Made by a program: the position numbers and the translations under genes. Under the pieces are notes generated by a model. The model was not told the DNA's origin. It did no database searches and saw only the letters and a list, made by a program, of their open reading frames with translations. 64,000 bases of DNA from Zygnema cylindricum (Eukaryota > Streptophyta > Zygnematophyceae > Zygnematales > Zygnemataceae), in NCBI GenBank assembly GCA_037447655.1, contig JBBHKE010000771.1:330337-394336 (forward strand), in the 5' to 3' direction. Positions 1-64,000 of this stretch are shown one piece after another; position 1 is the first letter of the stretch; every line of letters starts with the position of its first letter.

Positions 1-1135
1 CGTATTGATAAAAAAAAATATGAAAAATAGACACGCAACATCTTAATATTATACAAACAAAAACCATTTATAATATGTTTAAACAAATAATGGTTGAATA
101 ATGCTAATGGTTTAATGTGTATTCTAGATTTAACATTAAAATATTTAATACTACATGATATATTCAGTCCAGTTCATTCATATTGTTTATTAGATTGAGA
201 TCGAACGCTTAAATCAATGTGAAACTTTTACGCTTAATCAAACCTCCTACATGAGCGAAACGCGAATTAAACCATCCACTTGGCATCGTCATGGTCTTTA
301 CCATGTACAATGCGTTAGTACAGTGCGTACCATGTACGAAAATCGTACGTGACGCCAACACTGAAATTACGATTCACCCCGAATCGTAATTATAGTAAAG
401 AAAAAATTAGAGCAAAAAAACTAAAAAAACAATTAGAGTCGTAAACGCTAATTATTGTGATATAACCTTTTCACAAAGGAAATTTATTCTACTTTATTTA
501 AGTACTCTATACTAGCTTATGTCGGCAATAATTATCCGTGCTGTAATTATAAACACTAAAATATTTAGACATACGAAAACCGCCAGCCCGTATATTTTGA
601 CGTCATTGTGACGTTAGTACTATTTGTCTCATAGATATATACTTTTTGTCTCAACTCATACTGCTGTCGTTTAACTATAAATTTTTCACATGTAAATTCA
701 TGTAAATGTTCACACGGGCGAGAATGTTGTCGACAAACGGAGATATGCGAACGGGTTTTTTTCGATGGGATTTATTTTTTTTGTTTAGTGCAATTTCACA
801 TGCGAGTGCGATTCTATTAAATTATTATTTGTACCTTTTTACTTATAAAATTACAATTTTGCACAGTCAGACGTTGTCCGTACTCCACATTATTTAAAAC
901 GAACCTATATTAGGATTTTTTACGCTAATTAAACTTTACCTTAAATAGTATAATGAAAAAAATCGAATCATTTACTCTATTTAACGTGATAGAGTCGAAA
1001 TTTAAGGCGACCAAATTAGCGTTATTTACTCTAATTACGATTCGTTGTGTAGTGTACGGATATTGAGAACACGACAACGTGGCGTGATGTGACGAGATCG
1101 CACGCGCCACAATTAAAAGTGCGATACTGTACGTT

Positions 1136-1353
1136 ACACCGCCAATCGTTATTAGCGTTGTGTACGCTAATTCCGTCCCGCTTTTTTTTTTTTAATTCCC
1201 AAATAGAATTATCCACACTATTTAAAAATAACCCTAATTCCTAATTAGAATAGACGATTTCTTCGAAAATTTTCAAATTCCCAATTAGCGTAAACCACGC
1301 TAATTATTCGTATACGCTAAAAAAACTTACACGCTAATAACGATTGGCGGTGT
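1136..1353. repeat. Foldback-like inverted repeat, 23-base perfect arms
   Basis: Bases 1136-1158 and 1331-1353 are exact reverse complements over 23 bases, enclosing about 172 bases. Looser similarity continues outward on both sides. The size would suit a MITE or the junction of two oppositely oriented repeat units. No target-site duplication was established. Confidence 0.55.
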
Positions 1354-1609
1354 ACTGTACCGGTATTGATATCACGACACATCGTACGTCACGCCAACAC
1401 TGAAATAACAGTACACCGTCGATCGTATTTAGCGTGTAGAAATTATTAGAGTAAAGAAAAAATTAGCGTCATTGATTCTAATTCGTTGCCAGGAGACGTG
1501 GCAAATTATGGTCCACGTCCTTAAATAGCGTCATTTATTCTATTTAAGGTTCAAGGGTCAAAATTTAGGGGCGCCGAATTAGTGTTCAACATGCTAAATA
1601 CGATCGACG

Positions 1610-1850
1610 GTGTAGTGTACGGAAATTGAGAACACGACAATGTGGCGTGATGTGACGGGATCGCACGCGCAAAAATTTAAAGTTCGAAACTGTACGTTAC
1701 TTCACCGGTATTGGTATCACGACATTTTGGCGTGTACGAAAATTGACAAAGCGACAAATCGACGTGATGTACGGAATGGCACGCGAAAAAATTTAGCGTA
1801 CGATACTGTACGTTACTCAACCGGTATTGATAACACAACATTTTGGCGTG
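1610..1850. repeat. Two diverged tandem units of about 117 bp
   Basis: The words cacgcg, actgtacgttact and ccggtattg recur in the same order about 117 bases apart. A related unit lies near 1040-1180. The match is imperfect, so this is an old array. Function unknown. Confidence 0.5.
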
Positions 1851-2454
1851 ACGTCGATTTTGTCTGGACATTTATCATACCACTACAACCACGTGAAATA
1901 CAACAAATAGAATTGTACCACGTGTCCCTTTCCTTTGTCGCCAAAGACGTCAATCCTAACTCAAAACCCTCAACGGCTATAGATCTTACACATAAATCAT
2001 CGACGGTCAATTCTCGTTGACACCAGAGACGAAGGCGACTACAATGCTTTCCAAAAGGGCAAAGCAAAAAGGGCGAAAGACATTTCCGTCTGTTACAGAA
2101 GACGGATTTTTTTTCCCGTCTCCGTTAGACCTTTCGAACGTGGGACTCTGGACTCTCACGTGTGAATGTAGATGCGAAAGTTCTACAAGGCGAAACCGAT
2201 TGGACAGGCGGTAACCGTGACGGACGCAAACTTTTTCCCGTTGGTTAGAATACTGCCAACCTTTTGTTAATGATTTTTTTTAACACTTCTATGCTCTTTT
2301 TTATTTCGACCATTTTCTTTTTTGATGTTAATCTGGCTCTCTGGCTTTAGCATATTGTGTCAACCTCCAAATCATTTTTTTTTTTTTGTGTTGCTCCACT
2401 TCATCTCTTCAAAAAAAAATTTTGGTTGCACCACCTCATTTTTAGACAATTATA

Positions 2455-2516
2455 TTTTTTTGAAACAATACTTAACAATACTTTTTTGAAACAATACTTA
2501 ACAATACTTTTTTGAA
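2455..2516. repeat. 26-bp tandem repeat
   Basis: A unit reading ttttttgaaacaatacttaa and continuing caatac is present twice, plus a partial third copy, with exact 26-base spacing. It is probably a slippage product. Confidence 0.85.
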
Positions 2517-3198
2517 GATTAAACATACCGTCTATCCAAGTGGATGATGGAACTGGGAAAAAAAGCCGACTGTTTTTAATAATAGACTCGAAATTTTGGC
2601 TCTAGGTGACAAAAATGATGACGTGGCGGCCACTCTATTCACACGTGTGGATACTACATGAGAATCGTTGTTACCGCGAATATTTTTTTCGATACGAAAC
2701 GTATCGTTTTTTTTTGAAACGTTTTCCGCTTAAATGTGTCCGATTGGAGGCCGGTAATATGAAGGTAAGATCCTTACCTTTCTATCACAACTGTTGGACT
2801 ATTAATTGTTAGATTCATAATCTGACAAGTGTGCACGTAGAAATAATGTTTTAAGAGAAGATGAATGGATAGAAGGAAAGGAGGTGGACCACAAAAGGCT
2901 AAAGAAAGAGAGGATGAAAAGAGAGCGAAAAAATGATCTTTGCAAGAGGAGATAAATAGGAAATAAGTGGGAAATTACAAAATGTTAAATGAAGATTCTG
3001 AAAGATGTGTGGACATAAAAATGGGTTATGAGACTTCTATAAAGAAAATAAAAAAATCAAAAGGAGGTGAATGTTTGAAAAAGAAAACGGTAGAATGTGA
3101 CGGTACAAAACGCATACATTAGGAGTGGAGAGGCACAAAGCATATGTGTAGAAATTTTACCCCTTCATGGGAATGTGATTACAAAGTCAAGCTTCTTC

Positions 3199-3293
3199 CC
3201 TATTGTGCCTAAGTGTGGACTACTTATTCTTTCCTATTGTGCCTAAGTGTGGACTACTTATTCTTCCCTATTGTGCCTAAGGGTGGACTACTT
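3199..3293. repeat. 34-bp tandem repeat, three copies
   Basis: Units starting cctattgtgcctaag begin at 3199, 3233 and 3267. They are nearly identical, differing by about one or two bases, which points to recent expansion. Confidence 0.9.
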
Positions 3294-3984
3294 AGTTTAT
3301 TCTTCGTGGTACTTTTATGTTTGTGATCTGTTTGGACCTCTTCCATGTTTACTTAAATTATGGTCCTCTCGTGCATGGTTATGGAGATTCTTTTTCCATT
3401 GACTCAAATAGTGATAAAATGATCAAAAACATTCCACTTATCTCATCTAGGATACCATAGATCATTCACGTACCATATAATAACACATAAAACCGTTACA
3501 TGGCACTGTGGGTTTCTCCTCGGAAACACTCTTATAATATTAAGGGTTTTTCTCACTCTCTCACACACATACTTCTTACATTAACGAAAACCTAAAATTC
3601 ATGTACTTAAATTTCGACCTAAGAAAGAATATTGTAGACGACTACGTTCAAAACATATTAGTGTACAAAGCGACAAAACGTGCTGCGAGACTAACATTCA
3701 CTTAGTTTTAAACAAAACACATCAGCCAGCGCATTGTCAAACACTCAAAAGACAAGTGCAGGCTTACACAACTTGAGCACGGAACAGAAACATCGAAGCA
3801 TATCGGCATGAAAGCGAAACATACATGTACAAGACTAGCTCGAACCATGCGTCAAAACTGATACCGCATGTACGAAATGAAACATGCGAACTGAAACACG
3901 CACAAAACAAAACGTAGTAGACCGGATTCACACAATGTGCACATCTTTACATTTTCCCCGTCAATGTGGGAATCCTCACTAAAC

Positions 3985-4560
3985 ACCAACAAAATCTAAT
4001 CTTTGGCCTTCATATAGCATGTCTGCAGCCTGCCACGTGTTCTCCTGTAGGCAGAAAAATAAACTCAATGTCATCAGCCTTACTAAATCTCTCACAAGTT
4101 GCCATTGAATCCTTATCTATTTTGTCCTTTTACGAACCACCAGGTTCTTAACCAAAAAGAATACTGGACATACTATGTGTATATCTCTCAAACACTTCAT
4201 TTGAATCCCTAACTCACTCAACATCACTTCCAACCAATCTGAAGCTTGACAAGCAATTATGTACTCGGCCTCTATTGAACTCAACGCTATTGTAGGCTTC
4301 ATTTTGGAGCTCTATGAAATAACCGCTCCACATGGAAAAATAAGCATAACTTGAGATACACTTTTCGATATCAAAGTCTTCACCCCAATCAAAATCATAA
4401 TCAACAAGCCAAATCCACATCTATAAACCGAGATGAAGCTTAAAGTTACAACTAAGTACTTGAAAATCCTTTTGACACTCTCCCAATGACACCTTTTAGG
4501 TGCCTGATTACTCTTGCTAAAAATACTAGCAACAACAAATATTTTAGCCTAGTGCCAATA
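3985..4560 (-). pseudogene. Ty1/copia RT-end and RNase H remnant
   Basis: On the minus strand the translation contains the copia RNase H signature ALSSIEAEY (compare ALSTTEAEYM in active elements). It is preceded by a WLVDYDFDWGED-like segment matching the usual YADADWAGD strand, and followed by VRKRTK, matching the conserved HKRTKHI. Ribonuclease H removes the RNA template during reverse transcription. The frame is broken by shifts and stops, and no LTRs could be assigned. It is a truncated copia copy, unrelated in orientation to the copia elements at 24-36 kb. Confidence 0.75.
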
Positions 4561-5004
4561 CCTAAATACTAAGACATCCAACAACCTCTCTAAAAAAAAC
4601 ATCGACAGTAATCTCAAGTTTTGCCTTGCTCAATTGTAACTTAGGATCTAGAGGTTTGCTAAGAAGGTGATGCTGTTTGCTTTACTCAATTGTACCTTAT
4701 GATCTAGATGTGTGCTAAAAGGCTTAGCATCTGACATTGAAAATCTAGTTAAAACTTCTTTGCAATCTTTTTTTTGACTCAACTTTATACAAAAATATTA
4801 ATTCCTTATTACCTTAATCCTCAAAATGTGCTAAACCTTCGGCGTGTCACCTCGCTCCCCTCTACCATCCCCTCTACTACATAGGAAATAGGAGAGGTTA
4901 CATTATACTCGTTAAACATTTGAAAATGCCCTCTCCATTCTTCTCCTTTGTTTTCACGTAGTTAACCGCAAATTTACCTATGGTACTTTCCATTGCTATT
5001 AAGA

Positions 5005-5500
5005 TCTCCTAAAGGTGAACAATCTTTTCGTCTAAGGTATTCATAAACACGGCCACCTTGTCATCCTCGATTTTTTTTCCATCATTAGCTAATTGCCCTG
5101 GTGATGTTGTACGGATTGACGGAATTATTCGGGTACCACCGCACGGTTGCTGCAGCGACGCCTCCACAGGTAAGGGGGACAAATATTCAGCGAGAGGAGG
5201 ATACTGGTAAATCTCGAACACCAAATTACGTACTCCAAAAATCCACCAATGCCTTTAAACGCAAGCAAGTGTGCGCGCCTAATAGAATCTCAATTGGTTT
5301 CTCTCCACGACTAAAAAATGAAGTTTTATAGAGATCTTTTCACCCGCATCATTTTCATATTTGATGTCAATGCCCTAAACCATACCGATGACCGGTTGAT
5401 TTCCACTGGTGGTGACTGTGTTGAGACAAAATTTACTTGGGTTGACTTTGGACCGGCAACCACCAGATGGTAACTTCCAAAGAGTTTGTAAAAACAGGGT
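5005..5500 (-). pseudogene. Gypsy protease C-terminal remnant
   Basis: The minus-strand frame from about 5,480 to 5,300 reads GNQPVIGMV, then GIDIKYEND and FLVVE. It parallels the segment at 7,330-7,560 (GNQLVCGMVNGIEI and LLGTHTW) and the C-terminal half of retroviral-type aspartic proteases, which end in a hydrophobic LLG strand. Similarity to the 7.3-kb copy continues into the downstream spacer to about 5,005. Several stops are present. It is probably the protease end of another copy of the methyltransferase-bearing gypsy family, broken off before the methyltransferase. Confidence 0.5.
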
Positions 5501-5874
5501 AAAAGAGAGCGTCGATGTCGAACACTGTGCAAAAATCCACCATATCCATTGATATTAAAATGTATGGTGGAATTTCGATGTAAGCCACCCCTTAAAAGGA
5601 GTAATCTTTGTCGACCTAGAACCTTCGTTTGCTGAGTTTGGTTATCTTAGTTCGACTTTTCACATTATCAGTTTTTTAATTAGGTTCATTTGTTTGTTTC
5701 TTTTTGCGTCTAGTTTATGAGACATAGGGATTGAATCTTCCACTGTAAGAAGTCTTTTTGATGAATGAAGAATATTGTTAGACACTGGGGCTTAGTCAGA
5801 CATCTATCTGCTTAATATTCCCATACTTTTAAAATTGTCTTTTGGAAAAGTAAAATATTACAAAGTACATATTA

Positions 5875-6350
5875 CTCTGAACATTGCACGAATATGATTG
5901 ACATTGCTGGACATTGCTCATTGATTGCTTAACATTGATTGAACATTAGTGAACATTGCATGGCATTCGCCAACATTGCGACACATTCAGTGACAATTGG
6001 TGCAATTTTTGTATCTTTCCCTGCATTTCTTTAAATAGGACATTGTTGTGGAAATTGCCCAATAACTTTAGACATCGTTTTGCACATTTTTTAGACATTT
6101 CCTTGCGTTATCAGAATTGTTCCAATTTTAGGTGGCATTGCCGATTTTTGCATCTTCTATAATTGAATTTTTCAATTTTCCAAACGCAATTTCCGTAATT
6201 TCCGACAATTGATTTCCGCAATTTTCAAAAATTGGTCTTCAATGATTACATTACTCGAGTTTTGCAATTTTTGGAAATTAATTTCCGCAATTTTTGAAAA
6301 TACCGAATCTTGAATCTTGGATTTTCCGATCTTTTGAATTTTGGGATTGC
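5875..6350. repeat. Low-complexity acattg / caatttt repeat
   Basis: The word acattg recurs about ten times between 5,880 and 5,980. A ttccgcaatttt-type word then recurs to 6,300. Comparable acattg and acaatg words occur inside the long LTR near 46,560-46,680, so this may be a plus-orientation LTR piece that interrupts the methyltransferase remnant at about 6.4 kb. Confidence 0.5.
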
Positions 6351-6439
6351 GCACTTGATTTTTTGATTATTTTTGTGTTTTTGGTCATCTCTTTTTGCTT
6401 TTCGAATCGATCGAATCGCGCACTCTATAGAGGTTTAGA

Positions 6440-7060
6440 GCAGGCATAGAGAATTCGAATCGATATTTCTAAAAGACTCTATATGTATCGATCAACCACG
6501 GCTCATCTTTGATAGTCATTGGATTGTCGAAGGTCTTTTGTAAGTATCTTCAATACATATCCCAACGGTTTATGTTGATGTTGGTGCAAAACATTGAGAT
6601 AAACGACTCCGGCAGTCACTCTTGCCCCTTCCCTTCCCTGCTTGAGAATACTTTGATAGGGCCAACGGGCTATCAGTAAATCTACACCCCCCAAATCTAA
6701 ATTGTGTTGTGAAGTAATCAATTCAATATTTTGTGGGAGGCGATAATGAGATTGGGAAATAGCGAACACAGGAAGTTGAAGAGTTTATAATCTTTGAAGC
6801 TCCAAGAGTCGAAATTTGCTTGCTGCCTGAGCAAAAGGTGAAGATTCCACGGCCCAATAATTTTTAATGTGGTGGCCATTTATCAATGACTCTTTGTAGT
6901 GATACTGGAAGGTACTGAAACCGCGGTTAATCTTGTCGGTTCCAGTGTGAAATGAACCACCTCTTGAGGAAGTGTCGTCATTATTTGGCCTTAAAACAAA
7001 ATTTTGAAATCTAGTTATTGCTTTAGATCATTTCGTCTCTAAAGGCAATGTCTTTGCATC
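6440..7060 (-). pseudogene. C5 cytosine DNA methyltransferase remnant of a gypsy element (copy D)
   Basis: C5 methyltransferases move a methyl group from S-adenosylmethionine to cytosine in DNA. On the minus strand NYWAVESSPFAQAA (about 6,870-6,830) matches motif II. VDLLIARWPYQS (about 6,685-6,650) matches motif IV, and PLGYVLKIL (about 6,570) stands where the motif VI Glu-Asn-Val is expected. The segment LPQNIELITSQHNLDLGGVD aligns with LPQDIRLISNQHLLDVELIN of copy A and LPQHIQIVRNHHLLEIGPVD of copy B. Motif IV here is Trp-Pro-Tyr-Gln, most simply a Cys-to-Tyr change in Trp-Pro-Cys-Gln, so the protein would be dead. Motif VI is lost and frames shift near 6,780 and 6,570. The protease remnant lies just upstream (higher coordinates), the same order as in A and B. 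Confidence 0.8.
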
Positions 7061-7329
7061 CATCAAAATAGTGAGAACTTGTTCATGACGTTTTCGTGAA
7101 AAAGTAGCTACCCCCAATCTCCGTTTGTGAGATTTTTCCAATGAGCGGAGATCGAGAATTGCTAGGTAAGCGGTGCAATGTCGATGTGTTCCTCCGATTC
7201 CACGACAAATGAAGAAGAATGAATGGAAGGCACATTGTTCGTGTAATCAAGGTAGCAGTTGACCGCTAACAAAAACGCGGCAAGTGGTCGAAGCTGGTAA
7301 ATCTCGAATACGAATTTGCTCTATAAAAA

Positions 7330-7560
7330 AATCCACCAATGTTGCTAATCATGTCCAAGTGTGTGTTCCCAATAAAAATTCGTAATGATTGCCCTTCACT
7401 AAAATTCGAAGGCTAATAGAGACTTTGTAGCTTGCATCATCCCTAAATGAGATTTCTATGCCATTCACCATACCACAAACTAGTTGATTACCACTACTTA
7501 ATGTGCTGAGGCACACCTTACAAGGGTATAGTTTCGGCCTGCAATTGGGTGGTATTTTCG
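7330..7560 (-). pseudogene. Gypsy aspartic protease, C-terminal part (copy D)
   Basis: The 71-codon minus-strand frame reads GNQLVCGMVNGIEI, a run of charged and hydrophobic residues, then LLGTHTW. This matches the C-terminal half of retropepsins, where an L-L-G strand precedes the end of the domain. The Asp-Thr-Gly active site would lie upstream and is missing, replaced by unrelated plus-strand RT sequence from 7.6 kb on. It lies about 500 bases ahead of the methyltransferase motifs, as in elements A and B. Confidence 0.6.
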
Positions 7561-7599
7561 CCAAGTCACTAGTACTAAGAGTGTTTTTTTTTTCTCAAT

Positions 7600-9715
7600 G
7601 GCATCAATACATCTAGTGATTTACTTTTGTCTAGTATGTGTGCTTCTTGGTTGCCTATCATGGTATGGTTCTACGATTTTTATGTGCATTTATGTCGTTT
7701 TAGTATGGACTTCCCTACATCTCACATTTTTTTGCACTTGTTTGCATTCATACAAGAAAAAACCGTGTTGGATACTTCGGAATTATTACAATTCCTGTTG
7801 CCTTCTATTCCAAACGCTGCTTTATTTACTTTCTCTCCATCATATGCAAAGATGATCTATCATCCTTGTTTGTATCTCCCTTGGATGGTGTACGAAACTC
7901 TCGTTCTAGGAATTACAGGCATTGGTATCGAAATCAATGGTTTAGAGTCAAGAATTTGGACTCTCAAGACATCCTCTTCTTGGGCACCATCTCTCTTAGA
8001 TTGAAGTAAAGTTTAAAAACGCACTTAGCGAATTACCACGACATACTTGAAGTAATCTCACATATGTTCAAAAGGCTTCTCGTTTCATTAGTTTCTAATT
8101 GCAGTATTGTGTTTAAGAAAGCTGATAAAAACTTGGGCTTAATCATTATGGATAGAGTATGGTACGAAACCGAAGTCATTCGTTTGCTTTTGGACACTTG
8201 ATGCTGCGCTTGTCTTTATATAGCTCCCCTTGGTGGAGTGTCCCACGACCTTAATGGTATTTCGTGGGGAAAAATCTATCGCAGTTTGGTTTGGGTTGGT
8301 ACAGCAACGGAAGCTGTTTGTTTTCCCACTAATGAAATTCTCTTTATCTCTCAACCGCCTTAAAAAAATTTAGATTTAACCAATCTATCTTCTAGTTGCC
8401 GAGTCAACCAAATTTACATTCTTCCGAAAATGCAGAAGACTCCGGTCGTTGGTCTCCCTATTTGTAGTAGCGTCAATTCCCTAATGGAGCATTCATCTCA
8501 GCTTTTAGACCATTACCTTCGCCCTATTCTCAATGCAATTCAATGTCATCTTAAATATGGTTTTTCGTTGTTTTTGCAATTAAAAACGCTTCATGTTCCC
8601 CTTTTCTCGTTTCTATTACATTACGACGTGGGGAACATTTATCCTTCTATTCCGATGAAATTGGGAATCGCTTCCTATAACCAAACGTCTTATAATCATT
8701 ATAGCAACAATAAAAACAAAGTATTGTGGCTTCTCCGGAAGCATGTTTTTACGTTTAACTATATTGAGTGTATATCTGTCTTTTAGCGACAATTATCTGG
8801 TACTGTTATGAGCACACCTTTCGCGGTTGCCTATGCTTGTTCTCATATGACAGATTATGACGATATTACAGATGCGTATATCTACTCCAAGTAAATTACC
8901 TTTGGCAAGCCTTCCCCATTACTATTTCATCGACGGTATATCGACAATGGCTTTGGCATCTGGGCCGGAACTGCATAAGCGTTTCAAGATTGGATGCAAC
9001 ATCTCTGTGATTCTCAAGATGGCTCCATCAAATTTACTTCTCTTTCCAACTTTGCAGAAGAGTTTCAAGATTGGATGGAACATCTCTATGATTCTTGAGA
9101 TGGCTCCATCAAATTTACTTCTTCTCTTTCTGACTTAGAGCAATCGATATTTGACATCCGTTTGTTTAAAAGACCTTGATGGGCAGAGTCGGGCTTATTA
9201 TATACTTGCGTGCATCAAAAAGCGCTCAATCGTTATCAATACCTTATTTTCTCCTCCGCGCACCCTATTCATATGAAAAATGGTTTCAATACTGGGAATA
9301 AACGCTATATACCGCTGAAAACACTGTGGGGTTTTATATCGGTTCGATACATATTGTATCATAGACTTAGAGCAAGAAGCTATCCTTGAATTTCCTCTTA
9401 GCCTGTTTTTCGTGTGTTACTTACCAAAACAGAGAGCAATTACTTGCTTCAGTCTCAAGACGCATACGAGCAATAGATGAGTCGAGGTCTTAAGTTTTTT
9501 TCATTGAGCACTCACGTTTCTCGTCTAGTCTTATTTGGAAAGATATTTTTGAGCATTCTGTTTTACTTCAGGATGACACACTCAATTCACTCGATCGTCG
9601 ACTACCGTTTGTTGATTACACTTTACCCAGACGCATTAGAAATTTCATTGTTCGTTCTAAATTACCCGATTAGGGGGAACCTCTTGCTTTCAATGAAAAC
9701 TTATGGGTGGTAAAC
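7600..9715 (+). pseudogene. Penelope-like element reverse transcriptase, degenerate
   Basis: Reading three frames, the plus strand gives the ordered signature of Penelope-like RTs: KADKNLGLIIMDR (8,115), then QKTPVVGLPICSSVNS (8,433), SSQLLDHYLRPIL, FLLHYDVGNIYPSIP (RT motif A, 8,600-8,660), GTVMSTPFAVAY (8,800), RRYIDNGFGIW (motif C, about 8,931), and the C-terminal VDYTLPRRIRNFIVRSKLP (9,595-9,670). Motif C is YIDN where family members have YIDD, which would abolish polymerase activity. The upstream frame at 7,627-8,004 is probably its N-terminal domain. No GIY-YIG endonuclease was seen downstream. Frameshifts and stops show it is dead. It stands opposite to the gypsy remnant next to it. 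Confidence 0.75.
8981..9140 (+). repeat. 81-bp tandem duplication inside the Penelope-like RT
   Basis: The sequence starting gtttcaagattggatg at 8,981 recurs at 9,062, a spacing of 81 bases (27 codons). The duplicated protein part is the stretch after motif C (FQDWM, GSIKFTS). The second copy has a stop where the first has Gln. Confidence 0.85.
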
Positions 9716-11050
9716 GCTTAACTATCAATGTAATTTCCCATAATAAACAAATAGTTTTTGCGCATCCATAGGTATTAAAAAACCCTTAAAAGACTACATT
9801 ATTTTGTGATTTACTAGAAAATGAAAGCTCGGATTGTTAATTTTTTATTTTAATTAAAAAATCATTTGTCTTATCATTTTTTCCCATTTTTTCTATTGGT
9901 TTTTTCACCAGATTTTCAGTTTAAATGGTATTTTCTTACAGTGCTTTGCTTAGTGTGAATACTTGATAGTAGGTTTACGACTTACTGTCGTCCCTTAACT
10001 TTGCCAATTTGGGAAAAAAACTGGCAAAATTGCGTAAAAATCACGTTTTTTTGTCAAAAAATACATTGAATCACTTTAAAACCATATTTGTTGCAAGGTT
10101 AATTTTTCTATGTGCGCAAGTAATGCCTGATGGATTAGATACTGTCGAGTATTTTTTTTTGCAACGTTTTTCAGCGTTATTTGAAAAAACCCCATAAAAA
10201 TGTATTATAATATGTTGATGTGCCGGTTAATATTTGTTTAAACTCACGTTTGGTACATTTTGTACTTTGCGACGTTGGGTAAACATTTCGTACTATTTCA
10301 GTACACATTTTGCGTCCGTGAATCACACTTTGGCCTGCTTCTCTAAATGTCCCACATTGTTTTACAACTTACAATTTCGAAAATATAAAAGTAGAGGTGT
10401 AATTTTAGATTCTCTATCTTTGGCAGGTCGGTTTAATTTTGCCCCCTTCGCTATTGATGAGCCTTATTAAGGGTGAAACTAGTCTAGCGTGTTAAATGGT
10501 TGAGCAATTTAATTCATTACCTTTTGTTTTTGTTTGCGTATAAATTTGCAATTGAAATGATATGTTTTTTGTCATTTTTGTTCTAATTGAAGCTGTGAGA
10601 TTAATTTATTAAATTTTAATTTAATTAAATTAAATTACTTTATTAAATTTTTAAATATAATTTAATGGATTAATCAAATTATATCGTTTACACAAGCATA
10701 AAAAATTGAGATTTTACAAGGATTTAGGGTTTATTTTGTTGTAGATCCTTATTTGGAATTTGGTAGCGACCCTTTGTGCTTCCTCTAAAAAAACCCTGAG
10801 AAAAGCAACGATATCCACCAATGTTTGGAGGAAACCACCTAATCTATTTATCTTAGAGTGTCCATTAGAACTTTCAATGTGTGCGACCGCCAAAGACAAG
10901 TTTTTCTTGTCGGCTAATGGCACCTATGTCGAGCTACCAAAATTGGAATCGAAAAAAAAATGGGTGCTACAAAAGCATTTGTGGGCGTCGCCCTGCCGGT
11001 GATCTTAGATCCTAATGATGAAACGAGTTACTCATCTGAAATTCGGTGGG
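9716..11050. other. No gene recognised; AT-rich spacer
   Basis: Long T runs, a taattaaattaaatt-rich patch near 10,600-10,680 and several unsupported short frames. An 80-codon plus-strand frame at 10,760-11,002 directly precedes the unrecognised repeat family at 11.15 kb and could be part of it. I do not recognise its product. Confidence 0.4.
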
Positions 11051-11149
11051 AGTTCTCATTCAATTTGTTCATAACCATCCTCCCCCTTTTCACTTTTTTT
11101 TCAAGAATCCTCACCATCTATTCTTGATATTTTTAGCCATTTGGGGCCA

Positions 11150-11640
11150 CCGGGTTCTCTTTCACCGAGCTCTATTTCACCGAGCAGGGGTGTGTCGTCT
11201 TTTGGAACCATTTTCTCCTATTTTCGTTAACACTCTTGGGGAAACTAGGTGTTTCTATTGGCGTTTGAGGACGATTTTAGGATGGGGGATAATTCAAGGT
11301 TTTTTACGGACGATGCATTGTGGATTTCTTATTCTCTTTTTAAACTCCATTCGGAGTCGTTTTTTGTTTCTGAACTTAACAAATACCGAAAAAATGTTGT
11401 TTTGATTGATTTAGAGCAAATGTTCTTCCCAATGATGGGAGATCGATTGGCAAAAGGAGCATTGTCAGACTACATGGGGAGGAAGACGAGTTTGACAGCT
11501 CCCACCATCAATATTTTGTATTGGACTCCAAATTAGGCCCATGTTACTGCGGTTGCAAATCTAGGAGGCACCATCCGTCGCCCTAATTTAGCCACTCATA
11601 CATTTGATGCAGATCCATTATAGGGAGCGAAATGGGGCTT
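11150..11640 (+). repeat. Unrecognised dispersed coding-like repeat G, copy 1
   Basis: The plus-strand frame 11,249-11,536 ends in EQMFFPMMGDRLAKGALSDY, then LTAPTI and, after a stop, AHVTAVANL. The same words occur on the minus strand at 12,560-13,080 (MEQMFFTMIVDQLERGALSNY; AHVTAVADL) and at 19,045-19,660 (AHVTSVANL, ATIRR). Conservation of protein words while the frames are broken suggests decayed copies of one protein-coding mobile element or gene family. I do not recognise the family. Confidence 0.6.
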
Positions 11641-11877
11641 CTATTCAAAAATTCTATGAATTTAAACATAAATCTGATGTAACCCTTCTCACCGAACCCA
11701 ACAAAATATTAAGAATCCTTTGGTAATTGTTAAAGTTGAACACGCATTGTCAAAATCTCTTGACACAACAATAACCCAAAATTTAGAGAACTGAACGGCC
11801 CCAAAAACTCTAATTTGCCATCGTCAAAAAAACTCTAATTGGCCACTCTGTTATTACTTTTGATCATGCAATTGTAG

Positions 11878-11982
11878 TCCAAAAATACCAAGACTATTTT
11901 GCGGATAGGGAAGCTCAAGAGAAAACTAGTCCAAAAATACCAAGACCATTTTGCGGATAGGGAAGCTCAAGAGAAAACTATG
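11878..11982 (+). repeat. ~53-bp tandem duplication
   Basis: The stretch gtccaaaaataccaagac to gagaaaacta is present twice in a row with one clear mismatch, so the duplication is recent. Confidence 0.9.
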
Positions 11983-12485
11983 ACAGGAAAAGTTCGGAAA
12001 GAGGAAGCATTTTCTAGATTTAACACTCTTTTTGTCACCATTGCCGAATTAAATGTTGCGGTGTCGCGAGCGATGAAGGGAAAAAGGGTGTTGGAACCGA
12101 ATCCGCAAACACATAGAGCTGATAGACAAAGCCTATGCTCGTGCAACTATTGTAGACACGTGGGACATGGTTGGTAAAAATATTTGAGACTTTTATCAGC
12201 CGGGTTAGAAGCATAGAGGGAAAAGATTAACGCTGGGCGAAATGCTCAAAATATGACTCGTGGATTCAAAGATATGTAAAAGGGGAAAGATGGCGGAGGT
12301 CGTGACAATGGGAAAAAATGTGACACATCAAATACACAATAGTTGAAATTTTAGAGAATTCGTCGGATTAAGCTTCCTCAGTTGGACCATTAGATTATTC
12401 TTGAAGATAGGAGGGCGAAGTTTTCTATTTGTAACACAACATGCAAGGTTTGGGGATATCATAGCCATACAATGGCTCAATATTT
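11899..12485 (+). pseudogene. Possible gag-like remnant with zinc-knuckle motifs
   Basis: A 92-codon plus-strand frame ends in CNYCRHVGHGW, the first half of a CCHC zinc knuckle (C-X2-C-X4-H). A second stretch near 12,427-12,485 reads CNTTCKVWGYHSHTMAQYF, which resembles a knuckle that has lost its final Cys. Zinc knuckles bind RNA in retroelement Gag proteins. Most other residues are not recognisable, and the reading frame is broken between the two motifs. It lies between the inverted copies of repeat G and may belong to the same element. Confidence 0.3.
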
Positions 12486-12559
12486 TTGAAAACACGAGAT
12501 TTCGAAAGAATTACATCGATATGTGAAAACTCTGCTACAAAGAAGGCATTAATGAGTAT

Positions 12560-13080
12560 GTTTACATTTTGTCATATTCTTCTCCCTTATCTGCAATTTC
12601 AACCAAAGGGCGAGGTGACTGAACTCGATTCGATTTACGAGGCAAAATTTGGGAAACCAACTTTTTTTGAGACAAAATTACAAAAAAGAAATGGTGGCCT
12701 CTAGATCCGCAACCGCAGTAACATGGGCCTATTTCGGTGTCACATCCGAAATTTTGATGGTGGGACCTGTCAAACCGGATTTCCACTCCCATATAGTTTG
12801 ACAAAGCTCCTCTTTCTAATTGATCTACTATCATTGTAAAAAACATTTGCTCCAAATCGGCATGAACAATATTGTCGCGGTATTTCTAAATAAAGTAGCA
12901 AATAATGACCCCATAGAGTTTAAATAGAAAATAAGAAATGTTCGATGCATCGTCTGTAAATAAACTTGATTTTTCCCCCATCTTAAAATTGTCCTTAAAC
13001 GACAATAAAAACTACCTAGTTTCCCCAACAGTGTTATAAAAAATAGGAAAAAATGGTTCCAAAAGACGACCTTCTCTTAA
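12560..13080 (-). repeat. Unrecognised dispersed coding-like repeat G, copy 2 (inverted)
   Basis: This minus-strand copy matches copy 1 (11,150-11,640) in both DNA and protein words: FYCRLRTILRWG against FYWRLRTILGWG, MEQMFFTM, RGALSNYMG, GPCYCGC. The two face each other about 0.9 kb apart and form an inverted repeat with arms of roughly 450 bases. Product unknown. Confidence 0.6.
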
Positions 13081-13139
13081 AAGGTGAAAATGAACTTGTT
13101 GGCCTCGAAACGCGAAAAAAATCAAGAATCAATAGTGAT

Positions 13140-13430
13140 GATTTTTGACAAATAATTGAAAAAATGGTGGATGTTTATGAACAAAGTGAATGAGATGAAA
13201 TTGTTTGTTGTACGTTTGATCGCACTCGCCCTGCCTATGAGAATGTTCTTCTCTATCACTAGATTGAGGATGGGCATAGAAGAGCTAAGAGAAAGATTGA
13301 GGTTTAAGTCTCTAGTGGGAGGGATGAGGGAAACGGGGAAAATGGTGTAGAAGAAAAGTTGAAAGAACAAGAGGGAGAAAAAAAAATAAAGAAGGGTTTG
13401 TTATAATTTGAAGGATGACAAAGGGTACAA
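13140..13430. repeat. Copy of the flank of the tandem Harbinger-like units
   Basis: The stretch gatggtggatgtttatga-like through agattgaggatgggcataga and gggagggatgaggg matches blocks near 19,765-19,915 and 20,695-20,860. In those places it lies next to PIF/Harbinger transposase remnants. Short open frames on both strands are not convincing. Confidence 0.55.
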
Positions 13431-14735
13431 CTATATGTGTGGGTGAAAGTTGTTGCAACCTAGTTTCCAATTTTCCGTGCATTGTTTGAAATTCTTTTTG
13501 AAAATTAGCTTTGACTCTTCGATTGTGTGTCCCATTTGGTGATTAGATGTGTTTTGCTTTGATCCCTTTTTTTTGTACCAATGCATCAGATTCAAATAGA
13601 GTATGCTTAGTCCCTATAACATCTTGTGATATTTTCCTGAAAATTGCTTGACCCTCAAATGTTCAGTAGTTGTCTTAGTGATTCACCTACTTCCCTTCTA
13701 ATTTTGTTTATCTCCCGAATCTCAATGTTTCCCTTCTTTCTTCTTTAACTCTGTTGAAACACCTCTCTCTACATTGATGTTTAATTTAGCTTGGATGGTC
13801 GACATCAACTTTGTCAAGTAAAATCTTTGGTGTTCAACCAAACGCGAATTAGGACGAAAGATGCAATCGATGGGTAGAGGAATTAGAAGGAGATCCTCAA
13901 AATGGCGAGGGATAGGAGTTGGAATATTTTATATGTCAAGGATCTCCTCCAAAGGTGCTTGACTTAGATCATGACTGCCTGTCGACTGTTATAGAAAAAA
14001 AAAAATTAGCTTCGGATTATATGTCGGAGTAAGTACCAATGAAAGAATTAGAACACATGGATCGCTCGGCCTTGTCACTCCTCTCTCTAATGTCTCCTCT
14101 AGTAAAGTTTCAATCTTTGCGGATTTGTTCGGGAAAATAATCCAATCTCGATGTGCCACCATTCTTGTAACATCTAGGTCTCTTTCATTCACAAGTGGCT
14201 CTCCAAATCTTCCAAATGTTCCCTTTAGCTCAAATACTTTTGAAATTCAGGCCTGTAAATTGGGTTGTATCTCTTCTACAACTAATTACATAATTGCCTC
14301 TCTTTGTGTTTTTTTTTTCTCCCTTCCGTTAGTGAAACATTGTTCCTTTCTTTTGATGAAATCTTTCTAAGATTGGGTGAAAGGGAAGCAAAAATTGGTA
14401 AATTCAATGTAGAGGGATCTTTGAGGTCGAATGTATGTCTTCTACCTGTTAGGTCTCTCCGGTTTTGTCTTCCATATCCACTCCCAAAGGCAGTTGGAAA
14501 ATCAAAATTTGGTTGAAGATAAATCTTCAATTTTTTCTTCCATTGGCTCCTTGTCACGCATGTGGCAAATGACGTGAATATACATGCAATATCATCAGCT
14601 GTGCACAACAAAAAACAGTAATATAGCATGACATGATAATGTAATAATACATAAAGACAAAATTGAATAAATAGAACAAGTATGGCACAGGGGAAAAATG
14701 TGCGTGATTTAGTTGGGTAAGGCTGAGTCGGTTTA
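13431..14735. other. No recognised gene; unassigned minus-strand frames
   Basis: Minus-strand frames at 14,282-14,629 (115 codons, basic, with GYGRQNRRDL and RKKKHKERQ) and 13,989-14,192 (67 codons) run in succession and may once have been continuous. I do not recognise them. They lie directly past the polypurine tract at 14.74 kb, where the 3' LTR of the integrase-PHD gypsy copy should start, so they may be LTR sequence. Confidence 0.3.
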
Positions 14736-14750
14736 CTCCTCCCCCCAACT
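14736..14750 (-). promoter_or_regulatory. Polypurine tract of gypsy copy E
   Basis: On the minus strand agttggggggaggag precedes taaaccgact. Element B has aaaagggggaa before taaaccgactt at the same position relative to its PHD finger. A polypurine tract primes plus-strand DNA synthesis at the edge of the 3' LTR. Confidence 0.55.
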
Positions 14751-14764
14751 CTTTAGCTTATGAA

Positions 14765-15437
14765 GAGCTAACCAAAACCACTGGCAACTCGCCACAGCCA
14801 TGACTACACCAATAACCGGCTGGTACGGCTAAAAAAGGTGGAACTATACACTCCATATGATATCTTTTGTTACAATGGTTGCACAATAACATGGTGGTTT
14901 CTCCATTCGCTCAACAACAAAGGGTGCATGGGTAGCTTACGTGATTGACATCCACATCAAATCCATGTTTTGTGGTAGATCCGGTAAGTAACACATGGCA
15001 TAAGTTTTGGAATGCTCTCGAAACATCCATGTGTCTGCTCCTTGTAGTCCCACCATCCCATTCAGATCCACCTCGATGATCCGTAGAATGTGGGCTGAAG
15101 CATTGGTATCCAAAGTGTAAAAAAACTACCTTTGAAGATAAATATAATCTCTCACCAGATATGGCTTCTGTTGCGGCCTATAGTTGCCGCTACGTGTATT
15201 ATCAAAACGAAGAGTGCCACGACATTGGGCGATCTGCCTATTATCAAAGGCCATGGGCATTTCACGGGCAAATTGCAAAGCTCGGCGGATTAATTCTTCC
15301 AAATTTTTTTTATTACACATAAAAAGAAGTGGCAAACTTGCGGCTTTGTGAATACTACGGCTGAACAAAGGTTTGTCATGCGGCATCTTATTGGTCGCAT
15401 GCACGGTCGATATGTATAGTTGGTTCAATAACATCAT
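14765..15437 (-). pseudogene. Gypsy integrase C-terminal part with PHD finger (copy E)
   Basis: The 103-codon frame at 15,126-15,437 reads FAREMPMAFDNRQIAQCRGT, RSGNYRPQQKPYLVRDYIYL, the linker after the integrase core in PHD-bearing gypsy elements. After a frame change TLDTNASAHILRI follows. After another, a C4HC3 PHD finger appears near 14,965-14,790: YPCTLCC, MLLCNHCNKRYHMECIVPPF, then YWCSHGC. All eight zinc ligands are present, with a TGA stop between the first and second Cys pairs. PHD fingers often read histone H3 tails, so in an integrase tail the finger could steer insertion. Upstream (above 15,440) the integrase is cut off by LTR sequence in the opposite direction. Confidence 0.75.
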
Positions 15438-15444
15438 ACGTTCG

Positions 15445-17230
15445 CGTGTTTCATTTTTAGGTACACGGTTCGAATTACGCCCATGGATATCGTTTCAAAG
15501 TCACACGAAAAAGTGTAGACGAACCTACGTGTACTTTCACTACGCGTATGGAAAGACATAAACGAACCTACGTGGACTTTCACGATGTATAAGTTGAGCG
15601 TATGGGTAGCCTTTCGTTGACGCCTTTCTATTCGTGCGGATTTAAGTCATCAGCCTACGGAGGTTCACGCACACACGTAGATAGGAAGGGTTTTTACCCT
15701 CGGATTGTGGATTCTGTCAGACATTCTGTAGAAAGTGGTGGTCGCTTATTAGCCTGCATTGTAAGCAGTGTAGCCTATGTGAAATAGCCTAGACTTAGGT
15801 TATTTTTGCGTAAGCGTAGTGTAGCTTTTACTTAGAGCAATTTCAAATTTATAATTTCTTTTTTTCCGAGAAAATAATTTTCTCACATTGGCGTCACAAC
15901 TATTTTCTCGCTTCCTCTTGTCATGGATTGCTCAATCTCTCTTTCTTTAGTGCTAGGTATTTGTAGATGTTATTTAAGCATACAAATATTTCTTCCTTTG
16001 TTTTCTGCCTCGTTTCAATCCACCGCGGCTGACTAGGTCGAAGGTTTCCTCCACAAGCTTGTCTTTGGAATTGGTGGAGTGGAGCTTTGAGGCGTGGCAT
16101 CTTCTATCAGGCTGCGCCATTCTACACAGAACTGGAGTTTTTTGAGTGTATTTGATTTGGAGTCATTTCAGTTTGCTCGTAAAATTGTCTTTTGGCGAAA
16201 TCTAATTTTTTGATTTTGGTTTGAAGTGTGTTTTGCTTTGATGCTTTTCTTTTAGATATTTTTTTGAAAAAGACGTTGAATACATGGGAGCCTAGTGGCT
16301 ATCCCACGGCTTAGTATTTTGTCTCCAAAGAAATAATTTTAAAAATATATATATTTAAAATTTATATTTTTGAAAAATATAGATATATATATATATATAT
16401 TTATATATTGTTCTAAGTGCTTTCTTTCTATATTGTGCTATTCAATTTCTGTCATAGGAATAGAGTTTACTGCATATCAAGATCTACGGGTTGTTGCAAA
16501 ATAGGGATTTTTTGCGGGATTAGAGTTTTGCTGCAAAATTAGAGTTTTCTACAATATTATTGTTTTTCTGTATATTGGGGGTTTCCCGGAGAATTATGGT
16601 TTGTAGCAGAATTAAGGTTTGCTGCAAGTTTAGGGATTGCAAAACATTTAGGGTTTCGGTTGCCCTTTCACCGAATTTTAACTTAATTTGTTGTTGGTGT
16701 TTTCTTTTGCCTGTATTTTTCTCCCTCTTTTTCTTGGGTTTCCTGACATTCAGAGGCAAAGATCTACACATTTCGGAGGAGTTTGGGACGAGGCACTTTT
16801 GGAGGCAATTTTGGGAGCAGATTGTAGAGCGGATTTTATATTTGGGAGCTTTGCAAACCTAGCCTGAAACGACCAGGTTCGTTTCATCCTTCGTGCTCAC
16901 TAGAGTGGTAAGGGTGTCTGTGAGTATTTCAAAGCTTTCCGAGTGCACGCGCGTAAATCGATAGTTAATTGAGTGGAGCTTTGAGGCGTGGCATCTTCTA
17001 TCGCGCTACGCTATTCTACACAACACTGGCTAGTTTGCTTGAATGTATTTGGTTTGGAGTTATTTCAGTTTGCTTGTATAAGTGTCTTTTTGGCCGAAAA
17101 CTAATTTCATTGATTTTGGTTGAAAGTGTGATTTGCTTTTTTGCTTTTCTCTGAGATAACTCTTGGAAGAATACGTTGTTGACCTTAGAGCGTACTGGTT
17201 ATCTCACGGCTTAGTAATTATAGGTCCTAT
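15445..17230 (+). mobile_element. Long LTR of the element-B type, plus orientation, fragmentary
   Basis: The block gggtttttaccctcggattg near 15,690 is the reverse complement of the B-type LTR piece near 31,165-31,190. The words gagcctagtggctatcccac near 16,287 match the reverse complement of 46,715-46,735, and an AT microsatellite follows, as in B. A ~250-base segment at 16,065-16,315 (ggagtggagctttgaggcgt) is repeated at 16,970-17,220, so the LTR is partly duplicated. A 100-codon frame at 16,560-16,862 is probably chance coding within T-rich LTR. Confidence 0.5.
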
Positions 17231-17399
17231 CACACATTAGGGGTGTACTCTACCTTTTTCTCCCTTATGATATTCATTACTATTAATTTCCATTGACTAT
17301 ATATCTTTTTCCAACACTCATGTTCAATTTTCCCTTGCATATAGCACATGGCGTGATCCACTTTGATGTGATGCATGGTTTTCTCTTGTTAAATATTTG

Positions 17400-18210
17400 A
17401 TGCATGACACCGAAGAGGAACCCATATAATCGAAAAGGAGATGCGCTCGTTAGACAAAATCAGTACCAGCGAAACCCAAAATGAATAGGAAGTAGAATCA
17501 AATCCTTCGAAGAATTCGTCCTTGGTCATTTCCTGGTACGATCTAGAAGAAACCGAAGATAGAGAGGGTATCGAAGTCAAAACTAACCTTACGCAAAGAG
17601 ATACCGGATCTGCAACCGAAATCGTCGCATTAAGAGACTTTAGAAAGGAAAGATGATCTAGCTTTGGTGGTCGGATAATTGTCCCACCGCAGATAGAGCC
17701 TGACTGATGACCTAAGTTATCCTAGTCTATGGGCATAAAAGAGAGGAAAGTTCTCAACTAACACGATTTAAAATTCGGCCCGGCCTCTCCGAAATGCAAC
17801 AAATGCCAGTCCAATACAAACAAGTTAAACTCAAAACAAAAAGTCTTTAACAAGACCCGATGGTTAGATACAGTAGGAAACCGGTATACTGAAACCTCTC
17901 CTATGCAAACAGTTGTGCAAGGCTGAAAGACCTGACTATAAAATAAGAATAACACTATCCACGTACCTTGCTGTGGAAATCTACAGCAGCAAAGACAGAA
18001 AGAGGTTTAAACAATGCCATCTATGGCAAGATATACCAAACAGTCCCACTCCAAACAATCACAAAAAGATTCAAGGCCACTCAGAGCAAAATTCCATGCA
18101 AAAGAAAGCGAGAACAAATGCAAATGCTCAATCCAAAAGGTTCCCAATAGAACCAATCCAAATGTACTTGTTGTTCATAATTCTTCCTACAATTACACGT
18201 GATTTGAGCA
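17400..18210 (-). mobile_element. LTR fragment of the element-B type, minus orientation
   Basis: The words tatgggcataaaag, caaatgcca and ggaaaccggta..actgaaacctct in this order match both B LTRs (45,480-45,700 and 54,750-54,950). Short overlapping frames at 17,913-18,224 run across the same bases in different frames and are not supported. It faces the plus-orientation LTR at 15.4-17.2 kb. Confidence 0.55.
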
Positions 18211-18214
18211 CCTT

Positions 18215-18645
18215 ACTGAATTAGTGTGGCGGTTATCCATAATATGACATGAGAACGTCAAAGTCAATGTATCGACACCATGGGGCAAGCCACTACCCCT
18301 CAGACCACTACCTCCAATGGCACATTTGGCAACGGCCCTTCCGACCTACGTTGGTAACTCAGTCGGATAAAAGATTTTACACTCGTTGTGTACAGATCTG
18401 CCTTATTGGCACTCTTTGAGGAGCTCAATTTTATTATTCTCTTGCGAGTTTGACTGTTATTATAATATTACCTTACCCATTTTTTTTTATCTCATATTCC
18501 ATTTACACTTTAAGTTGCAACCAATCCGTTAGGGTTCCTACTTGTTAAATGGAAGCCTATACAGCTGGGTCATCATCAAATACCAATCCATCGTCATTAA
18601 GATTTTAGTGGATCAGTGTCTAGTTGATAGGAAAAAATCTCTAAA
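18215..18645. other. No gene seen
   Basis: Unassigned sequence between an LTR fragment and a gypsy coding remnant. It may be decayed 5' leader or gag sequence, but I see no motif. Confidence 0.3.
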
Positions 18646-18649
18646 GATT

Positions 18650-18960
18650 TCAAAGAATAAGATATAGAAAAGCGATCGGAGAAAGTGGGAATTGTAATTT
18701 ATGCTTCTAGATTTTATCGAACTCCCTCAAATCTATAACAAATCCCCGTTTATCGAATATTTCTGGTAATGGAGAATTCTTAGGCATAACTTTTTCTGCA
18801 TATAAAGAATTTAATATCTCGGCTCGCACTAAGTTTCTTTACAAATGTGGCCGAATCCGCTATAATAGATAATGGATTTCGTGTGGATATTACTACAAGT
18901 CAAACTTTCATTCCGTGTAATTAGTGGGCTTGTGAGAGAAAGTCTAATTATCCATATCTA
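18650..18960 (-). pseudogene. Protease-to-methyltransferase spacer remnant (copy F)
   Basis: DNA words here (ggagaaagtgg, aatctataa, atctcggctc, ctaagtttctttacaaatgt) run parallel to 52,205-52,400 of element B, the stretch between the protease and methyltransferase motif I. The conserved IPLSP-like spacer lies there. The catalytic motifs themselves are not present. It shows that at least one more copy of the family contributed to this locus. Confidence 0.45.
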
Positions 18961-19044
18961 CCCTATCACTTGCGCGAAAAATAACATCATATCCAGTCCT
19001 ACAACGTTTTTTTAGACACTACATTTAATGACTAAAGCATGCGT

Positions 19045-19660
19045 ATTTACATCTGCAAATTCCAAATCTGTTCTTGAGTAGAATTGAAAAACGAGCGGGT
19101 ATTGGGTGATTCTAAGAACCGGCATGGTTTTGCCTGCAGCAAAAAAGTGGCCGTGGGGTGAAGGTTGTCCGGTGTCAGACTGAGTCGCATGGAAGCCTCA
19201 TTCCCATCTATATATTGGGTCTCACTTATATTTAATAACATCGAACAAAGATGAAAATTTGCGTCCATCGTTGTAGCAGCAATTGCAACATAGTTTGATC
19301 TATTCATCTTTAACTAAATCGATGTTTTATCACGTAACTTATCATCAAACGCATACGAGGCTAAAATGTTACGACGGATGGTTGCCTTTAGATTAGCCAC
19401 CGATGTAACATGGGCTTTGTCTAGTGTCACATCCGAAATTTTTATTGTTCAAGCTGTCAAACCGATCTTCGTTTCTATATAATCTGACAAAACTCTACCT
19501 GCCAATCGATCTACCATCATGGGAAATAACATCTGTTCTATTTTCGCTAAAAAAACACTTCTTTGATATCTGTAAACTTAAGTAGCATAAAATGACTTTC
19601 TTTTGAGTTTAAATAGGAAAAAAAAGCCTAATGCAGCGAACTTAAGGGCAATTTTCGGTT
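19045..19660 (-). repeat. Unrecognised dispersed coding-like repeat G, copy 3
   Basis: The minus strand carries LFPMMVDRLAG, LSDYIETKIGLTA, TIKISDV, KAHVTSVANL and ATIRRNILASYAF, matching copies at 11.2-11.6 kb and 12.6-13.1 kb. It continues into an 86-codon frame (19,047-19,307) with VAIAATTMDANFHLCSML and LSLTPDNLHPT. That is the longest view of the C-terminal side of this unknown protein. The protein family is not recognised. Confidence 0.55.
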
Positions 19661-20339
19661 TTTTCTTTTTTTGGATTTTTTAGTATTTTTTCTCTGTAGA
19701 TTTCCATGTTTTTTTTTTTTAGATTTTAAAGAGGTTTTTGTAATTGTTGTCATAACTCAATTGAATACTTAGATGGTAGATGGTGATGAACGAGTTAAAT
19801 GAGATAAAATGGATTGATCTACAGTGTTCCTCTATGAATAGATTGAGGATGTGAATGAGAAGAGCTAAAAAAGGGATTTAGGTTTCAATCAATTGTGGGA
19901 GGAATAAGAGAAATAGATAATGATAGTGTGAAAGACGAGGTGGAGCTGAATGGAGAAAAAAAAATATAGAATGTTTTTTCCTAATCTGATGAATGATAAA
20001 GGGTTTAATTACAGTTTTGGGTGAGATTTGTTGCAATTTAAATTCCAAATTTTCTCTCACTTCTTATCCGCGAGCTAAAACATCAATCACCTCAGTAGGC
20101 TACGCAAACAACATGTATAAAAGTATTCAATAATAGCCCTAATTCTAGAAATTATCACATAAAAATCAAAATGTAAATTGTTTAGACTGCCATAAGTTAT
20201 ATAATAGTGATCTCTGCAAAATTAACCACATAAGCTTCTACCCTACTCCATCAGAAGCCATTCATCATAATACATAAACATATTTAAGAATCAAAGACAA
20301 AACAAGTAAAATCTATTCTCTAGTTGCCAAACTTGAAAA

Positions 20340-20660
20340 AAGGTTTTGACCCACCCAGAGTAGTGAATTGATGCCACGGAAAACTCTCGTGATCCGAATC
20401 TAAAAGTCCCACAAACTCACGAATCCCACCAAGTTAGGGTTCCGCCTAGCACCCTCCTTAAAACCCCCAAAACTATTACAATCAGAAAGCACCAAGTGTC
20501 ATTGTTACAACAATATTTCACAAACCCTCTCCAAGAGTAATTTCTACATGAGTGCCATCTATTGCACCCACACAATTTGGTAAACAATTTTCTTGTTTAA
20601 AAAACATTTGATGTCTTGTAGCTCACTTTCCATGGGCCATCTAATCTAGTGTCCAAGCAT
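20340..20660 (-). pseudogene. PIF/Harbinger transposase remnant, unit 1
   Basis: The minus strand from 20,640 reads QMFFKQENCLPNCVGAIDG, then THVEITL. This is the classic PIF/Harbinger DDE signature (LPNCIGAIDGTHI), containing the first catalytic Asp. A weaker TRVF match further on, in another frame, recalls the HDSRVF segment. These proteins cut and paste DNA transposons. Only the central part remains, with frameshifts. Confidence 0.7.
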
Positions 20661-21279
20661 TTTTGTAATTGCCTACATAACTCGATTGAATACCTTGATG
20701 GTAGATGGTCATGAAAGAGTTGAATAAAGTACAAAAGATTGATCTAGAGTTTTAACTCCATCACCCTACCGATGAGAATGTTCCTCTCTATGAATAGATA
20801 GAGGATGTGAATGAAAAGAGCTTAGGGAGTGATTTAGGATTATCTCTCTAGTGGGAGGAAAAAAAAAACGCGTGAAGATGGTGTAGAAGGCAAGGTGGAG
20901 GAGTTGGAGAGAGAAAGATGAGATAGATAAGGATTTTGCCTAATTGGTGAATGATAAGGGGTATAATGACAGCTTTGGGTGAGAGTTGTTGCAACCTAAA
21001 TTCCAAATTTTCTCTGAATTTTGTCTAATCGCGAGGTAAAACATCAATCGCTTTGGTAGGCTATGCTAACATCGTAAACAAAAGAATGAAGCAATAACCA
21101 CAATTTGAGGAATTAACATCAAAATCAAAATGAAAATAGTTTAGACCGCCATAATTTGTATAATACTGATATGTGCAAATTTAACCATATAACTTTCTAC
21201 CCTACACTATCAAAAGCCATTCACCATAATACATAAACATATTAAAGAATTAAAAACAAAACAAGATGGATCGAAAGGT

Positions 21280-21620
21280 TCGTAGACGCGAAACTTTAAA
21301 AATGGTGTTGACTCACCCAAAGTAGAAAATCGATGCCACAAAAAACTACTGCGATGAGAATCAAATGGTCCCAAAAACCCACGAATCCCCCCAAGTTAGA
21401 TATTCGCCCAACTTCTATCCTTAAGACCTTCTAGAACGATTGCAATCAAAAAACACCAAGTAACCATGTTGCGAAAAACAACATTGCTTTAGAAAAACCC
21501 CCTCCAACAGTACTTTCTATGTGGGTGCAATCTATTCCACCCATACAATTTGGTAAACCTTTTTTTTTCTTTAATCTTTTGATATCTTGTAGCTCACTTT
21601 CCATGGGCCATCTTATCTAC
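21280..21620 (-). pseudogene. PIF/Harbinger transposase remnant, unit 2
   Basis: The corresponding frame in the second unit reads GLPNCMGGIDCTHIESTVGG, keeping the catalytic Asp of the GAIDGTH motif (here GGIDCTH). It is the tandem sister of the remnant at 20,340-20,660 and is likewise dead. Confidence 0.7.
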
Positions 21621-22121
21621 TGCCCAAACTTTTTGTAATTGGTGACATAACTCGATTAAATACTTTACCCACAATTAAATGTATAATACCATATTGTTTC
21701 ACAGTACGTTAGATCCCCTCTTGATACCATAATCTCATTTATACTTTTAAAACGTGTTTTTCCACAAACTACAAGATAATTCAAATGTGATTAAAAGATG
21801 TCAAGGAGAGGTTGACAAAAAAACATTTATTTTATAAATTAAATTCCGGTGGGCAACGCTACTAAAGACAATTGTAGGCCTTCTTTTTTAAACCAACATA
21901 CGGTTTCAACAACTTAAATTACTTTCAATCAATACTTAGCATAAAGACCAACCTTCCCAGGCTTATTATATGTTTAATTGCTGGAAATGTCAAAACATTT
22001 AACTTATGACACGTCGGTTGGACAACAAATCGGTAAATTTATTGCGATTTCGGCCAATATTGTGAACGAATATCAAACCGTGTATGTTTTAAGGACGGAT
22101 TGATCAAATCGTACAAAATCT

Positions 22122-22433
22122 TTGGATAATTCTAAAACATATGGTTTTTGTAGAAAACTTGCACATTTCGTGACGCGGCCACTGATGTCTGACTTTGTAC
22201 ATTTTGGCGTGTTGCCATTAGACCAGAAGTGTGCACACATACATCATTTACATAGGAGTGCACAAGTTGAAATTGTGAGCAAATCATTAGAAAAGATCAT
22301 CTCTTTCGCACATCACATCTTAGCAATTTGTTTAGGCAATGGTGTATACATTTTTTATCAAACACATTGTACACAGATATCAGAGTTAACAGAGATTAGA
22401 CGTAGTCATAGGAGGAGAATCCAACTTTATTAG
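22122..22433 (+). CDS. Unrecognised 103-codon open frame
   Basis: The predicted protein is rich in His, Cys and Leu (for example HFVTRPLMSDFVHFG and ISFAHHILAICLGNG) and matches no family I know. It has no detectable signal or domain and may be a chance frame. It is listed because its composition differs from the A-rich frames around it. Confidence 0.15.
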   Translation: MDNSKTYGFCRKLAHFVTRPLMSDFVHFGVLPLDQKCAHIHHLHRSAQVEIVSKSLEKIISFAHHILAICLGNGVYIFYQTHCTQISELTEIRRSHRRRIQLY

Positions 22434-22656
22434 ATAATATCCAAAGTGGCAATCTTGTGATTGCTACTTTTATAATTTCAATCAAAGTTACTTAAACTTG
22501 CCTGTCTAAACCTATTTTCTCTCTCCTCTCTAACTTTTGTGAGCACATAACAACACCCTTTCCTAGTATAGAGTCTTCGCATTTCTACCTAAACCCTCGG
22601 CCAGATGCTACAGTGATCACCTCAAATTAAATGATTATGGGCCCATTGTAAATTCG

Positions 22657-22862
22657 AGCCCTTTGTGTTTTCAAAGTCTTTAGATTAGAGGATTTGAGCG
22701 CAGATGAATCTAAAAGGGTGATTCTAAACGACGTTACCATTGATTCTTACAAAAGCTGCAGCCCTTTGTGTCTTCAGAGTCCCTAGATTAGAGGATTTGA
22801 ACGCAAATGAATCTGAGAGAGTGAGTCTAAACAACGTTACTCTCGATTCTTGCAAAGTTGCA
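22657..22862. repeat. 103-bp tandem duplication
   Basis: Blocks starting agccctttgtgt at 22,657 and 22,760 are similar throughout (ctagattagaggatttga, gatgaatct, aacgttac) with exact 103-base spacing. Divergence is moderate. Confidence 0.85.
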
Positions 22863-24194
22863 ACAGCAGCAAATACAGATTAAAATGGGCGAAAAAACAA
22901 AGAGAGAGATTAAAACGGAGATGAAAACGGGCAGCAAACAGAGAGAGAGATTAAAACGATTTCGTCAAAAAACGAAGTCTTACAGCAAAAGACTAAACAT
23001 TTTGTCAAAAAAAGATCATGAGGGATCATGTCTTAAATGCAGCATAGTTAAGGGGATGCAAAAGATATCATGGAATGTAGTATACACATCAAAGGTGGAC
23101 GATGTTAAAAAAACAAACCGAATTCTGACACAAGCCACATAGAAGATGTAGTTAAACCTAGCCTATCTTTTGTTAGTTCTCAGTTGGCCTCACCTCGTTA
23201 AAACAACAAATTTTGAAGTAGTGGGAGTCGAACAAAGTGGTAAAAATATTGCTTAAAATTGCATCCAGCATTACAAAAGTGTTGCAAGGTTGCACAAACT
23301 CTAATGCCTCCAACAGTTCAACTACAAAAAAAAACAAAAAAAAACAGGGATAATCAAATACAATTGAGTAAGAATCACATAAAAAAAAATATTAGCCCAG
23401 ATCACAAAGAGGAGCCTAACTTCATGCTAAGACATAACCTGCAGGCAGAAAAGAAAAATAGTCAAAGCGAAAAATTAATTAACCAAGGCAAATCTAAACG
23501 CTAGAAAAATTGGCAACAAACAAAACAGTTACGACCCAAACACTATCAATCAGATCACGACAGATTAGGGTGAAATGACTTACTAAGCGAAGGGTGCAAA
23601 AACATGCCAAGATGTTGTGAATGTAGAGAAGCATGTCCGTGGCAGCGAGGCCACAATGAGAGACGACTTTAATCAAACCAAATGAGTGCTATCGTGACAT
23701 TTGCAAGACAACGACAAAAAAACTAGCACCGAGCAAAAATTGATGGACAATAACTCGAAGCATTCTAAAAAAAGACTGAAACAACAAGCAATCAGTCATC
23801 ACACAAAAAACATGAGAGCTGATTTTTTGCTCATAACTAATAAAGTCCACATATCACGAAAAAATGCAAGAGATATTAAAAGTGGGAGAGACATAGAAAT
23901 AAACACATAAATAAAAACTTACACGAAAGTCACCAAGTGATAAGCAATGTGTAGATTTAAAAAATTCAAGAGTTGCAACATGATCCGGTCTTTTAAGATC
24001 CTCCTCCACATTGTGATTCTTGAGTGAATCATAACTGTTAGGTCATCGAAACCCATCGACCCGTCACAAAAAGCTAAACTGTAGTAAGAAAAATCAAAAG
24101 TGTAATAGAAAAGTTTAAAAAAAAAATCAGACAGATTAAAAATAGAGGCAGATCAAAAATAGAGGCAAAAAAATAGTTGTAGGTATATAATTGA

Positions 24195-24853
24195 TGTTAG
24201 TTTTTGGTGCGATTCCGAGCGACTTTTCCGGTACTCCGATTTGCATTGTATCATTTGTGTGTGATAGGCAAATCGGTTTGTTTCGTATAGACGATATTTT
24301 TGGGAGGGGAATCATAGCGGGATTAAATCAGTTTGCAGTTTCTGTTTGCAGTTTTTTTGTCAAGACATGCTGACGTTCCGCACGTCTTATTGTGCGGTGG
24401 ACATTTGACACGTGGTTGATTATTATTCGACCGCCACTTAGTAAGTGTGTTTACTTTAGGCTATTTAGCTGTGTGCTTAGGATTAGTCAATCATCATTCA
24501 CATAGAGAAAGACAGAACAGGCATCCAGCTTTATTGATAGGGACAATCTGTCAATTTTGTTTACAATCAAATTGTATTCATTCCTCTTTATAATGAAAAT
24601 ATACAAATCTGTCTAAAACTACTATGAGTCTGTCATATCTCTACCCACTTTAAACTTAGATCAAATTGCTTGGTCACTTGTCCCATTTGAGCCTTGTGTT
24701 ATTCTGCTTTGGAGTCGGAAGTTTATGGCGCCCATATTTTTCTTTGTCGCTCGTAATGGTTTTGTGGCGCCCATATTTTTCTTTGTCGCTCGTAATGGTT
24801 TTGTGGCGCCCATATTTTTCTTTGTCGCTCGTAATGGTCGACCCCGCGTATCA
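24195..24853 (+). repeat. 5' LTR of copia-1
   Basis: Starts TG, ends CA, and aligns along its length with 29,643-30,229. A ctctttataatg box near 24,581-24,594 is a plausible TATA element conserved in the other LTR. It is 72 bases longer, mainly because of a 39-bp triplication near its 3' end. Confidence 0.93.
24726..24837. repeat. 39-bp tandem triplication inside the 5' LTR
   Basis: The unit tggcgcccatatttttcttt and its continuation start at 24,726, 24,765 and 24,804, almost without mismatches. The 3' LTR has a single, more diverged copy near 30,179. Because 39 is divisible by three, a long repetitive open frame appears across it, which is an artefact. Confidence 0.95.
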
Positions 24854-24867
24854 GGTTATGGGCCTAC
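24854..24867 (+). promoter_or_regulatory. Primer-binding site matching the middle of initiator tRNA-Met
   Basis: Directly after the 5' LTR, ggttatgggcc is an exact reverse complement of ggcccataacc, the anticodon stem-loop of eukaryotic initiator tRNA-Met (anticodon CAT). The next three bases (tac) match at two of three. This implies priming by a cleaved half-tRNA, as in Drosophila copia, yeast Ty5 and Volvox Osser. Most plant copia elements use the tRNA 3' end (tggtatcagagc), which is absent here. Confidence 0.8.
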
Positions 24868-24869
24868 TT

Positions 24870-25640
24870 GGCTCACTAGTCAAGTTCAAAGACGCCAACT
24901 ATTAGTTACAGAGGCGTAGGGCGAGGGCCGCTCTGGAGGAGAGAATTCGTCTTGCAATCGTACATGGAATTGAGTCACATCTAACTGTTGCAAATGCTGG
25001 AAACCCAACAAATGCAGAGAAAAAAAAAATCAACGACTGGGATGTGAGAGAAATCCATCGTAAAAACATTTTGATAAATGGATAACCAAACAACCAACTG
25101 AGATACGTCACGAGATTCGAGACATCATACAAAATCTGGACATCTCTGAGACTACGTACTAACTCTAACTAATGACAACACACATCAAGTTAGGGAAAAC
25201 GCTAATGACAACCATCTATCAAGACACAATGTCGATGGAGGTTCATACCTCCCATTATGCTAAACTGTTGGCCGAAGCCGACGCCGTTGGCTTCACCGTT
25301 CCCTATGACACGAAAATTCCCCTCCTCATGCTTTCCCTGTGGTGGAATACAAACCAAATCTCACCTGGCTGGATCAAAAAGATGTAAACTCATGGAAGTG
25401 GAATGAGGTTGTTAAGGTGCCCCTCAAAAAGAAGTTCAACACCAAATTCATGACGAGCCGTGAGTTCATTGCCGAAAGCTCCGCGTACACTACAGGCAAA
25501 AATGAGAAGAAAGATCAAAATTGTGATAAAAAAACATACCGAAAATGCTTTTACTGTGATAAGGAGGGTTATTTCATCACGGTCTGCCGAAAATACTCCT
25601 ATGACAAATTACATGGGAAAGTTGACGAGACAAAATTGAA
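24870..25640 (+). pseudogene. copia-1 gag with degenerate zinc knuckle
   Basis: Gag forms the virus-like particle around the element RNA. Frames from about 24,870 to 25,640 carry the capsid region (frame 25,172-25,387 with YAKLLAEADAVGFTVP) and end in CFYCDKEGYFITVCRKY near 25,546. That is a C-X2-C-X4-H-X4-C knuckle whose His is Tyr, a single C-to-T change. Frames shift near 25,380. Confidence 0.75.
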
Positions 25641-25699
25641 AAAGATGAAACAAAAGAGGAAAGAGATCTTGACCTCACAAGCAATGAAGGCGTCCTCTA

Positions 25700-25965
25700 T
25701 CGTGACAAGTAATAAACATTGGATAGTGGACACCGGTGCATCAGAGCACATGTGTTTCAGGCCAGAGTGGCTCTCCAACTTTTTTGAAATCGCACTTTGC
25801 GAATCTTCATGGGAGAGAACCACAGGAAAAAGAGACATCGAAATAGAGGCGTTAGTGGATAGCCGTAGTCAATCACGAACTTTCAAAAACGTGCTCTATG
25901 TTTCCTCCTTCAAAAATACTTATATTCAATTCCCCAAGCCGAAGACAATGGCATCACACTAGTTT
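25700..25965 (+). pseudogene. copia-1 aspartic protease
   Basis: The frame 25,339-25,962 continues from the zinc knuckle into WIVDTGASEHMCF, with active-site Asp-Thr-Gly-Ala at about 25,729, then FKNVLYVSSFKN, the usual copia segment after the flap. The protease cleaves the polyprotein. The 207-codon frame joining knuckle and protease is the longest open stretch left in this element. Confidence 0.85.
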
Positions 25966-26189
25966 GGCAGAAACACGGAAAAATCAAATACATGCGGGGT
26001 GGACTACCGTTTGAAGTGCAGTCCTGAACCTAGAGGTCTTGCACTTGTCGCAAACGCATTTCTCCCAAAATCAAGTGAGGAGAATCCACCTAAGGTAGAA
26101 TCTGCAAATTGACAAAAAACCAGAAACGTCAACCAACAAGTCTGAAATACCAGTCAAGACCGAGCAAAACTCCAAAATGCCAAGCTATA

Positions 26190-26960
26190 ATCAAATGTTG
26201 TGGCATCGCAGACAAGGACATTTGCATACTAATGGCATGAGAAAACTATTCTAAGGTCAACTTGTCCACGGACTAGGACTTAACAGTGTGACGGACTCAC
26301 CTGATCCCTGTCGTGGCTGCGAATTGGGAAAATCACACCGTCTTCCCTTTCCGAAAACGGAAGAAAACGAGCTACTTTGTTGCTTAAACTCGTTCACTCA
26401 GACATGTGGGGACAAACAAAGGTCTAATCCTGCAGTGGAAAGAGATTCGTTGTTACTTTCATTGACGATTACTCAAAATGACCCACATCTACCTACTCAA
26501 GCAAAAGAGAGGTATTCCAATGCTTCAAGCAATATAAAGCTATGGCTGAAAAGAAACATGAAAAGTCTATAATCGGTTTGAGAAGCGAAAGTGGAAGGGA
26601 GTACCTATCCTCTAAGTTGAAGAATTTCCCTTTTGAAAGAATGGAACATCAGCTGACAGTTCAAAGTTCACTTCAGCAGAACGGTGTCGCCTAACGAATG
26701 AATCGCACACTTAACGAAATGATGCTCTGTATGATGGCCATCATCATATAAGCTTCAAATTTTGGGGAGAGGCAATGTGCACAGCAGTGTACCTACGCAA
26801 TAGATGTCGAACATCTGCGTTGGATAATGTAACTCCGTTCGAAACTTGACGTGGATTCAAACAAACCATTTTCACCTGAAAGTGTTTGAAAGCTGAGCAT
26901 ACGTCCATGACTATAGAAAAATAAGAGGAAAATTGGCCCCAAAATCAAAAACATCAATAT
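26190..26960 (+). pseudogene. copia-1 integrase
   Basis: The HHCC zinc-binding part is visible as MLWHRRQGHLHTNGM then CRGCELGKSHRLPFP (about 26,200-26,350). The catalytic core has HSDMWG, FIDDYSKMTHIYLLK and, near 26,680, a QQNGVA segment before RMNRTLNEMM that would hold the catalytic Glu region. Integrase inserts the cDNA into the host genome. Stops and shifts occur near 26,260, 26,410 and 26,690. A frame at 26,933-27,295 follows with KSKTSIFVGYEKNTKAYKIF, the conserved end of copia integrases. Confidence 0.8.
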
Positions 26961-27539
26961 TTGTAGGCTACGAAAAAAACACAAAAGCTTACAAAATCTT
27001 CAATACTGAATCTCGGACCATGATGATACGCAGAAATGTGAAATTTAAAAAAAAGAAACACTTGCAAAAAACAAGGTTAAGGGCAACTGTAGGTGAAAAG
27101 AAAGGGAAAATTACTCCCCTTCGATTGATGACTGGTCACCAAACGACGATGATTCTGGCAAAGAGGAAGCAACTAAATGAAACGAATTCCTTGGTGAATA
27201 TAACGTTCTTGAAATTAGAATCGAAGATTCACCGCTTGAACAAGAAACAAACAACGAGAGTGAAATCAATTAAAAAGAGGTTGTCACAACTCTAGAAATA
27301 GAAAAAGAGACTACAGCTAAAACAAAAGAAACTAAGACAAAAGAACGCAAATAAGATAAAAAAATGCAGTGGAAAACCCTACCTCAGTGTCCCTAACAAG
27401 GGCTAGCAGTTGCAGGGCTAGGAAACCCCCAACGAAGTTTGAAGATTGGTATGATACCACGAGCGCCCTAAGAAAGATATTCGCCAGGATGGCTCAAGCT
27501 GAAAAACCTTTAACTCTCCACCAATCACTCAACGGTGAG

Positions 27540-28445
27540 GATGTGGAAAAGTGATAGGCCGCAGTTAATGAAGAAATGACGTCCATTTTGCAAAATAAAA
27601 CATGGACATTAAAAAACTTGCCGCAAGGAAAAAAACCCATTGGCAGCAAGTGGATATTTCGAAGAAAAAGAAATGCAAATGAAACAATTTATCGCTACCA
27701 AGCAAGACTAGTAGCCAAGGGTTACACTAAAAAAAAATGCATTGATTACAAAAAAACATTCGCTCCCGTTGTAAGGTATAATTCTATACGCACCTTACTT
27801 GCATTGGCTGCCATCCTCGACTTGGAAAATGAGCATATGGATGTGAATACGACGTTTGAACATGGCGAACTAGTAGAGGAACTGTACATGGAGCAGCTTG
27901 AACGGTTCGAGGACACCATAAACCCGAACAAAGTTTGTAAACTGTCCAAAGCCTTGTACGGACTGAAGTAATCTCCACGACTTTGGAACATCAAGATTGA
28001 TGAGTACCTCCAAAGTCAAGGGTTTGTAAAGATAGAGTCAGATCACTGTGTTTATAACAATACTGAAATGAACATTATCATTGCTATCTATGTTGATGAT
28101 TTAATTATCCTAGGCAAAACCAAAGAGGATATAGCCAAAGTAAAAAACATGTTAAGGAGTCAATTCGAGATGAAAGATCTAAGAGAACTCAAATATGTTC
28201 TAAGCATAAAAGTCATAAGAGATAGAGTCAACAGAAAAATCCACCTAACTCAAAGAAAAAATATGAGAGAGCTACTCACCAGATTTAACTTAGAAGATGC
28301 AAGGCGAGTCAGCACACCTATAGAATTTGAAGGAAAGTTGATTGAGGAGCCTAAAAAGGGGCAACGTAAACCAATTTTTGCGCCCTACTGCTACCATTTT
28401 TCACGCCCTACTGGGAAGCAATGGGAGCGCTCATTTATGCAATGA
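27540..28445 (+). pseudogene. copia-1 reverse transcriptase
   Basis: Reverse transcriptase copies element RNA into DNA. The frame holds NKTWTLKNLPQGKKPIGSKW, RYQARLVAKGY, TFAPVVRYNSIRTLLALAA, MDVNTTFEHGELVEELYMEQ, CKLSKALYGLK, a TAA stop where Gln is nearly invariant, then SPRLWN. The catalytic IYVDDLIILG lies at about 28,086-28,115 with YVDD intact. The final frame continues to 28,445 with the LTQRKNM and STPIEFE segments. Domain order and sequence are typical of copia. Confidence 0.9.
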
Positions 28446-29045
28446 ATTGTACCCGTTCTGTTATCTCCACCGCCGTCGGCATTTTGAGTCGTTTTTAACA
28501 TAGGCGAAACACGTAACATTGGATTGCGGCTAAAATGTTATTGAAGTACCTCAAAGAAACAAATGATTATACTTTAACTTTGGGAGGGGAATAAGAAAAT
28601 GTCAACATTCATGATTTCAGCGATGCAGATTGGGGAGGTGAACTTACCAAAAAGTAGTCTACAACTGGTTACTTGTTAATGATTGGAGATAGAAGCGTGA
28701 GCTGGGTGAGCAAGCTCCAAAAAATTGTAGCCCTATCCACCATAGAGACAGAATACATGGCCGCAACTGCCATTGTTAAAGAAGTTCTGTGGCTAAGAGC
28801 ATTTCTAAATGAGATAGGATTTTTGCAATCTAAGTGGACTAAGATTTTCACATACAGTCAGATTTGCTTATCATTGATTAAAAATCTAATAAACCATTCT
28901 AAGTCTAAACACAAATTCTATGAGGTATCATTTTGTTAAAAATGAAATTTCAGCAAGAGCAATAGGGTTTGTCTACACTCTTGATAAAAAAAATGTAGAT
29001 GATATGCTTACAAAAGTTGTAGGAAGAGATTAGTTAAGTCATTGC
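28446..29045 (+). pseudogene. copia-1 RNase H
   Basis: Contains MNCTRSVISTAVGILSRF, SDADWGGELTKK, SVSWVSKLQKIVALSTIETEY and KEVLWLRAFLNEIGF, the copia RNase H signature with its conserved acidic residues. It ends near ADDMLTK-like sequence at about 29,000. Stops occur near 28,498 and 28,655, and there is a shift near 28,940. Confidence 0.85.
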
Positions 29046-29635
29046 GCAAGAAAAGCAGGATTGACTAATTTTCTTGCAGGTACCAAAAAAAATACAGAGA
29101 AACCTAAGGAGGAGAAACCTAAAGAGATCACTATCACTAAAGAGATAAAAAAACGAAAGATAAGCGATTATCTTGAAAAATCTAATTGACGCACTCTCGA
29201 AGTACTATTCCCAAACTTAGTCTCGGAGTACTATTTCCAAATTTGTCCTCTTGGCAGAACCAATGGACCTAACAGGTTTGGAAGAATGTTATTGGCAATA
29301 AGAGTTCCAAACCTTTATGGTTCATGAACATGTATAAATTCGAGTGCACCGCCTTTCAGCATTCAAAACTTTTGACTTGAAACTGACTGGTGTACGATTA
29401 CAAGGTACACAATCCCGTATGACTCCGTGGTGTACCAATGGCGCGACGTATATTCATTTTTTTTTTAAATCGTCCTGTACAGACAAATATATAGAACATA
29501 AAAACACGTTTTTGACAAATGTATAGTTTGATTCTAATTACGTCATCGGAGTTTTCCGAAAGTGACCGCATAATAGTACGAAAAAGGTTCGCGGTCAACT
29601 GAAGTGTGTAAGTACGAAAATCATCGCATAATCGA
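29046..29635 (+). other. copia-1 3' untranslated segment
   Basis: Between RNase H and the polypurine tract I see a Lys/Glu-rich tail frame to about 29,188 and no further coding signal. Confidence 0.5.
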
Positions 29636-29642
29636 TTGGGAG
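29636..29642 (+). promoter_or_regulatory. Polypurine tract of copia-1
   Basis: The short purine run ttgggag sits directly before the 3' LTR, where plus-strand primer formation is expected. It is short for a polypurine tract. Confidence 0.5.
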
Positions 29643-30229
29643 TGTTAGTTTTTGGTGCGATTCCAAGCAATTCTCTGGTACTCCGATTTGCATCGTATTG
29701 TATGTGTGTGATAAGCAAATCGGTTTGTTTTATATATTCGATATTTTCAAGAGGAGAATCGTAGCGGAATTAAATCAGTTTGAAGTTTGTAGTTTTTTTA
29801 TGCAGTTTTTTTGTCAAGACATGCAGACGTTCCCCACATATTATAGTGCGGTGGACATTTGACCCGTGGTTGATTATTACTAGAGCGCCACTTAATAAGT
29901 GTGTTTTCTTTAGGCTATTTAGCAATGTGCTCAGGATTAGCCAATCATCATTCACATAGAGAAAGACAAAACATGCATCCAGCTTTATTGATAGGGACAA
30001 TCTGTCTATTTTGTTTGCAATCAAATTGTATCCCTTCCTCTTTATAATGGGAATATACAAATCTGTCTAAAGCGACTATGTGTCTATCCTATCTCTACCT
30101 ACTCAAAACTCTGATCAAACTGCTTAGTCACTTGTCCTATGTGAGCCTTGTGTTATTTTGCTTTGGAGTCGAAAGTTTGTGGCGCTAAGATTTATCTTTG
30201 TTGATCGTAATGGCCTACCCCACGTATCA
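29643..30229 (+). repeat. 3' LTR of copia-1
   Basis: 587 bases, TG to CA, aligning with the 5' LTR (gacatttgac(a/c)cgtggttgatta, caggcatcc-like aca(t/g)gcatccagctttatt). It lacks the 39-bp triplication. Confidence 0.93.
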
Positions 30230-30269
30230 TTTGATTCGCAGACAAATAGCATAAAAAAAAACCTCATAG

Positions 30270-31440
30270 GACTTAGCGTGACCAATTACCAATAAGCTAG
30301 TATCAAAATCTTCGAAAGTGTGAAAATCACTCAAAACAGATGTAGCCAAGATGCTATGATGATTGGTGTCGTGCATGAAATACAATCAAGGCAAAAAATG
30401 CATTATAACTAGCAAGATCATGGTCAAAAGTATGTTCAATTGAAAAATAAATATGGATGACGGCAAAAAGTATATACATCATTGAAAAGATTAAACATGA
30501 ATGTGATAAAATAGATAAGGGAAAAATATTCTTTTGATCTGATATGGACCCAATCATACTAAGCCACAAAGTAACCACTAGGCTCTCGGGTCTTAATCGT
30601 ATTTTTTGCAAGAGTAATGTATACTAGGCAACAAAACGAGAAACACTTCCAAATAAAAACTAAAAAAAAAATGAGATTTGGATGAAAAGCCACACTTTTC
30701 ACCTCAAACCAAAATGAGCAAAACTAAATACATATACCTAAATTTTTCAACTGCCCGCGAAAAGCAAAGCCAAGTGGTGATGTTTCCTTAAACGACCTCC
30801 AATCCACCACCTTGTAATAAGACGTAAGTTTGGAGGGAAACCTTCTGGACATGGTTTTGGCCGGTGGATAAAAAAGCTTAGGTAGAAATACAATAGGAAA
30901 TATATTTACTTTATTTAACCTCAACACCTAGATTGGAAAAAAAAAAAAAACTTGAATATTCGATAGTGAGAGAGCAACAGAAAAACTTTGCTGCCAAGAG
31001 AAAATTCTTCTCCAAATGTTGAAAATTCCTAATCCAAGATTAACCGAAAGAAGAGCTACGCTACCCATATGCAACCTTAACCTATGTCAAAGCTATTTTA
31101 CATGATGGGAACTACTTAATATGTTGGCCAATACTGGGCCAACATCATTTGTTCTACGCTTAACAAAATCCAGAATCGAAGGGTAAAATCCCCCTTATCC
31201 AAATGTATTCGTGAACCTACGTGATTTCACAACCAAAATGCGCACCAATGAAAAAACGCCAACGAAACATCTATCGTACATAAAACTGGTATGTCGCGAG
31301 GGTCTAAACACAAGTAAAGCACAAACAAAATCGAAGTTATAAATAATTTCAAATGTGGGAATAAAATTACGAGTACGTTCCTCCAACCTCTTTTCGTACG
31401 ACTTCTTAATGATAATCGCGGACGTCATTTGAATCGTGTA
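30270..31440 (-). mobile_element. LTR fragment of the element-B type
   Basis: The words aaccactaggctctcgg (30,570) and acgcttaacaaaatccagaa, gggtaaaatccccc (31,160-31,190) follow the same order as accactaggctcttt (46,725) and gcgttacaaaatctacatcc, aaaaaccct (47,375-47,410) in the 3' LTR of B. No coding region is present, and short minus-strand frames are not supported. It is probably a solo or broken LTR sitting next to copia-1. Confidence 0.5.
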
Positions 31441-31989
31441 GCTACAAACTAAACAAAATGTTAGATTGCAAAATATTTAGCCAACTCATTTAGGAGTGTA
31501 TGACAACCATGGCAGACAAAAGGCCAGCCGCACGATAGTCTATGGAAAAACAAAGCACTCTATGTATAACCCTTAATCTCTACTTGTTCATGTATATGTA
31601 ACTTGAAAACTCAACATCCTGTTAGTTTCCCTTTGTTCCACACGCAGAAAATGTGGAAAGACATTAGTGTCCAAAATGTCAAAAAATGGTTGACAAAGGT
31701 ACCCCTAATCTCTAACTTGGTAAGACGTCGATTGAGGCTTGTAAATATTATCTAATTTTTTGGGAAGCGATGAGAAAACTAAACTTAATGTAAATTTTTG
31801 CTAATAATGAGATGTTTGGTAAAATCTCTTCTTCAGATGAGATTGAAAAACTTCCTCACAAACAAAATTACCAAAGTATGCCGGAAAAGCCTAAGCTGAT
31901 AGTCCATAGCGGGCAACGGTTTGAAAGCTGAGATGAGAAAAAGGCAAATTTTGCGTCATACAAAATAAAAAAGATGCATACCAAAACAA

Positions 31990-32470
31990 ATGTGCAACAC
32001 TAGATGATTACGGCTGGAAAAATCTGGGAGTCTAAGTATACCGGCGGTACCATAGCTGAGTATTGTTATAGTCTTAGAACACTAATAATAGAAAATGCAT
32101 GTTCAGGTGGTGCGTTTCTTGATGATCTACAAGTTTTGTTCCTAATGAGAAGGCTTTCTAGTGAATATAAAAGAGTCTCTAACAATCTGGAAAAACTCGC
32201 ACAAGCTAATTGGAATTTAGCGATTGCAATTCAGTATGTCATAGATGAAGAGTCTAGTCAAAAAACATTTAAAGGTATTAGACGGGCAGAAGCTTTTAAC
32301 CCGTAGACTTTTAAAAATGAATAGTTTCAAAATAGTCACAATCAAGTTCCTCGCAAACCTCACATATGTTATTATTGTAATGCAAAATAACATGGATATA
32401 GGAGCTGCCCTGATTATATACAAGCTTCTGAGAAAAGTGTATTTCGGCAAAGATGGTTTATCAGAAAAAT
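31990..32470 (+). pseudogene. copia-2 gag with zinc knuckle
   Basis: The 100-codon frame at 32,004-32,306 reads KIWESKYTGGTIAEYCYSLR, FLDDLQVLFLMRRLSSEYKR, typical of copia capsid (L..LP..Y). Near 32,367 another frame gives CYYCNAK, a TAA stop, HGYRSCPDY. The Cys-Cys-His-Cys ligands are all present, with the stop standing where Gly is usual. Confidence 0.8.
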
Positions 32471-32589
32471 TGAAAATTCGACAACCTACAAAAACGTCGG
32501 CTTTTTCTTCGGAGACGAACAAAAATGATGATGAAATCCTCACTTTTTCCGAACCATCTGACAAAATATTATTTGCGCTGAACAATAGA

Positions 32590-32860
32590 ACTAAAAGAGA
32601 TAAAGACTTTGGGAGGATCATGGATACCGGTGCGTCTCAACATTTGTGTTTGAACGGAGCATATTTTGATAATCTTCACCTAATATCTCCGTAGAAAATT
32701 TATTATGCGGAATGACAGTTTGTCATATCTGACGCTAAAAGCACGACAACACTCAAAGTTCTTATTGACGGTAAACAAGTTGAAAAAACACTTAACGATG
32801 TTCTTTATGTTCTTGACTTCAAGAAAAACCTCTTCACTACTTCGCTCGTAGAAAGCAAAG
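32590..32860 (+). pseudogene. copia-2 protease
   Basis: GRIMDTGASQHLCLNGAYF near 32,612 holds the active-site Asp-Thr-Gly-Ala. After a stop near 32,692, KVLIDGKQVEKTLNDVLYV and LDFKKNLF follow, the normal copia continuation. Confidence 0.85.
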
Positions 32861-33004
32861 TTTTGGTTTTGAAGTGTTGCTGAAAAATAGGAAACAAGTA
32901 GTCAGTAAACAAGGTAGAGCAGCACTTATAGGAACTGGTGGTCCAAATCTGATGTATAGGCTTGATATTGCCAATTTTAATGAAAAAGATGTTTAGTATT
33001 CGGC

Positions 33005-33860
33005 TGTTTTGTTTGACAATAACTCATGGCATAAAAAACTTGGTCATATCCACTATGAAAATCTTGACAGAATGGTTAAAGAAGGTATAAATTCAAGAGT
33101 CAAAATCAATAGCAAAGAAGAACATTTTTGTGATGGATGTGCTCTCGGAAAGTTTCATAAAAATCCTTTTCCTTTCGAAAAGAGCCATAGAGCAACTAGA
33201 GTGTTAGAAGTAATTCACTTTGATATATGGAGACTGGCTCTGATACCATCACCTGGTGGACTTCGTTTCATGGTGACCTTTACAGATGACTATTCTAGGT
33301 TCACAAAAATCTATTTTATGAAAGAAAAAAGTAAGGTGCTCTCTCATTTCAAATAATTCAAGATATAGAGCGAAAAAATTCACGGGGTTCCTATCTTACC
33401 GTTGAGATTAGACAATGGCGAGGAGTACTTATCACGTGATTTCATCAACTATCTTAAAGAAAACGAAATTTCTCGTCATTTAACGGTACCATATTTTCCA
33501 GAAGAGAATGGTGTAGCTGAGAGAGTTAACAAGACACTATCACATAGTGCTAGATCAATGGTGGCAGACAAAATATAAATGATATATTCTTGTTTGAAGC
33601 CTTCAATTGTGCGGCATACATTAAAGATAAAATTATAATCTAGAGCAGTAAAAAATGAGACGCCGTAAGAATTATGGACAGGAACCAAACCAGAAGTTAG
33701 TCACTTTAGTGTATTTGGAAGCAATATTGTCATGTTAGATAATTCTCCACTTAAATGGAAAATGGAGCCAAAAGGTGTAGCGTGAATCTTACTAGGCTAT
33801 GATAATCAATCAAAAAGATATAGAGTATACTTATATGATGAAAAAAAAAATCTTTGTCAC
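33005..33860 (+). pseudogene. copia-2 integrase
   Basis: WHKKLGHIHYENLDRMVKEG and FCDGCALGKFHKNPFP form the HHCC zinc-binding part (frame 33,009-33,356). VIHFDIW and FTDDYSRFTKIYFMK begin the core, LRLDNGEEYLS and PYFPEENGVAERVNKTLSH (near 33,490-33,540) carry the later catalytic residues, and LLGYDNQSKRYRVY closes the domain. All three catalytic acidic residues appear present although the frame is interrupted by stops near 33,355 and 33,580. Confidence 0.85.
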
Positions 33861-34379
33861 TAGAACTATTAGAATTAAAGATGAAGAGAAGTCAGTTGAT
33901 GTCTTTTAAATGATTCCAGAGAAAAAGGCTAAGAAAATTGCTGAATATGTTATTCTGGAACATAATTGGGCCAATCTTGAGTATAAGAGAAACACCGAAC
34001 ACGAATAGCGATGAGAATGTCTCATCGCTGAATTAGCGACAAGTTGAAGTCGTCGCTGACCCTTCGATAGAAAAAGTTGGAGACGTCAACAAACCACAGG
34101 ACCAAACTGACCCGACTTTGAACTTTCGACGAATTGATCCAATTGCTAAACCACGAATCAGCAAAAATACAGAAATTAGCGACGAAACAACGTCGTCGCT
34201 GAACAAGCGACGAGAGCATCTTGTCGCTAACTTACCGAATCAAAACACAAATGGATAGACAATCTCACAAAAACGCAATGTAAGGCTTCCATCAATTTCA
34301 GCCATAGACTTTCTAGGGGGAAGAAAGACAAGTAATCGACAGAATGCAAGTGCAAACTAATATCGAATCAATACAAATT

Positions 34380-35210
34380 TTTGAGGAGCCTCTCACCATT
34401 CAGTAAGCGTTCTCTCCACCGGAGAAAGAACAGTGGGTAGCACCAGCAAATGACGAAATCAAATCGATTATGGAGGCCCAAACGTGGGAACTTGTGGAAC
34501 TTCTTCCGGATCGTAAAACAATTTGGAGTAAGTGGGTCTTTAAAGTAAAGCTTATTATAGATAATACCATCGAAAGATACAAAACTAGGTTAGTAGCAAA
34601 GGGTTATAATCAAAAAGAAAGAATTGATTATGAAGAGACATTTTTACCAGTTGTCAAATTTCCAACAGTCCGTATTTTGTTAACACTGGCAACCATAGAA
34701 AATATACAAATACATCAAATGGATGTTAAGAGTGCCTTCTTACAAGGGGAATTAGAAGAAGTTATTTATGTGAAACAACCAAAAATGTACCAAGAGAAAG
34801 GGATAAAAAATTTGGTGTGCAAACTACTGAAATCACTTTATGGGCTCAAGCTGGCCTCAAAGGAATATAATCTAATATTAGACGAGTATTTGACTAGTCC
34901 TGGTTTCACTACGATTAGTTATGATCATTCAGTTTTTTTCTATAGAAAAAGAAGATGGAACATTTTTTTTTGCGATATATGTTGATGACTTGTTCATTAT
35001 TTCAAAAACAATAGAGGGTATTAACAAAATCAAAACGGCTATAAAATATAGATTTGAAAAGAAAAATTTAGGGGAGGCATAATATATTTTTGGTATACAA
35101 GTAGATAAAGAAAGGACTAAAAGAAATAATAGACTTAATTAAAAAGAGGCTAAAGGGAATATGTTGGAAAAATTTGACAAAAATGATGTAAAAAGAGTTA
35201 CCATTCCTTT
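34380..35210 (+). pseudogene. copia-2 reverse transcriptase
   Basis: The 171-codon frame 34,470-34,985 has QTWELVELLPDRKTIWSKW, RYKTRLVAKGYNQKERIDYE, HQMDVKSAFLQGELEEVIYV and CKLLKSLYGLK. A one-base shift in a T run breaks it just before IYVDDLFIISK (about 34,975), where YVDD is intact. Downstream, stops stand where GEAKYI-like and LSQKEA-like residues are expected (35,081; 35,142). Confidence 0.88.
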
Positions 35211-35329
35211 GGAATTCAGACATAAATTCGAGAGAGCAAAAATAGACTCAGGAATAATTGTGGAAGAAAATCTACAAATAGGGGAGTCAGAATTCATGGA
35301 AAAGATTCCAATCGACAAAATGTTTGGAG

Positions 35330-35945
35330 TCTAATTTATTTTATGAATTGCACGCGTCCGGATATTGCGGTAGCAAAAGATGCTCTAAGCAAAAGTCTGC
35401 AGAATCCAAGAAAATCAGATTGGGAGGCAAGAAACGAGTGTTAAGATACTTGGCAAGGACTCGAGTGTTCAAACTAACTCTAGGTGGAGACGAAGTATAA
35501 CTTTAAACGTTGAGTGATGCCAGCTACGGTGAGATGCCGAGCAGACGATCAACAACGAATATGTTTTACAAGTAGAAAACAGAACGTGTTGCTGAAGCGG
35601 CAAGCTTTAGAAGATCACTGCCCAATCGAAAAAAGAGGCAGAATGCATGGCTGCATGCTCAGCCATCAAGGAATTGCTATGGGTTAAATCTATGCTCCAA
35701 AACCTATGCTTCATGCAAAATGGTGTGCAAAATTTTTGGTGTGACATTCAAGCTGCCATCGCCATTGCATCTAATCCCGCACATCATTTCAAAAGAAAAC
35801 ATATAGATATCAGACTTTATTTTGTTCGAGAAAATGTCTTTGCCAAAATTGTGAAACTTTGTTATTTACCGGATTAGAAAATGGTGGCTGACATGTTCAC
35901 AAAGGCCTAACTCGGTCCCAAGTTATAGTTTTGCAGAGATGGTTG
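35330..35945 (+). pseudogene. copia-2 RNase H
   Basis: SLIYFMNCTRPDIAVAKDAL (about 35,328), AECMAACSAIKELLWVKSML (35,640), FWCDIQAAIAIASNPAHHFK, RKHIDIRLYFVRE and MVADMFTKA follow the copia RNase H order. Frame changes occur between blocks, and stops fall at 35,876, 35,908 and 35,926. Confidence 0.85.
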
Positions 35946-36895
35946 TGGGTTAAGTGGTTTAAAGAGTTTAAACCTTTAGGAGAATCTTTGTTTATAAAAG
36001 CTTTAGTCGTCTTTATATTTTGTGAGAGTAATATACATGACTTAACAAACATTTTCAAAACTTGTTTTAAAGTGTGTGTCAAAATTAGTTTGAATTGACA
36101 ATCTGGACTGTTTGGAACTAAAGATATCACATCGGACGGTTCTTAAGTAAAAGAAAGATTACGAAATGGCGCGCACTACTCAATTATGACATAGCGTCCG
36201 AAAGACAAGATTGGACAGACAAAAACCTACCAGAATCTGGAAATTGACCACAATGACGCCGCGACAAGTTTCGTCATGTATAATGTTTTCATGTCGGTGA
36301 TGACCTTGTGGAAACTGGAATTTGTCATCACACGTAGTTGTATATTAGTATGTACGGTTAGTGATAAACATCCGTAGACAATTAAGGTTCGTCTGTACTG
36401 TACAAAATAGTAGACACCATAGATGAATTTAACATACATCATGTATTTAGTTAGAGTACATTAGAGTACGATTAAATAGTACGATAACATTGATTACAGT
36501 GCTTTGATTGGCTAATTAGAAAATAGTAGAATTTATTTGTATAAATTTTAGGACTTAGTTGCTTTGATGTATTCCTTTTTATAAGGTTTCAAAGAGCACA
36601 TATGTGCAATTTAAGGGATATTTTTTGGGCTATATCTCTTGGGTTAATTGGGCGTTTTGCTTGGAACTTTGTGAATTGTTAACATACGCAGTAAACTGTA
36701 CTCTCATACAGTTTGGGGCAATTTGGCTATATTGACTGCTTTTGTGCACTCTCATACAGTTTGGGGCAATTTGGCCATATTGACTGCTTTTGTGCAGTGG
36801 ATCAAAGTTGGTATCTTAAGTGCTTCATATCTTCAGTTCTATGATGACTACTACTTCTACTACTTCAGCAACTGTTGGAGGAGCGCCGTCTGTCA
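35946..36895. other. Noncoding spacer between copia fragments
   Basis: Possibly the 3' untranslated part and LTR of copia-2. It includes taggacttagttgctttgat-type sequence and a 48-bp tandem duplication. No gene seen. Confidence 0.4.
36701..36796. repeat. 48-bp tandem duplication
   Basis: Two nearly identical units starting ctctcatacagtttggggca at 36,701 and 36,749, differing by a single base. Confidence 0.93.
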
Positions 36896-36899
36896 TTGA

Positions 36900-37380
36900 A
36901 CAACAATCACCACTTAGAAGGATGCCAGTTATAGAGATGTGCCTTTGAGACGATATACAATTGGATATGTGTTGCAAATTGGATGTGGTGCATGCTCCTG
37001 GAGTACCAAACAAAAAAAAGTAGTTGCTCAATCCACTATGGAGGCTGAGTACATGATTTCTTCTGCTGCCACTAAAAAAATTATGTGGGTAAAATCTTTA
37101 CGCGAAGAACTTGGGTTCATGAAATCTAAGACTCAGAATTTCTTTTGTGATAATGAAGCTGCTACTTCTATTATAGCTTATCCAAAACACCATTTCAAAG
37201 CTATATATATGGATATACGACTAAGCTTTGTCAAAGAGAAGGTTGAGAATAAAATAATTAAACAGGTTCATAAAAGTGATAAAGAGATGATTGCAGACTT
37301 GATAACAAAACCGGTGCATTCTCCTAAATTAAAATTCTGCAGAGAAAACTGTGGACTTCAATTAAAAATTGACTAAGATT
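36900..37380 (+). pseudogene. copia RNase H fragment (copia-3)
   Basis: The 145-codon frame 36,939-37,376 begins inside RNase H (SWSTKQKKVVAQSTMEAEYM), continues FFCDNEAATSIIAYPKHHFK and IYMDIRLSFVKEKVENK, and ends ADLITKPVHSPKLKFCRENC. It is uninterrupted and ends with the usual short tail, so it is younger or less decayed than copia-2. Everything upstream (RT, integrase, gag) is missing. Confidence 0.85.
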
Positions 37381-37529
37381 TGAAACGAGTGTTGAAAAAA
37401 AGTAATTTATATTCAATTTTTAATTTAGACTCTATAGTGAAGAGAGAGAGAGAGTCACCATAGCTGCGGCCATAGTTAGAAAGAAACAGGCAGACAAACA
37501 AGCAATTAGACAGATTGATAGATTACCAA

Positions 37530-37606
37530 AAAGCGGGCTTTAGCTGGATTTGAACCTGGGTCTATGGTGTACTATATAGGTACGCCTTAACCCCTTAGGC
37601 GTTAAC
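37530..37606 (-). tRNA. tRNA-like sequence, pseudogene or SINE head
   Basis: On the minus strand gttaacgcctaaggggttaa begins an A-box-like D arm. A stem gtac/gtac encloses a seven-base loop ctatata, and ggttcaaatcc is a perfect B box in the T loop. The T stem pairs poorly (three of five) and the acceptor stem does not close well, so it is not a functional tRNA. Confidence 0.4.
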
Positions 37607-37699
37607 GAAACGATACCCATATATGGTTCGGGTATTAATTAAAGTGATATAGAAACGTCACTTGACTTAAACAGACCAAAATTAACGAAACGACATTTA

Positions 37700-38060
37700 T
37701 AGTCAAACGACGCTCGCGGACGCGAATCTAACCGTGTAAAATACATGATCGGACATACGTCGTCGCCCTGCTAAACCCGAATGAATATTTGAAGGATTTC
37801 AAACAGCGCGGCCTGCTTGGTCATGTGGTGACACATCATTAGACGCTGTGAAAGATGGGAGGAGGAACGATGGCTCCCAAGTTGACAAGTGTTAACCAGA
37901 TGGCCAAGTTGTACAATGGCCGTACAAAATGTATAATCGGTCACTGTACCTTCTTGTACTTCACACTCTTTTGATTGGCCTAGGGTAAAGTAGTAGGTAG
38001 ATATGAGTAAGAGTTAATGGACTTAGCGTATTTGAGGCACCTCTCTCTCGGTGACCTTTT
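37700..38060 (+). mobile_element. Element-A type LTR fragment, opposite orientation
   Basis: The sequence gttgtacaatggccgtacaa through cttgtac, tcttttgattgg and ggacttag, gcacctctctctc matches the reverse complement of the LTR beside element A (44,220-44,560). It therefore lies in plus orientation and abuts the truncated 3' end of A. Confidence 0.6.
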
Positions 38061-38159
38061 ATATTTATATGTTTATATTTGGCTAACCATAACTTACTAC
38101 TTAAAGGAGCAAATTCAATGATTCTTTTTGTGTTTGACTCAAGAGAGTATTGTCCTCAT

Positions 38160-38575
38160 AGGGGTGAGGGTGGTCAAAATAGTTTTGTGCCTGGGTGGCA
38201 TTTATTGAGTGAGAAAGGTAAAGGGGCAAATGTTATTCTAGAGACTTTACATAGGCTGCTAATTTTGTGGGTTAACGAAAACCACACAAGCCTTATGGGT
38301 AATGGTTGGAGGGTAATTTGCCGATTGCTAAAAAAAGTGCACATACGATCAACTATTCCACATTTGTGTAATACCAATGCGATATCAAATTGCATCCTAT
38401 ACCACCAATAGCGTGCTTGCAGCAGGCTTAAGGTGCGTTTGGTCCCATAGTGACCCAGCTCGGCGTGAATTTGTTATATCACCGAGAGGTGTTCAGTCGA
38501 GCGGGGCATGTGTCTTTGACTGCCGTCTGCTAACAATCAAACTATTGATCCACCTAACCAAATATATTTTTTAGC
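38160..38575 (-). pseudogene. Element A integrase, N-terminal part
   Basis: The minus strand reads IHAELGHYGTKRTLSLLQAH, then WWYRMQFDIALVLHKC and IVDRMCT, a complete gypsy HHCC zinc-binding domain. LQPLPIRLVWFSL, the usual entry to the catalytic core, follows. The catalytic core and PHD finger are absent. Confidence 0.75.
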
Positions 38576-39260
38576 TCTTTTCTTTACTCGTTCCTCCTCC
38601 TCGGATGTAGTGACTGGTCGGAAAGGTTCTGACAAGAAGAAAGGAATTAGTGCTCTATCCCTCCATTGATCTACAGCAGAACGGGAGTTGGTTAGCGAAG
38701 CTAAAGAATGTGTGATATAAGACGTTGCTGACATAGTTGCTAAGTCGTTATCTAAATCATGCCGGACTCCATTGTCTGTGGTCCTTGGCAAAGGATTTCT
38801 AGAAATGTCGTCTGCATTCAGGCTAAGTAATCTTGGACTATGACTTATTTCCACATCATATACTTGTAAAATTAATGCGTATTTCGCTAATTGTCTTGAC
38901 AGTTTATCGTTGTCATCAGCTAACGTAAAGGTTGATGGTTGGTTAGAAGTTTAAACAATTTTTTTTTTTATGTAAAAGTAGTGATGAAAGTGTATATTAC
39001 CCCAAAATGTCGCCAAACATTCTCTTCCCCAATTACTGTAATTTGACTCCGCATGATTATTATTTCTGCTTGCGTAAGCGACCACGATTTCTACTCTTGT
39101 TAGTTCACGCTGAGTTAAGATAGCCGCAATGCTAAATTTGCGACCACGATTTCTACTCTTGTTAGTTCACGCTGAGTTAAGATTGCCGCAATGCTAAGCT
39201 TTCCAAAGTCTGTTTGTAAGCAGAAAGGTAATTTGTGATTAGGAGGTTAAAAGATGGGAG
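38576..39260 (-). pseudogene. Element A RNase H
   Basis: VVAYASRNNNHAESNYSNWG (about 39,090) and ALILQVYDVEISHSPRLLSL, NADDISRNPLPR (38,880-38,770) correspond to the element B segments with the same words. RNase H degrades template RNA. A 62-bp tandem duplication interrupts the upstream side. Confidence 0.75.
39078..39201. repeat. 62-bp tandem duplication in element A RNase H
   Basis: gcgaccacgatttctactct recurs at 39,078 and 39,140 with near-identical continuation. The length is not a multiple of three, so it breaks the frame. Confidence 0.93.
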
Positions 39261-39399
39261 CACAAAAAAGGGTATCTTTGAACTTTTGGAAAACGGAAAT
39301 CTGATCAGGTCCTTTGAAAGGGACTTTTTTTTAAGTAGATCGTTCAATGGTGAAACGACATTGCTGAAACTAGGGACAAAATCTGTGATAAAAATTAGC

Positions 39400-40125
39400 T
39401 AGTATTAAGAAGGCTCGAAGACTCGTGAGATCAACGGGGGTAAGTAGTTTGTTGATAGCATCAGTTTTTGCTTTAAGTGGTGTGATTCATTAGGAGGAAA
39501 TGAAATTTCGAAGGTAAGGCACACCCTCGGACCGGAAAGTACATTTAGCTGGATGACATTTTAATCCGACCTTTTTCAGTTCAATTATAACCCATTCGAT
39601 ATAAGTTGCGTGATCTTCAATTGTGGCAGAGGCAATAATCAAATAATCAATATAACATCGTGCAAACTTGCAACCACCTAAAACTAAATCCATTACTTTT
39701 TGAAAAATTGTGGGGCGTTTCTTAAGTCCAAAAGGCATCACAGACCTTTCCCAACGACCATCACTACCCCAAAAAACTGTTTTATGCTTATCTTTCTCCT
39801 CTATTTGAATATGGTTAAAGCCTTGTCGTAAATCAATAATACTCAAATATTTAGCGCCTCCTACATGATCAAATTATTTTTTCGACCAATGGCATTGGAT
39901 GTCGATTTTGTATGGTTATAGCATTGAATTCACGGTAATCGTCGCACATTCGGTGATCGGTAAAGTTTCTTTCGGCATGTTTTTTTTGGGGCATGATAGT
40001 GGGTGTTGCAAAAAGAAAGTCCGACCGATTAATGAGGCCAGCTTCATCCAATTCAGTACAACGTTGGTCCGATAAATCCCTTTGCGTTTGAGATAAGCGT
40101 TGTTTTGGTTTTAAAATGGACGATT
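39400..40125 (-). pseudogene. Element A reverse transcriptase
   Basis: The minus strand carries RMCDDYREFNAITIQNRHPM, PLVEKI (frame 40,051-39,869) and then a 118-codon frame (39,846-39,490): IDLRQGFNHIQIEEKDKHKT, VMPFGLKKRPTIFQKVMDLV, CYIDYLIIAS. The catalytic YIDD has become YIDY by a single GAT-to-TAT change (element B keeps YIDD), so the enzyme is dead. GLKCHPAKCTF closes the palm and thumb region. Ty3/gypsy RT by motif and order. Confidence 0.88.
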
Positions 40126-40645
40126 GTCTTCGAGATTTATAGATATTTTATACATGGTATGGTGACCAAGATCATTCATTGTTAAAGAAAAAGTGTCGAT
40201 TTTTCCCAGAATCACTTTGTTTAGTAGATCATGTTCAGATTGAGAGAGATTAAAGCCAAATTTCCTTCTAGAAGTTTCCGAACCTTTAATCGTCATTGCT
40301 TCTATGGCTTGTTCAAAAGCTAGCTGTTCATCCGCGATAAATGACTAACCTAATGAGTAAACAACCGGTGTTTCCAGTAAGCAGTTTTTCCAATGGTGCC
40401 AGTTGCGAGCAGGAATGGTTGCGGTCAAGTGACGAGGTGTTGAAATATGACTAAAGGGAGTAGATTGGGCAGCATTATATGCCAGAATGGACCATGACAT
40501 GTGACTAAGATTCAAAAAATCGTAGATGGTGAGTTCTAGAGAAGGTTTTATAGACGATGGAAAGAGGAAAAAATAAAAAGGTGTCTCTCTAAAGGTGACT
40601 AGAGATCGTGTAGTTATAGGTTTTGAAAATGATGATGCATTTCCC
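40126..40645 (-). pseudogene. Conserved linker between methyltransferase and RT, element A
   Basis: The frame reads IYDFLNLSHMSWSILAYNAA, WHHWKNCLLETPVVYSL, then ADEQLAFEQAIEAMTIKGSE, KFGFNLSQSEHDLLNKV and MNDLGHHTMYKISIN. Each block recurs in element B (IYDFLNPRHMSWCIPAYTAV; ADE, LALGQAMETMT; MNDLGRHTAYKMSI), and most also in copy C at 59,446-59,912. The last block is the usual short segment ahead of gypsy RT. The first two have no function I can name and may belong to the methyltransferase C-terminus. Confidence 0.65.
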
Positions 40646-40680
40646 CCCCAGCTGGTTGTGACTGATGGATTTGTGCGTAA

Positions 40681-40872
40681 CGACCTGTTGCAAATATGAG
40701 GCCTAAAACAAATGAGAGAGATTGAGGGTCCATAACACAACCCGCAAAAATGAATCGCTGTCGTTTTGTGAGACCACGACCTGTTGCAAATCCGAGGCCT
40801 AAGACAAATAAGAGAGATTGAGGGTCCATGACACGACCTAAAAAGATAAATCGTTGTCGTTTTGTGAGACCA
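40681..40872. repeat. 96-bp in-frame duplication of methyltransferase motif X
   Basis: Units begin at 40,681 and 40,777. They encode LTKRQRFIF..VMDPQSL..FVLGL twice, 32 residues apart, in one open frame. Elements B and C have one copy. Confidence 0.92.
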
Positions 40873-41019
40873 TGTGTAGTAGTAGTGTTGGGAACGAAAT
40901 ACATAAGGTGTTCTTGTTCTGTGGCTGTAGGTTCATCTTGGCCGCTGTGTGAATATTGTATGAGCACGCCAGGCCCATCACTAGAGAAAGTATGAGAGTG
41001 TGGATAAAACACTAAAGAA

Positions 41020-41149
41020 GGGAGAACTTTGAGTGGCTGACCTGAGAAGTTAATATTGTAATTCCGCTGGTGATCAAGGTGCAAGGGAGAACTTTGATTG
41101 GTTTACTTGAGACGTTAATGTTGTAATTCGGCGAGTGATCAAGCTGTAG
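41020..41149. repeat. 65-bp out-of-frame duplication splitting the methyltransferase
   Basis: gggagaactttga recurs at 41,020 and 41,085, with parallel continuations (taatattgtaattc / taatgttgtaattc). It repeats the peptide NYNINxSxxPxKVLP in two different frames, explaining why the methyltransferase is open on each side but not across. Confidence 0.9.
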
Positions 41150-42179
41150 GCATATTTGGACTTTGTGAAATCGAAGAAGTGCAGTCTGAATATCGGTAAG
41201 AAAGGATCTGACATAAAGATTTCTTTCTCTAAAGCGACCAATATCAATCATGTTGGTCCATTTAGATCGGACCCAATGAGCTAAGGACCCGTGACGAGCG
41301 CCATCAATGATAAGAAAAAGACTAATTAATGTTTCTATCCGTTTGTAATCAGCTAACACTGTAGGTCGAATATCGTTATAGGCTGCCACGTTTTCCAAAA
41401 TATATCCCAATGGTCGATCTAATGATTGCAAAAAATGCATGATACAAAGTAATTCAAAGAAAAGTTTAGTGCGAGGATCAGCTAAGCCGAGATCTTTGCG
41501 TGCTCTTGACATGTCGTGACACTCCCAACCCGCATAAAAAAGATTGATTAGTTCCACATCGAGGAGGTGTTGATTGCTTATCAATCGAATATCTTGAGGC
41601 AAGGCCGTATGCATGTGAGCAAAGGCAGATTTGGGGAAAAGATCTGGATATTTTTTGTTTAAAAGATTACAGTGATGTGTTTGGGCTTTCCAAGCTAAAG
41701 GGTCAGTGTCAACTAAGTAGTAGTGCTTGATAAGTACTTCGTTGCGAAAGCATGAGTGTAGAGAGGTACCTATGCTTGCGAATAGGTATAAAATAACCAG
41801 ACTATCTTGATGAGGTTTGACTTTAATTGGCTTCCAATTGATGGGAAGAAATCCGAAAGGATCTACAAAAATGAAAAGAAAAGATAGAACTCGCGATAAT
41901 GGAATCTGAAGTGTGTGTTTGTACATGTGATCAAACTCGCGAGAATCATTTAAAAAACCTAGATTATCGAAAAGTTCAGGCAAAGAAAGACTGTCAGGCA
42001 AAATTTCCTTTGCGGATATAAAATGAAAAAATCTCAAATCCCACCGAATTTTCGAAATATGCTGGGACAGATTGGGTTGCGTGAGCCATAATGGGTTTGG
42101 GTTGTCGTGTTGAAATTAGTGGTAGACAAATTTTCTTTTACGGATAATTCGAAAGACGCTAAAAAAAAATCTAATTGTA

Positions 42180-42620
42180 CATATCAACGCCGCCTCCTAC
42201 TTTGAAAATAACATATTGCCCCACTAAACAATCATAATCACTATATTTAGTGACCAATGCGTGAGCACGGATTTTCGTAAAATCATATTTTGTACCATTT
42301 TGAAACCTTAAACAGAGTGGATCCTTTGTAATGCCCAAAATTGGTTCGGTAGTTCCTGCTTATGTGAGTAAGCGTGTTGTGGTGGACTGAAGTTTATCAG
42401 CTATCAAACGTAGTTTTAGTGAAAAAGATGACCCAATAAAAATAGGTTTTGCACCGGTGTCCATAAGTGGTAGTGATGGTGTGACACCATGGACTGAAAA
42501 TGCCCTCTTCCCATTATCCAAAAAACTAATATGTGGGTCAAGTGAATTTCGCTTTTCGCCATAGATTGGCCTAAGAGCGTCCATATTACGATTCATCTGT
42601 AAAGTTTATATTGCTACAGA
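42180..42620 (-). pseudogene. Element A aspartic protease
   Basis: The 78-codon frame 42,596-42,360 ends PLMDTGAKPIFIGSSFSLKL, with the active-site Asp-Thr-Gly-Ala. After a stop, GTTEPILGITKDPLCLRFQN, RAHALVTKYSDYDCLVGQYV follow. A matching Asp-Thr-Gly-Ala frame occurs in B at 52,539-52,778. The protease releases the polyprotein parts, presumably including the methyltransferase. Confidence 0.85.
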
Positions 42621-43050
42621 TGGGATCGATGAGGGGGTAGGTTTAAGATTGGGAGAATCAAGAAATCACAGTAGATAGAATACACAATTTTTCCTTAACC
42701 TTATGTTTGTCTTGGATAGAGCGGTCAAGAATATTGAGTGCTCCACCATGATGGTGGAAGCGGTTTTGGGCAAGTTAGTTACAATCTCTTTATAGAATGA
42801 TTATAAGAGACGCGTGCTTGATTGTTTACCTTCGCGATTGTGATCAAATGTTCCATTTTTAAACGTGGTGGCTCGCTTTTGGATGGTTGGATGTCGTTAA
42901 ACTCGACCACCTAGCTTAGGAAGATGGACAACTGTACGGGCCATACTAGTTAGGTGAGTTGGCGGTTTCATTTGAGCCATAAAGGCTGCAAACTGGTCTT
43001 TGATCATAGCGGCCATTTGAGTTTGCATTTTTTTTTTTTTTTTTCTCTCC
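42621..43050 (-). other. Element A region between gag and protease
   Basis: Homologous words occur in B at 52,850-53,350 (for example catagcggccatttg-type sequence near 43,005 and 53,310). No domain recognised, and a poly-T run lies at 43,028-43,044. Confidence 0.4.
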
Positions 43051-43965
43051 GAGACCCTTTTGGTGGGGAGCTTTTTTCTGGCACTTTAAATGGTTTGACT
43101 TCTGTGGCATAATAGCCAGTATTCCACCATTTCAAATCTGATTTTCATACGAAATTTAGGGTTTTTAATGTGACAACGATACAAAAAAGTGGCCGGTCTA
43201 ATTGCAGTGTGTATAGGTCTGAAATTAATCCGGACACATCCAAGCATCATGCACGGTCTTGCTACATCGAAAACAAATCCTATTGGATGGTTGATTTGGT
43301 GGGGTTCCCATGGCTGGGACCCTTGTGACCGATTATTCGGCCCCAAGTTACGAGGATTTGGTGAATTGAAATGGTTAGGTTCTTTTTGAGGGGCTTTAGG
43401 TCTCTCGTGGGCCTTCCACCAACAATTTGTCATCTCGTATTCTATGGTCTATTGAGCTATCTGGTCAAAAGTAAATTTGAGACTGTAATTTTGGGTAAGA
43501 TGGTTTTGAATAAATTTCTTTCACTTGAAAAAAAAATGTACAACAAACTTCTGGACAGTTTCAGCATCTGATATTAGATCGCGTAACGCTTCGCGCAAGG
43601 TTTCCATGCGAGCTCGTAAAGCAGTGGCAGTTTCGCCCGGTTAACGCTCAAAATTCATTAATTTCTTCACTTAGTTAAGATTTTGCATACGATACTCTTT
43701 TTGTAACAAATTAAACATTAGGGTGAGAGGGTCTGGTAACGGGATAGTAAACCCTGGTCGTATCGAGACGGCGGCTCGGGCTGCAATGGCATATTAGAGG
43801 GGAACCTCCGCCAGAGCCAGGTAAAGAACATTGCTAACCGCATGTAAGACCTCGAGAATAGCAGCTTGAAAAAAAAAATTCTGCTTGACCTATGGCCTCG
43901 AGCGTACCAGCAAACTGTGGAGAATATTCGTTTATCGCAAATATGCCATCGCACTTGGGAGAATA
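43051..43965 (-). pseudogene. Element A gag with zinc knuckle
   Basis: On the minus strand, broken frames give MQNL, a TAA stop, VKKLMNFE, ALRARMETLREALRDLISDA, KKFIQ and KFTFDQIAQ, EYEMTNCWWKAHE. Each block parallels element B gag. Downstream a knuckle reads CFRCSKTVHDAWMC (about 43,270-43,230), with all four Cys-Cys-His-Cys ligands. A second knuckle is degenerate. The first stop stands where B has Gln. Confidence 0.75.
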
Positions 43966-43984
43966 TAAGGTATGGGCAAAACTA

Positions 43985-44730
43985 TAACTCTAAGACCTCT
44001 GTCGGTCCTCAGAGTAGGTAGCTCACACGAAGCCTCTAGGATAAGCGTGACCCTTTTGTGTTTTAGCAAGAATAACTACCACCCTGACAGACAAAAACTT
44101 TGACCACCTTCACCCTGTGAAAGCAAGACTCTGCTGAGTCGATAGCAAAAAGAATCTATAAATTTGCTCCACTGAGTAGTAAGTTATGAAAGGTAAAACT
44201 TGACATTTTGTACAGAAGCTCTCTGGGAGAGAGGGTCCTATCTATGTAATTTTTCTAAGTCCTATCTCTCTCTAAAACTCTATCTACAAAAGTACGCCAC
44301 CAATCATAATACTGTATCGTACAGAAATGTACAGGCGCCGATGTACTTTCTATACGGCCATTGTACGACATGGCGAATAAGTCGACACATGTCATTTTAG
44401 ATTCGATCTTGAAATCCCTAAAGATGTCGTATACCAATATGCTTGTGCCACGTGTCATTCAATGTGACGTTGACCGCAAACCGCCGAAAACTAATCCACA
44501 ATCTTGGCATGCCTCGCGACTGTTTGATTAAAACGGATTTCAATTGTAGTCGTCATAAATACTTGCGCGATATTTGTTTCGCCTTCGTAACGAATTCCGC
44601 GGTATGTGTTTCGCATATTCCAAACGCCGTACATTACAAACTGCTTCTATGCCCAAATATCCTGTTAAATGAAATGACCTACGTGTATAGATTTATCTAT
44701 TTATTCAACCCTATATCGTAAAACTTTGAT
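43985..44730 (-). repeat. LTR beside element A gag (5' LTR)
   Basis: The segment aligns with 58,440-59,060 and 60,405-60,820 in the same orientation and with 37,700-38,060 reversed. Shared words include caccctg, ctctgagcaaaa-type, gtatcgtacagaaatgtac and tacggccattgtac. Internal sequence leading to gag starts about 43,985. Ends are approximate. Confidence 0.65.
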
Positions 44731-44732
44731 TC

Positions 44733-44799
44733 TAGTCTAATTGGTTAAGGCTACCGGCTAGAGTAAACTTTGACGGATATATGTACCAGGTTCAAATAT
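44733..44799 (+). ncRNA. Pol III-type A and B boxes, possible SINE head
   Basis: tagtctaattgg (44,733-44,744) fits the tRNA A-box consensus at every fixed position, and ggttcaaatat (44,789-44,799) is close to a B box. They lie about 45 bases apart between the LTR of element A and the 3' LTR of B. A cloverleaf is not evident. A tRNA-derived SINE or chance is possible. Confidence 0.3.
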
Positions 44800-45016
44800 T
44801 GGGTTCGTCAAGTTCTATTTTGGTAAATCTACCAATCTAAAGTTTGTCATCGTCTAGATAGCATAGGCAGCCATGGCTCTATCTCCCTCTCCAACTTTTA
44901 GTGATTGCGACAAATGTGGGAGCTGGAGAGAGGAGTTAGAGGCAAACTGCATGTGATTCTTTTCTGCATTTTACACAACCTACAAAATACTAAAATAACC
45001 TTTAATTTTTACAAGA

Positions 45017-46296
45017 ACCATGAAGGTAACGCCCGAGAAAAGAGAAAACGATACGCATGTTAACTCTATCTTGATAACGGAAAGCTAGATCTCGCATTTC
45101 AGTGTCGAATAACATTGGAAAATGAGATAAACTCAAAGTATGCTTTATTCCGGAAAAGCTAAATTGAAGTTTACTAGGATTATCCATCGGTGTGGAGGAC
45201 ATCGAAAGAGAAGAGTTAGTCGAATTGAAAGCCTGAATCAATGTTAACAGAGACCAAAAAGAAAGAAAACCTGAATCGGGTTCCTTTTCTTTATCAACCT
45301 CTTCCACAAGTAGAGTGGATAAAATGGATTACAAAGATAAGACGGTGGGTAAATCTAAACGAGTAGAAGACCCTCTAGATTGAATTAAAGGACTTAACGT
45401 CAAAAGAACCGAAATTGATAAATTCAATTGATTCAAATTTGATGAACGGAAAGTTTCAACACTACGTGTAGATCCGTATGAGTGGTCTAGATTATCCCAA
45501 TCAGTGGGCATAAAAATGACTGAGATAAAAACCTAATCCGCTAATAGATATGCCTTATACGACGTGTAGCAAATGCCATACCATTCCACATACGTAGGAA
45601 ACAATCTCAACCAGTCTCTAACAAGGCCAAGATGGCCAAATCTGGTCAAGAGGTCGCTTTTACCGAAACCTCTACCTTGTAAACGACTGGGCAAGGCAGA
45701 AAAACCACATCTATAAAGGCAGAAAATTGCTAAACAAACACCAAGAGGTGTAGATTTAAAGTTCTAAAGACAGAAAATAGTTCTATCCAAGGCCACCAAC
45801 AGCCAGATCTAACAATAAAATTCCACGCCAAACAGTTAATAATAAAAACACAAGACCACTCATAGCTAGATGACAAGCATAAAAAGCGTCGACAGTGCAG
45901 ATGCTCGATACAATTTAGACGAATGGGACCCAATCCACTCACGTACCCTCTAAACGATCAACAAGTATTCTGACACGCGCTTGTATCCGCAAGGTATTGT
46001 GAACTTACAAACCAATCTTTGCAATTTGGTGATTGCCAAGGGTGAACAGCGGTTGTTCGCTCCAATATGAGTTTTGCAGAGCTCTAAATAAAAAACGAAT
46101 ATGCTCTACTATCTCCACTTTTGGGTGAAGTATGTCACAATGTGAAAGATCGATGCATTCGATCAACAACGAGCTAGCAAGAAAACCCTAAATACCGAAA
46201 TTAATGTAGCATATTCTTGGTTAAAAAACTGGCCAATGAGATATTTAGGTCAACTAACAAGCAAACAATAATAAAAATCGCAAAACTATTTATATA

Positions 46297-46329
<33 letters not shown>

Positions 46330-46330
46330 A

Positions 46331-46421
<91 letters not shown>

Positions 46422-47841
46422 AGTTTATTTTTTTAAGCAAACAAGTACAACTTAGAATAACATTCCAATATGCAAGGATCTATTACCCGATCACACACAC
46501 ACATACATACAAAAATAATGTAAAATTCAAATAAGAAAAAATAAAGAAAAACTGGCAATTTTAAATTGTACAGAATATAGAAAAATTGTCAATGTAACAT
46601 TGCGGAATATAACATCACAGACAATGTTAAATCGCATACAATAAAACAAAAGCGACAATGACAAATTACACGTAATAGAAAGTGACACAATTTTAAAATC
46701 ACAATAATATTAAGCCAACGGATAGCCACTAGGCTCTTTGGTCAGTTTATATTCCTTACAGAAGTTCAATAAATAAAGATTTAACCTAATATCACAACGC
46801 ATAAACTGAAAATGTAGCAATCTGCTAGCAAGTCTAAAATAACTAGATTTAGTTACACACAAAACATGTAACGGAAGCGAACCCTTATTTAATTTCACCA
46901 GTAAACCACACAAACAAACCCAAAACTGTCCAATCTTAATCCAAGGTTCAGCAACAGCCTGAGAAAGAAGGTTGAGCAGCAATCTACTTGATACGACGAG
47001 AGAAAAAGTGAAAGGAAACTGGCTAGGCTTAAGCGTGAGCCGCGTTGATTAAATTGCAAGGCATATTACAAGAAAATGTGAGTTCGAGCTAGGTAGCAGA
47101 ACGCTTAATTACCAAATAATAGTCACTAAACTATACTGACAACTTCACAAGAAAATAATAAAAGCAAAAGTCAAATCTTCAAAAAGAGAGAGAACGAAAA
47201 AATGAAAGCATGAATTCCTGTGCTCTTGAAATTGCGAGCACATAATTCACCTAAAATTCACTAAGTACAAAGTCTACAACTGAGCGTGTAACCTACTGTA
47301 GATACATGTGTTCCATGTAGTCGTCTGCGCCTAGTTTAGATTTTGGCCAAATGGCGACCAGAATCATATGCCTTGCGTTACAAAATCTACATCCTAAAGA
47401 TAAAAACCCTTCGTACGCTACATGTCAATGCGTGATACCTCCAAGGGTCCACAACTTAAAATAGATCAATAGTGTCGCCGTGTGCAGTTTGAATCTTGTT
47501 TGTTCGTTCTTCTTCGTCTTTAGCGGCCGTTAATGCCCATTCGAATTCGCAGTGGTTTTGACATACTTTCACGTTGGAGCTTCAGTTCGCCCATCGTACG
47601 TACAAAACTTTGTCTTGTTCGCGTGAATTTCGACGCCTAACGAATAGAGTTACAGACTTAAAACTGTTTGCGGGCTTCACGTCACCTGACGACTTCACGT
47701 ACAGAATCCAATCAGCCAGCCGGTTTCACGGCGTCAACGAAAATATGTATGGTCCTGTCTCTACTGAAACATACCAGAATATAAATTAGTGTGGCTAGTT
47801 TTTACAGACCATTTTATGCCAGTTAAATGCAAGTCGGTTTA
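45017..47841 (-). repeat. 3' LTR of element B
   Basis: Matches 54,273-57,118 block by block: accatgaaggtaacg at 45,017 with accgtaaaggtaacg at 54,273; aatcagtgggcataaaaatg at 45,497 and 54,758; ttggtgattgccaagggtga at 46,027 and gattggaaagggtgaa near 55,285. About 2.8 kb, very long for gypsy. It contains an AT microsatellite missing from the other LTR. Frames inside it are not supported. Confidence 0.8.
46291..46419. repeat. AT dinucleotide microsatellite
   Basis: About 130 bases of almost pure (AT)n inside the 3' LTR of element B. The matching point in the 5' LTR is only AT-rich. Confidence 0.98.
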
Positions 47842-47852
47842 TTCCCCCTTTT
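47842..47852 (-). promoter_or_regulatory. Polypurine tract of element B
   Basis: Minus-strand aaaagggggaa directly ahead of the 3' LTR (taaaccgactt). Gypsy copy E has its own purine tract before the same taaaccgact. Confidence 0.7.
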
Positions 47853-47869
47853 AGCTCTTTAGCGAGCAG

Positions 47870-49330
47870 AGGAGCTTGCGAACACGACTAGAAGCTCGCG
47901 ACATCCGTGGCAAAACCATTGACTATCCAGAACTGCCAACAATGGTGGCACTAAACACTCCATGTTAAACCCGTGATTGCAATGATCACAAAGTAACATT
48001 GTAAGTTTCCTCGTTCAATCGATGACAAAAAATACATGCTGTCGCCTCCGTTATAGCCATCCGCATAGGATCCATATCCTGCGACAAATCTGGTAAACAT
48101 CATGGAGCACAATTCTTGGAGTGCTGTCGAAAAGTCCTCGTGTCCTCTCTTTGTAATCTCAACATCCCGTTTGGATCCACCTCCATAATCCGTAGGATGT
48201 GTGCAGAAACATTTGTGTCCAAAGTGGCAAAAGATTGCTTGAAAGATAAACATAATCTTCCAAACAAAAAGGCTTCTGTTGCGGCCTTTAACTGCCGCTT
48301 CGAGTGGTGGCAAACCGAAATGTGTCTCGATGTTGGGCAATCTATAGTCTATTAAAAGCCATGGGCATTTCACGGGTAAAAAGCAAAGCAAGACGAGTAA
48401 GTTCTTCCAAAAAAAATAATGTCAAACATTAGTGGGAGAGGAAACTTGCATCTTTTTGAATATTGCAATCGAGAAATGGTTGTCGCCCAAATAAAACATA
48501 TTACGGGTTGAAATTAGCCTTACTAGCTTGACTTGACATGTGATATCCCATGGAAATATAGCCGAGAGACTCGTCTTTAACCGAAATGTGTTTCTCTAAG
48601 CAATGCTTACGCAAGGCGCGCTTAAATGTCTGGACTGCACCTGCAGCTAGGCCATCGGCTTGGGGGTGATCCCGACTAGTACATTGATGATCAATGAGAG
48701 CCTCATCAAGCATCTCTTGAAATTCTCCCGAAATTCTGTACCTTGAACCGTTGGGACCTCAGCTGAGAACCGTATCTCATAAGAATACTTTATTTAAAAG
48801 TTGCGGTGATTAACTTAATTTTCTTATGAGGCAAGGCTACAACTTCTACCCACTTACTGAAGTTTTTGATCATAATCATGATATACTGTTTTCCTCTACG
48901 TGAGATGGGAAAAGCTCCGGCTAGATCAACAAACCATTGATAGAATAAATCCCTAATGGCTTAAGGTTGGAACGTAGTCTGCCGATTAAAGAAAGAAGTT
49001 TGGAGAGGGTCGCAAGTGGCACACTTGTGTAAAATAGCAACAACATTGGCTTACATTTCTGACCACCAATACTGTGCTTGAACTAGGCTTAACGTCCGCT
49101 TGGTACTATAGTGACCAAGCCTGTGTGAATTTGCTCAATTAGAGAAAGTCGCTCTGTAGGACGAGGGACGTGTCTATGGCTCCATCTGCCAACAACCAAA
49201 CTAAAGATCATCCGAGCCAAAGGTAGTTTTGGCCCTCTTTTTAACTCTGTCTTCTTCGCCAGAGGTAGTACTGTCCTTAAGGTCTGGGTCGATAGAAATA
49301 GTATAAGAGGCCCATTACCCCAAAGATCTG
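47870..49330 (-). pseudogene. Element B integrase with C-terminal PHD finger
   Basis: From high to low coordinates: RLSLIEQIHTGLV (zinc-binding part, about 49,140), an eroded core, then the 70-codon frame 48,713-48,501 with SRDHPQADGLAAGAVQTFKR (core end; the catalytic Glu of the usual LAERAVQT is Gly). LTRLALLFTREMPMAF and TRSGS, RPQQKPF follow, as in copy E. A PHD finger near 48,045-47,900 reads CIFCHRLNEET, then MLLCDHCNHGFNMECLVPPL and WFCHGC. One frame change lies within it, and the PHD His is Asn. A PHD reader could direct integration to marked chromatin (inference). Confidence 0.78.
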
Positions 49331-49399
49331 TGGCGGGATAAGGCTTTGGAATAGAAGCCAGACAATAAGTAAGATAAGACTCTACTAACATGGCCAGAA

Positions 49400-49925
49400 C
49401 ATCCTCGACATCGAAATCTGTCGAACTCCGTTATCCGTCATACGAGCAAAGGATTTTGGGATATTCCGTCGGCATTTAGACTAAGCAGACTCGGTCGGTG
49501 AATTATTTCAATGTCATATTCTTTTAGAATTAAAGCCCTTCGGGCTTGTTTCCTAGAAAGCTTATCGTTAATCATCAGCCAATGCAAGGGCTGATGATCA
49601 GTTAGGTGTGTGAAAGGTTTTCCATACATATAATGGAAGAAGTGAACGACTCCCAAAACCGCGGCTAGACACTCTCCTTCGTAGCTATTGTAATTTGATT
49701 CAACCCTGTTATTGCTTCTACTCGCATAAGTAACTCTCTGTTCACCTCTTTTTGTGTCAGGATGGCAGAATTCCGGGTTTTCCAAAATCTGTTTGGAGAC
49801 AAAAAAAGAGTTTGTCATTGAAAGAGGAGAATTAGAGCACTCGATAAGGCGATTTCTTAATTTTTGAAATGCCAAAATCTGATCACGACCCCATGTAAAG
49901 GCCACTTCTTTCTTTAGAAAACGTT
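49400..49925 (-). pseudogene. Element B RNase H
   Basis: The 155-codon frame 49,905-49,438 begins AFTWGRDQILAFQKLRNRL and contains VTYASRSNNRVESNYNSYEG, ECLAAVLGVVHFFHYMYGK, LTDHQPLHWLM and NADGISQNPL, a nearly uninterrupted gypsy RNase H with the catalytic Glu of YxSYEGE and Asp of TDHQ. Confidence 0.88.
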
Positions 49926-50760
49926 TAACGGAGGTGTGATTGTGATGAAATTAAACACGAATCTTGAATAACAATAAGCAAGTCCGAGAAAGGCTCGCAG
50001 ACTTGTGAGGTTTGTGAGAGCTGGCAATTTAATTATTGCCTCTACCTTTGCTTCGAGAGAAGTGATCCCTTCAACCAAAATAAAATGGTCGAGTGAGGAC
50101 ACTCCCTCGGCTCCAAAGGTGCATTTTGCTGGATGACATTTTAATCTGACCATTTTTAGTCCAATCAATACCTATTCGATGTGAGTTGCGTGATCTTCAA
50201 TAATAGCAGAGGCAATGATGAGGTCATCGATGTAACATCTAGCAAACTTAGAACCTCGAAACATAGAGTCCATGACTTTTTGAAATACCGCCGAATCATT
50301 TTTCAGTCCAAATAACATTACGACCCATTCCCATCGAGCGTCACTACCCGAAAGGCAGTTTTATGCTGATCTTTTTCCCCTGTCTCAATTTGATTCAATC
50401 ATTGACGGGGTCAAGGATACTAAAATACTTTGCTCAACCTACGTGATCAAATTTTTCTTCACACATTCGATATTCAGTAAAATTACCCTCGGAATCCTTT
50501 TTCCAAGGCATGACAGTGAGAGCTGGAAATGTGGAGTCTTCCTCCTCTAGTTCAACACATCGTGTGTCTACCTTCCCATATAGTTTTATGTTAGACGATG
50601 TTTTAGTTTAAATTTTAGGAAGTCATCTTCAAAGATATTGACATCTTATACGCGGTGTGGCGACCCAAATCGTTCATAGAAAAAGCAAAGGCAATAACAT
50701 TTTGTAGAACGTCTTTCTGAAATTTTTATTCGGCCTTTGTTAGATTAGTGTCAAATTTCC
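49926..50760 (-). pseudogene. Element B reverse transcriptase
   Basis: FARCYIDDLIIASAIIEDHA near 50,245-50,190 keeps the catalytic YIDD intact. LKCHPAKCTFGAEGVSSLDH, LEAKVEAIIKLPALTNLTSL, RAFLGLAYCYSRFV follow (frame 50,168-49,914). Earlier motifs (about 50,600-50,300) are heavily eroded. MNDLGRHTAYKMSI marks the upstream edge. Confidence 0.85.
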
Positions 50761-51110
50761 ACTTAGAAGCTTCAGGGTTGTCCGTTGTCATGGTTTCCAT
50801 AGCTTGTCCTAAAGCCAACTACTCATCTGCGATAAGCGCTTGCTCTAACTCGTAAGCCGTAGGTGTTTGTTTAAGGCAATTCACCGAATGATTCCAGCTG
50901 CGTGTTGGAAAAGCAACAATCCAATTAGGAGTGGGTGGATCATGTATGAAACTTGCAAACTTGACAGCCGTGTATGCGGGAATACACCAAGACATATGTC
51001 TAGGATTAAGGAAATCGTAGATAAAGATTTCCGAACAGGTGGAATTCGAAAAGGAAAAAAGAAAAATTGAAATGTGGTCCCTTAGAGAGTAGAATGGAAA
51101 TATTTACTAA
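50761..51110 (-). pseudogene. Conserved linker between methyltransferase and RT, element B
   Basis: IYDFLNPRHMSWCIPAYTAV, WNHSVNCLKQTPTAYELEQA and a TAA, LALGQAMETMT correspond to element A and copy C. The function is unknown. Conservation in three copies argues that it is a real part of the polyprotein. Confidence 0.6.
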
Positions 51111-52270
51111 GTGATGCATTCCCTCCCCCATCTGGTTGAGACGGATGTTTGTGAGAGTAGCGACCAATTTCAAACCTAACACCTAAAACAAAAAAAAGAC
51201 TGAGGGTCCATGACACGACCTAATAAAGTGCATCTTTGACGTTTTGTAAGACCAGAAGCGGGTGTAATGCCATGGATGAAATGCATGAAGTGTTCTCGCT
51301 CAGTAAAGGTAGGCTCTTCGAGCTCGCTGGTATGAATGTTTCGGAGCATGTCAAGAGCGTCATTAGAAAATGTGTGTGAATGTGGGTAACAAACTAAGGG
51401 AGGATGAACCTTAAAGGTTGACAGAAGACATTGATATTAAAATTTTTATGACAGTTCTTTTGAATGGAAGGCTGCCCCTTATAGAAAGGAAGCAGGGCAG
51501 TCTGAATGTCCGTAAAAAGAAGACAAACTGACAAGTTGGCCTCACGGAGTTGACAAATGTTTATCACGTTCGTCCATTTAGAGAGAGCCCGATACGCTAA
51601 CGAACCATGGCGAGTGGCGTCAATATAAAGGGGCGGACCAATTAATTGTTTAATTCGTTGATAATCAGCCAGAACCGCAGGTCTTCAATCATTAAAGGAC
51701 GCAACATTTTCCAAGATATATCCTATTGGATTATCTAAAGTTTGTAGAAAATGCAGCATGCGAACCAATTCAAAAAATAATTTAGTGCGGGGATTGACCA
51801 AACCAAAAAATTTCCCTGCCCGAGACATTCCTTAGCACTCCTATCCGCCAAAAACTAGATCGACCGGCCCAATTTCTAATAAGTGATGGTTCCTCACAAT
51901 CTGGATGTGTTGTGGGAGGGTAGTATGCATATGCTCGTATGTAGATTTTGGTAACAAATGCGGGTATTGGGTATAAAACAGATTACAATGATGTAATTGT
52001 GCTTTCTTTGCTAACGGATCAATCTCAACCGTATAATAAAATCAGATAAATAATCCATTCCGCAAACATGCTAGGAGGGAAGTGCCTATTCCAACGAAAA
52101 GGTAAAAAATAACCAATCCATTTGGATTAGGTTGCAATTGAACCGTATTATAATAAATGGGAAGAAACCTCGAAGAGTTTGTTGGGAGTGGGATTGGAGG
52201 AGAGATCGGAGAAAGTGGAATTGACAAGGTTTTGATATAAATTCGGTCAAATTCGCTCGTATCTATAAGA
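51111..52270 (-). pseudogene. C5 cytosine DNA methyltransferase of element B
   Basis: Motif I YLFVGIGTS (about 52,115-52,090) keeps the Phe-x-Gly-x-Gly of the S-adenosylmethionine site. Motif II YYTVEIDPLAKKA follows a stop. LPQHIQIVRNHHLLEIGPVD leads to motif IV: FGG, a TAG where A has Trp, Glu-Cys, a TAA, GMSRAGKFFGLVNPRTKL (about 51,850-51,795). LFFELVRML, then motif VI YILENVAS (about 51,720) and motif VIII AYRALSKWTN follow. EREHFMHFIHG and LTKRQRCTLLGRVMDPQS (about 51,285-51,205) give motifs IX-X. Glu again precedes the catalytic Cys, as in A. Stops make it inactive. Protease lies upstream, and linker and RT downstream. Confidence 0.87.
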
Positions 52271-52499
52271 AAACCTGTGTCACCGAAATTTTTAGTAAGT
52301 AAGAACTATCGGGCTAATTTTCTTCAGCTCACAATGAATGAAATATTTCAGCCCCCACCGAATTCCTTGAAAATGTAAGTATGGATATGGTCGAATTAGC
52401 CATAAAACGCATGGGCTCTTCAACAGATATTAGCAGAATACAGATTTTGCGTTCTGGGAAGTTAATAGGCCTATAAGAAAATGTCTTATCATGTAGGTC

Positions 52500-52840
52500 A
52501 AACTCAACTCCTTACACAAAATATAACGTCCTGTCCCACTAGGCATTCATTGTCACTAAATTTAGTGACCAGAGCGTGAACCGTGATCTCAGCAAAGTTT
52601 GTGGTCGTTCGTTTTGGAACTTGAAAACAGACGGTTCCTTAGTGATTCTTAAGTCTTGCTCGGTTGTACCCGCTGATGTTAACAGGCGAGTAGAAGTGGA
52701 TTGATGCTTGTCTAGAGTTAGACTAAGCTTGAGTGCATAGCTACAGCCCAATATCACTCGCTTTGCACCCGTATCCATAAGAGGCAGGGAAGGGGCTATA
52801 CCATCAACAATGCACTATTCCCGTTATCGAAAAGACTAAT
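52500..52840 (-). pseudogene. Element B aspartic protease
   Basis: The 79-codon frame 52,778-52,539 starts MDTGAKRVILGCSYALKLSL, with Asp-Thr-Gly-Ala, then DKHQSTSTRLLTSAGTTEQD and RFTLWSLNLVTMNA. It is the direct counterpart of element A protease (MDTGAKPIFIGSSFSLKLRL). Confidence 0.85.
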
Positions 52841-53339
52841 ATGAGGATCGAGGGAATTTTGTTCCTCTATCGAAATAGGCTAGTGGAAGCAAGATTTTTG
52901 TGCAGCTAAAGTGCTTGTAATGCGGCAGTTGCTGCTGAGCTATCGGAGGTAAAGGAGATAAAAGAGATTTTTGGTGAGTCGGAAATTATAGTCGATAGAA
53001 TGCACAACATTCATTCACGCGGTTTGCCTCGTATATAGTTCGATCCACCAGGTTAAAAGCTTCAAGCGCGAAGGTTGAAGCGATTTCAGGTAAGAAAAGA
53101 GAAGGTTCTTAAGTGAATGACAAAAGGATGATGTTTTACCGTCACGGCGGTGATCCGTCGAACCTTTGTAAAACGTAGCCTCTCGTTGTTAGATGGTAGA
53201 ATATCCTAAGATTCGACCTGCCAACTTAGGGATGTGTAAAACTGTGCGAGTTATGCATGTAAAATGTGGCTTCATTTGAGTCATAAAGGATGCAAATCGT
53301 TCCTTCATCATAGCCGCCATTTGCGCTTGCATTTCCAAA

Positions 53340-54265
53340 TGCTCTCTTTCTTCAGAATACCTTAGGTGTAGTGGTGTTTTTCTCTAGTTCTTTAACCGGT
53401 TGAACAAGTTTTGCAGATCGAGCGGGAATGCCACCTATGTTAAATTGGTTCTGATAGGAAAATTATAGGTTCTACATATCACAACTTTAGACATAATGTT
53501 CGGTTTGCTTGCAATATGTACAGTTAGCAGTTTTGTCTGGAGACATTCGGGCATCATCCCCGTCTTCCCCCGTCGAAAACATAATCGGTTTCCAAGAGCA
53601 ACAGGTGGGGTCGTCATAGGTAAGACTTTAAGAGGTCGTTATTAGGGCGAGGATTGTTCCACGGTGGAACAATCCATTCTTTCGAGACCGCTTTAAGACG
53701 GTATAGGCTTCCCACCAACAATTTTGCATTTCGTATTCCACGGCATGCTTGGCGGCTTGGTCGAAAGTGAACATCAAGCCGTAGGTTTGAGTCATGCTAC
53801 TCTGGATAAATTTCTTTGACTGACTCAAAAACAGTCCTACATATTTCTGGACATCTTCAGCATTCGACATTAAGTCTGGCAATGCTTCACGAAGAGTTTC
53901 CATACGAGCACGCATGGTTGGGGCCGTCTCTCTTAATTTCTGTTCGAAGTTCATTAACTCACGAATTTGGTCAAGGTTTTGCATATGGTATTCCCCTTGC
54001 AACATTTCAAACATCAGAGAGAGCGAATCCAATATAAGGATCGTCATCGCTTGTCTTGCTGCGATTCGAGCACGCAGCTATATGGAACTGTTACTGTATT
54101 TCTCCAATTACTGTTGTAATAACATCACCGTTGAGATCAAAGACTTTCGAAATAGCCGGTTGGTAGGAAATTTATGGTTGTCCTATGATACCAAAACTCC
54201 TAGTGAAAGCTGGAGAAAACTTTGTCATCGCATGGACACAATCATACTTGGGGGAATAAAGAGTA
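53340..54265 (-). pseudogene. Element B gag with two zinc knuckles
   Basis: The 139-codon frame 54,047-53,628 reads MFEMLQGEYHMQNLDQIREL, MNFEQKLRETAPTMRARMET, LREALPDLMSNAEDVQKYVG, FTFDQAAKHAVEYEMQNCWW, a largely helical capsid-like protein. Near 53,590-53,480 follow a degenerate knuckle (CFRRGKTG) and a second one, CTYCKQTEHYV, a TAA, SC, with all four ligands. Gag packages RNA in the particle. Confidence 0.8.
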
Positions 54266-54272
54266 AATGCCA

Positions 54273-57118
54273 ACCGTAAAGGTAACGGCCTAAAAGAGAG
54301 TTAGCGACCCATAGGTCAAACCGATTTTTGTACTGATATGCAAAATCACGCATTTAGGTATCGAATAACATTCGGAAATGAGATAAGGTCATGGTGTTAT
54401 TCATTGTTCAAAAACACAAATGAAGCCGACCCACTCCCTCGTATGTGCAAGCCATTTCCAATAATAGAATGATTAGGGCTAATAATAAATTTGTAATTTG
54501 TGGAAACTAAAAAGATAATGAATTCGAATTGGACCGGCCAAAAGAATCGTGGTGAGATTCTTCCTCGAAAAATGTGCAAAAGACCGATGATAAGAAAGAT
54601 ACTGATGAGAGAGAAGATCGAACCGAAGGGAAAATTTGACCTGAGATATTAGGGAAAAGATGGTCCAAAAGACTAAGTAAATCTGATCGTCTTGATTCTG
54701 TGGGCCTAAACAGAGCCGACGATCGAGTGGTTCCGAAAAAATAATCGACATTATCTCAATCAGTGGGCATAAAAATGATAAAACCAAATTACGACCTGAT
54801 AGAAAAATCGATCTATACGATAGGATTCAAATGCCAAACCACACCACTCACTTGTCCAATCAGCCAATCAATCTCTAATAGGGCCTCGATGGCGAGATCT
54901 ATCAGAAAGCAGTATTACGAAAACCTTATACCCTGCAAACAACGGGACAAGACCGAAAAGCCAGATCTATAAAGACAAATAACTTACTATCTAAGCACTC
55001 CCAAGTGCAAATCTAAAGCGGCACAATCCACAAAAAAACCAACCATTGTCTCTAATGGCAAGATCTCCGGAAGAAATCTCACACCAGGCAAAGCAAACTC
55101 AACCAAGGTCATTTATAGCCAAATAACAAGCATGGATGGCTGGACAAATGCAATGTTCAATACAAGTGGATTAACACTAATCCACCCCAGACACGATCCC
55201 TCTATACGATCAACCAACTACCTTAGCACGCGCCTGTACCCGCAAGGCATCGTGATACTTACATAACACTCTTAGCAATCTGGTGATTGGAAAGGGTGAA
55301 CTGTGGTTGTTCACTACAACCGAAGTCTTGCAGAGCTCCCGAAAAAAAATCTGCTCCACTAACTCCACCCTATAGTGGAGTATGTCTCAATGTGAGCAAA
55401 CGATGCCCCTTATAAAAACCAAAAAAATAGAGGAAACAAAAACCAGATACTTAAATTAGTGTAGTATATCGTTGGTCGAAAATTGGCTAATAAGATAAAA
55501 ACATTAACCAACAAGCAAATGGTAATTATAAATGTAAAACTAGTAATAGATTTTTGGAGAAATGTATTTATAAATATATGTTGTTGATTTTTGAATATTT
55601 TTTTTTCTTTTTATTTTAACCAAAGAAAACTGAAATTGAAATAAAACATAATGAATTGAAAATAACAATGGAGAATGAGACAACAATTTTCAAGTGCAGG
55701 ATACAAAGCAGATGGATGGTCACTAGGCCCCACGGTCTATTTATACTCCTTGATAGAGTTATCTTATTGATAATAATCTGAATTTACACTTAAATAAATT
55801 AAATCAAAACATAAACAACCGAGAAAGACAAACAAAAACTGAAAATGACAATATGCCCAATACTTATGAAGTTTGAGATAACCAAACTCAAAAAATGTAC
55901 ATAAGCCAAATAGAAATAAATACAAAGTCACAAGAAATAAAAACAACAAATCAATAATCCCAACATGCAATTTCCACTTACTAAAGTTTAGCCACAGCTG
56001 GGGAAAGAAGTTTGAGTCGTGAGAACGCGGTCTAAATCCACTCAAAAAGACGAGAAAGTGAAAAGAAACCGTGTAGGTCTTGGCCGAAGCCGTATAGATT
56101 AATATGTAAGGCTTTAAAAGATATTGATAATGTAATCGAAACTAGACGCTTCACGGAAAGGCAGAAAATCACCTCTTAGCTATCTAGACAATTTACAAAT
56201 AAAAATATAGTTGCTGAAAATCCTCAATACTGAAAATAAATCAATAAATAATTATTGCACTTGAACACTGTGACCAGGAAATAATCTATAATAAACTAAA
56301 TAACAAAAACTACGCCTAGCGAAAACCAGCAAATAAAAGTACAGAGTGCTATGCAAGTATTTGCGTCTTATTTCGATCTAGCCAATAAAATGCCCGAATC
56401 TTATGCCTTACGTTACACAATCTATAACCTACGGATTAAAACCCTTCATATCTACATATGAACGCATGAACCTCTAAATGGTTCATGATTTAAAATGGTC
56501 CATTCACGTCGCTTCATCAGAACTGACAGCCGATTTGTTTGTCACTCGCGTTGACGGTCTAGATGTGATGTTACAAAAAATTGCATACTCTGCGTCGACG
56601 GCTAAGATGCTACTCCACACGAAATGATTAATATTTGCTGTCGGCCGAAATTCACGGGAGTGAAAGTTGGTACCTTATGATTATTTATACTGGCGCAAAT
56701 TTGAAAATGAGTCTTCGGTGAATATTTCGGGAAATGAAAGTAGGTATGGTAGGATCGTAGGTACGGTCTACTTTGTCATCGCGCAAATTCCAAAAAATGT
56801 AAGTAGCACGGTTTACGTGAAAGATCGAATCCACCGTCGGCAAAAATCACGCAGAATATATATTGCACGGAAGACGTGAAATGACGAAATCCATCGTCGA
56901 TGGAAATCACGAAGATGTATGTGGTACGGTCCAACTCGTTATCGGCAGAAATAACGGCCAACGTAAATATGTACGGTCGGCCAACGTAACTATGTACGGC
57001 CCTTGAAAACCGAAATACACCAGGTTGCAAGTTAGTGTAGCGCTTGCGCGTCCTTAAACCTAAATACAAATATTTTAAATGGCAGACGAGATTCGACATG
57101 ACAGGTTAAATGCGGTTT
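54273..57118 (-). repeat. 5' LTR of element B
   Basis: About 2.85 kb matching the 3' LTR. The U3 end aligns as caaaccgcatttaac (57,118 downward) with taaaccgacttgcatttaac (47,841 downward). Shared words follow: taacttgcaacctggt / taatttatattctggt and cgtacat..ttacgttgg / catacatattttcgttg. Frames inside (for example 54,479-54,787 and 55,764-56,045) are not supported. Confidence 0.78.
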
Positions 57119-57589
57119 GATTTCGGCCGACATGATATTGCATGATAGACCGTCATCTATCATGGTTAAAAAGATGCTCAGCCATTCTTTCACTAGGATG
57201 TATGGTGCAATTGAAAATAGTTAGCGCTTTAATTGCAATCAACCAGGTCGTTTTTATTTGTAGAGAGAGAAATTATTTTCCAAACGAAAAAGGAATTCAA
57301 ATACTCTGAATTTTTTTGTCCGATTCTAATCAGTCAAGCCATTTTCAAACTTAGATACCAGTTATTGGACAAAAACATCCTAAAGAACTCGGCGGGTCAA
57401 CAAATCCAAGTGATCGACCGTTTTAGCCATGCTTGTATACTATGGTTTCATTTCTACTATGATGGCCGCGATTTGACTTTTCATTATTGGTGTTATTGTG
57501 GCCAGCAGCTCAGCATTATTTCTCTCTCAGCAAGAAATTTAAAGGTATATACCTCTTTTTCGGTCTTCTTAGGTGGGCTGCCCGATTTT

Positions 57590-57810
57590 GCGGAACGAGT
57601 CAAAATCTGGCCGTTGTGAATTTGATTTTGATACGAAAAGTTTCGATCGTTAATGTGACATCGGTAAACTTAAAGTTCTTTTTGATGATAATGGGTACAT
57701 GTGATCCACTTATCTAGGCACATGCGGACATGGTACCCTATTTTCCCATATTGGAAACATAATCGATATTTGATATTAACTGGCGCTTTTCATATGGTAA
57801 GGATAGCAAA
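57590..57810 (-). pseudogene. Gag zinc-knuckle remnant of another gypsy copy
   Basis: Minus-strand RLCFQYGKIGYHVRMCLDK aligns with NRLCFRRGKTG of B and CFRCSKTVHDAWMC of A. Flanking DNA (ttgattttgatacgaaa, gttaatgtgacat) matches 43,135-43,180 of A. The copy is cut by the LTR edge of element B at about 57.12 kb. Confidence 0.6.
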
Positions 57811-57853
57811 CATAAGTATTGGCTTTAATTTTTTTTTTTGCCAGCTATTCTTA

Positions 57854-58330
57854 CTACAATGATCCATTTTTATATTTGTTAACTAGTGAGACCCAAATAT
57901 GAGTGGAAAATCTAACATGAGGAAAAAAAATGGCAATGCCTTTCAGTACACATTTGTAAATTAAGAGCTTAACAACCTTCTTCTTATAATTCCAATTTTC
58001 ATACTTTGACCATTCGGTTTGAATCTTTGTCACCATTTTTGGTTGTGTTTCTGTTGGTATCGACCTTGACAATAAAGTCATTTGAGATGGGACTTCTCTT
58101 TTTTTTTGTTCTTTGAGAATTTCCTCCCATTCCTCGCCATTATCGGTGATGGTAGTAGATGTTTTAGCGGTTGTAGTGGTGGAGAGGCTAAAAAAACAAA
58201 TTCCTCCTAACCTTAGAGAACGTTGGTATCGAATTTGTTTGGACACTGTACCCCCTAGGTGATTCTCAAAAAGTTCCTCTTCCATCATCATTTTCGGATA
58301 TAAAAAGTATGATCTATCAAATATGGTCAC
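57854..58330 (-). CDS. 158-codon open frame upstream of the gag remnant
   Basis: The predicted protein is basic and contains EEELFENHLGGTVSKQIR, NGEEWEEILKEQKKREV and KIQTEWSKYENWNYKKKVV. It lies between an A-type LTR (58,440-59,060) and a gag zinc-knuckle remnant on the same strand, where gag should be. I cannot align it to gag of A or B, so it may be a divergent gag start, inserted sequence or chance. Confidence 0.3.
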   Translation of the reverse strand: MTIFDRSYFLYPKMMMEEELFENHLGGTVSKQIRYQRSLRLGGICFFSLSTTTTAKTSTTITDNGEEWEEILKEQKKREVPSQMTLLSRSIPTETQPKMVTKIQTEWSKYENWNYKKKVVKLLIYKCVLKGIAIFFPHVRFSTHIWVSLVNKYKNGSL

Positions 58331-58439
58331 CCTACGGGGTGGGCTATAACTTGCAATTCTATGGTCTTCATTAACCCACAGAATGAGCAGCCGATGAAAA
58401 TTATTATTCTAAAATAATGTATGCCCTTTTTTGTTACTC

Positions 58440-59065
58440 CATGAATAATTGTAACGTTAGCACACAAGTATTCTGACCACCCTCACCTCGTGATGACTCG
58501 ACTCCTCTGAGCAAAACGCGAAAAAAAATATTGAATTTTCTCTTCTAAGCAGTAAATTATGGTTGGTCGAAAATGACATTTATAGTTACAAACTCTCTTA
58601 GAAAGAGGTGCCTAAACTTCATCAAAACTTTGTCTGCTTACTCTGAGCTATCTACTATTAAAACGTTAGACCAATAAAAAAATTGTATTGTACAAAAAAA
58701 TATAGTGGTTGATGTACTTTTTCTACGGCTATTGTACAATATGGCCTTGCGGGTAACGTCGTCAGATCAAAGCTATGGTTCCTCCTCTTATTTTCTATGG
58801 TGTTCTATAATGTAGTGTCATGTGACATCGCGTGACAGTGTCTCCAAATGTCGCCAAAAGTTCACTCCACTTTGACAAATATGAGGACGGTTGTCATATG
58901 AAATATATTTACATGGTTTGATTTGCGTCCGTGCTCGTTGTTGGTTCATATATGTTTTTTCGTCAGTTTGTTCCGTTGAATGTATTCGTTAGTGGGTAAC
59001 ATTTTATTAACGTATCAAACCCTATATGTATAACAATTTTTCTATGATTTGATAGATAGGGCGAC
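58440..59065 (-). repeat. Element-A type LTR
   Basis: Matches the LTR at 43,985-44,730: accaccctcac, gatgtactttttctacggct, attgtacaatatgg, then tttgatttgcgtccg near 58,917 and aaccctatatgtataac near 59,020. It sits between the deleted copy C and the gag remnant at 57.6 kb and could serve as the 3' LTR of one and the 5' LTR of the other. Confidence 0.6.
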
Positions 59066-59199
59066 ATGCTCTCTGGACTGTATAGAATTTATGATCAAAT
59101 CTAGGCCAGTCCAACATTTTGGCAAATACTAAGTCTACTAGTTTCTGACTAAGGAGGCAGCGATGGTTTGTCCCTGACCTTCTCTCAGTCTCTCTCGAG

Positions 59200-59640
59200 T
59201 CTTATCAAAATGAAAAGTGAAATATCAATTATTTCTTTTCAACGTTTCCCCTCTGAATATTTTTTCGGATAAATGAGAGTGGGAGCGGCGAAAGTGGAGT
59301 CCAACCGATAAACAAGTTTGGCTTTTTCCGATTGGGCACACCGTTTATCTACCATTTCCCATTCGAATTTTGACTGATGATGTTTCGACTTGATAATAGG
59401 CTGATCCTTTTCAAGATTAATCCATGTTTTATATGTTGAACGAGGTCAAAGTTTATTGATCGAGAAAACAAAAATATCAGTATGAGGTAAAAGCGTACAA
59501 CATAGTAATTCATGGTCGAAAGAAGTCAAACTAATACCAAATTTCCATTCCGAGGCTTTCGAGCTTTTAATGGATAAAACTTCCATTGTTTGAGCAAACG
59601 CTAAGTGTTCATCAACAATGGAAGATTTGTGGAATTTGTA
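59200..59640 (-). pseudogene. RT entry segment of deleted copy C
   Basis: The 96-codon frame 59,736-59,446 contains HKSSIVDEHLAFAQTMEVLS, KASEWKFGISLTSFDHELLC, parallel to ADEQLAFEQAIEAMTIKGSE and KFGFNLSQSEHDLL of element A. Below 59,440 the DNA matches the region of A just ahead of the RT palm (39,960-40,120). The polymerase motifs themselves are deleted. Confidence 0.65.
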
Positions 59641-59935
59641 CGATATTAGAACTTGCTGAAGGCAACTCTTACACGTAAAATGCAACCGTCCAATGCGGTG
59701 TGGGACAAAAAAACGATAGAATTGGGGATTGAACAACTATATAGACTAAGATTTTCCATAATATACGACCAGGTTAAAAAAAATGTAGATAGAGATTTCT
59801 TTAATTGCAAGTATAGGACAAAAAAAATAAAAATGAAATGGGTTTCCGCGAGACTTGAAGAGTGGGAATGGCTGGAACGTGAAAGCGTATTCTTCCACAC
59901 AGCTAGTTGCACGGGTTTATTTTAAGCTTAACGGT
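59641..59935 (-). pseudogene. Conserved linker of deleted copy C
   Basis: The 88-codon frame 59,912-59,646 includes ETHFIFIFFVLYLQLKKSLS and TWSYIMENLSLYSC. It parallels ETPFYFFLFPSSIKPSLELT and SWSILAYNAA of A. This is the third independent copy of the linker. Confidence 0.55.
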
Positions 59936-60402
59936 CAAAAGCAAGGTCTACCCCTAAAACAAATGATAATAACTCAAGATCCATCACCCTAACCAACAAG
60001 GTGTAGCGTTGTTTATCCGTAAGGCCAGGGGTCGTAGTACTACCTGGTATAAATTACACGAAATGCTCTTTTTTTTTGGCTGCAAGTTCCTCTAACTCTC
60101 TAGTGATTTTATTTCAAAACATGCTTAAACAGTTATAAAAGTACCTATGTGAATTAGAATAAGACCCTAAAGTAAGAAAGGCTTTGAGTGGTTGACTGGA
60201 TGCATTACTACATTAGTTATGATGATAGTCAATTTCGACACTTGGCCGGACTTGGTGAAATGGAAATAAATCAGTCTAAATGTGACTAGTGGGAGGACTT
60301 ACTGATAAATTTGCCTCAAAAAGATGACCAACCTCAATCAGGTTGGTCGATTTGGAGCGAACTCGATTTGTAAGGGATCCATGTCGACCGGTGAAACTTT
60401 GA
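59936..60402 (-). pseudogene. C-terminal methyltransferase part of deleted copy C
   Basis: From 60,395: NRVRSKSTNLIEVGHLFEAN matches motif VIII (AHWVRSKWTNMIDI in A). Near 60,090-59,945, KKKEHFV, a stop, FIPGSTTTPGLTDKQRYTLL, VRVMDLELLSFVLGV match motifs IX-X (EQEHLMYFVPNTTTTHGLTK, GRVMDPQSL). Motifs I-VI are deleted: the sequence jumps straight to LTR at 60,405. Confidence 0.75.
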
Positions 60403-60404
60403 GG

Positions 60405-60820
60405 TCTCCATAGGCCTTCGGATTATGCAGCTTTTACCAAACCCCTAGGATAACCTGACCCCTTCTTGTTTCACCAAGAATTATTGCCACCCTCGCAGAC
60501 AACAACTTTGACTAACCTTATCTTGTGAAGACAAGACTCCCCTAAGTAAATAACAAAAACAATCAGGTGATTTGCTCCACGAGCATTAAGTTATAGATGG
60601 TCAAAGATGACATTTTCTATAAGAGTACTCTTAAAGAGAGACGAATATCTCAAATTTGCCTAAGTCCTAAACCCCTCTCTAAACCTTTAACTACTAGAGT
60701 ACATCACAAATCAAAATCTTGTATCGTACAAAAAGGTATTGTGCTGGTGTATTTTCTGTACGGCCATTATTAGGCATATCAAAGAAATTGACGCTTGCCA
60801 TATCTTGCTTAGTTTTGGTG
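60405..60820 (-). repeat. Element-A type LTR of deleted copy C
   Basis: cccctaggataacctgaccc, tgccaccctcgcagac, tttgctccac, ctctctaaac and tgtacggccattatt match 44,025-44,360 in order and orientation. It joins directly to the middle of the methyltransferase. Confidence 0.7.
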
Positions 60821-61660
60821 CATTTCAAAGATGGCACAAGCCAATGAGGTAGTGACGTGAATCACTTGATGTGGTCTTTGTTGATTTGAGATAGGTGGTG
60901 CCATTGAAGAAAAAATAGAAGCACCGGCAGTTGCCATAATAATCAAATTACACAAAAAAGAAACTCTTACGAAATCCCACAAAAGACCAACTTCACAATA
61001 AAACCCCAAGCAAATCAGATATACCCTAGGTCTGTAAGTTTGAAAAAAATATAGAATATTCAACAAATAAATCACTTGCAAAATTTCACATGGTTCTACC
61101 CAAAGATCACTATGACCTTGTAATTCAAAAAAACCCAAAAACTTCTTCGCATTTTTTCTACAAGGAATCTTACACTACAAATTAATCTAAGTCCTACATA
61201 TACAAGTGGGCCTAAAACTGATCACATGGTACCACAATTACCGTGGTTGGTTGTTACACCAATCTTGATTAAAACAAAAACCCCGCCGTCAATTGTACAC
61301 AAATATTTACATTAACTTAGGAACGACAACCGCTAAAATAAAATAGTACGCGGTCAAAGTTTGTCTGCTGAAATGACGGGCAGTCAATATTTCTCTTCCA
61401 AAATGACGGCGGACTCAGTCCACGGTCCGCGCATTCTTTCATCATCGAAGATAAACCTCCACGTGTAAATCTGGTCCCCAAATGAAACTGTACTTCTTCG
61501 TCTGAAACAACCAAACTTGACTTCCTCACGGACCAACAAGTGTGCGTGAAATGCACCAAATGTGTGTACTCCCTTTGGAGATACATACAACACTAAATCT
61601 TGTCTTCGACAATTCATCCTGCACACAAAATAACTAAGTCCAAAACATCTTTCTTACACA
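60821..61660. other. No recognised gene
   Basis: Minus-strand frames at 60,809-61,138 (109 codons, hydrophobic) and 61,384-61,626 (80 codons, MCRMNCRRQDLVLYVSPKGV) are not recognised. The second lies just past the candidate copia-4 LTR. Nothing else is visible. Confidence 0.35.
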
Positions 61661-61664
61661 AACT

Positions 61665-61910
61665 GTTATGGTTGCTGTGGGTGCTTTGATTAGCCAACGC
61701 AATTGTGATATAAGAGCAACGTAGCTGCGATGTTAGACTAGCGCAACATGGAGCGTACTAACGAAATATAGCGAAACGTAAAGGTTTCAACTGTGTGGTC
61801 AAACTTAGCGCAGCATGGCAACATAGCAACAAGATATAGAGAGGACTAAAGGTTTCCAAAAACAACACTCTCCTAAACGTTTAGACTCTCTCAGCCACTT
61901 AGTCCACTTT
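61665..61910 (-). repeat. Candidate 3' LTR of copia-4
   Basis: On the minus strand the purine run gggaggaaag is followed by tggactaagtggc, and the segment can end at ataaca near 61,665, giving a TG...CA unit of about 245 bases. Its partner LTR would lie beyond the window, so the boundaries cannot be tested here. Confidence 0.3.
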
Positions 61911-61959
61911 CCTCCCTAATTTAGGTGGACTTTCTTTCCTAATTTAGGTGCAGGTTAAG

Positions 61960-62620
61960 GCTTAGTCATCATATCTGCTACAATCTTCTCATCTGCTAGA
62001 TAACTAAGTTTCAAAATTGTGTTCATCTCATTCTCTCTTACAAAATGCAGCTTGATATTAATGTGTTTGCTTTTGAAATGATGACTCGGATTAGATGCAA
62101 TCGCAATAGTTGCCTGGTTATCTCATCACACTATTTGAGGTCTAGATTGCCTGAAGTGAAGTTCTTGAATGAGAGAATCTACCCAAAATAACTCCTTGAC
62201 AGATGAGCTCGCTGCCATATATTCAGCCTCCGGTGTAGACTGAGCTGTTACCTTTTGAAGCTTGCTGCTTCAGCAGCATGTTCCACTACCAATCAACAAA
62301 ATGAATCCAGTGGTAGAACAGTGACTTGGCATGTCTCTTTAGGTTGCATTGTTCCAAGTCTGAATTTTGCCTTCATCTCCACCGAGAGCAAGTCGAAGAG
62401 TCCGTGTCACTGCAAAGTAGTGAAAAAAAAAATTGTTCCCTCCCAATCTGATTTTCTCGAATTTTGCAAAATCTGGCTAAAAGCACCAACTCTTGCTGCA
62501 ATGTCCCGCCTTGTGTAGATTATCAAGTAGATTAGGTTGTGACAATCTACCTTGTATGGAATAGTTGCCAAAAAATTTGCCTCCTCTGACTCCAAAGCGT
62601 CGTCAAAAATGACTCCTCCA
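61960..62620 (-). pseudogene. copia-4 RNase H
   Basis: The minus strand gives STPEAEYMAASSSVKELFWV, DSLIQE, then NQATIAIASNPSHHFKSKHI and LHFVRENEMN, LADEKIVADMMTK (62,230-61,960). The order and words match copia-2 RNase H (ECMAACSAIKELLWV; AIAIASNPAHHFKRKHI). Confidence 0.8.
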
Positions 62621-62639
62621 TCTGTCTCCATGCCTTCCA

Positions 62640-63430
62640 CTTTCTATTTATATTCTATGGGAGTGGCACTTCTCTTTGCCTTTGCCATGCCGAATTTTTC
62701 AAGCACATTCCTTATCGCTTCCCGCTGCGTTAGATAGATTACTCTCCTATCTCTATCCATTTTTACTTTAATTCCAAGAATATACTTTGTCTCCCTTATA
62801 TCCTTCATCTGAAATATTGAATTCAAGGCTGCATTTATTTTATTAATCTCATTCAATGACTTACTTAGCAACAACAAATAATCTATATACCGCAATTATA
62901 TCTTCCCCTTCCATGACATAGACTAAGTGATCTGAACTAATCCTTACGAAGCCAAGATTGGTTTCAAACTCATCTAGTTTCTGATTCCATTGACGTGGAG
63001 CTTGCTTAAGACTGTACAAGGATTTTAACAGCTTACAAACTAGATTGTCTTTTTCGGTCTCTGTACATATTTTAGGCTTCTTCATATAAATTATTTGCTC
63101 TAAATTTCTATGGAAGAAAGCAATCTTAACATCCATTTGATGTAATTCCATTTTTTCAATGGCCGCTAAAAACAACAAAATAATAACAGTTGGAGACCGG
63201 ACAACTAGAGAGAAAGTCTTTTCATAGTTTATTCCCTCCTTCTAACTATAGCCTTTTGCAACAAGCCTAGCCTTATATCTTTCAATAGAATAATCCGGAT
63301 TCAACTTAACTTTAAATACCCATTTACAGTGGATGTCCTTTCGTTCCGGTGGACGCTCCACAAGCTCCCAAGTTTGAGCCTCTATAATTAATCGCATTTC
63401 ATCGTTAACTGCTAAGATCCATTGATCTTT
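62640..63430 (-). pseudogene. copia-4 reverse transcriptase
   Basis: QTWELVERPPERKD, HCKWVFKVKLNPDYSIERYK and ARLVAKGYSQKEG precede the frame 63,178-62,861 (HQMDVKIAFFHRNLEQIIYM, CKLLKSLYSLKQAPRQWNQK). The frame 62,895-62,644 then has RYIDYLLLLSKSLNEI, where the catalytic YVDD is YIDY. It continues KYILGIKVKMDRDRRVIYLT, QREAI, SATPIEY. Gln codons here are CAA where copia-1 and copia-2 have TAA. Confidence 0.87.
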
Positions 63431-64000
63431 TTCCGGAGCTGAAAAATCTTATTTTATTTTGACTTGTTACAACGTGCTAGCAAAAAAAATAGCAGCTTCG
63501 CTGCTTTGCAACCTCCCAGCCTTCACCTGGTGCCAACGTCATGGATGAAAATAGAACAAACTCACAGCTTAGTGCTTTGCCTTGTTTCCTCCGAAAATCG
63601 GAGACTGGAACTGTTGGATTGTAGGTTGCCGCCAAAAATTAAGAGGAAGAGGAGGATGAGTATCCTCCACAAATGGACAAATTGTAGTGTCCAAAGTGTG
63701 AGTAGGATATGTTTTGTTACTGACAAATAAATGAGAGGTGTTGGAAGAGGTAAAATGAACACTTTCAAAAATCACATATAATTTGATTTTGGAATTTTTC
63801 TCAAAATCTATCATGCCAAAACTATCTACAGATTGACTCTCTTCTTTAACTTGAATATTTCTAGCAGTCAAAAGAGTATTGTTATCATTATTATATACTC
63901 TATAGCCTACGGACTCATCATTATATCTTATAAATATCTCGAGAACTGATTTCGAACTAAGCTTAGATATATAGAGATTATCGAAAATAAAGCATTTATT
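63431..64000 (-). pseudogene. copia-4 integrase C-terminal part
   Basis: The frame 63,871-63,569, together with upstream bases, reads IFIRYNDESVGYRVYN, LLTARNIQVKEES, the conserved copia integrase end (F.GY.....YR.Y......I..R.V.F.E). The following Pro-rich linker precedes RT. The rest lies beyond the window edge. Confidence 0.6.

Follow-up and report, generated by a model that had tools for sequence, protein, structure and literature searches.

A cytosine DNA methyltransferase (C5-MT; hereafter MT) lies inside the pol region of Ty3/gypsy retrotransposons in a 64,000-nucleotide stretch of Zygnema cylindricum DNA (the window); the assignment as Dnmt3-like and its recurrence within the window are both supported. 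The identity of the domain, its place in the element, its repeated occurrence, and past purifying selection on it are shown here. We propose, with a probability of roughly 0.55, that a Ty3/gypsy lineage carries this Dnmt3-fold C5-MT as a fixed Pol domain and that the enzyme acted on new cDNA or at the integration site.

Identity of the methyltransferase domain

In element copy A, the MT occupies a minus-strand frame at 41015-42115 (367 codons, stop to stop). The PF00145 comparison suggested by an earlier note on this DNA gave a Pfam match at E 5.7e-6 and 26.4 bits, above the cut-off of 22. The best PDB match was DNMT3A (E 5.6e-4), and DNMT3 was ranked above the others by predicted fold, with the motifs unpermuted; in the structure model, catalytic loop residues 200-206 have pLDDT <50. 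A search against 5.8 billion proteins returned one match at E ≤1e-3, P0001 (E 1.7e-7; 1729 candidates). With P0001 and then an alignment as the query, at least 26 more relatives, all from ENA, were recovered among the 120 of 196 matches listed; the 27 proteins are designated P0001-P0027.

The catalytic part of the copy A MT (motifs I to VIII; 41084-41812, minus) carries the PF00145 match and the DNMT3 fold. It is preceded by a conserved stretch (41813-42115, minus; profile MTn) that matched no Pfam family and is kept in copy B and at 18.6-18.8 kb. A C-terminal block (C-block; 40815-41102, minus) follows in a frame different from the rest of the MT. The MT frame breaks at a tandem duplication of ~65 bp (41018-41146, minus; halves 41018-41081 and 41083-41146), and a second duplication of ~97 bp lies inside the C-block. 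Alignment with the relatives places motif I first and gives the order I-II-IV-VI-VIII-C-block. The earlier note had described C5-MT motifs in order on the minus strand; the order was borne out, but the C-terminal block of copy A stands in another frame. Its label "Dnmt3/DRM-like" is upheld for DNMT3, by fold and unpermuted motifs, and not for DRM. A DRM origin was rejected because the motif order differs: DRM2 chains carry motifs I-IV C-terminally (match at residues 226-351 of 352-357).

Architecture of the elements

Copy A (38306-46294, minus; 38.3 to 46.3 kb) is a broken Ty3/gypsy element collinear with copy B (48504-55548, minus), which shows the same order and contains many stops and frameshifts. 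Both read, entirely on the minus strand, gag-like block, protease, MT, spacer, reverse transcriptase (RT), RNase H, and integrase. RT-RNase H-integrase is the domain order of Ty3/gypsy, and the single-strand order protease-RT-RNase H-integrase assigns A and B to this group, with the protease recognized by its motif and by conservation between the copies. The placement of the MT between a DTGA protease and a gypsy RT on the same strand, as the earlier note had it, was confirmed in both copies by Pfam matches and A/B conservation, the protease being below the Pfam cut-off.

The gag-like block of copy A (43383-43778, minus) is 55% identical to that of B (E 1.8e-42) and contains four stops; ORF 43089-43448, which overlaps it, matched no Pfam family, and ~1 kb has been inserted in gag. 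The aspartyl protease block with DTGA (42198-42605, minus) shares 66% identity with its B counterpart across 44 residues. Its only Pfam match is RVP_2 at E 0.24, and that of the copy B protease (52542-52882, minus) is Asp_protease_2 at E 0.0089; both are below the cut-off, and the call in either copy rests on the motif and on A/B conservation. The stretch ahead of the MT fills ~300 bp between protease and MT. On the other side lies a putative MT-RT spacer (40351-40581, minus) that is 42% identical to B and whose B copy matched no Pfam family. The RT of copy A (39493-40147, minus) is split between two frames; 39493-39873 matches RVT_1 (E 4.8e-18), and the piece at 39872-40147 has no Pfam match alone and aligns with B. 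RNase H (38789-39127, minus) is 54% identical to that of B, and ORF 38540-38950 in this region had no Pfam match. Only the zinc-binding part of integrase is left (38306-38473, minus; Integrase_H2C2 E 1.9e-9), the 3' end of the element having been lost within this domain.

In copy B, the MT (51397-52299, minus) shares 52% identity with the copy A MT (E 3e-95), scores 87.1 bits with the profile of relatives described below, and has four stops in the aligned frame; its C-terminal block (51197-51418, minus) matches both the relatives and a profile built from them. RT and RNase H follow at 49441-50357 (minus; RVT_1 E 3.9e-7, RT_RNaseH E 1.2e-19) and integrase at 48793-49122 (minus; rve E 0.0016, below the cut-off). 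Self-comparison of the window revealed no LTR pair, other repeats having broken into the integrase end of both copies, and no DIRS-like repeats, the ends of A and B being missing.

Recurrence within the window

Three further copies, all on the minus strand, retain parts of the same arrangement. Copy D (59251-60389) contains the C-terminal half of the MT, the spacer, and the start of RT. Copy E (18581-19146) contains the end of the protease (14.6 bits) followed by the stretch ahead of the MT (MTn, 53.6 bits); a weaker plus-strand MTn match lies beside it at 18400-18579 (11.7 bits). Copy C (6509-6892) is a more distant remnant of the MT core (31.5 bits), with no protease or RT found alongside at 6.5-6.9 kb. 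The earlier note's statement that the order recurs is therefore correct for the whole of B and part of 59.2-60.4 kb, and the copy it placed at 6.4-7.6 kb is an MT only.

Recurrence was examined with a profile built from 18 relatives and no window rows, which was searched against 132 pieces from the six-frame translation of the window. Matches above 8 bits were confined to A (67.9 bits at 41090-41812 and 31.4 bits in the C-block), B (87.1, 62.6, and 24.4 bits), D (59952-60350, 21.4 bits), and C (6632-6892, 20.4 bits), all on the minus strand. Twenty shuffles of all window pieces gave at best 3.4 bits. The relatives were found via copy A, so the matches at the other three places are an independent test. 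When the C-block of A was shuffled 200 times and compared with the 18 relatives, one shuffle reached 16.4 bits and the next 8.0, against 36.2 for the real sequence; shuffles of the B C-block reached 7.7 bits against 32.4. Chance similarity was rejected on the profile-shuffle comparison and on the constraint on the MT described below.

Past selection and present decay

Comparison of the MTs of A and B gave pN 0.272 and pS 0.763 over 296 codons. Synonymous sites are saturated, so dN/dS is not computable for the whole MT; the 89 of 300 bootstraps in which it could be computed gave 0.105-0.216 (95%). The MT C-block gave pN/pS of 0.232/0.638 and 0.229/0.500. Values elsewhere in the element were 0.163/0.669 (dN/dS 0.11) and 0.256/0.739 for RT, 0.256/0.864 for gag, 0.224/0.873, 0.258/0.726, and 0.168/0.756 for protease, 0.283/0.867 for RNase H, 0.307/0.765 for the spacer, and 0.250/0.734 for integrase. 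The MT was under past purifying selection about as strict as that on the rest of the element, and the resemblance to the other domains indicates that it was maintained as a protein-coding part. Copies C, D, and E also contain stops, and none of the copies in the window is intact. The CpG observed/expected ratio is 0.91 in A, 0.87 in B, and 0.88 in the window, so the elements are not strongly depleted of CpG.

Active site

C5-MTases carry a proline before the catalytic cysteine of motif IV. The motif IV cysteine codon of copy A (41519-41521, minus) lies within A-G-W-E-C-H and aligns with the PCQ cysteine of the relatives. The preceding residue is Glu, not Pro, in both A and B; in B, the E-C is flanked by stops on both sides. 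Copy A keeps the motif IV Cys together with an intact motif VI E-N-V (41387-41395, minus), Glu included, of which E and V are invariant in the alignment with the relatives. The motif VIII RxR is complete in D and incomplete in A and B. As judged from sequence, Glu-Cys in motif IV may abolish catalysis. Copy C has R-W-P-Y-Q at motif IV, and from this W-P a proline form probably exists in the MT lineage.

Relatives of the methyltransferase

Pfam scans of 17 of the 27 relatives found no protease or RT family. RNase H PF00075 was present on three of the 17 (P0020, P0022, and P0025) and PCIF1_WW PF12237 on four (P0002, below the cut-off, and P0018, P0023, and P0024); P0018 also has a weak Dam match (E 0.0056). 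Co-occurrence of PCIF1_WW with a C5-MT or its remnant on one protein would perhaps place two methylases in one retroelement-like ORF. The relatives probably belong to non-LTR retroelements; their RNase H is not of the gypsy type (PF17917/PF17919), and the scanned proteins showed no RT. PCQ is kept in 13 of 13 relatives aligned. P0017, P0018, and P0019 have SPPM in place of PPCQ and WDT in place of ENV, and are apparently catalytically dead MTs. DNMT2, a tRNA methyltransferase, heads the PDB matches of P0001, and DNMT3A heads those of P0006.

Pairwise scores were obtained against 137 proteins, namely the 27 relatives and 110 others. For the N-terminal part of the MT, the highest scores come from the relatives (A 49.6 bits, B 81.3), against 40.3 and 45.6 bits for the best phage protein. 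The C-block of A scores 27.7-36.2 bits with five relatives and 17.8-19.6 with four more, and that of B up to 32.4 bits; scores with the 110 other proteins are below 3 bits, leaving the relatives as the only matches among the 137. The DNMT3A and HaeIII rows of this set are fragments lacking the C-terminus, for which PDB searches were substituted, and the C-block matched no PDB chain at E 10. Viral contigs gave no relatives with single-protein queries and one locus with the alignment query (33% identity over ~80 residues). Prokaryote genome contigs gave at least nine loci, in which the matching stretch surrounds motifs IV-VI and spans 80-95 residues in seven and 77 and 136 in the others.

Phylogenetic placement

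Fourteen of the 27 relatives entered the trees, as did 30 of the 32 proteins P0028-P0059, which passed the length filter into a tree of 54 rows and 194 columns. A and B join the 14 relatives in that tree (98/93), and this clade is nested in a larger group that adds DNMT3A, phage MTs, and one further protein (100/98). The join to the relatives holds when A or B is included singly (95/89 and 99/94), in trees from which P0054, P0055, P0057, and P0059 were also dropped for their long branches. Once the relatives are removed, the window MTs fall together with DNMT3A, the phage MTs, and one additional row (100/98). A clade of window MTs with DNMT3A, for which DNMT3 is a single, partial row, was not rejected (p 0.071, 0.107, and 0.295). 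The trees carry long-branch warnings, and the C-block was used as separate evidence. Against A, the top two phage C5-MTs reach 38.9-40.3 bits, and against B they reach 43.5-45.6. A phage origin was rejected: a single clade of window and phage MTs has p 0.008, and the phage C-termini are unmatched.

Other features of the window

A repeat of ~410 bp (R), 66-71% identical among copies, occurs at 37859-38284 (minus), 43986-44395 (plus), 58362-58787 (plus), and 60395-60801 (plus). The four copies found lie inside MT elements A and D, at their edges, or no more than 0.5 kb away, and one is inside the 1-kb gag insertion of A, which is absent from B. R was rejected as the element LTR because the copies on either side of A point in opposite directions and no copy turned up at B. 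Ty1/copia elements lie at 25309-28445 and 32217-37376 (both plus; RVT_2 E 1.3e-38 and 3e-42), with CpG observed/expected ratios of 0.74 and 0.79, below those of A and B. A reading frame at 8364-8783 (plus; YILPKMQKTP...PICSSVNS) had no Pfam match; its motif resembles that of a Penelope-like RT. Another repeat family, at 11054-13483 and 19343-21666, consists of diverged inverted and direct repeats of ~230-1016 bp with 71-77% identity. No Rfam family or tRNA was found in the window, and Pfam scans of a few ORFs outside the elements revealed no host gene.

Discussion

If the MT is a working part of the element, it would have been translated within Pol while the element was alive, and then released by cleavage or kept fused to RT. 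It would have been packed with the element RNA, travelling with RT in the particle, and would have acted on the cDNA before or at integration, or on the integration site. A new copy could thereby arrive methylated, or the host could read the copy as its own. Several observations weigh against this reading: Glu-Cys in motif IV of A and B, the low pLDDT of the modelled catalytic loop, decay of every copy in the window, CpG ratios showing no strong depletion, and the yeast result for the Klebsormidium enzyme cited below.

The main rival is that the MT is integral to the element yet no longer methylates, acting like DNMT3L as a scaffold that binds SAM or nucleic acid. It holds that rank because Glu-Cys persists in a domain under selection and because P0017-P0019 lack the catalytic Cys, and ENV as well. 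In A, motif IV still has its Cys and motif VI its Glu, which speaks for catalysis instead, as do the W-P of copy C and the PCQ of all 13 aligned relatives; we regard the scaffold as possible, though less likely. A substrate of RNA rather than DNA, either the element RNA or the tRNA primer, seems improbable: the element genome is RNA and DNMT2 leads the PDB matches of P0001, but the window MT and P0006 match DNMT3A first, and the fold ranks DNMT3 top. It is very improbable that the MT is a host gene or pseudogene caught inside a retrotransposon through a chance insertion. Nested repeats do occur here, such as the 1 kb in gag of A; this reading is nonetheless already contradicted by an MT at the same place in A and B with synonymous sites saturated, by the protease-side junction in E and the RT-side junction in D, and by a constraint on the MT like that on RT.

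Returning to the MT as a fixed, DNA-methylating Pol domain, retrotransposon-borne MTs have a published precedent in dinoflagellates and a charophyte, as the earlier note had stated. In Klebsormidium nitens, KnitGypsy-Dnmt3 is described as a gypsy element with an unrearranged Dnmt3 within Pol under purifying selection, and Symbiodinium has MTs in DIRS (SymbioDIRS-Dnmt3) and LINE (SymbioLINE-Dnmt) elements (de Mendoza et al. 2018, PMC5890265). According to that report, the dinoflagellate DIRS Dnmt3 domains methylate CG when tested in yeast; no methylation was obtained there with the enzymes from LINE elements and from Klebsormidium, a result its authors call inconclusive (PMC5890265). A 2025 survey cites these MTs under LTR Copia and DIRS and counts LINE MTs among orphans (PMC12344493). 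Plant DNMT3 genes proper are reported from non-flowering streptophytes, gymnosperms included (PMC6453930).

As described, KnitGypsy-Dnmt3 shares with the window elements the Ty3/gypsy domain set, an unrearranged Dnmt3-type MT inside Pol, and purifying selection on the MT, in a comparison made by description with window pol frames that are broken (PMC5890265). It differs in its DIRS-like repeats, none of which were found in the window, where the ends of A and B are missing, and in key functional residues reported as conserved, against Glu-Cys in motif IV here (PMC5890265). SymbioDIRS-Dnmt3 and SymbioLINE-Dnmt are likewise retrotransposon-borne C5-MTs, of Dnmt3 type in DIRS, but belong to other classes (tyrosine recombinase DIRS and LINE) than Ty3/gypsy (PMC5890265). 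Animal DNMT3A/B/C have a PCN motif, and their PDB chains are among those that the C-block does not match. In orchids, gypsy elements bearing an m6A demethylase of the AlkB type have also captured a nucleic-acid modification enzyme, although one unrelated to the window MT and of opposite chemistry (PMC9289625). P0001-P0027 are the closest MT sequences among the matches listed; they supply the only matches to the C-block among the 137 proteins and group with the window MTs (14 rows), but unlike the window elements some have PF00075 RNase H or PCIF1_WW, and most of those examined have PCQ. Our literature search, in which subscription journals were thinly covered, recognized no further gypsy-borne C5-MT.

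The window element thus joins a known kind, the gypsy-borne C5-MT. It is unusual in two respects: its motif IV reads Glu-Cys, and its MT has kin on other retroelement-like proteins. Tentatively, a retroelement-specific MT lineage marked by its private C-block might have moved between Ty3/gypsy and RNase H-bearing, probably non-LTR elements instead of being captured from a host each time, with Glu-Cys under selection in the gypsy branch suggesting altered chemistry or a non-catalytic role; we consider this doubtful as a whole.

DNA methylation is a main route of transposon silencing in plants and animals, so a transposon that carries an MT is a paradox. A further lineage with an altered active site and kin outside its class would provide a system for asking whether such enzymes mark the element, disarm the host, or are used without catalysis.
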